Below are positions 1-48,957 of a stretch of 48,957 bases of DNA, piece by piece. Every line of letters begins with the position of its first letter. Position 1 is the first letter of the stretch. The stretch is taken from positions 1 to 48,957 of the IMG/VR virus record IMGVR_UViG_3300032242_002508, one strand, 5' to 3'. This DNA is from a virus. Made by a program: the position numbers and the translations under genes. Under the pieces are notes generated by a model. It searched no databases. It worked only from the letters and a program-made list of their open reading frames with translations, and had not been told where the DNA came from.

Positions 1-97
1 TAGCGTTGACTGCGCTACGCATACTTGCATCCCTCGAAGCACACCATGCATAGTAACCCGCGCTTTTGAACTGGGTTTCTTTTTCTAGCATATTCAT
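1..97 (-). CDS. Hypothetical protein, partial (C-terminus beyond window)
   Basis: An open frame runs off the left edge from an ATG at 97. It encodes 32 visible residues beginning MNMLEKETQFKSAGYYAWCA. A Shine-Dalgarno GGAG lies five bases upstream of the ATG (103..106 on the complement), and a strong sigma70 promoter sits just upstream at 128..156, so this is very probably a real early gene. The visible part has no recognisable domain. An alternative start at 91 (MLEKE) is less well placed relative to the ribosome site. Confidence 0.7.
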   Translation of the reverse strand, partial: MNMLEKETQFKSAGYYAWCASRDASMRSAVNA

Positions 98-127
98 GAC
101 AACTCCGTTTTCTCAGTGTATGAATCT

Positions 128-156
128 ATTATACGCCCAAACCGAATTATTGTCAA
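128..156 (-). promoter_or_regulatory. Sigma70-type promoter for the gene at 1..97
   Basis: On the minus strand a perfect -35 TTGACA (151..156) and a perfect -10 TATAAT (128..133) are separated by 17 nt. The predicted start is near 121, giving a leader of about 24 nt with a GGAG ribosome site. The spacer shares TTTGGGC immediately before the -10 with the promoter at 491..519, so the two look like copies of one early-promoter family. Confidence 0.85.
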
Positions 157-190
157 ATTTTGGCGTTCAGTAGGGGAATAAGTGCCATGA

Positions 191-457
191 TTAGTTACTC
201 CAATACGCTTCGCTAGCAGGGTTACAACACCAAGGAGTATCCTCGGCAATCTCAACATCCTTACCAGTCATCAGGTTCTTGACGACCTTAGTACCAACCG
301 GGCCATATTTGAGTTCGAACCAAGATTCTTCCACAAAGTTGTAGACAAACTTACCTGCGTTCCGATTAGAACAGGTAGCACTACGCTTGGCACCTGCCTT
401 GGTCTTGAAATAACGCTTGTCTTGATTAGGAAATTCAGTGTGAAAAACAACGAACAT
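191..457 (-). CDS. Conserved phage-type hypothetical protein, 88 aa
   Basis: An 88-residue soluble protein starting MFVVFHTEFPNQDKRYFKTK, with a basic, aromatic N-terminal half and a Trp-Cys-Cys pair near the C-terminus. GGAGC lies about six bases upstream of the ATG at 457. The gene has its own consensus sigma70 promoter (491..519), which suggests early expression and a host-takeover or accessory role. No known domain was recognised. Confidence 0.8.
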   Translation of the reverse strand: MFVVFHTEFPNQDKRYFKTKAGAKRSATCSNRNAGKFVYNFVEESWFELKYGPVGTKVVKNLMTGKDVEIAEDTPWCCNPASEAYWSN

Positions 458-490
458 TTTCTGCTCCGTTAGTTAACTGTCTATGTATAG

Positions 491-519
491 ATTATATGCC
501 CAAAATCATTTATTGTCAA
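491..519 (-). promoter_or_regulatory. Sigma70-type promoter for the gene at 191..457
   Basis: TTGACA (514..519) and TATAAT (491..496) on the minus strand with a 17-nt spacer. The expected start is near 484, giving a leader of about 27 nt that includes the GGAG ribosome site. It is closely similar to the promoter at 128..156, including ATAA after the -35 and TTTGGGC before the -10. Confidence 0.85.
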
Positions 520-522
520 GCC

Positions 523-545
523 AAAAAAATACCCCCTTTCGGGGG
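523..545 (-). terminator. Rho-independent terminator
   Basis: On the minus strand a five G:C-pair stem (CCCCC, GAAA loop, GGGGG; 532..545) is followed by TA and a run of seven T (523..529). It lies directly downstream of the gene ending at 564 and just upstream of the promoter at 491..519. It therefore isolates the two transcription units. Confidence 0.85.
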
Positions 546-563
546 CTTTGTGGTAATGAAACC

Positions 564-830
564 TTACTTCTTAGCGCCTGCGTTGACGAAGGCATACATC
601 TTTTCTGCTGTGGCCAGTACTTGTTCAAGTCCAGGGAACTTAGGCATTTCTACTGTGGTAACAACTGTCCCGGTCTTTTCATCACGCTGTGCCGAGATTT
701 CCCAACCATGGAATTTAGCGTGGTATTCTTCCATCATAAGGCTTTTGGCCATATCGAGGATTTCTGTGCGGATTTCATAACCATTGCGGTTAAATTTAAC
801 TTCGGGAAGTTTTGGTGTGTAGTCTGACAT
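564..830 (-). CDS. Conserved T4-like phage hypothetical protein, 88 aa
   Basis: The start is placed at the ATG at 830 (MSDYTPKLPEVKFNRNGYEI) because GGAGAAATAAA precedes it. Longer readings upstream have no ribosome site. The protein is acidic/basic mixed and probably helical, with the segment FHGWEISAQRDEKTG and a C-terminal helix ending near KMYAFVN. The style is familiar from small conserved proteins of aquatic T4-like phages, but I cannot assign a function. A terminator follows at 523..545. Confidence 0.82.
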   Translation of the reverse strand: MSDYTPKLPEVKFNRNGYEIRTEILDMAKSLMMEEYHAKFHGWEISAQRDEKTGTVVTTVEMPKFPGLEQVLATAEKMYAFVNAGAKK

Positions 831-873
831 TTTATTTCTCCTATGTGTGTGTAATGTCAATCCGTAAAGTGGA

Positions 874-1119
874 TTAGTCTTTCTTTGGAAAGTATCTCTC
901 TGTGATACAATCCATAGAATAGTGGGCAAGATCAACTGCATTATCGGTCAGCATCTTGGCAAATTCTGTTTGACTATTGATATAATTATGAGCGGCCCTA
1001 TTTAGTGTAGGATCTGTAATGATCTTATCAGTTAAATCACGCTTGACACCTTGAAATGCATCAATAAAAAATGCTGCATTCATTGTGGGCTTGAACCATG
1101 GTAGTAAGGGATTAATCAT
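874..1119 (-). CDS. Hypothetical protein, 81 aa
   Basis: Begins MINPLLPWFKPTMNAAFFID and ends CITERYFPKKD. No Shine-Dalgarno is evident before the ATG at 1119. Instead a GATAAATA late-promoter-like box (1127..1134) lies seven bases upstream, so transcription could begin almost at the start codon. It is the last gene of a run of very small genes (1522 to 874). No domain was recognised. An internal ATG (MNAAFF) is a weaker alternative start. Confidence 0.7.
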   Translation of the reverse strand: MINPLLPWFKPTMNAAFFIDAFQGVKRDLTDKIITDPTLNRAAHNYINSQTEFAKMLTDNAVDLAHYSMDCITERYFPKKD

Positions 1120-1126
1120 GATGTAA

Positions 1127-1134
1127 TATTTATC
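1127..1134 (-). promoter_or_regulatory. Late-promoter-like box GATAAATA
   Basis: GATAAATA on the minus strand, one base from the T4 late consensus TATAAATA and seven bases from the ATG of the gene at 874..1119. It abuts the stop codon of the tiny ORF at 1135..1194. Such 8-mers also arise by chance in AT-rich DNA; its position is the main support. Confidence 0.45.
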
Positions 1135-1194
1135 TTATTTAAATTTCTCAGGGAAATTTAAAATTTCCCATTCTTCATCTGTAACGGGCCACAT
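1135..1194 (-). CDS. Putative 19-aa micro-ORF
   Basis: Encodes MWPVTDEEWEILNFPEKFK. Its ATG overlaps the stop of the preceding micro-ORF (TAATG at 1192..1196), the same coupling used by larger genes in this genome. It has an acidic, Trp-rich composition. Length alone gives little statistical support. The case rests on the unbroken chain of start/stop overlaps from 1522 to 1135 in a region without other genes. Confidence 0.35.
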   Translation of the reverse strand: MWPVTDEEWEILNFPEKFK

Positions 1195-1271
1195 TATGGA
1201 TGAACCTCAAAGTTTTTAGGGTCAAACTTTAAAAAATAGCGTAATACTATAATGAAGTTTAACAAATTCAT
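1194..1271 (-). CDS. Putative 25-aa micro-ORF
   Basis: Encodes a hydrophobic N-terminal helix (MNLLNFIIVLRYFLKF) followed by a short polar tail. It starts four bases after the stop of the 31-aa ORF and is coupled by TAATG to the next micro-ORF. No good ribosome site of its own is visible, so expression would depend on reinitiation. Possibly a membrane-interacting peptide. Confidence 0.35.
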   Translation of the reverse strand: MNLLNFIIVLRYFLKFDPKNFEVHP

Positions 1272-1274
1272 AGT

Positions 1275-1370
1275 TCAATAATAATGATGTTGTTTATTAT
1301 GTTTACGATAAGCGTAAACAGCTTCAGTCCAAGTTATCAAAAACTCGTAAAATTTACGAATACCAATCAT
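1275..1370 (-). CDS. Small hypothetical protein, 31 aa
   Basis: Encodes MIGIRKFYEFLITWTEAVYA followed by a His/Tyr-rich basic tail ending HHYY. The ATG overlaps the stop of the 51-aa gene as ATGA, and GGAAGGAGAG lies about four to eight bases upstream, a strong ribosome site. The amphipathic helix plus basic tail resembles short membrane-associated peptides found in many phages; function unknown. Confidence 0.6.
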   Translation of the reverse strand: MIGIRKFYEFLITWTEAVYAYRKHNKQHHYY

Positions 1371-1522
1371 GATGCTCTCCTTCCATATGTGAACTGTTTG
1401 ATAAGATTATCTACATCTCCACCGTGAGCAGGGTTGTGTGCAATAATGAATCTTTCCAAATCAGTTTGGTGATTACTAAAACGATCTAATAAATTAATAA
1501 ACTTCTCAAATAATGTAAACAT
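1367..1522 (-). CDS. Small hypothetical protein, 51 aa
   Basis: Begins MFTLFEKFINLLDRFSNHQT and contains the pattern LERFI-(x)n-NPAH-GGDVDNL-(x)n-YGRR. This resembles a common family of short phage proteins with an N/D-rich turn, a helix and a terminal Tyr-Arg motif. AAGGAGAA stands upstream of the ATG at 1522. It is the first gene of the micro-gene chain and overlaps the next gene by ATGA. Function unknown. Confidence 0.72.
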   Translation of the reverse strand: MFTLFEKFINLLDRFSNHQTDLERFIIAHNPAHGGDVDNLIKQFTYGRRAS

Positions 1523-1569
1523 TGTATGTTCTCCTTTTTAATTGGTAGTTACTTTTGGTTCCTACTTAG

Positions 1570-1577
1570 TATTTAGT
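1570..1577 (-). promoter_or_regulatory. Late-promoter-like box ACTAAATA
   Basis: ACTAAATA on the minus strand, about 48 nt upstream of the 51-aa gene, leaving a leader that contains its AAGGAGAA ribosome site. It differs from the T4 late consensus at two positions, so it is weaker than the GATAAATA/CATAAATA boxes elsewhere in the window. Confidence 0.3.
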
Positions 1578-1610
1578 CCATTTTTTGTGCGTTGCATCAT
1601 TTTATATTCT

Positions 1611-1636
1611 AAAAAATGGGGATTTTATCCCCATTT
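1611..1636 (-). terminator. Rho-independent terminator
   Basis: A perfect 10-bp stem (1614..1623 with 1627..1636) and a three-base loop, followed on the minus strand by a T run (1611..1616). It begins at the stop codon of the ORF at 1625..1807 and ends the transcription unit that starts with the secreted protein at 2054. On the plus strand no T run follows, so it works in one direction. Confidence 0.85.
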
Positions 1637-1807
1637 CGTGTCGTACTTTCTAAGTGCTAAGTACCTAGATAATAATAACCTAAATTTAATATAATTATTT
1701 AATTCAGGTTCTATTACCTTTTTTGGTATAATGATATCACGACGGTATCCTGCATGAAAATCTAAATCCTCAGCAGTAGTACCATCGTCATCATCATCTA
1801 AACAAAA
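1625..1807 (-). other. ORF without a start codon, possibly frameshift-expressed (60 codons)
   Basis: The frame encodes FCLDDDDDGTTAEDLDFHAG, then a basic helical segment ending LRKYDTKWG just before a terminator. The composition and clear C-terminal helix look like a real protein, yet no ATG, GTG or TTG lies in frame before the Asp run. The frame only continues upstream inside the low-complexity gene at 1809..2054. A +1 shift at the end of that gene (AAG TAA region, 1809..1814) would fuse the two. Alternatives are a non-standard start, a sequencing error in the Asp-codon run, or decay. Confidence 0.4.
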
Positions 1808-1808
1808 A

Positions 1809-2054
1809 TTACTTAGCTGCCGGTGCGACGGTGGTAGCTGGCGCAGCAGCCTTTGTGTCGGCCTTGGCAGGAGCCTTGTCTTCACTTTTGGCAGGCTTTG
1901 CAACATCATGCTTGTCCTGTTTGGTAACTGCATCCATTTTGACTGGAGCAGCAGGTGCCTTAGCAGGAAGCTTAAGCTCAGCAGGAGCAGCTGGCTCAGC
2001 AGCAAAAGCGGTAACAGCAAAAAGACCAGCGATTAAAGTTGCGATTGTTTTCAT
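1809..2054 (-). CDS. Secreted Ala/Lys/Pro-rich small protein, 81 aa
   Basis: Start chosen at 2054 (MKTIATLIAGLFAVTAFAAE) because AAAGGAAAAAC precedes it. The N-terminus is a textbook Sec signal peptide, with cleavage likely after AFA. The mature part is low-complexity, built of Ala, Lys, Pro, Asp and Thr, and ends TTVAPAAK, so it is probably disordered and periplasmic. Small secreted proteins of this style are common in Betaproteobacteria, so a host origin is plausible (inference). Followed by a start-less ORF and a terminator. Confidence 0.75.
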   Translation of the reverse strand: MKTIATLIAGLFAVTAFAAEPAAPAELKLPAKAPAAPVKMDAVTKQDKHDVAKPAKSEDKAPAKADTKAAAPATTVAPAAK

Positions 2055-2165
2055 TTGTTTTTCCTTTATAAAAAATGAAATGTAGAATTTTGCATCTACA
2101 TATATATTAACGTGCGAACTACAGATTCCGTTGACAGATTCTAAAAATTTTTTACCCAATTTAAA

Positions 2166-2173
2166 CATAAATA
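2166..2173 (+). promoter_or_regulatory. Late-promoter-like box CATAAATA
   Basis: CATAAATA on the plus strand, four bases before the ATG at 2178. With T4 late-promoter geometry the start would fall on the start codon, and no Shine-Dalgarno is present between box and ATG. Confidence 0.4.
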
Positions 2174-2177
2174 CTAG

Positions 2178-2666
2178 ATGTTATACATAGCTTACAAAGG
2201 CATTTTTGATGGTCAAAATTTTGACAATGCCAACACCCCTAAACAAATTACAAATGCATTTAATGCAGGTTTTTCCTGCATGGTTGATGTGTGGAGAATA
2301 GATGGTATATTGTATCTTGGTACTACTGAACCAAATATTGAAGTAACTCCGAAATATCTGCAAGGTAAAAGATTTTGGATTAATGCGATCAATACTGAAA
2401 TGCAAGAATGGATTGTTACTCAACCGGCTAAATTATATCCAAATTATTTTTGGTTTAACAATGTTAATGAAAACAATCCAACTACTACTAGCGGTGGTCA
2501 AATCATTACTCCAGGCACCATTGCCATAAATAATTATAGTATTGTTTTCCTTCCTGAAATTAATGATCGAGGGCTATTCAGTACCGTACATTTGCATTGT
2601 TATGGAGTATGTAGCTCATACCTATCGTTTATTAAACGAATGCGTAATGAAGGTGAGTGGTATTAA
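2178..2666 (+). CDS. GDPD/phosphodiesterase-like hypothetical protein, 162 aa
   Basis: Starts MLYIAYKGIFDGQNFDNANT; the stretch that follows (NTPKQITNAFNAGFSCMVDVW, then DGILYLGT) matches the beginning of phage proteins related to glycerophosphodiester phosphodiesterases: a pattern of N-x-P, helix, acidic-D-V-W and G-x-x-Y-L-G. The canonical His-Arg-Gly of active GDPDs is not obvious (YKG here), so activity is doubtful. It is one of few plus-strand genes here, has no ribosome site, and overlaps the convergent gene at 2663..2809 by four bases. Confidence 0.6.
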   Translation: MLYIAYKGIFDGQNFDNANTPKQITNAFNAGFSCMVDVWRIDGILYLGTTEPNIEVTPKYLQGKRFWINAINTEMQEWIVTQPAKLYPNYFWFNNVNENNPTTTSGGQIITPGTIAINNYSIVFLPEINDRGLFSTVHLHCYGVCSSYLSFIKRMRNEGEWY

Positions 2667-2809
2667 CGACCTCTACCAGTTCTACGCACTACACTAGATC
2701 CACTAAAACCTTTTGTATTTGGCTTAGGAATTTTAGGTTGATTATATGTCTGATTTTTTTTCGTAGGCAGTGTAATTTTTGGTTTCTTAGTTTTATCTTC
2801 TTCTGTCAT
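2663..2809 (-). CDS. Small basic protein, 48 aa
   Basis: Encodes MTEEDKTKKPKITLPTKKNQ and a tail rich in Lys, Pro, Ser and Arg ending VVRRTGRGR. AGGTG precedes the ATG at 2809 by six bases, and the gene directly follows the 250-aa gene in the same operon. The disordered, strongly basic composition suggests nucleic-acid binding or a structural tail. Its stop overlaps that of the convergent GDPD-like gene. Confidence 0.65.
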   Translation of the reverse strand: MTEEDKTKKPKITLPTKKNQTYNQPKIPKPNTKGFSGSSVVRRTGRGR

Positions 2810-2823
2810 TTTGGCACCTCTAG

Positions 2824-3576
2824 TTATTTGAAAAGTTTACTAAACCAACTTTTATCTTTTTTAAAGACTTTGGCTTTTACTAATTCAATGTATTCATAAG
2901 ACATACTATACAATTTTTGTAAATTTTGATTTGGTAATAGATTTTTTACAGATACACATTGTGCTGAAGCCGCAATTATTTCACTAGATAATAATTCTTT
3001 TTCTAAAACTATAGTGCTACCATCAGCCGCTTCAAATTTTACCATAAATAATGGATCACCTCGTTTTATAACTAAAGGCCCCGAGCTATCATATACTTCT
3101 ACTGCATATTCTACAGGTCTAATCCATCTAGTAATATCAAAACTACCCGGTATTAGGCCATATTTGTTTGGCTGTAGTATCATGGGAACCGATGAAACTG
3201 TAACCGGGACTTTGCTGTCCGTAATAAAAATATATCTGGGAGGCAAAGCTACCACTAAAGGATCATTGGGACTCGTAGCATCGTGCAAAAATACAGCGTC
3301 ATAATCTGCAAAATACAACTCATCATATTCCTTAACTTTAACATTATTATTTCTAGATACTTCAAAATTAAAATTACCCGAACTTTTGATTACAAAAGTG
3401 TTTTTTAAGTGGTTAATAAAAGCTGGGCATTGTAAGTACTTGCTACCATCTCTATTTGACAGTAAATATTTAAATGCAGGCTCCGGAGGAAAATGTGTAA
3501 TTTCTTCTCCGTATACCGTCTTATCAGGAGAATACGCAGGCATCCATTTAACCGTTATGGTTTTTTTATTGATCAT
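2824..3576 (-). CDS. Hypothetical protein, 250 aa
   Basis: Begins MINKKTITVKWMPAYSPDKT; mixed beta-rich sequence with PPEPAFKYL, a QCPAF motif and a central stretch of hydrophobic strands (IFITDSKVPVTVSSVPMILQ), ending in a basic WFSKLFK tail. It resembles uncharacterised proteins of aquatic phages that begin with a short beta-strand and a Pro-rich turn. The ATG overlaps the previous stop as ATGA. Function unknown. Confidence 0.8.
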   Translation of the reverse strand: MINKKTITVKWMPAYSPDKTVYGEEITHFPPEPAFKYLLSNRDGSKYLQCPAFINHLKNTFVIKSSGNFNFEVSRNNNVKVKEYDELYFADYDAVFLHDATSPNDPLVVALPPRYIFITDSKVPVTVSSVPMILQPNKYGLIPGSFDITRWIRPVEYAVEVYDSSGPLVIKRGDPLFMVKFEAADGSTIVLEKELLSSEIIAASAQCVSVKNLLPNQNLQKLYSMSYEYIELVKAKVFKKDKSWFSKLFK

Positions 3577-3989
3577 CTTTTTACCTTTATAGATTCTAAA
3601 TAATTTGGCACAGTGCCATATAAACTTATCATCATTGCAATTTTACTGTCAAACAACTTAATACGTGGTTTGTCGTTAAGCTCACTTGTTGGATGTTTTC
3701 TATTTGCATCAATATAGTAAGGACATTTAATTTTTTTATTTAATTCTAATAAGTATTCGTGCCATCTACCTGCAGGTGCTAACAAGTCATATTCGTAATA
3801 TTCAATTTCCGCTAATAAAAATGCGGATAAACCTTCTTCTTTTAATCTAAGTCCTTCTTGTCTACCTGTTAACCACCATTTAAACATAAGCTGTTCAATG
3901 GATAATGCACTATCAACAAACAAATGTTTAGGTATTTCTGCTAGTACAGCTTCGGTAATATATTGCTTTACAGATTTACGCGGAGTCAT
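3573..3989 (-). CDS. Hypothetical protein, 138 aa
   Basis: Start set at the ATG at 3989 (MTPRKSVKQYITEAVLAEIP), inside the end of the previous gene; the GTG at 4001 is a possible longer start. Mainly helical, with Trp/Tyr-rich segments (FKWWLTGRQEGLRL, LLAEIEYYEYDLLAPAGRW). No domain recognised. Overlaps both neighbours, as in a tightly coupled operon from 4930 to 2663. Confidence 0.75.
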   Translation of the reverse strand: MTPRKSVKQYITEAVLAEIPKHLFVDSALSIEQLMFKWWLTGRQEGLRLKEEGLSAFLLAEIEYYEYDLLAPAGRWHEYLLELNKKIKCPYYIDANRKHPTSELNDKPRIKLFDSKIAMMISLYGTVPNYLESIKVKR

Positions 3990-4275
3990 CTGGGTAAACA
4001 CATGTCCCTGAATTCATGAACACTACAGTAAACTTGTCTGTTTTAAACTGTGAATTCAATCTACGACATAAATTTCTAGCGTGACCTGGATTAGAGAAAC
4101 TTGTTTTTTTGTATTTAGGTGTGGCTTCGTTATCTAAGTAATGTTGAGATTTAAAATTTATAGGTTGGTTATCATAAAACACAGCCCAAATACCAAATGC
4201 TTCTACAATTTGATCACACTTGTATGTATTTTTATCTACTATCTCCATTAATACTTTGGGTTTAGTTCTACTCAT
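3976..4275 (-). CDS. Hypothetical protein, 99 aa
   Basis: Begins MSRTKPKVLMEIVDKNTYKC and predicts an alpha/beta fold with a motif HARNLCRRLNSQFKTDKFTV. The start overlaps the previous stop as ATGA. The short strand-helix-strand layout resembles small conserved proteins of T4-like phages, but I cannot name a family. Confidence 0.75.
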   Translation of the reverse strand: MSRTKPKVLMEIVDKNTYKCDQIVEAFGIWAVFYDNQPINFKSQHYLDNEATPKYKKTSFSNPGHARNLCRRLNSQFKTDKFTVVFMNSGTCVYPDDSA

Positions 4276-4475
4276 TTAAACTTGCCGCCCCTAATCTCTA
4301 TTTTAATTTCTTCCGTAGATTCTTTTTTCTCATTATTTTTGTTGTAAAAATCAACAAGGATACTTGCTAGTTCATCACGCAATATTCTAGCCTCATTAAT
4401 TGGAATTACAACATCTTTACTATGTTTACTTTCCGTCAATGATACTTTTTCAATAAATCTTTTAATTTGAATCAT
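4272..4475 (-). CDS. Small conserved hypothetical protein, 67 aa
   Basis: MIQIKRFIEKVSLTESKHSK followed by a helix (INEARILRDELASILVDFYN) and a charged tail. Similar short proteins with a strand and a two-helix body occur beside replication genes in T4-like cyanophages and relatives (from memory of family style). ATGA overlaps on both sides. A GATAAATA box lies four bases before the ATG. Confidence 0.75.
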   Translation of the reverse strand: MIQIKRFIEKVSLTESKHSKDVVIPINEARILRDELASILVDFYNKNNEKKESTEEIKIEIRGGKFK

Positions 4476-4930
4476 AAGGTATTTATCAACCCTTCTGCCT
4501 CAGTCTTTGTGAGGAAGGGCCCAAGATATTTATATCGTTGAACGAAAATATACTTTGGACAAAACACAACTTCATTTTCCTGAGACTGATTAATAACAAA
4601 CCAACCAGCCGCATAATAGCATTTGCTTTTTTTAGTTTTAGTAAACAAATGTAGTTTACGTTTAATATCTAGTATAGAATTATAAAATTTATTTGAAGTA
4701 GGAAAGTTATAAAAAGGTAAGTCAGATTTGACATTAGATTTTAGTGATTCAAATTCAATTAGTGTATACTTCTTAATATCATTGGTAGTTTTAAAAAAAT
4801 GACTGTTACCATTTAATTTTAAATTATACCCTGAATCTTCAGCCGTTACATTACCTACTTTCTTCTCACCATCAGTAACTACCCAATATTGATTTTTAAT
4901 TACTGTTTTAGCAATCAATGACTTATTCAT
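4472..4930 (-). CDS. Hypothetical protein, 152 aa
   Basis: Begins MNKSLIAKTVIKNQYWVVTD; beta-rich N-terminal half, then FYNSILDIKRKLHLF and a C-terminal GPFLTKTEAEGLINTL motif. Its ATG lies inside the end of the RNase H/FEN gene (eight-base overlap), so it is co-translated with that gene. Function unknown. Confidence 0.75.
   Translation of the reverse strand: MNKSLIAKTVIKNQYWVVTDGEKKVGNVTAEDSGYNLKLNGNSHFFKTTNDIKKYTLIEFESLKSNVKSDLPFYNFPTSNKFYNSILDIKRKLHLFTKTKKSKCYYAAGWFVINQSQENEVVFCPKYIFVQRYKYLGPFLTKTEAEGLINTL
4480..4487 (-). promoter_or_regulatory. Late-promoter-like box GATAAATA
   Basis: GATAAATA on the minus strand, four bases before the ATG at 4475 and inside the 3' end of the upstream gene. 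Spacing is identical to the box before the gene at 2178. Chance occurrence within coding DNA cannot be excluded. Confidence 0.3.
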
Positions 4931-5942
4931 TTACACTCCGTTGTTCACAAATATTTCCTTTATAAGGATTGTTGAGCCATTTGGCATATGTTTCAGCCTG
5001 CTCACTGATTTTAGTTAATTCGTACTTACCACAAAACCGCATGAAATGCACACCAACTTGTGGAGTAGTATTTATACGAACTTCGGACCTGATACGCTGA
5101 TCTACTTCAACTTTAATATCTTCAGGTTGTGCAGTCAAATCAATTAATGTACGATTACGTTCGTAACAATCTCTAACACGATGTTCAACACCTTCATGGT
5201 CTACCCAACGTTGAAGCATCATGTTATTCCAACTAAAGCCTTGCTTAGTACGATCCGCATAAGCTTCAATCAATCCAATTTTATTCTTACTACCTTTAGT
5301 GCGTACACCTGGATAAGCACTGAATACATTATCAGTAGAATCACCACGCATACATTTTTCAAATAGATGAAATTGTGGATCACCTAACAATTTAGGTTCT
5401 TTGGTTTTCTTATCTAGAACCAACCTTCCTTTTTCATCATGGTATCCTTCGGTAGTGATAAGTTGGTTAGTGATACCGTTGTATTGATTGACGTTTTCAT
5501 TAATAAGTTGGATATAATCAGTGTCAGAAGAAATAATATAATGCGTATCATCAGGATGTAAATGAATAAAACGGGCAATAATATCATCGGCCTCAGCCCG
5601 TTCATGTCTGAGTACGCTGACATTGGTTTTTTCACGCAAGAATGTGGTAAACATATCGTATGTTTCCCAAAACATTTTATTTTCTTCGATATCCGCATCA
5701 GTCATAACGGATTCATCAAGTTTACGATTTGCCTTATATGGCTTATAGTAATCTTTTCTCCATGATTTTCCCTCCAAGCAAAATACAATATGATCAATTT
5801 TAAATTTTTTAACTACCTGATTTACACTTGCTAATGTAAGATGAAGGGCCATTCCCACTTTCTCCTCAACTGTACTATTGCGGCTAGCAATATGCCGAGC
5901 ACGAAAGAAGGTATTTGCGGTATCGATTAGTGCGTATTTCAT
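4923..5942 (-). CDS. rnh: 5'-3' exonuclease, T4 RNase H / FEN family, 339 aa
   Basis: Metal-dependent flap/5' exonuclease that would remove RNA primers from Okazaki fragments. Seen: N-terminal D7 in YALIDTANTFFRAR; the acidic cluster RAEADDIIARF; SSDTDYIQL; and CMRGDSTDNV before a helix-hairpin-helix-like region, the order of acidic motifs typical of FEN/T4 RNase H. The length of 339 aa fits T4 RNase H (305) with a small extension. No Shine-Dalgarno precedes the ATG. A sigma70 promoter (5949..5977) ends six bases upstream, so the mRNA may be leaderless. Confidence 0.9.
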   Translation of the reverse strand: MKYALIDTANTFFRARHIASRNSTVEEKVGMALHLTLASVNQVVKKFKIDHIVFCLEGKSWRKDYYKPYKANRKLDESVMTDADIEENKMFWETYDMFTTFLREKTNVSVLRHERAEADDIIARFIHLHPDDTHYIISSDTDYIQLINENVNQYNGITNQLITTEGYHDEKGRLVLDKKTKEPKLLGDPQFHLFEKCMRGDSTDNVFSAYPGVRTKGSKNKIGLIEAYADRTKQGFSWNNMMLQRWVDHEGVEHRVRDCYERNRTLIDLTAQPEDIKVEVDQRIRSEVRINTTPQVGVHFMRFCGKYELTKISEQAETYAKWLNNPYKGNICEQRSVNE

Positions 5943-5948
5943 GTGTGT

Positions 5949-5977
5949 ATTATATACTGATATTTAGAAAAAGTCAA
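5949..5977 (-). promoter_or_regulatory. Sigma70-type promoter, leaderless geometry
   Basis: TTGACT (5972..5977), a 17-nt spacer, and TATAAT (5949..5954) on the minus strand. Only six bases (ACACAC) separate the -10 from the ATG at 5942, so the expected transcription start coincides with the start codon. The -35 overlaps the stop codon of the upstream helicase gene. Confidence 0.85.
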
Positions 5978-7773
5978 CCCTTGGTATATGTATTTAAAAA
6001 ATCTTGTTGTCGTTGAGTTTTCAACATATGAACGTTCGGGCAAGTGGTAGCATGATTTGAAGGATCGTTGTTGTAACGATTACCGTCAATATGGTCGACT
6101 TGAAGGGTAGTCTTCCAATCATCAATAAAATCACCTAATTTATCTGTATCATCACCGTATTGAGCGATATAGCCCTTAATAGCTTGTTCAAAACAAGTAC
6201 CCTTACAGGCTTCGCAATAATCTTTTCGGAATAATGAGTTTAATTGACCTCTGTCAAAAGCCAACCTCAAACCCGAAATCAATTTTTTTGGATCTTTTTT
6301 CCCAAACACACCTTTAAGAATATAATCAATACCTTCTACCATATCAAAAGTGTCTTCGGTGTAAAACTCCTCAACTAATTTCATTAATTCAGTATCTTGT
6401 GGAAGAATAGCGTATGAGGTAGAAAGTAAAGAATAATATGAACACATGACCGATTTAACTTCATCTGAAGCTTTCATTTTACGAATGAAGTCGATACCGA
6501 TCGCATGATCCCTAAAGAAAGGTAAACGACAGGTACGTGCAACAAATTGTGTATAGTTATTATGAATTCTTTTTTGGGCTGGAACCTTACAAACGACTGC
6601 TGTAAGTAATCGAGGAATATTAATACCCATTTTCCCCGAATCTACTACAAGCATTACCAATGGTCGATTGGTATATTCCGAACTGTTTGCTAACTTAATA
6701 CCATGACTCATACGTTTGATTGGGTTACCATCAAAGTGCTTTTTATCTGAAGTAGAAACAAATAATACCGCGTCAATTCGTTTGACAAACTCGGTAACCT
6801 CTTTCATGACTGCACTAATTGGGATCCCGTTGACTGCATTACTACGGCCCAAACTAATGATAATACCTGGCATCATTTTAGGTATATCATCAGAAACGGA
6901 ATCCCAAATGTCTTGGGGAATTAAGGATTGCTGGGTACGAACTTCGTTTACTTGCCAAGTAAAAGTCTTAAATGCAGCTTCTAGAGTCTCGTGCAAATCT
7001 TTACGATTTCCATGATACTCAAATTTAGTGAATGCGTTTGATTCCTTAAATTTTGGCATTGTAGGTAATTGCATATACCTGTCAGCACCAATTAATGTTT
7101 TCATACGCTGTGACTGAGTAGGTGTAGCAGTCATATGAATAATAACCGTGCCAAGATCCATCATTGCAGTTTGCATATTAAACCACTTAGGTTCCCAGTT
7201 TGGATTATTGGTCCCTTGATCTGGCAACGTGGTGTCCCTATGAGGGACACCTAAACCTCTATGGGCCTCATCATTGAAGATAAGGTCAGGCAACATCAAA
7301 TCAAAATTATCAGGGTTAGCAGGATCAAAATTCTGATACAGACTATACATATATTGTGTAGTCATAAAGAAATAACGAACATCACCTGTCAAATCAATAT
7401 CATTGTCTAATGCATACTTCAACTGTTTGCTATCATACACCTTAACTAATTTGTTGCCAATATAAGTGTTATCATACTTCATCATGCTTTCTAAGGGCTC
7501 ATCAACACACTCTTGGGACGGTGCCGCAAAGAAAATATTCTTAATTTTTTTAAACTTTTTTGCGATAAGAATAGAAGTGTAGTTAATGATAGTAAAACTT
7601 TTACCACTGCCAGTTGGTGCCTGTACAACAATAGCTTTTTTATCAATAGCCTTCATTACCTTTGCCATTGCATCAATGATATTGTCTACTAAATACTCTT
7701 GTTGTAAGGGCTCGATCTCGGGCACCAAAATTTCTTCAACTGCCAAGGCTACTGCTGTTTTGTTGCGCTTCAT
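5974..7773 (-). CDS. SF2 helicase fused to a C-terminal HNH domain, 599 aa
   Basis: The N-terminal two thirds is a superfamily 2 ATPase: APTGSGKSF (Walker A, about 52..60), DEAH (168..171), TATPT (215..219), and a second RecA-like domain with VDSGKMGINIPR and QFVARTCRLPF (motif VI-like). The last 80 residues form an HNH-type domain with a CEAC pair, VDHIDGNRYNND and TTCPNVHMLKT. T4-like phages usually carry UvsW here; a helicase-nuclease fusion resembles restriction-type enzymes. Possible roles are fork remodelling or cleavage of other DNA. GGAG precedes the ATG, and a sigma70 promoter lies at 7804..7832. Confidence 0.85.
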   Translation of the reverse strand: MKRNKTAVALAVEEILVPEIEPLQQEYLVDNIIDAMAKVMKAIDKKAIVVQAPTGSGKSFTIINYTSILIAKKFKKIKNIFFAAPSQECVDEPLESMMKYDNTYIGNKLVKVYDSKQLKYALDNDIDLTGDVRYFFMTTQYMYSLYQNFDPANPDNFDLMLPDLIFNDEAHRGLGVPHRDTTLPDQGTNNPNWEPKWFNMQTAMMDLGTVIIHMTATPTQSQRMKTLIGADRYMQLPTMPKFKESNAFTKFEYHGNRKDLHETLEAAFKTFTWQVNEVRTQQSLIPQDIWDSVSDDIPKMMPGIIISLGRSNAVNGIPISAVMKEVTEFVKRIDAVLFVSTSDKKHFDGNPIKRMSHGIKLANSSEYTNRPLVMLVVDSGKMGINIPRLLTAVVCKVPAQKRIHNNYTQFVARTCRLPFFRDHAIGIDFIRKMKASDEVKSVMCSYYSLLSTSYAILPQDTELMKLVEEFYTEDTFDMVEGIDYILKGVFGKKDPKKLISGLRLAFDRGQLNSLFRKDYCEACKGTCFEQAIKGYIAQYGDDTDKLGDFIDDWKTTLQVDHIDGNRYNNDPSNHATTCPNVHMLKTQRQQDFLNTYTKG

Positions 7774-7803
7774 TTTTACTCCAAAGAGTGTTGATAAGAT
7801 TCT

Positions 7804-7832
7804 ATAATATAGCCAAACAGGTTTACTGTCAA
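7804..7832 (-). promoter_or_regulatory. Sigma70-type promoter for the helicase-HNH gene
   Basis: TTGACA (7827..7832), a 17-nt spacer and TATTAT (7804..7809) on the minus strand. The start near 7797 leaves a leader of about 24 nt containing TTTGGAG before the ATG at 7773. Confidence 0.8.
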
Positions 7833-7859
7833 CTATTATTTTGTTGTATTTTTACAACA

Positions 7860-8447
7860 TCAGTTAAGTTCAAACAAATTATTCCAAACTGATTTTGGTG
7901 TATATCCACCTTTGTAGTGTTTGGTACGTGTAGGATCCTGAATATTAAGATGAGGCAGTCTTCCGAATGATGACTTATATTGTCGTGCCAACTCACCCTC
8001 GGCCCAAGCGCAGGCCTTTTCTTCATCTTCTTCAAGAATATCTGCGGTGAGCATTCTTTTAGAAATATCCCAAACAGCAATGGTCACATCATTTTTATTA
8101 AACGTTGATGGCAATAAGCCTTTTGGGATTAAAAAATGCTCAATGCCTAACCAAAAATCTGCACCATGAGAACTACGAACATGCTCGCCTTCCCAACCAG
8201 GAACCCAACTCAATTGTCTAGTAATGCGCTCGCCCACCTGGTGTTCTCTTTTTTCTTCTAGGCTAGGACAGCTTTTCCCAACTTTTGAAAAATCATATAC
8301 CAATGGTCCAGGTTTAAAACACATTCCATACACATAGGCTTTTACAATACCATGAGCCCTCATTGATGAATAAATATCTCTACAGTACTTTAGCTTAGAA
8401 CAATCAATGATAAAATCAGGGTTGTATAATTGAATACTATTAAACAT
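7860..8447 (-). CDS. Hypothetical protein, possible degenerate GIY-YIG fold, 195 aa
   Basis: Begins MFNSIQLYNPDFIIDCSKLK. A segment AYVYGMCF, a KVGKS motif and a following ERITRQLSWVPGW resemble the strand, YIG-like and Arg helix order of GIY-YIG nucleases, but the match is by eye and weak. The C-terminal half is helical (EKACAWAEGELARQYKSSFG). GGAGGT stands before the ATG, which directly follows the stop of the gene at 8448..8891. Confidence 0.75.
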   Translation of the reverse strand: MFNSIQLYNPDFIIDCSKLKYCRDIYSSMRAHGIVKAYVYGMCFKPGPLVYDFSKVGKSCPSLEEKREHQVGERITRQLSWVPGWEGEHVRSSHGADFWLGIEHFLIPKGLLPSTFNKNDVTIAVWDISKRMLTADILEEDEEKACAWAEGELARQYKSSFGRLPHLNIQDPTRTKHYKGGYTPKSVWNNLFELN

Positions 8448-8891
8448 TTAACTTACCTCCGTACGACCGTTGCCTAAATCTTTAGTTTGAATATTACGCA
8501 TATCTGCCATACCTCTCATATTATCTCTTTTGTCTGGATCAGCGATTTCTTGGTCATAGACCTCTAGTGCAATATTTCTGGCCACTGTTTGCATCCAACG
8601 ATCTACTATGATATCCTCTGTATCATTATCTTTTTTCTTATAACCGGCTTTTATAAGATTTATAATGAACTTATCATTCCAATCCAGTTCAAAACTACCA
8701 CTACCAATATTGTTTGGATCTAGTTCAATACTAATAATATTGACATAGGGTTCACCATTTTTAGTTGCCAATTCTTTGGGAGTAAGTTTAACTTCTTCCT
8801 TAGGTGCACGAGGCTTAGGTTCTTTCTTAACCGATTCTTGAACAGTTGGTTCGGGTCGTTTCTGAAACAGTTTCTTTAATCTATCAAACAT
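8448..8891 (-). CDS. Conserved phage hypothetical protein, 147 aa
   Basis: Basic, Pro/Lys-rich N-terminal linker (about residues 1..42), then a compact domain with GEPYVNIISIELDPNN, FELDWNDKF and a helix containing RWMQTVARNIALEVY. This pattern recurs in conserved unannotated proteins of aquatic T4-like phages; function not known to me. AAAAGGTAAG precedes the ATG. A sigma70-like promoter is at 8911..8939. Confidence 0.78.
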   Translation of the reverse strand: MFDRLKKLFQKRPEPTVQESVKKEPKPRAPKEEVKLTPKELATKNGEPYVNIISIELDPNNIGSGSFELDWNDKFIINLIKAGYKKKDNDTEDIIVDRWMQTVARNIALEVYDQEIADPDKRDNMRGMADMRNIQTKDLGNGRTEVS

Positions 8892-8910
8892 AACTTACCT
8901 TTTGTTTTTA

Positions 8911-8939
8911 ATGTTATCATGTTTAACCAACAATGTCAA
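8911..8939 (-). promoter_or_regulatory. Sigma70-type promoter (weak -10)
   Basis: A perfect TTGACA (8934..8939) with a 17-nt spacer to TAACAT (8911..8916), two mismatches from consensus. It would give a leader of about 13 nt for the gene at 8448..8891. Confidence 0.6.
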
Positions 8940-8946
8940 CTAAAAT

Positions 8947-8954
8947 GATAAATA
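8947..8954 (+). promoter_or_regulatory. Late-promoter-like box GATAAATA
   Basis: GATAAATA on the plus strand, 61 nt upstream of the HNH gene at 9016 in an intergenic region. The leader would include the AGGAGCAA ribosome site. Confidence 0.5.
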
Positions 8955-9015
8955 AAAGTGAGGATCGCGGTACTGGACATACCCACCCTCTCTAACGCTT
9001 ATAGGAGCAATCAGC

Positions 9016-9600
9016 ATGACTATTTATAATAAAGGTTCCAAACAACATTTAAAAGTTTGGAAGCAAAATTTTGGACCAATTCCAAGAGATAAAGAAGGTC
9101 GCAGTTACGAAATTCACCATATTGACGGAAACCATAGCAACAACCATATTTCTAATTTGAAGCTAGTGACTATCCAAGAACATTATAATATCCATTATTC
9201 CCAAGGTGATTTATCAGCATGTTTAATTATGTCTAAACGAATGATGATTTCCCCTCATGAAAAATCGGAATTGGCAAGAAAAGCCAATGCCAAAAGAATT
9301 GAGAACGGTACCTTTCATTTTCTAAAAAGACCTGATGGAACATCATTAGGTAAAGACGTTCAAAATGAAAGAGTTAAAAACGGAACTCATCACTTATTGG
9401 GTGGCAAAATACAGCATGATAGAGTGGAAAATGGAACTCATCATTTGTTAGGAGGAGATATACAATCAAAAACTCAGTTAAAATTATTAAAGGAAGGTAA
9501 GCATATCTCTCAACAAATGATGAATTGCTGCCATTGTGGTAAAACTTTTAATAAAGGTAATTTTCTTCGTTGGCACGGTAATAACTGCAAACTTAAATAA
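9016..9600 (+). CDS. Free-standing HNH homing-type endonuclease, 194 aa
   Basis: The N-terminal HNH motif reads EIHHIDGNHSNNHISNLKLV, followed by EHYNIHY. The C-terminal half carries three tandem degenerate repeats of the form R-x-x-NGTxHxL(L/K)..., a DNA-binding repeat style of phage homing endonucleases, and a final CCHCG...WHGNNC zinc-type motif. AGGAG precedes the ATG. It lies between unrelated minus-strand genes and overlaps the end of the UV endonuclease gene by eight bases, consistent with an inserted mobile gene. Confidence 0.85.
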   Translation: MTIYNKGSKQHLKVWKQNFGPIPRDKEGRSYEIHHIDGNHSNNHISNLKLVTIQEHYNIHYSQGDLSACLIMSKRMMISPHEKSELARKANAKRIENGTFHFLKRPDGTSLGKDVQNERVKNGTHHLLGGKIQHDRVENGTHHLLGGDIQSKTQLKLLKEGKHISQQMMNCCHCGKTFNKGNFLRWHGNNCKLK

Positions 9601-10648
9601 GTTTATTTCCTGACCATTCCTGATATAATTTAAAACTGGCTAGATTTTTTGACTTACATTCCACCATTACGTCTGCCCACTCCCAGTGAGTTTTAGCCCA
9701 ATCGTTAACCGCAGTAGACCACATATAATCGCTATGGGCCCTAAGTTTTTGTTTATTATGGCCACTTTCCATCAAAGGAATGAGATTGGGACGCTCAGTG
9801 GGAGAATGTCCTTCAAGTACGTCTTCCCTACTGACAGAGTAGTGAAGAGTAGGCCTAACACCACGCCATGATTCAATGATTCGTTGAATGCGCGGGTCAT
9901 CAGCACTGATGTATTCACCCGTTTTTACCCAATGATGATGTAGATCGAAGACCAAAGCACAGATATCTACCAACTCTAGGCTAGCCTCGATACCCCATGA
10001 GATTTCGTCGTTTTCAATGGTGATTGAATTTCTTGCTTCGGGGGATAAGCGTCCAACCACGTCCTTGATACCTTGGGGACCGCGTTTACCCGAGATGTGT
10101 ACGTTGATTTTAATGTCTTGGAATTCCTTGCCGTATCCCATATACCGAGCCATGTCAACATGATATTCAAATTCCTTTATAGAGTTATTTATGATTTCTT
10201 CACTAGCACTTGCAAGAACTGTAAACTGTCCTGGATGAAAAGAAAGCCTAACATCATTTGCCCTTGCTGTTTCACCAATTGGCGCAAACAATTGTTCCAT
10301 ACGCCTACGAACATCACCTTGTTGGTAAAAGTATTCCCAATCACCATGCGTGTACCCAGTCATCATATCACTAGTTAGCCTAACCATTCTCAGTGCAGGA
10401 TCTAGTGTGGCAACACGTTTGACCAAATTATGGGTATTGGTAATATTCTTTTCCATTATATCCCACATCTTTTGCTCAGCTACTTCACGCTTTGCTTTTT
10501 TAAGAAAGGTTAGTGTAGTGCCACCTGTGTTAAGCCCTTCAACGCTAGAGATTTCTCCTTTCTTGTTGATTTCTGAGAATTTGCAGGCAAAGCCGATACG
10601 TTTGATAGATTGATTTGTCAAAGTAAAAGTCCAAAGTGATAAATACAT
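9593..10648 (-). CDS. uvsE: UV-damage endonuclease UvdE/UvsE family, 351 aa
   Basis: A TIM-barrel, metal-dependent nuclease that nicks DNA 5' of UV photoproducts and starts excision repair. Seen: IGFACKFSEI near the start, RLSFHPGQFTVLAS, INVHISGKRG, ITIENDEISWG, VFDLHHHWV and LHYSVSR, the metal-binding His/Glu/Asp order of this family. Length is typical. The start at 10648 (MYLSLWTF) is favoured over 10681 because a promoter (10653..10681) lies directly upstream. No ribosome site is visible, so the transcript may be leaderless. Confidence 0.92.
   Translation of the reverse strand: MYLSLWTFTLTNQSIKRIGFACKFSEINKKGEISSVEGLNTGGTTLTFLKKAKREVAEQKMWDIMEKNITNTHNLVKRVATLDPALRMVRLTSDMMTGYTHGDWEYFYQQGDVRRRMEQLFAPIGETARANDVRLSFHPGQFTVLASASEEIINNSIKEFEYHVDMARYMGYGKEFQDIKINVHISGKRGPQGIKDVVGRLSPEARNSITIENDEISWGIEASLELVDICALVFDLHHHWVKTGEYISADDPRIQRIIESWRGVRPTLHYSVSREDVLEGHSPTERPNLIPLMESGHNKQKLRAHSDYMWSTAVNDWAKTHWEWADVMVECKSKNLASFKLYQEWSGNKLI
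10638..10645 (+). promoter_or_regulatory. Late-promoter-like box GATAAATA for the cargo operon
   Basis: GATAAATA on the plus strand, 54 nt before the first gene of the plus-strand operon 10700..15922. It overlaps the 5' end of the divergent UV endonuclease gene, so the two transcription units are back to back. Confidence 0.55.
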
Positions 10649-10652
10649 AGTT

Positions 10653-10681
10653 AGTGTATCATACATGCACAATAAAGTCAA
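10653..10681 (-). promoter_or_regulatory. Sigma70-type promoter, leaderless geometry
   Basis: TTGACT (10676..10681), a 17-nt spacer and TACACT (10653..10658) on the minus strand. Only four bases separate the -10 from the ATG at 10648, so transcription would start within or next to the start codon of the UV endonuclease gene. Confidence 0.7.
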
Positions 10682-10699
10682 CTATTTTATGGAAACATC

Positions 10700-11146
10700 A
10701 TGAGATTAGCCGAAATCATATCTGAAGCTTCTAGTCCCGCACAACAAGCTGCCATAGCTATTGCCATGAAGAAAGCTGGAAAGAAACCAAAAAGTGAAGA
10801 TGTAGCAGAAGGTGAAACTTGGGCCAAACACAATCATAAGCGTGTTGGTGGAATGAGTAAGAAAAGCGTTAGTGTATACCGTAGAGAACATCCAGGCAGC
10901 AAGATTCAAACAGCAGTAACTACTAAACCAAGTAAACTCAAAAAAGGTAGCAAGGACGCTAAACGCCGTAAAAGTTTCTGTGCAAGAATGAAGGGTATGA
11001 AGAAACACAATACAAGTGCCAAAACAGCACGTGACCCAAATAGTAATATAAACAAAAGTTTGCGTAGATGGCATTGTGAGAGCATAGAAGAACTACACGA
11101 ATTAGTTATGTTGGCTGAACAATTTATACAGAGAAGCAGAAAATGA
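10700..11146 (+). CDS. Virion-type basic protein with capsid-targeting-like leader, 148 aa
   Basis: Starts MRLAEIISEASSPAQQAAIA. The leader MRLAEIISE|A closely parallels the capsid-targeting sequence of T4 internal proteins, which is cut by the prohead protease after I/L-x-E. A second such site, DVAE|G, precedes a Lys/Arg-rich domain with RRKSFCARMKGMKKHN and NINKSLRRWHC, a Cys/basic domain frequent in T4-like phage proteins (DUF6321-like, from memory). Probably packaged with DNA (inference). First gene of a plus-strand operon; overlaps the next gene by ATGA. Confidence 0.82.
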   Translation: MRLAEIISEASSPAQQAAIAIAMKKAGKKPKSEDVAEGETWAKHNHKRVGGMSKKSVSVYRREHPGSKIQTAVTTKPSKLKKGSKDAKRRKSFCARMKGMKKHNTSAKTARDPNSNINKSLRRWHCESIEELHELVMLAEQFIQRSRK

Positions 11147-11964
11147 AAAAAATAATAGTAGGTTTGGTATTAGCTTTAGTTAGTGTTGCAAGTTTCGCTT
11201 GGACACAACGAGCTCCGCAAGATCCACAGACTTGTAAAATACATGCGCCATATGGTTTCCCACAAACACAGGGTATCAGTACTATTTGCCGTCAAGGATA
11301 TTTGGTTGGATATGATGCACTAGCCAAACTACCAAAATATGTTACTTATAATTTAGTTCCACAAAATGCTTTGGGTTGTGTACTTCGTAGCAATGCATTT
11401 GCTGCTGACCAAAGCGTTAAAAATGGTGCTACACCAAACGATTATGCAGGCACAGGATATGACAAAGGTCACATGGCTCCCGATGGTGATTTGAGTTGGG
11501 ATCAGCAGGTAGAATATGAAAGTTTCTTAATGACCAACATGAGTCCACAAGCTGGTAGTCTTAATCGTGGTATTTGGAAACTATTAGAAACAAGTGTGCG
11601 TGGTTGGGCTGAAGAGCGAAACCAAAGTTATACTGTCTATGTAGGCGGCGTATATGATGGTAATGATAAGAAAATTGGCAGTGGGGTAGTTGTTCCGCAT
11701 GGTTTTTATAAAATTGTTATTAACAATCAAACTAAAGAAATTGCAGGGTGGGCATTCCCACATGTAGCACCTTATCCTAATTTGGGTAATGACTTAACTA
11801 AGTTTCGCTTACCCATAGCACAAATTGAACAAGGTGCTGGAGTTAAGTTTGCTTTCCCACAGGGTGCAATTGAACTACAACCTGGCAAAGAATGGATAGT
11901 AGATTTTGGTCAGTTAACCAAAGATAAACGTACTAAGTGCGGTGCTAACGCAACAGATGATTAA
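11143..11964 (+). CDS. Secreted DNA/RNA non-specific endonuclease (NucA/NucM-like), 273 aa
   Basis: A clear Sec signal peptide (MKKIIVGLVLALVSVASFAW) is followed by a beta-beta-alpha-metal nuclease domain: GYDKGHMAPDGDL (the DRGH-type catalytic motif with Lys for Arg), then TNMSPQAGSLNRGIWKLLE with the metal-binding Asn and Glu. The product would act outside the cytoplasm, in the periplasm or medium. It is unusual in lying between two genes for leader-bearing head proteins, coupled by ATGA to the first. It may degrade external or competing DNA; this is inference. Confidence 0.9.
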   Translation: MKKIIVGLVLALVSVASFAWTQRAPQDPQTCKIHAPYGFPQTQGISTICRQGYLVGYDALAKLPKYVTYNLVPQNALGCVLRSNAFAADQSVKNGATPNDYAGTGYDKGHMAPDGDLSWDQQVEYESFLMTNMSPQAGSLNRGIWKLLETSVRGWAEERNQSYTVYVGGVYDGNDKKIGSGVVVPHGFYKIVINNQTKEIAGWAFPHVAPYPNLGNDLTKFRLPIAQIEQGAGVKFAFPQGAIELQPGKEWIVDFGQLTKDKRTKCGANATDD

Positions 11965-11984
11965 TTAATAGGAAACATAGAATC

Positions 11985-13802
11985 ATGAACCTCAAAGAGT
12001 TATACGAAGGAGCTACTCCAAAATTACCCGGTGCTGTTCAAGGCATTCAAATAATGACCCCACAACAGTTTATTGCCAAATCTGCCGCAGGCGAAGAACC
12101 TGGCTCTGAAGTAGACGAAGGTCTAGCAGGTGCAATAGCAGGTGGAGCACTTGGCGCTTACGAACTTAAAACTCCTGCAGGAGCTATGACTGGTGCCAAC
12201 ATAGGTAGCAAGTTACAAGATTTAGCAGCAAGTAGCGGTGTAATGGGTGTAGCGGAAGGCTTGTCAGAGATGGATAATCGTACACCAAGCGGTGACCGTA
12301 GAGAACAGCGTAATAATAGCCCTGAAGCAATAGCCCAGCGTGAAAAAGAACAACAAGAAAGATTAAAAAAAGTAAGTCCTGCAATGCGTAAAAAATTAGG
12401 CTTACCTGAACCAAAGCAAGGTGTGGCGAAAGGCTTGAATGAATTCGCACCAGATGGGTTCGGTGGTGATGACGGCGATGGTTTTGACCCAGATATGGCC
12501 AAGATGGCACATGAGGAAGGCTTTACAAAAGGTGTAAGTCTTGCAATGGTTGCTACATTAGAACGAGCAATGGAAATTGGACACTGGCATAAACGACATG
12601 GTGGCATGTATAAACATTACTTTGCTAAAGGATTCAAAGAGGGGCGTTTGGCAAGAATACGCCACGACAACAAACAATACGATCTCAACCTACAGTTGAA
12701 TAAAGATGGTAGTGTCAGTCACGGTGAGCAGGATATGGCGGAAGCAACAGCATTACCTGCTAGCACCCGTGAATTGAAAGGTCAAGAGTTAACAGATTAT
12801 CTAGACCGTATTCGTAATCAAGAAAAACAGAAAACAGACAAATATAAATTACCCTACATTCATCGTAGTTCAGTTATTGGATACTATAATGCTGAAGGTA
12901 AAAAATATAATACTGACGCTATCAAAGCAGGATTAAAAGAAAGACCAAAAGCACTTCTTAAAAAGAATGAGAAGATGAGACACAGTGATGGAGCACAAGA
13001 ACAATTCTTTAATATTGGATTTGCTGCATTAGTTGGTGTTGCACTAGATGAAAACACGAATGAAATAATTATTGTTAATACATGTCCAGGGGCTGGCAGT
13101 TGTAAAGTAGATTGTTTTGCTATGAAGGGCGGTAAAGTACAATTCGCTGGCCCGTGGTTAAGTGATGGTCGTATACTTACATATCTATTAAATCATCCTA
13201 GTGAATTCTTTGAACAATTAAAATCAGAAATTAGTAAAGAAGCAGCAAAAGGTAAAAAAGGTGGTTACTCAGTAAGTATTCGTTGGCATGATGCTGGTGA
13301 CTTCTTTAGTCCTGAGTATATGAACATGGCATTTAAATTAGCACAATCATTACCTGATGTTAAGTTTTATGCTTATACTAAAGTAGCAGCGGCAGCAATG
13401 GCTAATAAACCTAGTAACTTCATTATCAACTGGAGCGAAGGTGCAAGTACTAGCCAAGAAAAACAAATTAAAAGAACTGATCCAAACTTAGACACAACTA
13501 AGAATAGTCGTATTGTTCCTAGTAGTTTGTTTTATGATTTATTAGTTAAGGATTCTAAAAAGAATTTAGTTAAAGGACCTGAAGGTCAATGGCAAGTAAT
13601 ACCTGATGAATTACCTGAACTAAAACAGCGTCTAGCTGATAAGTATGGCATAAGCAAAAATAGCATATTAAGCTATGATGAATGGAATACTAAGGGCAAG
13701 AATAATAAATCAATGAAGTGGAATGTTATTGTTGCCCCGGGAGAGCCTGATTTAACAGCAAATGACCCTGGTGTATTAAGTACGTTATTATTAAAGCATT
13801 AA
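11985..13802 (+). CDS. Cargo protein with GP88-type domain and capsid-targeting-like leader, 605 aa
   Basis: The leader MNLKELYE|GATPKL fits prohead-protease cleavage (L-Y-E|G). Further L/V/M-x-E|G/A sites occur at about 45 (VDE|G), 91 (VAE|G) and 253 (MAE|A). Residues 45..250 are low-complexity and helical. The C-terminal half (about 258..605) has NTCPGAGSCKVDCFAMKGG (Cys 367, 373, 377) and RWHDAGDFFSPEYMNMAF, hallmarks of the phage GP88 family of unknown role. GGAAAC precedes the ATG. The stop overlaps the next start as TAATG. Confidence 0.85.
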   Translation: MNLKELYEGATPKLPGAVQGIQIMTPQQFIAKSAAGEEPGSEVDEGLAGAIAGGALGAYELKTPAGAMTGANIGSKLQDLAASSGVMGVAEGLSEMDNRTPSGDRREQRNNSPEAIAQREKEQQERLKKVSPAMRKKLGLPEPKQGVAKGLNEFAPDGFGGDDGDGFDPDMAKMAHEEGFTKGVSLAMVATLERAMEIGHWHKRHGGMYKHYFAKGFKEGRLARIRHDNKQYDLNLQLNKDGSVSHGEQDMAEATALPASTRELKGQELTDYLDRIRNQEKQKTDKYKLPYIHRSSVIGYYNAEGKKYNTDAIKAGLKERPKALLKKNEKMRHSDGAQEQFFNIGFAALVGVALDENTNEIIIVNTCPGAGSCKVDCFAMKGGKVQFAGPWLSDGRILTYLLNHPSEFFEQLKSEISKEAAKGKKGGYSVSIRWHDAGDFFSPEYMNMAFKLAQSLPDVKFYAYTKVAAAAMANKPSNFIINWSEGASTSQEKQIKRTDPNLDTTKNSRIVPSSLFYDLLVKDSKKNLVKGPEGQWQVIPDELPELKQRLADKYGISKNSILSYDEWNTKGKNNKSMKWNVIVAPGEPDLTANDPGVLSTLLLKH

Positions 13803-15922
13803 TGCGTATACAAGAAATACAAAGGTCTTATGCTGACCCGGCAGATGATTGGGAATCTACGGGTCAATTAGATTCTGTACCTAACATGAAGATGGTACCT
13901 GGCAGTGACCGTTACGGTTATGTATTGCGACAATTTGCTGGGCAAGAATTATTAAACTTTACTGGGTCCGACCTTGCTATTAATTTTTACGATACTAAGC
14001 CTGAAGGTAGTGATAAAGTATTATACATAGGCTACTTACAGTTTAGAAATTTTAATGCCTTTGGTTTTAAAAATGGTGTACAGGTCAGCAATGTTATGCT
14101 AGACCGTAGATACCGTGGTAAAGATATCGGTGTTATGATGTATACAACAGCATTACAATTGGGTTATACTATTGTCGCTGATGATTCACAAACGGCCCCT
14201 GCTAGAAAATTATGGATTAAATTAAATCAAACACCTGGTGTTACGGTTCGTGGTTTAACATTGATAATGAGAGGCGAAATTGATCCCACTGTTGCTAGTG
14301 AATTCACTAATCAAAATAAAATTCTAGCCAATCAGAAAAAATTAAAAAGACTAGGCGCAACACCATTAACTCCCGTAGATAGTGTTAGTCAGTTCGGTGA
14401 GATACCATTTGTCTTTCCAGTTAGTCCAGGTAAAGAAGGTAGTGAACTAGTTGGAAAGAATTTAAAGATATACAGTTCGCAACATCCTGAAGATACAGAA
14501 AAATATGTAATATTGTACGCACAGTGGACAGGATCATCACAAAGTGTAACAGAAGATGCAGACAATAAACCTACCATTGGCATTAATGTCAGAAGTGATG
14601 GCAATATTGATTATGCCAGTCTAATTGTTGACGGCAAAAAGAAATACGAATCTAGAAAAACCGACAGTCTTAGACCATATGTTGATAGAACTGTTGGTAT
14701 TGTTAGAACTGGTAATGGCCCTGCAGTTGCCATTGGTCAAGTAACAATTGGTGAACCAATAGTAGTAGATGCTGAAAAGTTTGACAAACTTAGAAAACAA
14801 CATCTAGTTCCACAAGGTAGTCTGTTTGATATCGGAGCCAATGATACCAAATACTTGTATCCAATGATTAACCCAGTTCGTTGGGATGAAGAGAAATTAA
14901 TAAAGAATAAAGGTATCGTTGCTAGAAAAATCCAAGAGCAAGAGTTAACCGAGTTTGACTATAATAAACATGTCAAAATGCTTAATACTTATATGAATAA
15001 ATTAGGCTATAGTTATATTGGACATGGTACAGATGCACATGTTTTTGCTAAAGAAGAAGGCCCTGTTGTCAAAGTATTAATACCTGAGAATGGTGATATC
15101 TCTACCGCTAAAAATCCATTCTTAGCATTCTTAAACTATTGCGAGAAAAATGCTAATAACCCACACTTACCAAAGTTTATAGAAACTACTAAACAACCAA
15201 TTCAATTGGGAGCTGAAAAATTTGATCAGGTAGTTATGGAACGATTAGAAGAACTAGATCCTGACTATGATGAAATGATTATAGATATGATGTATAGTAT
15301 TGACGAAGGTCGCCCATTAGATCCACAATATCGTCAATATGCTAATTTCTATAAAACACTTAAATCAGTTATAGCCACAGGTACTAAGTTGGGATTCAGC
15401 AATGATATCATCGCACATGATTACAGCAATGTAATGCAGAGAGGTGATACACTAGTAATTGCTGATCCTTGGGTCAGTGCAGGGTTGAAGGAAGAATTAT
15501 CTGAAGGACTAATAGACTTTGTACAACGAAAACTTGGACTAAAATGGGGTCAAGTAGGAGATGTTATAAAAGGTAGTGTAGTAGCAGAATACCTTGATTC
15601 ACAAGGTGACACTATAGATTCGGATAAGTATATCAATAGTAAGTTTAAATTGATGAACATCAGTGATGATGAGGCAGCAAAATACAGAGAAATATCTGAT
15701 AGATCAGGATGGACTAACACTACACCTTATGAGAAGATTAAAGATTGGAGCATAGACGATTACAAAATGAATCGTATTCGCAGGAATGATGTTACATATC
15801 AAAGTTTAATGAAACATATTCCTGTAGTATCAAAGCGTGGATTTATAATTAATGGTAATCATCGTATCGCCCGCGCTATAGAACTTGGAATAGATCCTAT
15901 TCCAGTTCTTAAAGAAATTTAA
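13802..15922 (+). CDS. Multidomain cargo protein: GNAT, kinase-like and ParB-like modules, 706 aa
   Basis: Leader MRIQEIQRSYADPADD. Residues about 35..160 form a GNAT-type acetyltransferase (MLDRRYRGKDIGVMMY). A beta-rich region follows, similar to the C-terminal part of the GNAT protein at 37436..38209. Residues 385..565 look kinase-like: GHGTDAHVFA glycine loop, K424, HDYSNVM (D540, N543), and DPW (D555). The last 130 residues end in a ParB/Srx-like INGNHRIARAIELGIDPI. The junctions carry LTE|F (382..384) and LSE|G (566..569), possible processing sites. Host targets are unknown. Confidence 0.8.
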   Translation: MRIQEIQRSYADPADDWESTGQLDSVPNMKMVPGSDRYGYVLRQFAGQELLNFTGSDLAINFYDTKPEGSDKVLYIGYLQFRNFNAFGFKNGVQVSNVMLDRRYRGKDIGVMMYTTALQLGYTIVADDSQTAPARKLWIKLNQTPGVTVRGLTLIMRGEIDPTVASEFTNQNKILANQKKLKRLGATPLTPVDSVSQFGEIPFVFPVSPGKEGSELVGKNLKIYSSQHPEDTEKYVILYAQWTGSSQSVTEDADNKPTIGINVRSDGNIDYASLIVDGKKKYESRKTDSLRPYVDRTVGIVRTGNGPAVAIGQVTIGEPIVVDAEKFDKLRKQHLVPQGSLFDIGANDTKYLYPMINPVRWDEEKLIKNKGIVARKIQEQELTEFDYNKHVKMLNTYMNKLGYSYIGHGTDAHVFAKEEGPVVKVLIPENGDISTAKNPFLAFLNYCEKNANNPHLPKFIETTKQPIQLGAEKFDQVVMERLEELDPDYDEMIIDMMYSIDEGRPLDPQYRQYANFYKTLKSVIATGTKLGFSNDIIAHDYSNVMQRGDTLVIADPWVSAGLKEELSEGLIDFVQRKLGLKWGQVGDVIKGSVVAEYLDSQGDTIDSDKYINSKFKLMNISDDEAAKYREISDRSGWTNTTPYEKIKDWSIDDYKMNRIRRNDVTYQSLMKHIPVVSKRGFIINGNHRIARAIELGIDPIPVLKEI

Positions 15923-16737
15923 ATCTTTAGTAATTGACCAATAGTAAATAAGCTTTCCATATAGGGTGAGACATTCTTTAACACAGAAACTTCTATATCA
16001 CCTTTTCTACGTGGTCCAATCTTTACATCAATTTTACAGTTATTAATACTTTCAAAGATAGTTACCATTTCTTTAACTGTATAACCTTTACCATGTCCTA
16101 AACATTCTACTTGACCAGAGGGCTTTTCAATAGCAGTTTTAATAGAATTGCAAATCTCATCTACATGTACATAGTCACGAACACAAGTACCATCTCCTGT
16201 ATTATAATCACCACCGTATATAGTAAATTCGCCTGTTTCACGGGCTTTGATTAAATTGTAGAATAGTCCATCTGGATTAGTAGGTTTAACTACACTACTA
16301 CCAATTACATTGTAAAATCTAAAAATAGTGTAATCCATACTGGTCATTTCTGAATATGACCTAACCACATCTTCGGCCGCACGTTTACTAATACCATAGG
16401 CACTTGCACATGATTCGGCAGCACCAGTGCTAGCAAAAATAAAGTTTTTAGTTTTTATTTTATTAATTACATTCATCGTACCATTTAGGTTAGTGATGTA
16501 ATAATTAATAGGTTTCTTTTCACTTTCACCAACATTGACTAATGCGGCTAAATGTACTACAGCATCAAACTCTTCATCAATATTAAATGGTCTAGTGATA
16601 TCAATATTATAAAATTTCAATAGGGGAATTTGACTAGGTTGAATATCTAGCCCATAAATCTCATAATTATCTTTTAACATACGAGTAAGATGACTACCAA
16701 TATATCCTGAGTTACCGGTTATTAATACTTTTTTCAT
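15919..16737 (-). CDS. NAD-dependent nucleotide-sugar epimerase (GalE-like SDR), 272 aa
   Basis: An extended short-chain dehydrogenase that would interconvert UDP-sugars. Seen: Rossmann motif TGNSGYIGSH (7..16), VHLAALVNVGES, a Ser/Thr region FASTGAAES and the catalytic YGISK. GDGTCVRDYVHVDE is typical of UDP-glucose/GalNAc 4-epimerases. At 272 aa it is shorter than the usual 330 or so, lacking some C-terminal substrate-domain sequence. It is coupled by TAATG to the upstream glycosyltransferase gene, so it may supply that enzyme's donor sugar. Confidence 0.88.
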   Translation of the reverse strand: MKKVLITGNSGYIGSHLTRMLKDNYEIYGLDIQPSQIPLLKFYNIDITRPFNIDEEFDAVVHLAALVNVGESEKKPINYYITNLNGTMNVINKIKTKNFIFASTGAAESCASAYGISKRAAEDVVRSYSEMTSMDYTIFRFYNVIGSSVVKPTNPDGLFYNLIKARETGEFTIYGGDYNTGDGTCVRDYVHVDEICNSIKTAIEKPSGQVECLGHGKGYTVKEMVTIFESINNCKIDVKIGPRRKGDIEVSVLKNVSPYMESLFTIGQLLKI

Positions 16738-18086
16738 TACAGTCCATCAAATAAACTTAGACCAATAACTTCTTCAACTGGTCTAAAAGCTGGGTCTTTA
16801 GATAAGTATGTATCATTATCTGTGTAGATAATATTAATAAATTTTTTCTTATTAGATAACACACTTTCAAAATCTTCACGTGCCAAATGTGTACGATTTA
16901 AATTATTAATATAATCACGGTATTGAACAGTGTCATATGTATTAATCTTAGCCGCATTGGTATTGCTACGCTTACCTACAAAATCATCTAAAAATTGAAT
17001 CCAACCTTTAGCTACTTCATCATCTAATTTTTTGACATAATCTAATGCCGAAATCAATTGATCACCACCGTAAATTGTTTTGATCAATTCGCTAGCATTC
17101 TTTATATCTACCTTGTGAAAGTATTGACTGTTAAAGTTATCACTCCAGTCTTGTGTATCTAGTACTACACATGGCATGTGTCCAAGACATTCTAAAAATG
17201 CAAATGGATAATTCTCACGCAAACTAGGCATAAAAAATACACTACTACTATGAATAAAATCTACTTTCTCTTTACCAGTAATACCTGCCTTAATCACATA
17301 ATCAGTAATACCTGCATCGGAGAATGCTTTTTCAAACTTCTTAGCACCATTGCTATTAGTCATTACTTTGCAGGGAAGTTTACATTCTTTCATTACCCGA
17401 ATATATGCTTCAGGGTTTTTACCTTCTTCCCAACGTCCAATAAATAGAACGCCTTTGCGATCACCGGTATATCTTTCTAGTAAGCCACGCTCACTCATTG
17501 GCATTGGCAATAAATGACAGTTTGTTGCTCCGTACTTAGTTAGTTCATCAATATTCTTTTGGCTTTGTGTACCAATAATGATATCAGTAAACTCCATATG
17601 TTTGTTATAGAAGTTATGATAACTGTCTAAGAATACATCACTGCCCTGACTTTCACGGAAAATCATGCTATGCAAGTGTGTATAGAATACAACAGGAATA
17701 TATTGATTGACAGTCATAGCATACGCTGCCGTCATTGCCTCTTGTGTATTACACACCAGCATATCATATATGTTAGTTTCAAATCCCTGTAGTATACTTT
17801 TTCTAAAATTTACAATTTTTTCAAAATTAATAGTATCACTAAATGCAAATGTAGCTGTATGGTCTGAATACTTAAGAGGTTCTTTTGGTGAAATAATATT
17901 TGCACCCAAACTCTCTATAAGTTTGCTAAAATCATTTGTAGGTGCTTTGTCTAAGATAATATCAACTTTCCAGTTGATACGTTGACACATTTCGGTAAAG
18001 CCTTTTGCAAAACTACCAATACCACCATGTGGAATAAAATGTTGATCACTAATCAAAAAACCAATTCGTTTTTCATAAAGCTTCAT
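16737..18086 (-). CDS. GT-B glycosyltransferase (GT4-like), 449 aa
   Basis: Start set at the ATG at 18086 (MKLYEKRIGFLISDQHFIPH), whose ATG overlaps the QueE stop as TGATG; the ATG at 18098 (MGNL) is an alternative. The sequence has the GT-B layout: HGGIGSFAKGFTEM in the acceptor domain, VLFIGRWEEGKNPEAYIRVM opening the donor domain, and SSVFFMPSLRENYPFAFLECLG with the retaining-GT4-type E-x7-E. It could glycosylate DNA bases or a surface polymer. Its place between QueE and an epimerase favours a modification role (inference). Confidence 0.85.
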   Translation of the reverse strand: MKLYEKRIGFLISDQHFIPHGGIGSFAKGFTEMCQRINWKVDIILDKAPTNDFSKLIESLGANIISPKEPLKYSDHTATFAFSDTINFEKIVNFRKSILQGFETNIYDMLVCNTQEAMTAAYAMTVNQYIPVVFYTHLHSMIFRESQGSDVFLDSYHNFYNKHMEFTDIIIGTQSQKNIDELTKYGATNCHLLPMPMSERGLLERYTGDRKGVLFIGRWEEGKNPEAYIRVMKECKLPCKVMTNSNGAKKFEKAFSDAGITDYVIKAGITGKEKVDFIHSSSVFFMPSLRENYPFAFLECLGHMPCVVLDTQDWSDNFNSQYFHKVDIKNASELIKTIYGGDQLISALDYVKKLDDEVAKGWIQFLDDFVGKRSNTNAAKINTYDTVQYRDYINNLNRTHLAREDFESVLSNKKKFINIIYTDNDTYLSKDPAFRPVEEVIGLSLFDGL

Positions 18087-18943
18087 CAGGTTCCCCATTC
18101 GTTTTTGAAGAGTGGCACCTGAAGTCGGTCACTATACCGCCATCCTTCTCGCATTGCCATTTCTGCCACACGCCTATTATTAAGATTGTACACCCGTTCA
18201 ACACCACCAACAGGCATAAGATAAACAGGACCCTTAAAGCCATGCTCACGATATTCTTTGACCGCTTGTCGAGCATCTAATAGATCCTCTTCACTTGCTA
18301 TAACAAATTTCAAGTAAGTATAGCCGACTTTTTCATAGTCGCACACTACTTCAGGAAGTATAGCTTCTTCCCATTTTTCACCACTCACTGGAAGTTTAGC
18401 ACTGACACTAAATGTAACTTCTCTTTGTTTGCAAAGCCGATCGCTCCAATTAACCAAATATTGTTTAAACTCTTTAGTTAATTTCTGAGTGCCGTTAGTT
18501 TCAAAAGTCAAATGACGCAATGCAATCATTGAATCTTCATCTAGAAGTTCAGGATAGCTACGTTGCCAACCCAGTAATGGTTCGCCACCTGTGATAACAA
18601 GATGTTCATCATGCCAACGCTTATATGGCAGAATTTCCATAATGCGATTAACGATAGCATCAGTAATAAGTACAGGACTCAGTTCTTTAAATGCCGGCAT
18701 CCAAGAAGCATATGAGTCGCAACCTGTGCTTACTAGTGGCAATTCTTTATAGTCTTTGTACGGAGTATTTCCATGAGCAAATGCTACTTGAATTCTTTCT
18801 AGGCTTTTTTCACCACGGGACATACCAAATCCATCGCAGGTGAAATTACAGCCAAATGTGCGAAGGAACACACTTGGTACTCCTGTGTAACGGCCTTCTC
18901 CTTGTATTGAATAGAACAATTCACTAACCTTAATCTTACTCAT
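18086..18943 (-). CDS. queE: 7-carboxy-7-deazaguanine synthase QueE, 285 aa
   Basis: A radical SAM enzyme converting carboxytetrahydropterin to 7-carboxy-7-deazaguanine. Seen: ELFYSIQGEGRYTGVPSVFL (QueE N-terminal signature), Cys32 and Cys36 in GCNFTCDGFGMSRGE, and ITGGEPLLGWQ (SAM-binding GGEP). The expected third cluster cysteine is not at +3 from Cys36; Cys75 (STGCDSYAS), 38 residues further on, is the best candidate. This pattern matches my memory of phage QueE variants. Start at 18943; the ATG at 18997 lacks support. The gene overlaps the 62-aa gene by eight bases. Confidence 0.9.
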   Translation of the reverse strand: MSKIKVSELFYSIQGEGRYTGVPSVFLRTFGCNFTCDGFGMSRGEKSLERIQVAFAHGNTPYKDYKELPLVSTGCDSYASWMPAFKELSPVLITDAIVNRIMEILPYKRWHDEHLVITGGEPLLGWQRSYPELLDEDSMIALRHLTFETNGTQKLTKEFKQYLVNWSDRLCKQREVTFSVSAKLPVSGEKWEEAILPEVVCDYEKVGYTYLKFVIASEEDLLDARQAVKEYREHGFKGPVYLMPVGGVERVYNLNNRRVAEMAMREGWRYSDRLQVPLFKNEWGT

Positions 18944-19124
18944 CAATATAATCCTTAAATAATTGCACACGGGCTTTTTTACCCAACTCTTGGTCAAAGA
19001 TAACTCTTACCGAAGTCAACATTGCACAGGCTAGCATTAACAAATCTTCCCTATTGTCGCACATCATAATTTGGCGATCAATGGGTTCCATTAATTCTGC
19101 CATACGGTTTCTAATGTCACTCAT
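18936..19124 (-). CDS. Small helical conserved phage protein, 62 aa
   Basis: MSDIRNRMAELMEPIDRQIM followed by REDLLMLACAMLTSVRVIF and a charged tail. Two predicted helices. Closely similar short proteins are common in T4-like aquatic phages (style recognised, function unknown). AGGAAACACAA precedes the ATG, and a sigma70 promoter (19146..19174) lies just upstream, making this the first gene of the unit that includes queE. Confidence 0.8.
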   Translation of the reverse strand: MSDIRNRMAELMEPIDRQIMMCDNREDLLMLACAMLTSVRVIFDQELGKKARVQLFKDYIDE

Positions 19125-19145
19125 TTGTGTTTCCTGTATAAGACA

Positions 19146-19174
19146 ATTTTACGCTACTTTTTAACTGTTGTCAA
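19146..19174 (-). promoter_or_regulatory. Sigma70-type promoter upstream of the queE unit
   Basis: TTGACA (19169..19174), a 17-nt spacer and TAAAAT (19146..19151) on the minus strand. The start near 19139 leaves a 15-nt leader holding AGGAAAC. The -35 lies inside the end of the DadA-like gene. Confidence 0.75.
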
Positions 19175-20342
19175 TAAGACTGACTAACATTTTAGCGGTT
19201 ACTGGGCTTAGTGTCCAACCTAAATGCCCATGACCAGTATGATAGTAAACTTTTGAATTCTTTTTACTACGTTTAACAATGGGCATCATATTGGGTGTCA
19301 TAGGACGTAAACATGCCCAACTGGTATAATCGCTGGTATCAATGTTGGGGAAGTTTGCATGGACCCATTTTAATAGAGGGATGATTCTTTCCTGACGAAT
19401 ATCATAGTTCTCTCCAGCCAATTCTGCTGTACCAGCTACTCTAAATCTATTGCCCAAGGTACTGGTAACAATTTTTGCTTGGTCGTCTAGTAGACTTACT
19501 CTAGGTAGATACTGTGGATCAACATTGTTGATAGTAATACTATAACCCTTCACTGGATAGATAGGTAAATTATCGCCAATACTACGGGCTAGTTTAACAC
19601 TGCCTACACCATTGGCCATAACGATTCTATCGTAATGATCTATTTTTTTGATATCATCTATACTATTACCATAGAAAAACTGTACCTTATATTTTGTAAT
19701 CAGAATTTTTTCTAGTTCAGTACAGAATTTATATATGTCCCCAGTAAAGTCACCGGGAGTCCATGCACCACCAATTATACCTTGAATATTATTTAATGTA
19801 GGATCTAGATCAGTAACATCACTTGGTGTTAACAAATTCCAACCACATCCATTAGATTCATAAATATCTTTGGCATCTATAGCATTACTCCAATAGGAGC
19901 TATTTTTGTAGAAATGTAGGATACCGCTATTACTTTGATCAAATTGAACACCTTCATTAATCATTATATCGCGGTATAATTCTCTAGACTCTAGACCCAT
20001 ACGAATAGTTTGTGCAGTATTACGCTCATATGTATTAGTAGCGGTATAGAATAGAAATTTAGCTAACCACTTAATTCTATCAGGGTCAGATACTAGACTA
20101 TCTCTACGAATTAATAGAGGTGCATCTTTTTTGCCTAGCCATTTAATGCCTTTTAAGACATTACTCCAAGTAGTCCAAACTTCACTATTGCTTACACTGA
20201 TTTGCCCACCATTGGCAAAACTAGTTTTTCGTGCAGGACCAGTTTCTTCTTCATAAACGAATACACTGTGCCCTGCTTTAGCTAGATAATAAGCACTAGT
20301 AATGCCTGCAATTCCTGCACCAATGACGGCTATTTTTTTCAT
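19161..20342 (-). CDS. FAD-dependent amino-acid oxidoreductase (DadA-like), 393 aa
   Basis: A flavoprotein of the D-amino-acid dehydrogenase/glycine oxidase group, which oxidises amino groups to imines. Seen: N-terminal VIGAGIAGITSAYYLAKAGH with the FAD-binding GxGxxG and following acidic YEEE; TSFANGGQISVS, typical of DadA; SGILHFYKN; and C-terminal GHGHLGWTLSPVTAK matching the family's last FAD contact. Length is normal, about 400. GAGGGATAAT precedes the ATG at 20342. Rare in phages and placed between queD and queE; whether it acts on a metabolite or on a modified base is open. Confidence 0.9.
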   Translation of the reverse strand: MKKIAVIGAGIAGITSAYYLAKAGHSVFVYEEETGPARKTSFANGGQISVSNSEVWTTWSNVLKGIKWLGKKDAPLLIRRDSLVSDPDRIKWLAKFLFYTATNTYERNTAQTIRMGLESRELYRDIMINEGVQFDQSNSGILHFYKNSSYWSNAIDAKDIYESNGCGWNLLTPSDVTDLDPTLNNIQGIIGGAWTPGDFTGDIYKFCTELEKILITKYKVQFFYGNSIDDIKKIDHYDRIVMANGVGSVKLARSIGDNLPIYPVKGYSITINNVDPQYLPRVSLLDDQAKIVTSTLGNRFRVAGTAELAGENYDIRQERIIPLLKWVHANFPNIDTSDYTSWACLRPMTPNMMPIVKRSKKNSKVYYHTGHGHLGWTLSPVTAKMLVSLIDNS

Positions 20343-20343
20343 A

Positions 20344-20868
20344 TTATCCCTCGTAGATTGCTGAGTTAGCACCATGTTCAAATACTTCAACACTTTTGAG
20401 TCTTGCATTAGGATTAATAGGATATCGCATATTACCACTGTCTAATAACTCAGCCATTTTGTCATAAGCCATTTTAGCAAACATCTCGCATCCTACACCT
20501 TCTACAATGCGTAAATCACATAAAGCACCTCGCTCATGTGGTTTTAGTTCAGGTTGAATTCCTACACCTGACATTGGCATTTCGCCCATCCAACTCATTT
20601 TGCGAAAGAAATCTACGTGTGGATCATCTTCTGCAATAATTAGTGTATGATCAAACATGTAATCAGCCCAAGATTTAAATTCTTTTAAGCCACCAAAGTC
20701 CATACACCAATTTTTATCATCTAATGTTTCACATTCAAACACTAATTTAATACCAATACTATATCCATGCAATGTACTGCAATGACTGTGCTTAGCACGC
20801 CATTGTCTAAAACAACAACTTAGTCCCCTATCATTACCATAGGTCTTGGTTGAATAAAACTTTGCCAT
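20344..20868 (-). CDS. queD: 6-carboxy-tetrahydropterin synthase QueD, 174 aa
   Basis: Makes 6-carboxytetrahydropterin from dihydroneopterin triphosphate, the second step to 7-deazaguanines. Seen: zinc-site region AKHSHCSTLHGYSIG (the usual HGH appears as HGY), MDFGGLKEFKSW, DHTLIIAEDDP, the pterin-binding GCEMFAKMAYDKM and VEVFEHGANSAIYE. Start at the ATG at 20868; a TTG three codons upstream is less likely. Its stop is two bases before the DadA-like start, so the two are co-translated. Confidence 0.9.
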   Translation of the reverse strand: MAKFYSTKTYGNDRGLSCCFRQWRAKHSHCSTLHGYSIGIKLVFECETLDDKNWCMDFGGLKEFKSWADYMFDHTLIIAEDDPHVDFFRKMSWMGEMPMSGVGIQPELKPHERGALCDLRIVEGVGCEMFAKMAYDKMAELLDSGNMRYPINPNARLKSVEVFEHGANSAIYEG

Positions 20869-20869
20869 A

Positions 20870-21073
20870 TTATTCAATCAAATTAGATACTAATGTTTTG
20901 ATTTCAGAATCAGTTAAAAAGAATTGATATGTACTGGTATCAACGACCTCATCTTTATCATTTTTTGTTTCTTGTACAAACTCAATATGATTCAAATCAT
21001 TTGGCTTAAGACATTTTTTGCTTTTGACTTTAAGTTCATAGCCAGTTACTTTTTTCAATGTAAATTCTTTCAT
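20870..21073 (-). CDS. Small hypothetical protein, 67 aa
   Basis: MKEFTLKKVTGYELKVKSKK and an acidic C-terminal helix (DSEIKTLVSNLIE). Predicted mostly beta followed by a helix. AAAGGTAATAAA precedes the ATG, and its stop lies directly before the queD start. No family recognised. Confidence 0.72.
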   Translation of the reverse strand: MKEFTLKKVTGYELKVKSKKCLKPNDLNHIEFVQETKNDKDEVVDTSTYQFFLTDSEIKTLVSNLIE

Positions 21074-21077
21074 TTTA

Positions 21078-21314
21078 TTACCTTTTTAGTATATCAATCA
21101 TCTTTTTCTGAGATTCTTCTTTCAAGAATTCTTCTTCGCCTGTAAACTTACCAGACTTTTCAATTATATCATCTAATAAAAACTTAATATAGTATAATTC
21201 TTTCTTTATTTCCCATTGAGTAAATCCGTCGTTATATGGACTATGAAGTTCTCTTCCTGCCGATCTAATTTGATGACATACTATATTTAAGTCTAGTGGT
21301 TTTTTAAAGCCCAT
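21078..21314 (-). CDS. Small hypothetical protein, 78 aa
   Basis: MGFKKPLDLNIVCHQIRSAG with a helical, charged C-terminal half (DIIEKSGKFTGEEEFLKEES). GTGGAG precedes the ATG within the end of the upstream oxygenase gene. The spacing of a conserved N-terminal strand and the HSPYNDGFTQWEIKKEL segment suggests a folded domain, but no function is evident. Confidence 0.72.
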   Translation of the reverse strand: MGFKKPLDLNIVCHQIRSAGRELHSPYNDGFTQWEIKKELYYIKFLLDDIIEKSGKFTGEEEFLKEESQKKMIDILKR

Positions 21315-21316
21315 TT

Positions 21317-21937
21317 TTACTCCACAAATTCAATCCATCCAGTGACAATATACTTATCACCGCTTAATGGAGGGTTACCTCTATGAGTATGCGTAAATCC
21401 AGCTGGAAATATAGATACTCGACCTTCGACAGCATTAACTCTTTCCATTTGATATAGAAACTCGGTTTCTCCTCCTAATTCTACTGTATTTAAATATATG
21501 GTAAAAACTAAAAATCTTCCACTGTCAAACCTACCTTCATTTTCATAGTGCCATACATGATACCCTTCACCAGGACGTGTACGTTGAATTTTTACAGAAG
21601 TGATTGCTTGTTTCGGAGAATTCTCTTGTGCTAGAATACTAAATTTATCAATATACTTTTCATAACACTGCCATATTTTATCTAATACATTAGTAAGCAA
21701 TGAACCAGCAGCCTTATGTCGTATTACTTCGGGCTCCATAAAATAGCATTGATTGTCTGATTTATGATGTGCTAATTGACCTTCTTCTTGTCTAGTAAAG
21801 ACTAGATTTAATTTTTTCATGTCATTAAAAAAATCAATGATAGTCTTACTCTCTTCATGGGTAACTACATTATCCCAATTTAAAATAAAAGTAGGTCTTT
21901 CTATAACAGAATTTTTTATAGAATCTATGGAATACAT
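21317..21937 (-). CDS. 2OG-Fe(II) dioxygenase, prolyl-4-hydroxylase type, 206 aa
   Basis: A 2-oxoglutarate and iron dependent hydroxylase. Seen: GEGYHVWHYENEGRF (first iron ligands in an H-x-D/E-like context), FLVFTIYLNTVELGGETEF, and the distal FPAGFTHTHRGNPPLSGDKYIVTGW carrying the His ligand and the Lys/Arg that binds 2OG. Phage members are usually about 190 to 210 aa. The substrate is unknown; a modified base, a virion protein or a host protein are all possible. Sits between folE and queD. Confidence 0.87.
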   Translation of the reverse strand: MYSIDSIKNSVIERPTFILNWDNVVTHEESKTIIDFFNDMKKLNLVFTRQEEGQLAHHKSDNQCYFMEPEVIRHKAAGSLLTNVLDKIWQCYEKYIDKFSILAQENSPKQAITSVKIQRTRPGEGYHVWHYENEGRFDSGRFLVFTIYLNTVELGGETEFLYQMERVNAVEGRVSIFPAGFTHTHRGNPPLSGDKYIVTGWIEFVE

Positions 21938-21939
21938 TT

Positions 21940-22065
21940 TTAAACTTTACATATACAGTTGCGACCTTGATTACAATTTCCATTGCAATTACTATTAATT
22001 GCAGTTTTAAAAAATATAATATAAATTATAGCAACAATTACAATCAAGGTCAATATGGTCAACAT
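21940..22065 (-). CDS. Small Cys-rich membrane protein, 41 aa
   Basis: An N-terminal hydrophobic helix of about 19 residues (MLTILTLIVIVAIIYIIFF) is followed by a short tail with four cysteines in NCNGNCNQGRNCICK. The ATG overlaps the folE stop as TAATG, and AAGGA lies seven bases upstream, so translation is well supported. Short phage proteins ending in a C-N-Q-G-R-x-C motif are familiar to me, but I know no function. The tail may bind metal. Confidence 0.7.
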   Translation of the reverse strand: MLTILTLIVIVAIIYIIFFKTAINSNCNGNCNQGRNCICKV

Positions 22066-22739
22066 TATCGCATCCTTGCAATCTGATAAAATTCATTACG
22101 AACTTCAGGATCAGATTTAAATCCGCCACCAAGTCTAGTAGTGACGGTACTGCTACCTGTATCTTCAACTCCCCTTGATTTTACACAATAATGCTGTGCA
22201 TCAATCATAACCGCAACATCATTTGTTTCAAGGATAAATTGTAATGTATGAAAAATTTGTTCAGTTAACCGTTCTTGAATTTGTGGGCGTTTGCTAAAGT
22301 ATTCTACAATACGGTTGATTTTGCTGAGACCTAATACTTTTCTGTTTGGTACATAGGCTACAGTTGCTAGTCCGTCAATGATAACAAAATGATGTTCACA
22401 GTTACTTTGAACATTAATATTTCGTTCAACTACCATTTCATTATAATGCATTTTGTTGTCTACTGTAGTACATTTTGGGAATGCTTCATAATCAAGACCC
22501 CAAAAAATTTCTTGTACATACATTTTTGCAACACGATTAGGTGTTTCTATTAGACTATCATCACTTAGATCCAATCCAAGCGTACTCATAATCTCACGAA
22601 AATGAGATTCAATCTTAGAAATTTTCTCTTTACGCTCAAGTCCGTTTGCAATAGTAGGAGTTTCTACTCCCATACGTACTAGATGTTCGTGTACTAATAG
22701 TCCTAGTTCAGGATCTGTTTTGGTCTTATTAAAACTCAT
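22065..22739 (-). CDS. folE: GTP cyclohydrolase I FolE, 224 aa
   Basis: Converts GTP to dihydroneopterin triphosphate, the entry step to 7-deazaguanine. Seen: ETPNRVAKMYVQEIFWG, NVQSNCEHHFVIIDG with zinc ligands Cys114 and His117, VLGLSKINRIVEYFSKRPQI, and AQHYCVKSRGVED with Cys185, followed by the STVTTRLGG substrate loop. Length matches bacterial FolE (about 220). Start at 22739, preceded by GGAGGG; longer readings have no ribosome site. The leader carries an inverted repeat and a CATAAATA box. Confidence 0.95.
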   Translation of the reverse strand: MSFNKTKTDPELGLLVHEHLVRMGVETPTIANGLERKEKISKIESHFREIMSTLGLDLSDDSLIETPNRVAKMYVQEIFWGLDYEAFPKCTTVDNKMHYNEMVVERNINVQSNCEHHFVIIDGLATVAYVPNRKVLGLSKINRIVEYFSKRPQIQERLTEQIFHTLQFILETNDVAVMIDAQHYCVKSRGVEDTGSSTVTTRLGGGFKSDPEVRNEFYQIARMR

Positions 22740-22778
22740 TTGATAACCCTCCGTTGTGATGGTTTTGTTTTGACATTT

Positions 22779-22796
22779 TGTCACCGTTGTGTGACA
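22779..22796 (-). promoter_or_regulatory. Inverted repeat in the folE leader
   Basis: TGTCAC and GTGACA arms (six bp) around a six-base ACAACG loop. If transcription starts from the adjacent CATAAATA box, this hairpin forms the extreme 5' end of the mRNA. CACAACGG recurs just before the folE ribosome site (CACAACGGAGGG). It could protect the 5' end or act as a protein operator. Confidence 0.4.
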
Positions 22797-22802
22797 TATA
22801 CT

Positions 22803-22810
22803 TATTTATG
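22803..22810 (-). promoter_or_regulatory. Late-promoter-like box CATAAATA upstream of folE
   Basis: CATAAATA on the minus strand, 63 nt before the folE ATG and overlapping the stop codon of the 138-aa gene. Predicted start is near 22797. Confidence 0.45.
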
Positions 22811-23222
22811 CAAACTCAAATAATGAGTTAAAATGTTCTTCATTTCTTCTAACAATGTCGGCTTTAATTAGAGAAACATCAATTTTTTTAACAGTGATAT
22901 CGCCCTTTAAAGCAGGAACAATCAACTCTTTTTCAATAGATTTGCTATCATATTTATCAATAAACAATACGTAACCGTGGCAAAATTGATAGTCATTATA
23001 CTTATCAGCAAGTTTTGGCTCGGGTGTGTCATGCTCTCCTCTCAATTTCTGCCAATATAGAAATTTAGAATGGTCTAAACTATAAAATATATCATTAAGA
23101 CCGTTGTCATCTGGCCAACGTCCTTTGATTTCAAGTAAACACTCATATTCTAACAAGTCTGAATAACTTTGGCTACTTGATTCAATACTACGTAGGTACT
23201 CTTTTACTTGATCTACATCCAT
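22806..23222 (-). CDS. Hypothetical protein, 138 aa
   Basis: MDVDQVKEYLRSIESSSQSY, helical N-terminus, then RWPDDNGLNDIFYSLDHSKF and a beta-rich C-terminal half (GYVLFIDKYDSKSIEKELIV). TAATG coupling with the 66-aa gene upstream. No domain recognised. Confidence 0.75.
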   Translation of the reverse strand: MDVDQVKEYLRSIESSSQSYSDLLEYECLLEIKGRWPDDNGLNDIFYSLDHSKFLYWQKLRGEHDTPEPKLADKYNDYQFCHGYVLFIDKYDSKSIEKELIVPALKGDITVKKIDVSLIKADIVRRNEEHFNSLFEFA

Positions 23223-23422
23223 TATTTTGCCTTTTTCTTAGTTGTAGATTTTTTAGCAGGCTTTTTTACACTAGAAATAGCTTTTCGTACATCATTCATA
23301 AGTGCATCATCATCCCACACTAGTTCAGTTGAACCATTTTCATAAGTGTACACGGTCAAATGTGAACCCTTATTAACATTAGGCCATACTTCGTTTTTAA
23401 TTACTTTCTTTTTTCTAACCAT
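23222..23422 (-). CDS. Small Lys-rich conserved phage protein, 66 aa
   Basis: Short beta-hairpin domain (SHLTVYTYENGSTELVWDDD) and a strongly basic tail (KKPAKKSTTKKKAK). Proteins with this ELVWDDEAL-like signature are widespread in T4-like cyanophages and relatives, without assigned function. AAGGAAAC precedes the ATG. The tail suggests nucleic-acid contact. Confidence 0.78.
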   Translation of the reverse strand: MVRKKKVIKNEVWPNVNKGSHLTVYTYENGSTELVWDDDALMNDVRKAISSVKKPAKKSTTKKKAK

Positions 23423-23431
23423 GATGTTTCC

Positions 23432-24631
23432 TTAGTACTTACATTCTTTTGAATGTTTTCTGTAATCTGTACCCATACGCAACCATTGTTCACCTTTTCC
23501 TTCCATAATGTCGCAAATACGATCAATAGTGCCATTAGTCCAATCACTGATTTTGTCCATATTCACGCTTGGTTTTTCTAGCAAAGGCTCTAGTTTGTTC
23601 ATAGCATCTTCTAGTGACCAAGGTACGTAAAGTCTTGTATGGTCATTAGAAAAAGTTTCAGGGAAAGACCGATAAGCAGGGTATAAAACATTGCACCCAA
23701 GACTATCTGCTTCACTGACTGTGTTGGAAACCCAATCTTGAAGGGCGCAATTAAAGACAACCCTACTATCATTAAGGATATTATAATAAGCATTTTTTTC
23801 TAGATTATCATAGATTTTGATAAGACCTCGTGCTTCTAATCGTTGAACACGTTCTACGACCTTATTATCGTTAGACCTAAGCTGTCCACCGCTACAGATA
23901 CAGAATTCAATTTCAGGTCTACGTTGTGCTTTGGCAATATCGTTAGGATATTTTTTATGCCAAGCTTCTATAAGGTCCATATAGAAATCAGGTTGTTTTT
24001 CTTGATCCCATCTAGCTGAAAAAACTACACGACATTTACGTTCACTAAATGGTTTAACATCAGCTACACGGCTCATTACTTCTTGTTTACCAAAAGCAAG
24101 ACCTGAGATATTGTAGATTGGAGCAGTCCAGCCAGCAATCTTCATATGCATGACCATTTCTTCGTTAGTAGCAAGTACACCGTCTACGAACGAGTCAACC
24201 ATTTTTTCATAATGGCCCATCCACGTTGACATACCCCAGACGTGAACAAAATCATCTGGATCAATAGACTGAGCAAGACAGCGAACAAAAATGCGAGGGC
24301 GATACTCAGGGTTGATCTGATTGAGAATATAAGGTAGGCTCTCGATACCGGGTTGAAACATGTCCTCAAAATAGATAACATCTTCATTACTGCATTCTCC
24401 TGCCTTCATCATCTTAACTAGATTCATCAGTTGCGACATACCAAAATATGTGCGACCATGAGCATCTAGTACCTGACCAGTAACAATAGCCTGATCAGAT
24501 GTTAGTGTTTCACCTGATACAATTACATAGTCGATTCCTCTTTTATCAAACACAGTAGTATTCCACTCTTGTAATTGCAAGGTGTATCGGGCTTTATAAG
24601 GCTCCAATCCACAATACCATAATTTTCTCAT
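23432..24631 (-). CDS. GT-B glycosyltransferase, 399 aa
   Basis: Begins MRKLWYCGLEPYKARYTLQL. Domain 2 starts CRVVFSARWDQEKQPDFYMD, and a later DSRVVFNCALQDWVSNTVSE contains the acidic position expected for nucleotide-sugar binding. A GT-B enzyme similar in layout to phage DNA or protein glycosyltransferases of T4-like genomes. ATGA overlap with the HNH gene upstream. Substrate unknown; the proximity of queD/queE/folE and dpdA makes base glycosylation one candidate. Confidence 0.82.
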   Translation of the reverse strand: MRKLWYCGLEPYKARYTLQLQEWNTTVFDKRGIDYVIVSGETLTSDQAIVTGQVLDAHGRTYFGMSQLMNLVKMMKAGECSNEDVIYFEDMFQPGIESLPYILNQINPEYRPRIFVRCLAQSIDPDDFVHVWGMSTWMGHYEKMVDSFVDGVLATNEEMVMHMKIAGWTAPIYNISGLAFGKQEVMSRVADVKPFSERKCRVVFSARWDQEKQPDFYMDLIEAWHKKYPNDIAKAQRRPEIEFCICSGGQLRSNDNKVVERVQRLEARGLIKIYDNLEKNAYYNILNDSRVVFNCALQDWVSNTVSEADSLGCNVLYPAYRSFPETFSNDHTRLYVPWSLEDAMNKLEPLLEKPSVNMDKISDWTNGTIDRICDIMEGKGEQWLRMGTDYRKHSKECKY

Positions 24632-25410
24632 TGTCTATCCTCATAGAGTTTCATTAATTCTTCCTTAGTAAAGTCGCTGTTCATGCTTTTTGCTTGGTTC
24701 ATCTTACTGTCTATTATACGTAAATTTACAATGTTTCCTAGTATCAATGGGTCAATTGAATCTCGGAAACCGTGCAATATTGAATATACGTGGTCTAAAT
24801 GTCTAATCCTGCTTCTACTACCCAATATCGTTTTATATTTCGTGTAAGTTTTGTTTGTTTCTTTCCATACCGCTCGTCTATATTTTTCATATTCTGACAG
24901 TGTTGACGGATCCTTGGCTCTTCCAGCTTCAATCCTCTCTTGAAGGCGCCGCTCTTTTGAGCATTTAGGACATTCTTCTTTTCTATAATGAGATTGTTGA
25001 AAAAACGAATCATGTTGCCTACATTTAACCTGCATCGGTTTAGTTGACTTAATATAGATACTATCTGAATAGTCATACTTTGGAAATAGCTCACTAAGTT
25101 TTTTCACAATCTCTTTCGGTTTATATGCCAATCCCGAACACATTGGACATCCACTGTGGTTTAATACGTCAGATGGCCATTTAACGAAATCTCCGTGTTT
25201 AGAGCAGACCAAAGTAACCTTCACATCATTTTTGATGTAATCAACTTTAGACAAATCGTATGGACAATCTGGCCATACGATTTGTAATTTTTCCAAGAAC
25301 ATTATTGTGGTCATAAGATTATGACCTCCGTTCCATTTGGTACGATTTGCTACTCTTTTGGCAACGTGTTCAGGTGCCTGTGTTGATCCTTTTTTAGGTC
25401 CCTTAGTCAT
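24628..25410 (-). CDS. HNH-type homing endonuclease with zinc-ribbon repeats, 260 aa
   Basis: Two to three Cys-rich modules (CSKHGDFVKWP...CPMC and CRQHDSFFQQ...CPKC) in the N-terminal 150 residues bind zinc and likely DNA. The C-terminal nuclease has HLDHVYSILHGF and an N-x-R-x-x-x-x-x-x-N-x-x-K helix (NLRIIDSKMNQAKS). AAGGAGATATATT precedes the ATG, behind a GATAAATA box. Free-standing mobile endonuclease in tandem with a glycosyltransferase. Confidence 0.85.
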   Translation of the reverse strand: MTKGPKKGSTQAPEHVAKRVANRTKWNGGHNLMTTIMFLEKLQIVWPDCPYDLSKVDYIKNDVKVTLVCSKHGDFVKWPSDVLNHSGCPMCSGLAYKPKEIVKKLSELFPKYDYSDSIYIKSTKPMQVKCRQHDSFFQQSHYRKEECPKCSKERRLQERIEAGRAKDPSTLSEYEKYRRAVWKETNKTYTKYKTILGSRSRIRHLDHVYSILHGFRDSIDPLILGNIVNLRIIDSKMNQAKSMNSDFTKEELMKLYEDRQ

Positions 25411-25430
25411 AATATATCTCCTTGATATAT

Positions 25431-25438
25431 TATTTATC
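25431..25438 (-). promoter_or_regulatory. Late-promoter-like box GATAAATA
   Basis: GATAAATA on the minus strand, 20 nt before the ATG of the HNH gene, in an intergenic region; the short leader contains AAGGAG. This is one of the better-placed examples. Confidence 0.55.
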
Positions 25439-25491
25439 TTTCATTTCATATTTTTTATTTTTCAAGACCCATGTAGTATAGCTTACGCATT

Positions 25492-25701
25492 TTAGTCGGC
25501 TTTCATGTCAATATCCCACATACTCTTGATGAGTTTACCCTGCAAGAGTTTGGTATATTGCCTATAGACATAGCTTTTAGTACTATAGAGTTCGGCTTCG
25601 TTAAAACGATAACCATATTCTACACAAAAATCCCGATACTTTTCGAGGTCGTCGAAAATTGCATGAACACGGTTGTTAACTTCAAATTTAATTTTAGCCA
25701 T
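25492..25701 (-). CDS. Small hypothetical protein, 69 aa
   Basis: Start at 25701 (MAKIKFEVNNRVHAIFDDLE) because AAAGGAAATAAA precedes it; the longer frame upstream overlaps the 149-aa gene and is unlikely. A strand, then a helix with Tyr/Phe residues (EKYRDFCVEYGYRF) and YTKLLQGKLIKSMW. Conserved-looking phage protein of unknown role, third gene downstream of dpdA. Confidence 0.75.
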   Translation of the reverse strand: MAKIKFEVNNRVHAIFDDLEKYRDFCVEYGYRFNEAELYSTKSYVYRQYTKLLQGKLIKSMWDIDMKAD

Positions 25702-25711
25702 TTTATTTCCT

Positions 25712-26161
25712 TTAAATAGCAAGTTGTTGATAAGGTTTGGTTGTATTATAGTAAATTGTGGCACCGTTCTCACCGTCTTCTGAAATAGTGATATGAATGT
25801 CACGGTCGGGATAGCGATTAGCAATAGACTGATAAAGGTCATCACTAATCATTTCACAACTTTTGAAATTTAGTTCAAGTGTGCCACGATAGAGGTTCTC
25901 TAACCATCGCTTAACCTGAATAAATTCAATATCCCTGTCGTTGTGAAATACTTGAATCGCCACATTAAAATGAAAAATGTGACGATGCGGAGTTCCTAAA
26001 AAGCTTACATCATATTCATCGCCGGTTGCCAAATTAGCATCAATAGATGCTGCTGGATAGCAATGAATACCTTCTTTTTGAAACGTAACCCAAATCATGC
26101 GTTTAGCCTGATCTTTGATACGGTTACGCTTTTCTTGTTTTGCTAGCAATACTTGTTCCAT
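25712..26161 (-). CDS. Divergent QueD/6-pyruvoyl-tetrahydropterin-synthase-like T-fold protein, 149 aa
   Basis: Not annotated in my memory beyond conserved phage protein, but the sequence aligns by eye with the QueD encoded at 20344..20868. GIHCYP (His33) and PHRHIFHF (His59, His61) match the three zinc histidines. DIEFIQVKRWL matches MDFGGLKEF, SCEMISDDLYQSI matches GCEMFAKMAYDKM, and TISEDGENGATIYY matches VFEHGANSAIYE. It lies one small gene from dpdA. A pterin- or deazaguanine-handling role is inferred. It is coupled to the 70-aa gene by TAATG. Confidence 0.8.
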   Translation of the reverse strand: MEQVLLAKQEKRNRIKDQAKRMIWVTFQKEGIHCYPAASIDANLATGDEYDVSFLGTPHRHIFHFNVAIQVFHNDRDIEFIQVKRWLENLYRGTLELNFKSCEMISDDLYQSIANRYPDRDIHITISEDGENGATIYYNTTKPYQQLAI

Positions 26162-26373
26162 TATCTATCGTCCTCAAAGTTAACTCGGTCATGTTCTTCT
26201 TCCCATTGAAGTTTCTGCAATTTTCTAATTTCTAGTTGGGTTTTTGACCTTTTACCAATCAAGTCTTGTAGTTTTACTTGGTCTTTATTTTCATTTTTCA
26301 TCAATGAAAAAATTTCATTATCTAATTTTTGATAAGCTTCTTGTAAATTTCTAATTTGAGATTTATATGGCAT
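26161..26373 (-). CDS. Small coiled-coil protein, 70 aa
   Basis: MPYKSQIRNLQEAYQKLDNE and a following heptad-like, Lys/Glu/Gln-rich helix (LIGKRSKTQLEIRKLQKLQW), ending in an acidic tail. It starts one base after the dpdA stop and overlaps the 149-aa gene. A small helical partner or adaptor is plausible; no family known. Confidence 0.75.
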   Translation of the reverse strand: MPYKSQIRNLQEAYQKLDNEIFSLMKNENKDQVKLQDLIGKRSKTQLEIRKLQKLQWEEEHDRVNFEDDR

Positions 26374-26374
26374 A

Positions 26375-27922
26375 TTAATTCTCTAATACTTGATTCATCA
26401 TATCATCACTATCTTCAATTGTTTCTTCTTCAGGTTCTTCTGTGGAAAATAATTGATCAAACATAGTCATGGCATTTACTGTTTTCTTACCACTAAATCC
26501 CTGACTACCGCTTTGCATTTGCATCCAAAATCTACTGTGATGATCAATCAAGTCCAAACTCTTTTGACGGTCTTTTAATGAGAAAATTTCATCTACTAAT
26601 TCACTAAAACGAATACGCTCAAAAGTTTCATTCATAATCATTTTTGGAATGATTCCCTGTTCATATCTACGATTAGCCTCTTGTACAGCACTGATATGCT
26701 GAAATACATTGTGACTTTGTATTAGTGTGTAACTTAATGTGTCCCAACTGGTTTTTGTTTCTTTGTTATGTTGACCAATGAATCCTTGACCCCTGTAACA
26801 CAAGTCCTTCATAAGCATTCTATCAGTTACGGGACTATCTGTAAACAGTTTATGGACACCGTCCTGTAAAACACCATCACTAAATTTGCGAGTGTCAGTA
26901 GCATAGGATTTTTTCTCTGCGGTTTTTTCCATGCTATAGGACCATTTTTTATTATGTTCAATACTGGTATTGAAATATGCTAGTCCTTTAGCCGCACTGA
27001 AAAACGGGCTGGCACAGTCAAAAGTAATCTGTAGTTTTGGATTATGATACTTACGAACCGCTCGTTGGATATCTGTAAACAATACCGCATATTCTAAGAT
27101 ACTAGTACCCAAACAATGAATCAAATCATGTTTACCTTCTTGTAGAAGACCATCGTGGATAATTCCTACAATTCGTTTTAGTGTAAGATGAATATCAATT
27201 TTATTTTGTCCACCAAATGCCCATCCATTGAAATGATTCTCAGGATAAATATTTGGGTCACAATATTTTTTCATCTCTTCATACCACTGGTCGCTTTGAG
27301 TATGAGTAAGACCTTGTAATACATTTAAGAACTTACAGTTACCATTACGGTTCTCAATAAAATATTCGTTATTGATATGAGTAGCATCAATAGCCTCTTG
27401 AATTGTACTGATACCATGTAAAGACTTACCTGTTTTTGGATCTTTCAAGTGAAATGTGCGTAGAGATTGCGAAGGGATATCAAGACACATACCATAGTCC
27501 ATGTATGTGTCCATCCAATTAAGGACTGCTTTACGCTTAATCATTGCTTTGGGACAGTTAGGATCTTTCCAATCAGCAGGCCATTGGCCCTTTAGAATCT
27601 GAAAGCCCCCTGAATCACCTAGCATGAAAGTACCCGCTTCACGGTCACGGATAATACTTTCATTGAAATCAACTTTAGTAGTATCTAAGTTGGCATGACC
27701 TGCACTGTACAAGCCCCACTTGTAATAGTACAGTCCCTCTTTGCTATTAAGAAAATTAAGTTTTTCTACATCACCACCAAACCCTTGTGGGATTCTTGCA
27801 GGGTCAAAATACTGTTCACCATTACGTTGCTTACCCAAGCCAGCAATGTAAAAACTACTGACTGCCGGCAAGAATAGTGCCCAATCGGGGTTGTGTGATG
27901 TTGATAGATTTACTTGTTCCAT
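26375..27922 (-). CDS. dpdA: DpdA-like DNA 7-deazaguanine transglycosylase, 515 aa
   Basis: A tRNA-guanine-transglycosylase-fold protein. Known phage DpdA enzymes exchange guanine in DNA for a 7-deazaguanine base. Seen: LGDSGGFQILKG (base-binding D103), YGMCLDIPSQS, NVLQGLTH, GWAFGGQN and IHCLGTS, and ITFDCASPFFSAAKGLAYF, where D302 sits at the nucleophile position. The C-terminal zinc motif of tRNA-type TGTs is missing, as expected for DpdA. An acidic tail ends the protein. TAATG coupled to the upstream 110-aa gene and the clamp operon. folE, queD and queE in the same window support DNA modification. Confidence 0.88.
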   Translation of the reverse strand: MEQVNLSTSHNPDWALFLPAVSSFYIAGLGKQRNGEQYFDPARIPQGFGGDVEKLNFLNSKEGLYYYKWGLYSAGHANLDTTKVDFNESIIRDREAGTFMLGDSGGFQILKGQWPADWKDPNCPKAMIKRKAVLNWMDTYMDYGMCLDIPSQSLRTFHLKDPKTGKSLHGISTIQEAIDATHINNEYFIENRNGNCKFLNVLQGLTHTQSDQWYEEMKKYCDPNIYPENHFNGWAFGGQNKIDIHLTLKRIVGIIHDGLLQEGKHDLIHCLGTSILEYAVLFTDIQRAVRKYHNPKLQITFDCASPFFSAAKGLAYFNTSIEHNKKWSYSMEKTAEKKSYATDTRKFSDGVLQDGVHKLFTDSPVTDRMLMKDLCYRGQGFIGQHNKETKTSWDTLSYTLIQSHNVFQHISAVQEANRRYEQGIIPKMIMNETFERIRFSELVDEIFSLKDRQKSLDLIDHHSRFWMQMQSGSQGFSGKKTVNAMTMFDQLFSTEEPEEETIEDSDDMMNQVLEN

Positions 27923-28254
27923 TATGCTTTCAAGAGCGTTGTAACTACTTTAATCTGCTCTTTAGTGTAGTTGAGTTGGTCAACTAAATCTTTAAGAGTA
28001 GTATTTTCTTTTGCTAATTTTTCCAGTTCTTGTTCTTCATGCATTTTTTCTCTAGCCCATCTCATAACCATCAAATATTCATGGTCAGCATTTAAATTTA
28101 TTGAATTTTCAATATCTACCCAACTACCACCGCTGCTTACTTGAAATTTTTTACTATTACCGTTCCATTGAACAGCACCAGTTGAACTTGGTAAATTGTA
28201 TGATGTATCATTTTGAAAAAACGGCACACCACCTGAGTGATTAATTCTAATCAT
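27922..28254 (-). CDS. Hypothetical protein with C-terminal coiled coil, 110 aa
   Basis: MIRINHSGGVPFFQNDTSYN opens a Gly/Ser-rich beta segment (VQWNGNSKKFQVSSGGSWVD), like a tail-fibre-style beta motif. A long charged helix follows (EEQELEKLAKENTTLKDLVD). Placed between the sliding clamp (ATGA) and dpdA (TAATG). No family name. Confidence 0.78.
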   Translation of the reverse strand: MIRINHSGGVPFFQNDTSYNLPSSTGAVQWNGNSKKFQVSSGGSWVDIENSINLNADHEYLMVMRWAREKMHEEQELEKLAKENTTLKDLVDQLNYTKEQIKVVTTLLKA

Positions 28255-28982
28255 TTAACTTGTGCTGGAAGAAGATATTGATATGTAGCGATTCCACTAT
28301 CAACAGTAATTTCAGCAACACCTTGATCAGAAATACGAACGATTTTATCGCCTGACAGATCCATAATCGCCAAGAAAACTTTAACGGGCCACATAAAAGA
28401 ACGAGCCAATGATCCAGTTACACCGGGGTAAAAAACAAAATTTCCTGAGTGAGTAGATGGATCACCAAAATAAATTCTAAGATCACCATTTTCAGTTTTA
28501 GTAGTAAAAGTTGTTTCTTCGCTATTAGCCTGATGTTGCTTTTTCAAACGCAAGATACCTGCAACTGTAGGTTCAAAACTAACGTTCCAAACAGCACCCT
28601 TAAACGTAGGGCTCTTTACTTTTTCTTCAATAATAGACTTAGCCATTAAGCGATAGTCATTAACGAAATCCTTAGTTTTTGTTTCAAAATGAATTGCTGT
28701 AGGAACATCTTCACCATCTTTATTCTGCCTAGTGACATTAATGACAGCATGTTCATCATAGTCATCAAAGCCAAGAATTGTTTTGAGTTTACCAAGATTA
28801 GGCATACCAAATGTACCAATAAAATCAGCAGAAGGACTATTAAACTTTCCGTTAATAATAACGCTTTTATCCTCAGATACGGCGCTAATTTGCGTTTCTG
28901 TATCTGTTCCTGTGATTTTAATAAGCTCAATATTACCTAAGCTGGATGTGTGTTCAATTAAGTCTTGTAAATTATCTTTCAT
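28251..28982 (-). CDS. 45: DNA polymerase sliding clamp (gp45-like), 243 aa
   Basis: A homotrimeric ring that tethers polymerase to DNA and in T4 also activates late transcription. Length (243) is close to T4 gp45 (228). The repeated beta-alpha-beta structure, IELIKITGTDTETQISAVSE, FIGTFGMPNLGKLKTILGF, a central alternating basic helix and the C-terminal VDSGIATYQYLLPAQ are typical of phage clamps. Position two genes upstream of dpdA and directly downstream of the polymerase supports the call. AAAGGAAAA precedes the ATG. Confidence 0.92.
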   Translation of the reverse strand: MKDNLQDLIEHTSSLGNIELIKITGTDTETQISAVSEDKSVIINGKFNSPSADFIGTFGMPNLGKLKTILGFDDYDEHAVINVTRQNKDGEDVPTAIHFETKTKDFVNDYRLMAKSIIEEKVKSPTFKGAVWNVSFEPTVAGILRLKKQHQANSEETTFTTKTENGDLRIYFGDPSTHSGNFVFYPGVTGSLARSFMWPVKVFLAIMDLSGDKIVRISDQGVAEITVDSGIATYQYLLPAQVK

Positions 28983-29023
28983 ATTTTTCCTTTATATCTG
29001 TTATTTAGGTTACTATACTGCAT

Positions 29024-29052
29024 ATTATAGTGGAATTTATTGCGAAATGCAA
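29024..29052 (-). promoter_or_regulatory. Sigma70-type promoter for the clamp-dpdA operon
   Basis: TATAAT (29024..29029), a 17-nt spacer and a weaker -35 TTGCAT (29047..29052) on the minus strand. The start near 29017 leaves a leader of about 35 nt. A CCTAAATA sequence within the leader is a possible second, late-type element. Confidence 0.65.
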
Positions 29053-29059
29053 CATCAAT

Positions 29060-31774
29060 TTAACCAAAAGAGAATAAATCATCAAATGTCGTACTGGTAT
29101 TGGTATCGCTACGCAAATTCCAATCTAACACGCCCAATAAATTTTCAATCTTTTCATCTACTAGTGTACGTTCCATTTCGGCATCATCAAATGGCAACTC
29201 ACAGAACCATGTTGGCAATCTTAGTTCATCAGTTGGATATGCTACAGAAGTAAATCCCAATGGATTTGATTTGAGTTTACAAACCACTACTTTCATGCCA
29301 TCTACAATTTTCATTGAGTAATTATCACTGTTTACTTTACGCAAATAGTTATAATTAAGAGCCGCTCTAACGTGACCCGGCATGTTGGCTTTACCAACTT
29401 TACTTTTTGCTTCTAAGTCGCCATACATAGTCAATTTATTAACTGACTTGGGGGAGCCTTTAGTCCAACTGTCCTGTGCTGATAACTGACGCTTAAATTC
29501 TTTAATGAGTTCAATAATTTGTTCTCTTTGCTCACCAGCAAGAACTCTTTTAAGAACGTCCATCAAAAATTCTTGAATATATTTAGGAGTATCAGCACGT
29601 TTTAAATCAAGACCCATAGCCTTGATATCACCAGCTTTACCATTAACATCTTTACGCTTACCTTCTTTATCAAAGATATTGATGGCATAGCGTTTCTTAG
29701 TGATAAACAAACTACGATCACCGATCAACTCACGACCAGCTTTAATGATTTCGCCGTTCTTTCTTGGGGCATGAAACGCACGTTCCATGAATGCTGGAAA
29801 CGAATCATTGGCTTGGTCCGCTATACTATCATACAAACCAATACACATTTCTTTATTCCAATCTAGGTCACCTTTAGCAATTTGTTCTTTGAGAATAGGA
29901 TATGCAGTGAAATAACAACTATCAGTATCGCCATATACGATTGCTTGACCTTCATGGGAATAAGTACCTTCAACTAATTCATTGATGGTACTCATCATAT
30001 GGCGAACAATTTGCCTACCACTTAATGTTACAGATTGACCAATACGCTTATCATAGAAACGACAATGCTCATTAAGAAGTGCACCATATGCGCTATTAAG
30101 CAAAATCTTACGCACTAATTGACGCTTATCCCAATATTCTTTATCTTCATCAGTAGTTGATTCTTTAAGCTTCTTTTGCATGACCTTACGATCACTATAC
30201 CATCGTGAGAGTAGCCCGGGAATTACTCCTTCTTTCTCGTAAGTATAGATAGTACCATTTGCGCTAATGATATATGGCTTATGACTATCAAAAATCAATT
30301 TCCATATTTCTGCTGCACTCATTTCTACACTACGACCATCTTCATAGTCTACTGTAAGAATAGTGCCACGTTCTTGGTTCATAATAGCAGTATACTCTAG
30401 CGAGCCAAACAAGTTCTCCCAAAGAATGCTACCTGTTACGTCATCATCACCTTCTTTGTATCGTTTCTTTTCAGTGGCCAACCTTCTGCCTTTTTCATAC
30501 ATGTATTGGTCAGTGAGTGTTTGTCTGACCTGTGCGACAATGGTTTCTGGGGCCATGTTAAGAGCGCGGATAGCTGAGGGGTATAGCGAGTTGATATCAA
30601 CCGCCCCGACCCATTCATGAACGCCTCTTTTGGGAGTAGCAACATAGGCACCTGCTGCTTGCTGAACATCTTGTGCATTTTCAACCTTTCGTTTTTTATC
30701 GGGAACAACCAATCCACGTTCGTGGGCTTCATTCATAATTGCCATTTCAATCATCGCCACAGAACCCATTACTGTTGGAAGCAGTACAGTGTTCTCATGC
30801 GCTAGTTGATTTGCCAATTCTAAGAATTTTAACTTGTTGTGAATCTTAACCAACAACATGGTATCTTGCCTGTTGTATTCAATAAAGCGTTTGAAGTCTT
30901 TATTGTACAATTGGTCAAGGGTACCTTCATATTGAGTTTTGTTTTCACCTACTTCCATTTCACCAATAGAGTCTAGCTTGTAGCTATGCCGACTTTCATA
31001 GTTATACTTTTTGTATAGTTGTAGATAGTCCATGTGAACACGACCAACCAAGTCATAGGTCGTTTCAGATTTACCAAATCTTTCATATTTACGTGGCTTG
31101 GGAAGTTGACCCATCAAGCAAAACTTGCGGGTATCATCCTTACTCATTACTCTAGTAACACGATTGACCATGTAAGGTATATCATATCCTTCTGAGTTCC
31201 AACCAGTAAGTACATCGGCATCTTCAATCAATTGAAAGAAAACATCAAACATATCCTTCTCATTACTAAAAAGAATAGTGTTGTCAAATTCGCCAACAAT
31301 TTCTTGTGCGGTCTCTGGACTCATGTGCTTGGGTGCAATCACTAGTGTGAAGCATTGGTCAAGCCAATCCAAATAACAACTAATAGCTGTTACTGGGTTA
31401 AATGGATCGCTTGTAGGGCTAAAGCCCTTTTCAGGATCGAAATCAACCTCAATGTCAAAAAAGCATGTATGAAGCTTTGGTGCATCTACCTTTAAGTAGT
31501 TTTCACTTAAGCACCTAAATATGACGTTAACATCACTTTCAAACAGTTTTTTACCTGAATGAATCCTACGTTCTTTTTCAAACTCGGCACGTTTGCGAGT
31601 TGAAAATTTGCTAACAGGATCTCCATAAATACTACGATGTTTACCTTTTGGATCAGTAAAATACATGGTATAGTTAGTAGGAAACTCACGATAAGTACGC
31701 TTACCTTCTAGAGTTCTTTCTACGACAAAAATTCTATCCGAATCTCTGTCTAAGATAGCATCTACATAACTCAA
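29060..31774 (-). CDS. 43: Family B DNA polymerase (T4 gp43-like), 904 aa
   Basis: Replicative polymerase with 3'-5' exonuclease. Exo I is FFDIEVDF, Exo II TGWNSEGYDIPY and Exo III YNRQDTMLL. Polymerase motif A is DINSLYPSAIRAL, motif B KILLNSAYGALLN and motif C YGDTDSCYF. The C-terminus TTFDDLFSFG looks like a clamp-binding peptide. The only start matching the family's N-terminus is a TTG at 31774 overlapping the dsbA stop (TTGA), with AGGGAAAA upstream. No intein or split is visible, unlike many T4-like polymerase genes. Confidence 0.97.
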   Translation of the reverse strand: MSYVDAILDRDSDRIFVVERTLEGKRTYREFPTNYTMYFTDPKGKHRSIYGDPVSKFSTRKRAEFEKERRIHSGKKLFESDVNVIFRCLSENYLKVDAPKLHTCFFDIEVDFDPEKGFSPTSDPFNPVTAISCYLDWLDQCFTLVIAPKHMSPETAQEIVGEFDNTILFSNEKDMFDVFFQLIEDADVLTGWNSEGYDIPYMVNRVTRVMSKDDTRKFCLMGQLPKPRKYERFGKSETTYDLVGRVHMDYLQLYKKYNYESRHSYKLDSIGEMEVGENKTQYEGTLDQLYNKDFKRFIEYNRQDTMLLVKIHNKLKFLELANQLAHENTVLLPTVMGSVAMIEMAIMNEAHERGLVVPDKKRKVENAQDVQQAAGAYVATPKRGVHEWVGAVDINSLYPSAIRALNMAPETIVAQVRQTLTDQYMYEKGRRLATEKKRYKEGDDDVTGSILWENLFGSLEYTAIMNQERGTILTVDYEDGRSVEMSAAEIWKLIFDSHKPYIISANGTIYTYEKEGVIPGLLSRWYSDRKVMQKKLKESTTDEDKEYWDKRQLVRKILLNSAYGALLNEHCRFYDKRIGQSVTLSGRQIVRHMMSTINELVEGTYSHEGQAIVYGDTDSCYFTAYPILKEQIAKGDLDWNKEMCIGLYDSIADQANDSFPAFMERAFHAPRKNGEIIKAGRELIGDRSLFITKKRYAINIFDKEGKRKDVNGKAGDIKAMGLDLKRADTPKYIQEFLMDVLKRVLAGEQREQIIELIKEFKRQLSAQDSWTKGSPKSVNKLTMYGDLEAKSKVGKANMPGHVRAALNYNYLRKVNSDNYSMKIVDGMKVVVCKLKSNPLGFTSVAYPTDELRLPTWFCELPFDDAEMERTLVDEKIENLLGVLDWNLRSDTNTSTTFDDLFSFG

Positions 31775-32031
31775 AGAGTTTTCCCTACAGTTTCCAAGAT
31801 TTCGTTCAAATCTTCATGTTCTTTGTTAGTTTGTCCCAAGCTAGCCTTGTGTGCAATACGAATTGCTTTTTTCAGAATACTTGGTTTGATTTCCAATTCT
31901 TCTGCCACTGCTTTAACTGTGTCAGCCAATCCTTCGGTAAGGGCGTCAATTTCATGCATAGTTGCCATACCTTCGTTGACCATTTGCGTAAGTTTAAGCT
32001 TTGCTTCGGCGCTAAAAGTTCGTGTAGACAT
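31771..32031 (-). CDS. dsbA: dsDNA-binding protein DsbA-like, 86 aa
   Basis: Start at 32031 (MSTRTFSAEAKLKLTQMVNE) with AGGAGAA correctly placed. Helical protein resembling T4 DsbA: an N-terminal basic helix, a middle AVAEELEIKPSILKKAIRIAHK helix-turn-helix-like segment and an acidic C-terminal helix. In T4 DsbA binds DNA near late promoters. Its TGA overlaps the TTG of the polymerase gene, so the two are coupled. A sigma70 promoter is at 32054..32082. Confidence 0.8.
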   Translation of the reverse strand: MSTRTFSAEAKLKLTQMVNEGMATMHEIDALTEGLADTVKAVAEELEIKPSILKKAIRIAHKASLGQTNKEHEDLNEILETVGKTL

Positions 32032-32053
32032 AAGTTCTCCTTTAAAGTGTGAT

Positions 32054-32082
32054 AGTATATATGTTAGTGTGGATTGTGTCAA
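32054..32082 (-). promoter_or_regulatory. Sigma70-type promoter for dsbA-polymerase
   Basis: TTGACA (32077..32082), a 17-nt spacer and TATACT (32054..32059). The expected start near 32047 gives a short leader with AAAGGAGAA before the ATG at 32031. Confidence 0.85.
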
Positions 32083-32091
32083 GAGTTTTGT

Positions 32092-32120
32092 GAGGTAAAT
32101 TTACCATTGTTTTTTACCTC
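32092..32120. repeat. Inverted repeat between divergent promoters
   Basis: GAGGTAAA (32092..32099) pairs with TTTACCTC (32113..32120). The left arm is also part of a perfect 12-bp palindrome GGTAAATTTACC (32094..32105). It lies just upstream of the dsbA promoter -35 and abuts the CATAAATA box of the plus-strand gene, so it is well placed to be an operator shared by the two divergent units. Confidence 0.55.
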
Positions 32121-32127
32121 ATAAATA
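32120..32127 (+). promoter_or_regulatory. Late-promoter-like box CATAAATA
   Basis: CATAAATA on the plus strand, eight bases before the ATG at 32136 with no Shine-Dalgarno between. It overlaps the right arm of the inverted repeat. Confidence 0.45.
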
Positions 32128-32135
32128 ATTTTAAG

Positions 32136-32699
32136 ATGATTATTAAGTATGCACCAACCACTGTTCCTATTTTTACAACAGATTTAACAGAATATCGTCC
32201 TATTTTAGAATTGGCTAAAGAGGCTATCTTTGAACAAAAGATCAGAGATAATGGAATAGGGATGAAATCTAATGTTAAAGCTAATTATGTTTCCCATTAC
32301 AGTTCTCATGAAAAAAATGGTAAGTTTATACCTTTAAAAAGTCTTATAGAGGAAATTTCTTCAGACTTAGTTAAAGAATATATGGTTATGCCCACTAGGT
32401 TTAAATGTCATGATTTATGGGGAGCAGAATATAACAAAGGGGATTATACGGTAGAGCATGGGCATTATCCAGCTGGTTATTCAGCGGTATGCTATATTGA
32501 TTTGGAAGATACTACAACCCCTATCATTTTTGAAAAAACTATAGCTATTTTTCCAGTAAATAACATGTTACTTCTTTTTCCTGGTATGCTAAGGCACAAT
32601 ATACCTAAAACTATAGGTAAACGAATTATAGTAGCGTGTAATATGGAATGCAATATACAGCTAGATGATAGTAAACACAATCCTAATATATCATATTAA
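32136..32699 (+). CDS. 2OG-Fe(II) oxygenase superfamily protein, 187 aa
   Basis: Begins MIIKYAPTTVPIFTTDLTEY. The jelly-roll signature is visible: YTVEHGHYPAGYSAVCYIDL (first metal-binding His region), LLLFPGMLRHNIPKTIGKRI with the distal His and the 2OG-binding basic residue. This type of oxygenase is common in T4-like phages. It lies alone on the plus strand among minus genes and overlaps the convergent tilS stop by four bases. Substrate unknown. Confidence 0.8.
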   Translation: MIIKYAPTTVPIFTTDLTEYRPILELAKEAIFEQKIRDNGIGMKSNVKANYVSHYSSHEKNGKFIPLKSLIEEISSDLVKEYMVMPTRFKCHDLWGAEYNKGDYTVEHGHYPAGYSAVCYIDLEDTTTPIIFEKTIAIFPVNNMLLLFPGMLRHNIPKTIGKRIIVACNMECNIQLDDSKHNPNISY

Positions 32700-33286
32700 T
32701 TTTGATTTTCAACCAAACGTTTTACTACAGTGTGTAATCCTGGGTTAACTTTTAATGCATTGGGCATCATCAAATGTCTAATATAATTACGTGTATATTG
32801 AACTTCATTGTTGCTCAAATCTTCACACCAACTAATATTTTTACGTTCACACCAATTAATAAACTCACTCTTCCTAGTAGTTAGAAAAGGACGTAATACA
32901 TTGTTTCTTGTTTTTGGAATAACTTTGGGAGTACCATGCATACAAGACCAAAGATACGTTTCAGTACAATCGTCAAGGTGATGACCAGTTACTACTGGAC
33001 CTAGTGGCTCAAAAAACTTATATCGTTCGTTTCGCCAAAACTCTTCCTGACTTAGTTCTTTTGGTTTACTTTCATGAAGCATACCAACTAGTAGAGGAAG
33101 ATCACGTTCGGTACAGAACTTGGCAACGAACTCAAATGCTCGTTGAGAATTTTCTGTGCCATGATGATAAAACGCACATGTTACCTCATGATTTTTGGTT
33201 AGAAAATCAGTAATGGCTACGCTATCTACACCACCACTTAGTGCAATGGTAATTTCTTTTGGTAATGGGAAAAGTAATTTAAGCAT
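32696..33286 (-). CDS. tilS: tRNA(Ile)-lysidine synthetase TilS, catalytic domain only, 196 aa
   Basis: A PP-loop ATPase that in bacteria converts the wobble C34 of the tRNA(Ile) CAU to lysidine, changing both amino acid and codon. Seen: TIALSGGVDSVAITDFL (P-loop), TGHHLDDCTETYLW (family motif), VLRPFLTTRKSEFINWC and EDLSNNEVQYTRNYIRH. QueC was considered, but its C-terminal cysteines are absent. At 196 aa only the N-terminal domain is present, against about 320 to 430 usually. No ribosome site; the promoter at 33293..33321 ends six bases before the ATG. Confidence 0.88.
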   Translation of the reverse strand: MLKLLFPLPKEITIALSGGVDSVAITDFLTKNHEVTCAFYHHGTENSQRAFEFVAKFCTERDLPLLVGMLHESKPKELSQEEFWRNERYKFFEPLGPVVTGHHLDDCTETYLWSCMHGTPKVIPKTRNNVLRPFLTTRKSEFINWCERKNISWCEDLSNNEVQYTRNYIRHLMMPNALKVNPGLHTVVKRLVENQN

Positions 33287-33292
33287 CTGTGT

Positions 33293-33321
33293 ATGATAAC
33301 ACAGCCTTGAATTTAAGTCAA
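33293..33321 (-). promoter_or_regulatory. Sigma70-type promoter, leaderless geometry
   Basis: TTGACT (33316..33321), a 17-nt spacer and TATCAT (33293..33298). A six-base discriminator (ACACAG) leads directly to the tilS ATG at 33286, almost identical to the ACACAC before the RNase H gene. Confidence 0.8.
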
Positions 33322-33325
33322 CAAG

Positions 33326-33904
33326 TTATTGGAAAATATGGTGATTCTTTTCACCATATATCTTAATAAATTTCCCAGCAAGCATATCGGCTTGTGCTTC
33401 AATCGGGCTACCTGGATAACTTGAACCTGGCTTAATCATGTCTAATTCACCTTGGCGAACATGTACCAATTCATGAAACACTGTTCTTAATATATCTACT
33501 AAATTGCGGTTTTTGGCATAAACCCAAACACTATTTTCACCATCAACATGTCTACCAGTATGGTGCTGACTTTGTGCTTCTTCAGTATCCATACTTAGTT
33601 CAATCTTTGGTCTTTTCTCTAATTTTAATATACCAGATGCCCAATCAGCAAATTTATTCACTTCATCTTCTATATCTAAATCATCTGAATCAGTTTCATC
33701 TAATTTATTTTTTATCCAACGCTCAGGATTTTTTTTATATTTTTTAACAAATAAATTATGTAAAGCCTTACCTGTAATATTGTGTTTAACTGCAATATCA
33801 CGCATAAGCTTATCTATAGTATCGTAGTTATGCTTTTTTAAAGAAGGTAGTTTTTTGGCTAATTCAGCAGCAGCAGATTCTACGATAATTTCATTTGTGT
33901 TCAT
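33326..33904 (-). CDS. Zinc metallopeptidase-like cargo protein with capsid-targeting-like leader, 192 aa
   Basis: Leader MNTNEIIVE|SAAAELAKKL fits prohead-protease cleavage (I-V-E|S). The N-terminal 65 residues (LMRDIAVKHNITGKALHNLF) are a helical domain common in T4-like phage proteins. After an acidic linker comes a peptidase domain with FHELVHVRQGELD (HExxH at 144..148) and SPIEAQADMLAGKF with a glutamate suited as third zinc ligand. Preceded by a CATAAATA box inside the carbamoyltransferase end. Confidence 0.82.
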   Translation of the reverse strand: MNTNEIIVESAAAELAKKLPSLKKHNYDTIDKLMRDIAVKHNITGKALHNLFVKKYKKNPERWIKNKLDETDSDDLDIEDEVNKFADWASGILKLEKRPKIELSMDTEEAQSQHHTGRHVDGENSVWVYAKNRNLVDILRTVFHELVHVRQGELDMIKPGSSYPGSPIEAQADMLAGKFIKIYGEKNHHIFQ

Positions 33905-33913
33905 ATTAATCTT

Positions 33914-35632
33914 TCATGAGTATATTATATTATTTATGATTTTGCTTTCAATTATAGTATCATGCAACACAACTGCGTCCATCTTTGAATTTAAAAAAGA
34001 GTTAATAGCATCATTAGGTGTTTCAACAATAGGTTCTCCTTTTAAAGTATTAAAAGAAGTATTTAATAAAACAGGAACCCCTGTTAATTCATAAAATCTT
34101 TTTAATAATAGATAAAGTTTTTCATTTTGTTCACGATTTACTACTTGAATTCTACAGGTATTATCAACATGAGTTACAGCAGGGATAAGTTCTCGTTTGT
34201 TTGGCTTTACTATAGAACTAAAAAGCATATAATATGAATCTTTTTTTGGTATATCGAACCATTCATCTACATATTCTTCTAATACTATTGCAGCATATGG
34301 TCTCCAATATTCTCTTTTTTTAACCTTTGTGTTTAAATGCTCTTTATTGTCGTGACAAGGGTTTGCGAGTATTGATCTATTGCCCAATGCTCTAGGTCCA
34401 AATTCACTACGTCCTTGATACCATCCTACAATTTTATTATCTTTTAAATTTTGAGCGGTTACATCAATTATTTCATTAAAATTTAAAGTTCTCGTATTGT
34501 AATCTTCTATATTGGAAGAATTTATATGAGTTATGATTTCTGAATCAGTATATTCTAAACCAATACATCCTATATTCTTAGGTAACTTGATATCTTTTTC
34601 TAACTCCCAAGCTTTTAAAAGTGCTACACCTTGATGCAGGCCATCATCATTTGGAGCAGGGTTAATGTGAACATCTTCATATATACCTGTTTCTATAAGC
34701 TTAGTGTTTAATAATATGTTTAATGCACAGCCTCCACCTAAACAAAGTTTTTTCTTTTTTATATTTTTAGGTATTGCTGAAAAATAATCCAACATTGTAT
34801 TTTCAAATGTATGTTGAAGAAATGCTGCAATATTTTCTCCTGTTTCTGAATTTAATAGAGTTTGTTGCCCTTCATCAAATTCAGGATTAGACAATATTAT
34901 TGGCATTACATATTCATTAGTACTTAAAATAGTAGTTATTAAAGGAGAAATAGTATTATTAATAATTCCATATCCAGATAAGCCCATAATTTTTCCAGGG
35001 AGTTCTTCTGCCATTTTAGGATTAGCACCGACATTTTGAAATTCAATATTGGTTTTTTTATAATAGCTTATACCAGAATAACTTAGATACAATGCCCCCA
35101 TTGAAATTTGACTGGCACTATTAATTGCTATATTGAGTAATTGTTTACTTTTTTGGTTACCGATATAAAAACTATCAGAATTAGTAATGCCGCGATTATA
35201 ATGAATGGCGCCACCATTATCAAATGAAAATATATTAGCATCTTCATCCTTAAACGGAGAAGTCAAAAAACTCGAAGCACAATGGGCTAAATGGTGATCA
35301 ACTATGTGTATTTCCGCTTTTGGAAAGATACTCTCTACTGATTTAACGTAGCTGCCATCATAACGTGCGCTATCAAAGTTTACCGTACAATAGTCTGGTA
35401 ATGCTACTAAATCAATATCGGTTGTATTTAGATTGTATCTATTCAATATTGAATTTAATATTTCAATAGAAAAATTACCATCGTATTTTGTTCTGGTAAA
35501 TCTTTCAAAAGATACAGAAAATATCAATTCACCGTCAATAACAAGAGTTATACCAGACCCATGTATCCAATTTCCGAATTTTTCTAAATTAGCGTCCCAT
35601 CCTATAGCGCCTGATATTCCTAATATATTCAC
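33914..35632 (-). CDS. Carbamoyltransferase, NodU/CmcH/TobZ family, 572 aa
   Basis: Family members carbamoylate a hydroxyl via a carbamoyl-adenylate. Seen: N-terminal Kae1-like domain with GSGITLVIDGELIFSVSFER and VDHHLAHCASSF (His113, His114, His117 metal site), then the C-terminal domain WYQGRSEFGPRALGNRSILA and VPVLLNTSFN. Both domains appear complete. GTG start at 35632 with AGAGGGTT upstream. Substrate unknown: a sugar, a glycosylated base or another small molecule. Related genes occur in large phages with modified DNA; assignment to DNA is inference. Confidence 0.93.
   Translation of the reverse strand: MNILGISGAIGWDANLEKFGNWIHGSGITLVIDGELIFSVSFERFTRTKYDGNFSIEILNSILNRYNLNTTDIDLVALPDYCTVNFDSARYDGSYVKSVESIFPKAEIHIVDHHLAHCASSFLTSPFKDEDANIFSFDNGGAIHYNRGITNSDSFYIGNQKSKQLLNIAINSASQISMGALYLSYSGISYYKKTNIEFQNVGANPKMAEELPGKIMGLSGYGIINNTISPLITTILSTNEYVMPIILSNPEFDEGQQTLLNSETGENIAAFLQHTFENTMLDYFSAIPKNIKKKKLCLGGGCALNILLNTKLIETGIYEDVHINPAPNDDGLHQGVALLKAWELEKDIKLPKNIGCIGLEYTDSEIITHINSSNIEDYNTRTLNFNEIIDVTAQNLKDNKIVGWYQGRSEFGPRALGNRSILANPCHDNKEHLNTKVKKREYWRPYAAIVLEEYVDEWFDIPKKDSYYMLFSSIVKPNKRELIPAVTHVDNTCRIQVVNREQNEKLYLLLKRFYELTGVPVLLNTSFNTLKGEPIVETPNDAINSFLNSKMDAVVLHDTIIESKIINNIIYS
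33931..33938 (-). promoter_or_regulatory. Late-promoter-like box CATAAATA
   Basis: CATAAATA on the minus strand, 26 nt before the ATG of the metallopeptidase cargo gene, within the 3' end of the carbamoyltransferase gene. Confidence 0.4.
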
Positions 35633-35656
35633 TCAACCCTCTTGATTTCAAAATAG

Positions 35657-35674
35657 CTAAGATATATATCTTAG
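35657..35674. repeat. Perfect 18-bp palindrome upstream of the carbamoyltransferase gene
   Basis: CTAAGATATATATCTTAG reads identically on both strands. It lies between the amidoligase stop (35693) and the GTG start at 35632 and leaves about 24 nt to the start codon. A dimeric regulator site or an mRNA hairpin is possible; no T run follows, so it is not a classic terminator. Confidence 0.55.
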
Positions 35675-35692
35675 ATATAAGGATTGAATAAA

Positions 35693-37423
35693 TTATCCAT
35701 TTACCACATGACGGAGAACAAACCTATTAGGATCTAGTGAACTAGCACTATTTCTAGCCATGCGGCGATAATCATCTAATCGTGCCAATGCTTGTTCATC
35801 GTCCTGTGCCTGAAAAAGTTCATACTCTTCACCAGTTCTACTGTCATAAATTTGATATTCATTATTTCTACTAGGTGGTGGACCAAATGCAGGTTCAGCA
35901 GGACCGGCACTTACTTTTGCTTTAATAGGCTCATTAGGTTTTTGTATACCTCTTGCTTTTTTAAGTAAAGTTATTAAGTCTTGTTTCTGCAATTGACCAG
36001 ATGAATATTTAGCAAAAACATCAAGTGCATCGCCTTTCGTTGTAGGTTTTAATAATTTATATAATTTTTTAAGATATTCCGTACGATATTTTTGTGGATC
36101 ACATGCAGCATCTAATGCTACTACAAATCGTAATAGTGTATTTTCTAATTTAGGTATATCTTCATTTAACCAATCACCACCTGGGCTGCGAAATTCAATA
36201 TAGCCCTCTTTAGCATTAATACTAACATATTTGCCAGTATTGCCACTATGAATAAGTTTTGCTGCCTCTACACTTAGTCCCTTTCTCATTTCATCAAAAA
36301 AACCAAGTAACTCAGGTTCACCCTGCATATAAGTGGCTCTAGACTGTAAACTACTCATTGCACTTTTTGCGAAACTATTTGCTGAACGACCAAATTGGTC
36401 TAATACATATTCATCACCTAATAATAGCGCAAGTTTTACATAGTCTAATTTTTCACGGCTACAACCAGGCACACTTACATTCATGTGTAAACCTGTACTT
36501 CTATTAGTATAACAATTGTTTGTTCTAGCCCACTGAACTACTTCATTTAAACTGGTAATCATTTCATCTAAGGGCAATGGATTACTTACAAATTCTAGAC
36601 CTGAATCACTGGGCTCTTTCTTTGAAGTAAGACTACCATCTGGTTCTATAGTGTAAGTATCATTTGGTTTACTACGGCCAATACTTGTCCAATCGTTGCT
36701 TCCACCTGACATATAATAACTACCATGGTAACTATCACTTACCGCTATGTTGTTAAGACCTAAGTCTGTCATAAACTGTAAAGCAACTTGTTTTATAGTT
36801 CTTTCGCCTCCAGCCTCTGGATATGTCCAATATGGCCAAGTAATGTCATAGCCCATTTCAATATCACTCATGAATCTAATGCCTGAATCTCTTAAAAACT
36901 CTCTTTCATTTGAGTCATCATTCATATATTCTTCAAGCATAGATTCTCTAAAAGCCTCGTCCGCTTGATCATATATGGCATTACCATGACCTTCTTCTAC
37001 AGCATCGTCAACTAATTCTTCAAGGTGACCTTTAGTATTGTATTCAATATTTTCTTTTGCCCATTGATATACATGCTCGGTTGGAGAATGATTCCAATCT
37101 TCACTTATTTTTTCAAGTACCCATTCTGTATATTCTTCTTGTAATTTGCTATGTAATCTACCAACTTCACTTGGGCTATTCCATTCACCATCGGCTTCGA
37201 AAAATTCATATATTTGGTCAAGACTTCTTACAGGTCGATCTTCATCATAATCAGGCTCTGGACCTGAATCTTCATCTTCGCCACCTGCAACATCAGGTAC
37301 ATACATTTCAAATTCCATACCTGCTATGGCACCGGTGCCTGCTGCTAATTGCTTTAATGAGCTTGGACTCATATCTATTTCGTCCAAGACTTGGGTTTCA
37401 TTTAAAAATTCTTTTGCTCTCAT
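35693..37423 (-). CDS. Amidoligase-type cargo protein with capsid-targeting-like leader, 576 aa
   Basis: Leader MRAKEFLNE|TQVLDEID fits prohead-protease cleavage (L-N-E|T), with VLDE|I just after. The body matches the amidoligase group of COOH-NH2 ligases (glutamine-synthetase fold): AGMEFEMYVP (35..44), TIEPDGSL with later GLEFVSNPLPL, TGLHMNVSVPG and YIEFRSPGGDWL. Such enzymes form amide bonds on peptides or modify amino groups. The C-terminal 100 residues hold a basic linker and a QDDEQALARLDDY tail. Starts with ATG at 37423 behind a weak ACTAAATA box. Confidence 0.82.
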   Translation of the reverse strand: MRAKEFLNETQVLDEIDMSPSSLKQLAAGTGAIAGMEFEMYVPDVAGGEDEDSGPEPDYDEDRPVRSLDQIYEFFEADGEWNSPSEVGRLHSKLQEEYTEWVLEKISEDWNHSPTEHVYQWAKENIEYNTKGHLEELVDDAVEEGHGNAIYDQADEAFRESMLEEYMNDDSNEREFLRDSGIRFMSDIEMGYDITWPYWTYPEAGGERTIKQVALQFMTDLGLNNIAVSDSYHGSYYMSGGSNDWTSIGRSKPNDTYTIEPDGSLTSKKEPSDSGLEFVSNPLPLDEMITSLNEVVQWARTNNCYTNRSTGLHMNVSVPGCSREKLDYVKLALLLGDEYVLDQFGRSANSFAKSAMSSLQSRATYMQGEPELLGFFDEMRKGLSVEAAKLIHSGNTGKYVSINAKEGYIEFRSPGGDWLNEDIPKLENTLLRFVVALDAACDPQKYRTEYLKKLYKLLKPTTKGDALDVFAKYSSGQLQKQDLITLLKKARGIQKPNEPIKAKVSAGPAEPAFGPPPSRNNEYQIYDSRTGEEYELFQAQDDEQALARLDDYRRMARNSASSLDPNRFVLRHVVNG

Positions 37424-37428
37424 AGTAT

Positions 37429-37436
37429 TATTTAGT
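37429..37436 (-). promoter_or_regulatory. Late-promoter-like box ACTAAATA
   Basis: ACTAAATA on the minus strand, five bases before the ATG at 37423, at the stop codon of the GNAT gene. Two mismatches from the T4 late consensus make it tentative. Confidence 0.3.
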
Positions 37437-38209
37437 TAATTACCCCAATTTGCTAACAGTCCAACCTTGTATAAAAATGGTAGATTGTACACATCATTGT
37501 AATAAATCTTTATGGCATTGTTGATTGCTTTAAATTCTTTTTCACCGGCATGTACTGGGAACAAATACCAATGTTTATTAATCGCACGGGATAGTGTACT
37601 TGAAGGGCCTTTATTTACACCTAAACTTTTTGCCCCTGCTTTGGTCATAGATTTTTCAAATTTCTTTTGAATTTTAACTAGTTCAGGATTACTATTTGCT
37701 TGTTCACTTACATTGACCCAACCCCAACCTGATATCATAACACCGGGTGTTTTACTTAAACTGATCCAATTTCTACGACCACCTACTGTTTGGCTTTCAC
37801 CCGCTATTAATTGTATGCCCTGATCTCTAAGTGCTATCTTGTACAATAGATTACCAATACCCATACCACGATATTCTTCGTCAACGGTAACAAACTCTAC
37901 GGTGTATGCAGGTTGCAATGGAAAATCTTTTACTGGAGATAATACCAAGTCACCTATTATTCTGTCAGAGTTATTAACTATGATAATATGATATTGACCA
38001 ACATCATCTTTTGGAATAATACCATATCTTAAATCCTGATCATCGGGAACAGGCTTTAACTTTTTAAACATAGCATTTATTTGTGTGCTAGCCGCTCGTT
38101 CTAGTTGACCGATGTAATCCTTGCCTTGGCTTGATAATTCAGATTGTGGTATTCTAACAATAGCATCTTGTACTATTTCTTCGTCAACCACAAACTCATT
38201 TAGTCTCAT
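37436..38209 (-). CDS. GNAT acetyltransferase-like cargo protein, 257 aa
   Basis: Start at 38209 (MRLNEFVVDEEIVQDAIVRI), where the ATG overlaps the Dps stop as TAATG; the longer frame to 38248 is inside Dps. The leader MRLNEFVVDE resembles the capsid-targeting leaders of neighbouring genes. The acetyl-CoA-binding signature is EYRGMGIGNLLYKIAL. The C-terminal half (NKHWYLFPVHAGEKEF, then IKIYYND) is similar to the region after the GNAT module of the 706-aa protein at 13802..15922, so the two are paralogous. Confidence 0.83.
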   Translation of the reverse strand: MRLNEFVVDEEIVQDAIVRIPQSELSSQGKDYIGQLERAASTQINAMFKKLKPVPDDQDLRYGIIPKDDVGQYHIIIVNNSDRIIGDLVLSPVKDFPLQPAYTVEFVTVDEEYRGMGIGNLLYKIALRDQGIQLIAGESQTVGGRRNWISLSKTPGVMISGWGWVNVSEQANSNPELVKIQKKFEKSMTKAGAKSLGVNKGPSSTLSRAINKHWYLFPVHAGEKEFKAINNAIKIYYNDVYNLPFLYKVGLLANWGN

Positions 38210-38649
38210 TATGCACGAGCTTTTTTCAAAGTAGCACGTAACATCCAAGCATTCTTTGTATACAAATCTTGTAACTCAGCCATATAGTTAGCAATGCCTT
38301 GAGCATTTTGCTCGGTAGCAACATCAAATATTTCAACTACTAGTCTTGTCATTGTTTCGGAATTCTCTAACAATTCTTCTAGCATTAATTCAGCACGAGG
38401 AATTTTATACTGTTCTTCAATGATACTTAGTTCAAGCATTCTACCCAAGCTTCCAGGTGAATAACTATCTAATGTTCTGATATATTCAGCGATAGTATCA
38501 ATAGTTTCGTAAATATTTTCATACATTTTATTTAAAAATTTATGATATTGAGGAAAGTCAGGGCCTTCGATATTCCAATGAAATCCATGTGTTTTAGTGT
38601 ACACTACAAATGTACTTCCTAATAGAGTTTTTAATTTATCTGCTAACAT
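38209..38649 (-). CDS. Dps/ferritin-like protein, 146 aa
   Basis: A four-helix-bundle protein of the Dps family, which binds DNA and oxidises and stores iron. The ferroxidase positions are retained: FHWNIEGPDFPQYHKF (His24, His36) and ETIDTIAEYI (Asp51, Glu55). Length is typical. The ATG overlaps the stop of a 15-codon micro-ORF (TAATG), and its own stop overlaps the GNAT start. It has no capsid leader but lies inside the cargo gene series, so it may protect DNA during infection. Confidence 0.88.
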   Translation of the reverse strand: MLADKLKTLLGSTFVVYTKTHGFHWNIEGPDFPQYHKFLNKMYENIYETIDTIAEYIRTLDSYSPGSLGRMLELSIIEEQYKIPRAELMLEELLENSETMTRLVVEIFDVATEQNAQGIANYMAELQDLYTKNAWMLRATLKKARA

Positions 38650-38696
38650 TATTTTGGGTATCCTTTTCTATTCCAATAAAAATCAAAGTCTGTCAT
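38649..38696 (-). CDS. Putative 15-aa coupling micro-ORF
   Basis: Encodes MTDFDFYWNRKGYPK. Its ATG overlaps the stop of the 1170-aa gene (ATGA), and its stop overlaps the dps ATG (TAATG), so it exactly bridges the two genes. It may only carry ribosomes from one to the other. AAGAAAAAAG upstream is a weak ribosome site, while AAAGGA inside the micro-ORF could serve dps. Confidence 0.4.
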   Translation of the reverse strand: MTDFDFYWNRKGYPK

Positions 38697-41600
38697 TTCT
38701 TTTTTCTTCCCTGACAATGAGCACGTTGTGAAAATCCTTTTGGATGACTACAATCTATGCTTCTTTTATATTTATCGCTCCACTTCTCTTTCAATTCTTC
38801 CTGCTCACTAGTAATAGTCATTATACGATAACCACCTTTCTTTTTAAAAGGACCATATTCTTGTTCATAAGACCCAGGCATTGGTAAGCCTTTTGTTTCG
38901 CTTATGCCTTGAAGAATTGAACTTTCATTAGTTTTCTTTTTAGTAGCAACATTGATAGCTTTTCCGTGACGTTCTGGGTTAGGATCTTCTCTACGCTTTC
39001 TAGCGGCCGCACTTGCACGACCCTTTTTACCTAAATTTTGTGCTTTGCTTTGTGGTAAACATTTTGGTTTACCTTCACTGTCATCACCTCTAGCACAAGC
39101 ACCACGTATCTTGCCATCAGGTCCAAATCTTACCCACTTCTCTTTGAACCATTTATGTAAGTTTTCATCAGTTTGTTCTATACCTTCTAATATAGAACTC
39201 TCACTCTTTGTTCCCCAGTTGCTAGCACCTTTCTTACGACATTGTACTAATGCACCTGACGCATACGCACTGGGCCATACCTTGTAACGACTTTTTACTT
39301 TATAGTAACAAGCATCTTTCTTTTCGTTAATCATTTCTTCACTAAACATTGGACCACCGCATTCAGGACATTCTTGGTGATCTTCGTTGGTATTCTTCAC
39401 ACAGTTAGGATATGTTTTACCAAACATTATCTTGTTACCTTCTTTATGGTAACCTTTCCAACAAGCTTCGTCAAGTTCTTCTAATGTCATTGTTTGCTCC
39501 CATACTTGACTATCTTCTCCGCGATTTTTATCCCAAAAGTGTTTACCGGCTTTGGTTTGATCACTACTGCGACGAATAGTAAACCCAAGACTTTTTACAT
39601 AATCATACATTGTTTTGGCAATGCTCTGCCCACGAAACTCTTCATCTATAGCAAGATCAGCAGGTACTAGAGTACTACCATCGCGGTCAAATACAGCATA
39701 ACCTGCTTGATATCCATCAACTATAGGACGAATGATTACTTCACTGCCATCAATAGCAACATTTAATTTTATACCACCAACGTCAACATTAGTGCCTTCC
39801 GCTATACTCTTTTTTGCTTCTGTTAAATTATATTTTTTACCAAATCTTTTGGCATAATTAACATATCCGTTGTGTGTATTGAAAGTTCCCTGTCGGTCTC
39901 GTAAGAATCTTTCATTGGGTTTTGGAATTACCCAAACAGCACTGGGTTTTATTCCACCATAGTTAACCACATTGTGGTATCGTTTCATAAGATACTGTAT
40001 AGTAGAATCACTGATTCTATTTACCAACCATTTACCGGCAATAGCAATCGTTTCAAAATCAACATTGGGTTGTTGTAATTTAACTCTAAGTTCTTCAGGA
40101 ACTGCTTGACCAATTTTTAACAGATTTGGTTGTAAATTTTTAGTATTAACTAACTGTCTTAATAAGCTACCTAGTTCATCTTCATCTGGTGTAACAGTTG
40201 CTAAGTTTTTTCCTGAAAATTCAAATACGTAACCATTTGGTTCTTGTTTAATATATTCAGCATATTGTTCGTCGGGAACATTAGACATAAAACTATATCT
40301 AACCGCATTACCAAATTCTTTAGTCATATAGACGCCTGGCAAAGGTGCAAAATTTTCTTGACCTTTATATTTTTGTGCTATTAATTCTGGATCAATTTTT
40401 AACCCTTGACTAGAGATACCCTGATAACCAGCCTTGGTAGGTGTTCCGTGATATAAAACACTGGATTGTAGTTTTTGATCGGGCACAACAGCTTCCTCTA
40501 CACCTTGTTTGTAGAGTGATATATTTTTTAATGGAATAACTCCATGATATTCTATGGTGTCACCTTCATTGTCTTGTACATTACTATCAATTTGAAACTT
40601 GTTTGGATCTAGTCCTGCTGTAGAAATTTCAAGTATAACAATTTGATCCAACCACTCATCGGGAACCATGTCACTAGTTTCAGCATAACTTTCTGCCACA
40701 TATGGGTCTAAAGCAAGATATACGACACCACGCTTACTATCTTCCCAGTTTCTCTTTCCGCCTGCACCTAGTCCTTTTAATTTGATATTCTTTAATCTTG
40801 GTTTATAAGTAGCATGGTATAGTATTGGCGGTATACTTTGTTCTATGCCTTCCGCCACACCTTGCTGACCTTCTTCTATATTTTGTAAAACTTCTTTAGC
40901 GTGGGGCAGGACCTGTTGTAAAGTAGGGCATTTACTTTTTCCATATCCCAACTCTAGCAAATTTTTCTCACTAATCTCAATTTCTTCTGCGTTACCGTTA
41001 TTTGGATATTTTTGCAACATCCAATTAACATCAGTCTCTCCAGAAGCATCAAGACGCCATCTTTCATCAAGTTTTACATACGCATGAATTAATACTGTAC
41101 TACCCATTTGTTCATCATACTCAACCAATGCCATTAATGGCATCTTAGATAGTCTGTGTAATGCAATTGCAAAAATAGGGCAATCACCTTCTTCAAAATT
41201 CAACTTGCCTTCTGCTACACCTTGCTTACGCAATGTATGCCGTGCTTGGCCTGCATCATAATCTGCACCTAATCGTTTGTATATACTGGCAGCGGCATTA
41301 TTCGTATCTGTATCTGATGTTACCGCATACTGTTTACTTAAACTTTTTAACAAATCTGTATAAAGACCACGACCTCTTAACTCGTCATCAAACACTTGAG
41401 AATATTCAACTACCAGTGAATCACCCGCTAGATCAGCCCAAACACCAGCAACAGTCTTACCAGCAGGATCAGTTACTCTGACGAATGTGTTTGCCGCTAC
41501 ATCACTTTTCCAAGGTACTTCACGCCCTGCTTCAAACCGCCAAGTGTAACCTAAGCCAGTCGTTCCACTAATTGGTGACGAACCATCTTCAAATACATCT

Positions 41601-42205
41601 CTACCCCAAGCTTTCCACATTTCACCACCTGCAGTACTTTTATATGGACTTGGTTTAATATCATTACCTAGATTCTTAGCATATTGATACATTGCTGTAG
41701 CAATACCTTTGCCACGATATTTTTCCTGAACTTTAGTGTCATCACTTTCTAGCCAACTATCACCGTTCTTACCTTTTTTACGAACTAATACAAAACTTGC
41801 TGAGCCTATAATATCCATAGTTTTAGGATCATATGCTTTTACTACTAGACCCTTAGCATCTTTACCATATACCATAGATCCTTCAAATTCACTAGCATCA
41901 AATATGTAGTTGCCAATTTTTTCAGGTTTAGTACTAAAGATTGGTGCATTCTTTGGTCTGTTAAAAATCTCTGGGCTAGTTTTTTCTGTAACTTGTTTTT
42001 CAGTATCATCCTCAGGCTTTTTAGTTGGAGGAATGATACGGTCTAGTTCTTTTTGAAACTTTTCTCTATCAGGTTGACTTTTTTTACGTTCACGTTCTAA
42101 TGCACGATTAAAACGCAATTGTGCTGGACTAGGCCCACCCCAATAGGATTCTGTTACATCATTTGTTTCGGTATCCTTGCCAATACCTTTTAAAATGCTG
42201 CTCAC
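38693..42205 (-). CDS. Giant modular polyprotein: 3 GNAT, papain-like, 2 ADP-ribosyltransferase-like and Cys-rich modules, 1170 aa
   Basis: GTG start (MSSILKGIGK) after AAGGGATAA. Modules by eye: GNAT 98..205 (YRGKGIATAMYQY), GNAT 215..325 (LRGRGLYTDLL), papain-like 335..445 (DCPIFAIALH Cys342, His374, Asp386), ART-like 459..565 (ILYHAT, VVYLALDPYVAESYA), ART-like 583..765 (VLYHGT, GVYMTKEFGNAVRYSF), GNAT 805..905 (FRGQSIAKTMYDYV), and Cys-rich zinc/basic domains 913..1170 (CPECGG, KVKSRYKVWPSAYASGALVQ, GFSQRAHCQG). VAE|G or IAE|G sites fall between modules (331, 451, 802), and SSILxGI recurs at 2, 1003 and 1095. Confidence 0.85.
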   Translation of the reverse strand: MSSILKGIGKDTETNDVTESYWGGPSPAQLRFNRALERERKKSQPDREKFQKELDRIIPPTKKPEDDTEKQVTEKTSPEIFNRPKNAPIFSTKPEKIGNYIFDASEFEGSMVYGKDAKGLVVKAYDPKTMDIIGSASFVLVRKKGKNGDSWLESDDTKVQEKYRGKGIATAMYQYAKNLGNDIKPSPYKSTAGGEMWKAWGRDVFEDGSSPISGTTGLGYTWRFEAGREVPWKSDVAANTFVRVTDPAGKTVAGVWADLAGDSLVVEYSQVFDDELRGRGLYTDLLKSLSKQYAVTSDTDTNNAAASIYKRLGADYDAGQARHTLRKQGVAEGKLNFEEGDCPIFAIALHRLSKMPLMALVEYDEQMGSTVLIHAYVKLDERWRLDASGETDVNWMLQKYPNNGNAEEIEISEKNLLELGYGKSKCPTLQQVLPHAKEVLQNIEEGQQGVAEGIEQSIPPILYHATYKPRLKNIKLKGLGAGGKRNWEDSKRGVVYLALDPYVAESYAETSDMVPDEWLDQIVILEISTAGLDPNKFQIDSNVQDNEGDTIEYHGVIPLKNISLYKQGVEEAVVPDQKLQSSVLYHGTPTKAGYQGISSQGLKIDPELIAQKYKGQENFAPLPGVYMTKEFGNAVRYSFMSNVPDEQYAEYIKQEPNGYVFEFSGKNLATVTPDEDELGSLLRQLVNTKNLQPNLLKIGQAVPEELRVKLQQPNVDFETIAIAGKWLVNRISDSTIQYLMKRYHNVVNYGGIKPSAVWVIPKPNERFLRDRQGTFNTHNGYVNYAKRFGKKYNLTEAKKSIAEGTNVDVGGIKLNVAIDGSEVIIRPIVDGYQAGYAVFDRDGSTLVPADLAIDEEFRGQSIAKTMYDYVKSLGFTIRRSSDQTKAGKHFWDKNRGEDSQVWEQTMTLEELDEACWKGYHKEGNKIMFGKTYPNCVKNTNEDHQECPECGGPMFSEEMINEKKDACYYKVKSRYKVWPSAYASGALVQCRKKGASNWGTKSESSILEGIEQTDENLHKWFKEKWVRFGPDGKIRGACARGDDSEGKPKCLPQSKAQNLGKKGRASAAARKRREDPNPERHGKAINVATKKKTNESSILQGISETKGLPMPGSYEQEYGPFKKKGGYRIMTITSEQEELKEKWSDKYKRSIDCSHPKGFSQRAHCQGRKKK

Positions 42206-42209
42206 AGTA

Positions 42210-42956
42210 TTATCCCTTAATCTTTTTTGCTATCTCATGTGCTTTAACTATTGTACTTTTTTTCAAAGGTGGACGATCACCTGTTGATTTCATGGATTGA
42301 GCCATACCAATAGCATATGGATTAGCTTTTTTCTTAACACTTTCACCAGCCATTCCATTACCAATAACTCCACCAGTCATTTCATTTGCAAATCTTTGCT
42401 GTTCCATGTACTCACGCACAGTGTTTAAATAATCACTGGCTTTGATAATCTTTTCTTGTACCCAACCTTCTATACCATCTTCTTCGCTTACATCACCAAG
42501 CATATCAAAAATCATTTTTGCATTTTTAATAGACTGATAAAGATCGCCTTTAGCCATTTCTACTTCTCTATCAGTTCTATCTGATGCTTTAGAAATGAAT
42601 CCTCTTGTGTTTCTGCCGTGTCCAGGAACTAGAATTAAATCTTCTTCTTGTAAGTCATCTTCGTTGACTTTTTCAGGCTTGGCAGTTAAAATCTTGCGAG
42701 CTTCTTTCTTAGTTAGATTATACTTCTTTTGAAACTCGGCATCTGTTAAATCTTTAATATCCATTGCCAGTTCTTTGACACGACCTTCAGTTAAGCTATT
42801 AGCATATGGCTTACTAGTTTTCTTACCTTTGAATAAGTTACCTACTTTTTTCTGTCCATAGATACTTGGATTTCTTGTTTGCATACCGTTCATTGCAAAC
42901 GGTACAGTAGCAACTGAACCGGCAGTTGTTGATTCTATAATCTGATTAATTTTCAT
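42210..42956 (-). CDS. Virion-type protein with capsid-targeting-like leader, 248 aa
   Basis: Leader MKINQIIE|STTAGSVATV (I-I-E|S) and a later SLTE|GRVKEL site fit prohead-protease cleavage. The central part EVEMAKGDLYQSIKNAKMIF and GWVQEKIIKASDYLNTVREY matches a helical domain found in many structural proteins of aquatic T4-like phages; the N-terminal GRVKELAMDIKDLTDAEFQK is a short helical module. Likely head-associated. The GATAAATA box (42979..42986) lies 22 nt upstream. First gene of the second cargo series. Confidence 0.8.
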   Translation of the reverse strand: MKINQIIESTTAGSVATVPFAMNGMQTRNPSIYGQKKVGNLFKGKKTSKPYANSLTEGRVKELAMDIKDLTDAEFQKKYNLTKKEARKILTAKPEKVNEDDLQEEDLILVPGHGRNTRGFISKASDRTDREVEMAKGDLYQSIKNAKMIFDMLGDVSEEDGIEGWVQEKIIKASDYLNTVREYMEQQRFANEMTGGVIGNGMAGESVKKKANPYAIGMAQSMKSTGDRPPLKKSTIVKAHEIAKKIKG

Positions 42957-42978
42957 AGCGAAGTTCCAAATGATATAG

Positions 42979-42986
42979 TATTTATC
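42979..42986 (-). promoter_or_regulatory. Late-promoter-like box GATAAATA
   Basis: GATAAATA on the minus strand in the intergenic region, 22 nt before the ATG at 42956. It would drive the series 42956 to 33326. The preceding sequence also holds an AACTT/AAGTT inverted repeat. Confidence 0.55.
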
Positions 42987-43027
42987 AAAACACCAATCAA
43001 TTAGAACTTCCTATTTAAGTTAGAGAA

Positions 43028-43198
43028 TTAACTCCACTTGATGATTACGATACCTGAGCCACCGTCAGAGTAGGGGTCACCGCTATCTCCAATTGCCCTG
43101 CCTCCGCCGGCGACAACAAGATACTCAACAGTACTAGTCTTTTGATCCATCATGGGATTAAATGTTGCGCTTAGAAAACCTCCTAGATATTGACTCAT
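43028..43198 (-). CDS. Truncated glycine-rich adhesin paralogue, 56 aa
   Basis: Encodes MSQYLGGFLSATFNPMMDQK, then TSTVEYLVVAGGG and, after a short acidic loop, SDGGSGIVIIKWS. The beginning matches the protein at 45385..46269 and the end matches the GSGIVI-type segment that closes each glycine-rich domain. It looks like an internal deletion of a larger adhesin gene that kept both ends and the reading frame. GAGTCAATA region upstream has only a weak ribosome site. Confidence 0.6.
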   Translation of the reverse strand: MSQYLGGFLSATFNPMMDQKTSTVEYLVVAGGGRAIGDSGDPYSDGGSGIVIIKWS

Positions 43199-43208
43199 AA
43201 TATTATCC

Positions 43209-44999
43209 TTAGAAGGTTATTGTACCACTGCCAGATGTGAACTTGTAAATCTTATATCCAGAGCGGCTTGCAGTATCTGGAGTTGGCACAGATGGTCCGG
43301 TTGTTCCGTTACATACCAACGATGATGTCATTGCACTAATACTTGGCAATGAACTTGGGTAAGCAATGATTACAACTCCAGACCCACCAGCACCTCCGTT
43401 GAAGTCGCTAGTGCCGTTATTACCCCCGCCACCACCACCGCCGCCGGTATTAGTAACGCCTGCTCCGCCCGCAGCACCTTGTCCGCCGGTCCCGCCAGAT
43501 GACGGAGATGCAGGTGCTGTTACGGTTCCAGTATATCCACCGCCGTTCCTTGCGCTACCAGAACCACCGCCCGCATAAGTTACTGAAGTGCCGGTAATAC
43601 TAGAGGCAATTCCAGCGCCGCCAGCGCCTGACACAGAACCAGAGCCATTACCACCAACACCACCTGCACCACCGCCACCACCAGATGGATAAGGTGATGC
43701 AGCAGGTGAAATACCGTTCCCACCACTTTGCCCTTGTCCTGTGATTCCAGCACCACCGGGAACTCCCCAAATGCCGGCGCTGCAGGCACCTCCACCAGAA
43801 GCACCAACTAAACCTTTTGCAATTCCTCCACCTCCACCTCCACCACCAGAAGCGGTAATACCACTAAATACAGAACTAGAACCACTAGTGCCGCTGGATT
43901 GAGCAGACCCTCCGGTTCCGTTTGCACCAACAGTTACGGTTATTGCTGAACCAGAGACAACCCCAAAGTTGCTGTGTGCTAAGTAACCACCGGCTCCACC
44001 ACCACCACCCAAACTACCACCTCCGCCTCCGCCACCAACAACAAGTAATTCCATGCCGGTAATGGCAAATTGAATTGGCGATGATAATGGAGCAAGATTT
44101 CCACTTGTGGTAAAAGAATGAACAATGTAACCGTTAGAAAAGTAAACAGTTCCACCAGAAAAATACTGTATCGTTCCGGGATAACGGACGATGACAATAC
44201 CGCTTCCGCCCGCTGCGCCCGCACCAGTAGAACCACCAGACCAACGAGAAGCTGAACCTCCTCCTCCACCGGTGTTTGTTTGTCCTGATGAAGCGGCGTA
44301 CGCATAATTAGTATCAGAAATGCCAGCGCCAGCACCGCCGCCACCTGCTCCACCCAAAGTGGCAACTTTTGTAGTATTAGTTGACCAAGAACCACCGCCA
44401 CCACCCCCGCCATAACCTATAACAGTCCCAGAAATAGCAGATGCAATACCAGCGCCACCATTGCCTGAATTTGAAGAATTAGCGTTTAATCCAACAGTAC
44501 CTGCACCACCTCCTCCGCCACCAACTTGATTATTTACGTCAATAGTTAATCCATTTCCACCAATTAAACCTTGACCAGCCACTCCTTGAGCACCAGTTAA
44601 CCCAGTAACTGCGCCGCCCCCGCCACCTGAACCACCAGTTTTTGCACTAGCGCCCGTCCTATTTGTTCCACCACCTCCACCGCCGGTTGCAGTCACAGAA
44701 CCAAAAACAGAGTTTTGGCCAGAAGTTCCGGCAGTACCAGAGCCAGTACCTGCATCACCTGTAGCGCCGCCCCCGCCAATGGTAACAGTATAAGAACTAC
44801 CGGCAGTGATACCAGCATATCCTTGTAGTAACCCGCCGGCTCCGCCGCCACCCCCACCGTCATTTGAATCGTATGCGCCGCCACCTCCTCCAGCAACAAT
44901 CAAATACTCTACAGTAGAGGGAGGGACACCTGTCCAATCTAGATTTCTAATTGCTTGAGCGACTTGGCTCAGTGTCCACATTCCACTGTATGCTGGCAT
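43209..44999 (-). CDS. Glycine-rich tail fibre/adhesin protein, 596 aa
   Basis: After an N-terminal attachment-like segment (MPAYSGMWTLSQVAQAIRNL) two long glycine-rich domains follow (about 28..285 and 310..550), each opening with a VEYLIVAGGG or MELLVVGGGG strand and closing with GGSG(I/V)VI(V/I). Poly-Gly runs of five to nine residues suggest a stacked polyglycine-helix sandwich, as in gp38-like phage adhesins (inference from composition). Between domains lies a TVYFSNGYIVHSFTTSG linker shared with other fibre genes here. AAGGATAAT precedes the ATG. Confidence 0.88.
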   Translation of the reverse strand: MPAYSGMWTLSQVAQAIRNLDWTGVPPSTVEYLIVAGGGGGAYDSNDGGGGGGAGGLLQGYAGITAGSSYTVTIGGGGATGDAGTGSGTAGTSGQNSVFGSVTATGGGGGGTNRTGASAKTGGSGGGGGAVTGLTGAQGVAGQGLIGGNGLTIDVNNQVGGGGGGAGTVGLNANSSNSGNGGAGIASAISGTVIGYGGGGGGGSWSTNTTKVATLGGAGGGGAGAGISDTNYAYAASSGQTNTGGGGGSASRWSGGSTGAGAAGGSGIVIVRYPGTIQYFSGGTVYFSNGYIVHSFTTSGNLAPLSSPIQFAITGMELLVVGGGGGGGSLGGGGGAGGYLAHSNFGVVSGSAITVTVGANGTGGSAQSSGTSGSSSVFSGITASGGGGGGGGIAKGLVGASGGGACSAGIWGVPGGAGITGQGQSGGNGISPAASPYPSGGGGGAGGVGGNGSGSVSGAGGAGIASSITGTSVTYAGGGSGSARNGGGYTGTVTAPASPSSGGTGGQGAAGGAGVTNTGGGGGGGGNNGTSDFNGGAGGSGVVIIAYPSSLPSISAMTSSLVCNGTTGPSVPTPDTASRSGYKIYKFTSGSGTITF

Positions 45000-45010
45000 T
45001 TCTATTATCC

Positions 45011-45367
45011 TTATGCTGGTATTACGAGTTCAGTCCAACTTGTTGAGGCTTCATCCCATGTATACATCTTACCATCTGTTGGCATCGGTGTAGGTGCTGA
45101 CCACAAACATGTGGCTTCATCTAATACCCAACTGGTATATGGTTTAGGTGGAATGAAAGCATCTCTCTCACTATCATAAGTGAAACCAACGCCTGCATAA
45201 TTCTTACGCAGTGGTGTGCCACCTTGTGTATGTACTCCACCTTGTGTGTTATAACTGGTTTGAACCCAACTACTAGGATCTCCCCAATGTCCTAAAGCAA
45301 GAACTTCTCGTTCAATCACAATCACTTGGGTGACTATGCCGTTTTCTACTCGTGCAAAATGTGCCAT
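45011..45367 (-). CDS. Conserved tail-fibre-associated protein, 118 aa
   Basis: Begins MAHFARVENGIVTQVIVIER, with WVQTSYNTQGGVHTQGG, LRKNYAGVGFTYDSERDAFI and PPKPYTSWVLDEATCLW. This family is widespread in aquatic T4-like phages, usually among tail fibre genes; a role as fibre chaperone or tip component is guessed from position. GAGGAAAATAA precedes the ATG. Confidence 0.85.
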   Translation of the reverse strand: MAHFARVENGIVTQVIVIEREVLALGHWGDPSSWVQTSYNTQGGVHTQGGTPLRKNYAGVGFTYDSERDAFIPPKPYTSWVLDEATCLWSAPTPMPTDGKMYTWDEASTSWTELVIPA

Positions 45368-45384
45368 TTTATTTTCCTCTTATT

Positions 45385-46269
45385 TTAGAAAGTTATTGAA
45401 CCACTACTGGTCCAAATATATATCTGATATCCGTTGTTGTATCTAATTTGTGGATTGCCGGTTGTGCTTGCGGGTGGTGCTAGATTTCTAGGATAACGAA
45501 TGATTACTATACCTGAACCACCATTGCCACCGGTGCCAGCTGATGTTGAATATCCGCCACCACCTCCTCCACCTCCACCGGTGTTTGCAGTACCTGCAGT
45601 TCCTGTAGGCTGACCACCAGCACCACCTCCACCAGCACCACCAATTCCATTAATATTATTTGCAGGTGTATCAGCGGCAGCACCTCCTCCTCCGCCAGCA
45701 TAAAAAATTGGGCTGCCTGTAATGGTTGAACAAAATCCAGTACCACCTGGACCAGCAACTTTGCTACTGATAAAAGAATTACCCACTGATCCTGCGCCTC
45801 CTCCTCCCCCACTGGCATATGAAGTAGTAGTGGTAGCGATGCCTCCCGCATAACCTTGTCCTGAAGTTCCAGCACCAGCTGTTCCTAAAGTAGGACCTGC
45901 AGAAATAGCACCACCGCCACCAGATCCACCAGAAGCGCCATTAGCAACGGTGTAACCTCCACCTCCTCCACCACCTGTTGCGGTAATAGCGCCAAAAACA
46001 GAATTTTGACCACTACCACCGACAGTACCGGCAGATGGAGTGCCGCCGGCACCAATTGTAACAGTGATTTGAGAACCCGGTGTGATTATATATCCTGAAG
46101 CAGTTAATAACCCTCCGGCACCACCTCCGCCGGCAGGACTAAAATTTAAAACTCCGCTACCACCAGCACCCCCGCCAGCCACTACAAGGTATTCAACCGT
46201 GCTAGTCTTTTGATCCGTCATGGGATTAAATGTTGCAGAAATGAATCCTCCGAGATTTTGTTGGCTCAT
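45385..46269 (-). CDS. Glycine-rich adhesin, 294 aa
   Basis: MSQQNLGGFISATFNPMTDQ, then VEYLVVAGGG, several poly-Gly loops of up to nine residues, GGSGIVIIRYPRNLAPPAST and a C-terminal NGYQIYIWTSSGSITF. One glycine-rich domain of the type present twice in the 596-aa protein. The C-terminal phrase also ends the 596-aa protein (GYKIYKFTSGSGTITF). GAGG lies just before the ATG. Confidence 0.87.
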   Translation of the reverse strand: MSQQNLGGFISATFNPMTDQKTSTVEYLVVAGGGAGGSGVLNFSPAGGGGAGGLLTASGYIITPGSQITVTIGAGGTPSAGTVGGSGQNSVFGAITATGGGGGGGYTVANGASGGSGGGGAISAGPTLGTAGAGTSGQGYAGGIATTTTSYASGGGGGAGSVGNSFISSKVAGPGGTGFCSTITGSPIFYAGGGGGAAADTPANNINGIGGAGGGGAGGQPTGTAGTANTGGGGGGGGGYSTSAGTGGNGGSGIVIIRYPRNLAPPASTTGNPQIRYNNGYQIYIWTSSGSITF

Positions 46270-46271
46270 GG

Positions 46272-48956
46272 TTACCTCGCAATAGAATATTTAAATGGGT
46301 TTTCCGCAAATGCGGCATAGATGTAGGTTGAACCATTAGCATTAAATGCACTGTCTGAACTTCTAATTTTTATTCCATTAGAAAGAATATCAAGAGTGGT
46401 AAATGTTGTTTCAGCAATAGCAGAATCTGGTTCTAAAAATAAGTTAGCAACATTATATGTATTACGACTAGTATCATAAATAGTCCAAATATATCCATTG
46501 CTATTTGTACCTTTAATCATTATCCATCTAGGTCTAAATCCCATATATATAAATGGGCCGTCAGCACTTCCATTCCCAGTCCAAGAGCCAAAGGCTGAAT
46601 ATCCTGCTACTGGCGCAAAACAATATGCCACTGCGGTATTTCCAGGAGATGCTACAACTCCAGTTCCATTTGTAAACACAGTAGATGTTGGAGCTGTATT
46701 ATTCCAAAAATTCGCAGATGTTATTGCCGCTAAAGTTTGATTTAAATAAATCCCTTGTGTAGCACCCATTGCAGAATGATAAGTAAACCAATCTGATGTT
46801 GTGCCTCTGGCCTTAACAATAATCATACTAGGTGCAACACCCAGCCCATGACCAACTGTAATAACACTTCCAGTTGTGGTATAAGTAACAATACTAAACC
46901 CACTTCTAGTATTCACACTTACTGTTGAAGTAACTGAACCTGCAGAATTAGATGCCCCTGCGTTGTTACCAGCCTTCCAATTCCATGCAACAAACGTTGC
47001 ACCGCTCGTGTTTACACTTAGGTTGTAATCAGGGCCAAGGCTAAAACCATCTGCATTAAATGACACAAATTCTTTGTCGGCGGGCTCCGGGCCAGTGTCG
47101 GCAGTTGTTACGTTTGTGCTTAGAATATAAGCGCGGGTACGAACAGAATCAACTAAAGTGTGATAGTACGCATTGCTTCTTGATTTAGCCCAAATAAAGT
47201 CAGGTTGAAATCCAACGCCAGTTACAGTTTGTGTTGTACCGTTACCCGTGTATAGCACAGTATTGAAGAACTGCCCAGCCAATGTGTTGCTTGTTGCGCC
47301 GATTATCGGAGTCGGTAGATTCTGTGTACAGAGTGCTTGGAATCCTGACGGGGCTGTGTAGGCAAATGCTCGTTGACCAAAGTTTGAACTACCAGTACCA
47401 CCAGTAGTACCTAATCTAAACACAGGAAAGACTGTTAATCCAGTAAAAGTATAACTAATTGCCGTTTGAGAAACATTGTTTTTGTAAAAGGTAATTAAGT
47501 TGTTGTCTATGTCAACAGCAACACCAATCACATCGTTTGCTATAAAAGTCGCGCCATATGCCGAGGCTGATCCATTTACATATTTCTGTCCGTCTGACCG
47601 ATAAGAAACGGAATTACTTAACCATCCATCAGAAACTAGATTTTGATTTGTAGCAACGCCTATTTGTACCAGGGTAGGGATTGAAGTTGGTGTAAATTCA
47701 AAATACCATTTACCACTAACAAGGCCCATTGTTCCAAATGCGTCATCAGCATTTGTACTACTTGAATAGTCTAAATTACCATTAGACAGTGTAATAGTAC
47801 TATCTTTTGATATGGGGTTCCAAGTAGCATAATTACCACGCACCGTACCGCCAACACCCGTGTCAAACCCATACGGGGTTGGACTGTCAACCATACTACT
47901 GTTGCCGATGCCAGCAGTTACGCTGAAATTGTTGGGAGTAAAATTATTATTGTTACCTGAATAATCTTTACCTAATGTCGTAGCAGTTGTGCCGCTGTTG
48001 TCTGAGAAGTTAAGATAGAAACCGTTTGTACCATATGTACCAGTGTACTGAATCGGTGCCCATACTCCAGTAGTTGTGCTGGTTGTGCCAAAGGATGATG
48101 GGGTTAACTGCTGCCCGTCAATAATGTAAATCTCAGTTGCAAATCCACCAAAATAAGTATTGTTGTCTTTTCCAAGATACGCGGCGCCGGTTGAATTAAC
48201 CCCTGTGGTTGAGTTTTGAGTTGGATTGGCTGTGGTGCTAAAAGAAGTAACTTCAGAGCCATTGACGTACACCCGAACTCTATTATTTGCTGTTGCTTGC
48301 GTTGTATCCACTGCAACAACAATGTGATACCAAGCACTTGGATCACGAAATACTTGTGTGGTAATACGCCAATTTGTTGTCCATCCACCTAGAGCCAAAG
48401 TATCACCAGAGGTAAATGTTATGGCAAAAAACCCTGTATCCGAAGCGGTAAGTTGTTGATAAAAAATTCCTTGTGTAGAACCAAGTGCTCCGCGTTTTAC
48501 CCACGCACTCCATGTCCAAGTTTGTTGGTTTCCAGAACTTGCAGGTGTACGAGTTAAATAGGTAGAATTCGGGATATTAAACCTTAGACTACGGGAAATT
48601 TGATACGAAGTATTGTACACCGTTGGTGTTGTTGGAGCTAACGTACCAGACGATGTGAAAATGTGAACAATGTATCCATTGGTGTAGTTTACCGTACCAC
48701 CAGTGTAGAACTGAACATTGCCGAGGTAACGTACAATAACAATGCCTGAGCCACCTGATCCTCTTGTTCCAGACCAAGAACCTCCTCCACCTCCCCCTGT
48801 ATTTGCTGCTCCACTAGTCGCAGTTGAACTATTTGAACCAACACCTCCTCCACCTACCCCACCAGACCCTTGTGTTCCTGTATAACCGGACCCACCGCCA
48901 CCTCCTGCATATGTTGTAATTGTTCCACTAATTGCTGAGGCTATACCAGCACCACC
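46272..48956 (-). CDS. Large tail fibre protein, 5' part beyond window (895 residues visible)
   Basis: The frame is open to the right edge. A GTG at 48620 that could be taken as a start is internal (Val within APTTPTVYNTSY). Visible order: end of a glycine-rich domain (to GGSGIVIVRYLG), linker NYTNGYIVHIFTSSG, a LamG/concanavalin-like domain (RFNIPNSTYLTRT to about WAPIQYTG), a SPRY-like segment (GKWYFEFTPT, IGVAVDIDNNLITFYKN), and a C-terminal repeat region with FQPDFIWAK, GHGLGVAPSMIIVKAR and AENPFKYS. Probably the receptor-binding fibre. Confidence 0.88.
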   Translation of the reverse strand, partial: GGAGIASAISGTITTYAGGGGGSGYTGTQGSGGVGGGGVGSNSSTATSGAANTGGGGGGSWSGTRGSGGSGIVIVRYLGNVQFYTGGTVNYTNGYIVHIFTSSGTLAPTTPTVYNTSYQISRSLRFNIPNSTYLTRTPASSGNQQTWTWSAWVKRGALGSTQGIFYQQLTASDTGFFAITFTSGDTLALGGWTTNWRITTQVFRDPSAWYHIVVAVDTTQATANNRVRVYVNGSEVTSFSTTANPTQNSTTGVNSTGAAYLGKDNNTYFGGFATEIYIIDGQQLTPSSFGTTSTTTGVWAPIQYTGTYGTNGFYLNFSDNSGTTATTLGKDYSGNNNNFTPNNFSVTAGIGNSSMVDSPTPYGFDTGVGGTVRGNYATWNPISKDSTITLSNGNLDYSSSTNADDAFGTMGLVSGKWYFEFTPTSIPTLVQIGVATNQNLVSDGWLSNSVSYRSDGQKYVNGSASAYGATFIANDVIGVAVDIDNNLITFYKNNVSQTAISYTFTGLTVFPVFRLGTTGGTGSSNFGQRAFAYTAPSGFQALCTQNLPTPIIGATSNTLAGQFFNTVLYTGNGTTQTVTGVGFQPDFIWAKSRSNAYYHTLVDSVRTRAYILSTNVTTADTGPEPADKEFVSFNADGFSLGPDYNLSVNTSGATFVAWNWKAGNNAGASNSAGSVTSTVSVNTRSGFSIVTYTTTGSVITVGHGLGVAPSMIIVKARGTTSDWFTYHSAMGATQGIYLNQTLAAITSANFWNNTAPTSTVFTNGTGVVASPGNTAVAYCFAPVAGYSAFGSWTGNGSADGPFIYMGFRPRWIMIKGTNSNGYIWTIYDTSRNTYNVANLFLEPDSAIAETTFTTLDILSNGIKIRSSDSAFNANGSTYIYAAFAENPFKYSIAR

Positions 48957-48957
48957 A

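Follow-up and report, generated by a model that had tools for sequence, protein, structure and literature searches.

The window analysed here, a viral DNA stretch of 48,957 nt, carries on its minus strand an ORF that consists of a row of independent modules (GNAT-like, ADP-ribosyltransferase-like and small Cys-rich or basic C-terminal ones) with recurring junctions. The features are as follows; a slash within a peptide marks a predicted cut, and L numbers denote related contigs.

38693..42205, minus strand: cassette polyprotein ORF, 1170 aa, GTG start (from the ORF listing and relatives)
42149..42205, minus strand: N-terminal leader MSSILKGIGKDTETNDVTE/S, aa 1-19
41510..41920, minus strand: GNAT acetyltransferase module 1, aa 96-232; Pfam PF00583, E=1.2e-7
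41222..41509, minus strand: GNAT-like module 2, aa 233-328; marginal Pfam PF13508, E=0.011
41207..41224, minus strand: seam 1, QGVAE/G, aa 328-333, predicted cut after E332; DNA homology to L003, L004 and L005 ends here
40865..41206, minus strand: cassette A ('papain-like' in the first-pass annotation), aa 334-447; Cys/His kept in three relatives
40847..40864, minus strand: seam 2, QGVAE/G, aa 448-453, E452; a perfect copy of CAAGGTGTGGCGGAAGGC
40493..40846, minus strand: cassette B, ADP-ribosyltransferase-like module 1 (ART1), aa 454-571; YHAT...VYLALD...EYHG
40490..40507, minus strand: seam 3, QGVEE/A, aa 567-572, E571
39806..40489, minus strand: cassette C, PARP-like ADP-ribosyltransferase module 2 (ART2), aa 573-800; PF00644, E=0.003-0.006, below cut-off
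39794..39808, minus strand: seam 4, SIAE/G, aa 800-804, E803; DNA homology to L002, L003 and L005 ends here
39482..39793, minus strand: GNAT module 3, aa 805-908; PF13508, E=3e-10
39377..39481, minus strand: C-terminal module C1, LDE/ACWKGYHKEG...YPNCVKN, aa 909-943; 68 ORFs in relatives
39197..39376, minus strand: C-terminal Cys-rich module C2, DUF5872-like, aa 944-1003; PF19197, phrog_727; 77 ORFs
39179..39199, minus strand: internal leader-like junction SSILE/GI, aa 1003-1009, E1007
38924..39178, minus strand: C-terminal module C3, NLHKWFKEKW..., basic, aa 1010-1094; phrog_23735; 78 ORFs
38903..38923, minus strand: internal leader-like junction SSILQGI, aa 1095-1101
38696..38902, minus strand: C-terminal module C4, EKWSDKYKRSIDC...HCQGRKKK, basic, aa 1102-1170
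39809..41206, minus strand: exchangeable cassette interval; flanks 86-92% identical in L002-L005, contents different in each
42210..42956, minus strand: upstream gene, leader MKINQIIE/STTAG

The 1170-residue frame described by the first-pass annotation is real, and of the three GNATs placed in it the first and third are significant in Pfam, the second being marginal. Foldseek returned GNAT matches to module 1 at probability 1.0, yet with E about 0.02; against the PDB it gave mainly GNAT-type matches at that same level, and the viral library gave nothing informative. The two modules read as ADP-ribosyltransferases keep that label as weak resemblances: ART2, which has relatives in L251 and L252, is PARP-like below the cut-off, and ART1, with its conserved YHAT, VYLAxD and EYxG motifs, is weakly Tpt1/KptA- or exotoxin-A-like. 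A sequence search of both against the PDB gave no usable match, and the Alt-family ADP-ribosyltransferase domain was not matched in the ORF, where only weak PARP and Tpt1/KptA-like matches appeared. The papain-like label of cassette A was supported by no tool, either as peptidase family or as fold, and its structure model is of low confidence. Structure prediction over residues 1-575 was good for the ART1 region, moderate for the GNATs and poor for cassette A and the linkers; over residues 560-1010 its quality was too low for use. Towards the C-terminus, homology breakpoints at residues 909-911 mark the start of C1, and the region of C3 (aa 1007-1095) has a net charge of +9.

All four linkers named in the first-pass annotation are present, namely VAE/G (330-332/333), VAE/G (450-452/453), VEE/A (569-571/572) and IAE/G (801-803/804). 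Their P1 residues are E332, E452, E571 and E803, so that of the positions proposed earlier E803 is numbered correctly, and E333 and E453 are each off by one. The N-terminal SSILKGI (residues 2-8) does recur as SSILEGI (1003-1009) and SSILQGI (1095-1101). The ORF contains 10 sites of the form [LIVM]xE[GAS], where shuffled versions of the protein give 3.8 +/- 1.6, an excess that is only modest when taken alone.

Two points had been overlooked: the modules are exchanged as cassettes, and the linker repeats at the nucleotide level across many phage contigs. The commonest junction is the DNA seam CAAGGTGTGGCGGAAGGC, one sequence across many contigs whose synonymous sites are conserved too and which is always read as QGVAEG (561/561 raw copies, none out of frame or antisense). 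Its nucleotide core is about 20 bp with sharp edges, and it is present in several copies per genome. When QGVAEG copies were picked by protein, the codons were GGT in 41/41, GTG in 33/41 and GCG in 39/41, against backgrounds of 0.45, 0.13 and 0.11. Prokaryote genomes totalling 257 Gb gave no match to the seam, and isolate phage records showed no detectable GVAEG DNA seam either; a literature text search for GVAEG with phage found no paper. A hairpin or palindromic coding repeat was rejected as an explanation of the seam, its folding being no better than that of shuffles on either strand.

We found that phages gain, lose and trade modules as cassettes, with breaks at seams. At this same locus L002, L003, L004 and L005 match the ORF at about 86-92% DNA identity as far as 39808 (39815 in L004) and again from 41207 where the contig extends that far, with different modules in between, flanked by the same two linkers. 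Of the 82 DNA-homology breakpoints in the ORF, 45 fall no more than 8 aa from a [LIVM]xE[GAS] site (13% at random), and most others coincide with the module borders at 944 and at 1091-1097; for the seam, 397 of 1227 breakpoints lie within 20 nt of a copy, compared with 5.4% at random, and 69 of 93 multi-member cassette families have members in which both neighbours differ. Most relatives were retrieved through shared modules or the seam, and these counts therefore describe that set rather than phages at large; copies related by descent are, moreover, not fully independent. The same ART1 cassette sits between two seams in a protein of L234 related to the upstream gene. These breakpoints and swaps uphold the earlier proposal that separate modules are joined at the linkers.

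Chimeric metagenome assembly at the 20-bp repeat could in principle create such mosaics, given a short repeat with several copies per genome. However, the same architectures recur across separate metagenomes (L005 and L006, assembled from two of them; L016, L018 and L071), and the explanation was rejected on that ground as scarcely credible; the ORFs also remain open through all junctions, and the flanking genes are syntenic. Hardly more credible is the idea that the internal papain-like module itself cuts the linkers. Its position between two seams and the one Cys and one His conserved in relatives would suit this role, but a peptidase family or fold is unsupported and, since L003, L004 and L005 lack the module and yet keep seams, self-processing was rejected.

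Codon statistics show that the hydrophobic P3 and the Glu P1 of the seam are under selection as encoded peptide. The P1 codon has 20 synonymous and 6 nonsynonymous changes (neutral 1:7), and P3 is V, M or L in 465/467 copies (Val in 444/467), while P4 and the P1' Gly are near neutral, P1' being Glu or Asp in about 10% of copies. In the mosaic proteins [LIVM]xE[GAS] occurs at 2.8 times the shuffled level, and at 1.8 times with the seam masked, compared with 0.6-1.4 times for control motifs; junctions with unrelated DNA (ILE/G, LDE/A or N, IAE/G) retain the hydrophobic-x-Glu pattern. Judged by its sequence, the protected pair fits a prohead-protease motif. T4 gp21 prefers L/I-X-E (PMC9026906); followed by a small residue, this consensus is matched by IAE/G, LDE/A, ILE/G and LTE/A, but VAE/G (twice) and VEE/A have Val at P3. 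The compatibility with prohead-protease cleavage claimed for the linkers gains support from the selection for hydrophobic-x-Glu, though three of the four sites depart from the T4 preference at P3. This Val, which also differs from the mainly L/I leaders of the clade, counts against cutting by gp21. Six larger relatives, the 335-kb L005 contig among them, encode a T4-type prohead protease (PF03420, gp21) and gp23 homologues; in the 335-kb relative the PF03420 match spans 326977-327411, and the gp23 leader site of the clade reads LLAE/STAG. No gp21 was found in the 49-kb record, which does not include the head gene block.

The seam might alternatively be a DNA element only, either a short stretch of homology for recombination or a coding mini-repeat that was inserted and travels with cassettes, so that VAEG would be a tolerated, uncut flexible linker. 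The extreme synonymous conservation, the sharp-edged core, the coincidence of breakpoints with seams and the unusual P3 all speak for this reading. Against it, selection on P1 and P3 beside a near-neutral Gly demands a protein-level reason, the unrelated-DNA junctions and the enrichment with the seam masked show the same pattern, and out-of-frame or antisense copies are absent. We therefore regard it as unlikely, although a serious contender.

The ORF's own leader, MSSILKGI...VTE/S with P1 at residue 19, is not of the short L/IxE type. Related phages also have proteins that begin with MSSILKG or MSNILKG, and several of these starts lead into [LI]xE/[SN]; relatives' leaders include MSSILKGLNE/S, MSSILKGITINE/S and MSSILKGLMRE/N. 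Leader sequences include MSSILKGLNES and MKINQIIESTTAG. A hydrophobic-x-E-small motif at residues 5-12 occurs 254 times, whereas later bins average 84, an effect seen with E and not with D, Q, K or N. At P3 these clade leaders have L/I in 210/252 and Val in 29/252. T4 has leaders of like form (ipIII MKTYQEFIAE/A, gp24 MAKINELLRE/S); a literature text search for the ipIII leader sequence found no paper. In other phages ART1 stands alone as a gene of 129-139 aa with the leader MIRLKDLLKE/A or MINNFDLKKFITE/G, which by its residues is of the T4-like capsid-targeting type, and in Synechococcus phage Bellamy C4 stands alone in a leader-bearing gene (MKSFKQFQE/S). The stand-alone ART1 and C4 genes support the earlier suggestion that formerly separate leader-bearing genes have fused.

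Since hundreds of related viruses share the same seam DNA, and it spells a motif that the head protease of the virus itself could cut, the pieces look made for swapping and are probably cut in the head before delivery. By its sequence the protein is probably a head-packaged effector precursor. We consider it fairly probable that it is a cassette polyprotein, the precursor of host-directed effectors in a T4-superfamily jumbo phage, cut in the head and ejected. The N-terminal leader would bring the precursor into the prohead core; there the clade prohead protease, a gp21 homologue, would cut after Glu, which would explain why P3 and P1 are retained and would split the precursor into separate enzymes within the head. 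The pieces would then leave with the DNA, like T4 Alt and internal proteins, and may modify host proteins or block defences. Cleavage, packaging and injection are here what we infer. Against this reading stand the Val at P3 of the seam, the acidic P1' in about 10% of its copies, the ORF's own VTE/S leader site and the lack of gp21 in the 49-kb record. The seam would act at once as a short recombination homology and a cut site, so that any cassette fits without a tailored interface. Whether this is a general jumbo-phage system, in which CAAGGTGTGGCGGAAGGC serves as recombination junction and protease site, plug-in effector cassettes are traded between polyproteins and phages, and the prohead protease frees them in the capsid, we judge an even call. 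Were this so, uncultured aquatic jumbo phages would, as a large group, assemble delivered effectors out of swappable cassettes that bring their own cut site, which would account for the fast diversification of injected phage proteins; the 20-bp tag could retrieve hundreds of candidate effector or counter-defence domains from metagenomes, and one could test directly the cleavage specificity of a prohead protease other than that of T4.

The known theme is that of T4 internal proteins and polyvalent proteins; new here is the cassette polyprotein with a DNA seam. T4 IPI-III and Alt carry a capsid-targeting sequence and are cut by gp21 (PMC9026906, PMC3012670). Likewise, many genes of this phage group have short leaders ending in hydrophobic-x-E before a small residue, T4-type gp21, gp22 and gp23 are present in relatives, and varied putative cargo, including ART-like modules, shares a common leader type. 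Unlike T4 cargo, encoded by separate single genes, many domains lie here in one precursor with internal sites, the main one having Val at P3. For the polyvalent proteins that phages and conjugative elements encode, packaging and injection have been predicted (Iyer et al. 2017, PMC5512222). The ORF resembles them as a large multidomain phage protein of mosaic architecture that mixes GNAT and ART domains, with at least two effector domains in one polypeptide (at least two significant GNATs plus weak ART-like domains). It could be an uncut virion or host-takeover protein of this type, its junctions mere domain borders; there are known examples that unite ARTs, GNATs and peptidases, and N4 packages its virion RNA polymerase without processing (PMC5512222). 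We consider this improbable, as the codon evidence points to a specific hydrophobic-x-Glu motif and cyanophages have the Cys-rich C modules singly or in permuted order, with xE junctions. In contrast to polyvalent proteins, the ORF gave no Pfam match to their hallmark domains ArdC-N, MPTase, DdrB-ParB and MuF, the shared seam is codon-conserved, internal hydrophobic-x-Glu sites are present, and the carriers are T4-superfamily jumbo phages.

Ongoing domain exchange among phage proteins has been described mainly for receptor-binding proteins, endolysins and polymerases (Smug et al. 2023, PMC10684548). The exchange seen here is alike in kind, but one identical 20-bp junction links many unrelated cassettes; a text search of that paper turned up neither linkers nor short homology. 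Homologous C1, C2, C3 and C4 modules occur in the cyanophage T4-GC119/phrog_727 proteins (P-SSM2 PSSM2_123, Bellamy 122/123), whose genes adjoin neck or terminase genes and have some xE/ junctions. Unlike the present ORF, the isolate cyanophages showed no detectable GVAEG DNA seam, and in the examples read their C modules were unmixed with GNAT or ART cassettes. Virion proteomics has been published for S-SM1 (PMC3037559). One isolate homologue, from S-SCSM1, is annotated 'virion protein'.

The open reading frame at 38693..42205, on the minus strand, starts with GTG and encodes the 1170-residue polyprotein described in the first-pass annotation. The four linkers proposed there as prohead-protease-like sites are present, with E332, E452, E571 and E803 preceding the predicted cuts, and the N-terminal SSILKGI does recur internally as SSILxGI (1003-1009 and 1095-1101). 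The ORF holds 10 [LIVM]xE[GAS] sites where shuffled versions average 3.8 +/- 1.6, by itself only a modest excess. The assigned folds held up in part: of three GNAT modules, GNAT1 and GNAT3 are solid and GNAT2 is marginal, while of the two ADP-ribosyltransferase modules, ART2 is weakly PARP-like and ART1, with conserved YHAT, VYLAxD and EYxG motifs, is weakly Tpt1/exotoxin-A-like. The papain-like call found no support. Four small modules, C1, C2 (DUF5872-like), C3 and C4, make up the C-terminus.

The polyprotein is modular, and its cassettes are exchanged at seams, short shared DNA junctions read as QGVAEG. A viral-contig search returned 77 loci, among which module order is shuffled and many other domains are interspersed. 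Four related loci, L002, L003, L004 and L005, are orthologous: their DNA matches the window at about 86-92% identity as far as position 39808 of the window (39815 in L004), and the match is back at 41207 in all three contigs that extend that far; seams 4 and 1 sit at these homology ends. Between them, the window carries cassette A, ART1 and ART2, L004 carries ART1 alone, L003, on our reading of its sequence, a ParB-like stretch and others, and L005 other cassettes. ART1 (77-93% identical) is also found elsewhere: in L234 and L235 two seams flank it within an otherwise unrelated protein, and L237, L240 and L242 each encode it as a small separate gene that has a T4-like leader. Within the ORF, 45/82 homology breakpoints lie at most 8 aa from a hydrophobic-x-Glu-small (xE) site, where 13% would do so at random; the module borders at 944 and 1091-1097 account for most of the others. 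Across 157 mosaic ORFs, 32% of breakpoints are no more than 20 nt from a seam, compared to 5.4% at random. Of the 93 cassette families that have at least two members, 69 occur with different neighbours on both sides, a few families being over-merged because they were grouped by single linkage.

L251 (1745-aa ORF) and L235 contain very long mosaic ORFs with a nucleotidyltransferase-like domain (MNLKELHSFKMSDAVKFHDQL...) at the start and many cassettes, one of which resembles a second nucleotidyltransferase (WFHGSRATGQHRKNSDTDILVVI); these are a rich supply of more candidate effectors. Several mosaic proteins (L011, L016, L028, L035) finish in ...NESAIMKGLK or ...NESAILKGLKL right before the stop, nearly copying the leader MSSILKGL/MSNILKGL of the N-terminus, as though the proteins had absorbed the leaders of formerly downstream genes.

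The seam is conserved as DNA. In 41 copies picked by protein sequence alone (QGVAEG), GGT is used in 41/41, GTG in 33/41 and GCG in 39/41, whereas the background frequencies are 0.45, 0.13 and 0.11. Scanning viral contigs with CAAGGTGTRGCGGAAGGYTC gave at least 120 stretches, and 257 Gb of prokaryote genomes gave 0 matches; among 50,697 isolate phage records, a 33-base seam query had no match even with E values up to 10 allowed. Every raw copy is read in the GVAEG frame (320/320, then 561/561). The core spans ~20 bp with sharp edges and forms no hairpin. Seam DNA also lies on the other strand of the window from the ORF, at 11985-13802, where a GP88-domain protein (PF17338; leader MNLKELYE/G, the slash marking the predicted cut) has one copy read as MGVAEG and a second, mutated one, KQGVAKG, with Lys for the Glu before the cut (P1).

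The window, an IMG/VR virus record, has a DNA polymerase closest to those of T4-superfamily jumbo phages, e.g. Sinorhizobium phage Phosso and Agrobacterium phage Atu_ph07. The T4-type prohead protease, gp21, is present in relatives: the 335-kb contig L005 (G002), part of which is syntenic with the window, has gp21-, gp22- and gp23-like head genes, and its gp23 leader reads ...KKQLLAE/STAG, with the site placed by position. Leaders are enriched: in 1538 ORFs of the fetched loci, hydrophobic-x-E-small was counted 254 times at residues 5-12 (later bins average 84), and the same ORFs show no such peak with D, Q, K or N instead of E. MRALEFLNE/T, MKINQIIE/S and MKITHIISE/T are like T4 ipIII (MKTYQEFIAE/A) and gp24 (MAKINELLRE/S). 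The ten N-terminal residues of T4 IPIII are enough to direct a protein to the head, and a 7-residue propeptide is removed from T4 Alt (PMC9026906). The leader-bearing window genes may form a set of head-packaged proteins.

T4 capsid-targeting-like starts in the window
10700-11146: MRLAEIISE/A
11985-13802: MNLKELYE/G
33326-33904: MNTNEIIVE/S
35693-37423: MRAKEFLNE/T
37436-38248: MRLNEFVVDE, internal start of a GNAT gene
42210-42956: MKINQIIE/S

The encoded peptide is constrained at the codon level at P1 and P3. In 467 non-redundant seam copies, the P1 Glu shows 20 synonymous vs 6 nonsynonymous changes (neutral expectation about 1:7), and at P3 all but two copies (465/467) have V, M or L, with the flanking Gly residues near the neutral ratio. 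The hydrophobic-x-Glu pattern is kept at junctions of unrelated DNA, and [LIVM]xE[GAS] is still 1.8-fold enriched in mosaic proteins when the seam is masked. T4-type prohead proteases share this pattern with the selected residues; the motif is L/I-X-E in T4 (PMC9026906) and A-X-E is used in the giant phage SPN3US (PMC5694885), and hence P3 preference varies among such proteases. We propose that the precursor would be targeted into the prohead core and cut by gp21 into separate enzymes, which would be ejected together with the DNA and could then modify host proteins. The weakest link of this mechanism is the Val at seam P3: were it cut poorly, the polyprotein might be processed only in part, or the seam might serve as a flexible linker that stays uncut.

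Packaged ARTs, capsid-targeting leaders, multidomain polyvalent proteins and phage domain shuffling are each already known (PMC5512222, PMC9503650, PMC10684548, PMC9026906). Our literature search, which covered few subscription papers, found no shared codon-conserved seam joining phage effector cassettes.

Among the other window genes, 33326-33904 encodes a protein of 192 aa, possibly a metallopeptidase, that has the leader MNTNEIIVE/S and the HExxH motif FHELVHVRQ; it lies two genes away from an amidoligase-like gene (35693-37423). By eye, 18086-18997, 20344-20877, 22065-22784 and 26375-27922 look like QueE, QueD, FolE and a TGT/DpdA-like enzyme, which suggests 7-deazaguanine modification of the phage DNA; 26375-27922 had no Pfam match at E 0.01. 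The gene at 5974-7773 encodes a ResIII/DEAD helicase whose C-terminus has an HNH-like stretch.
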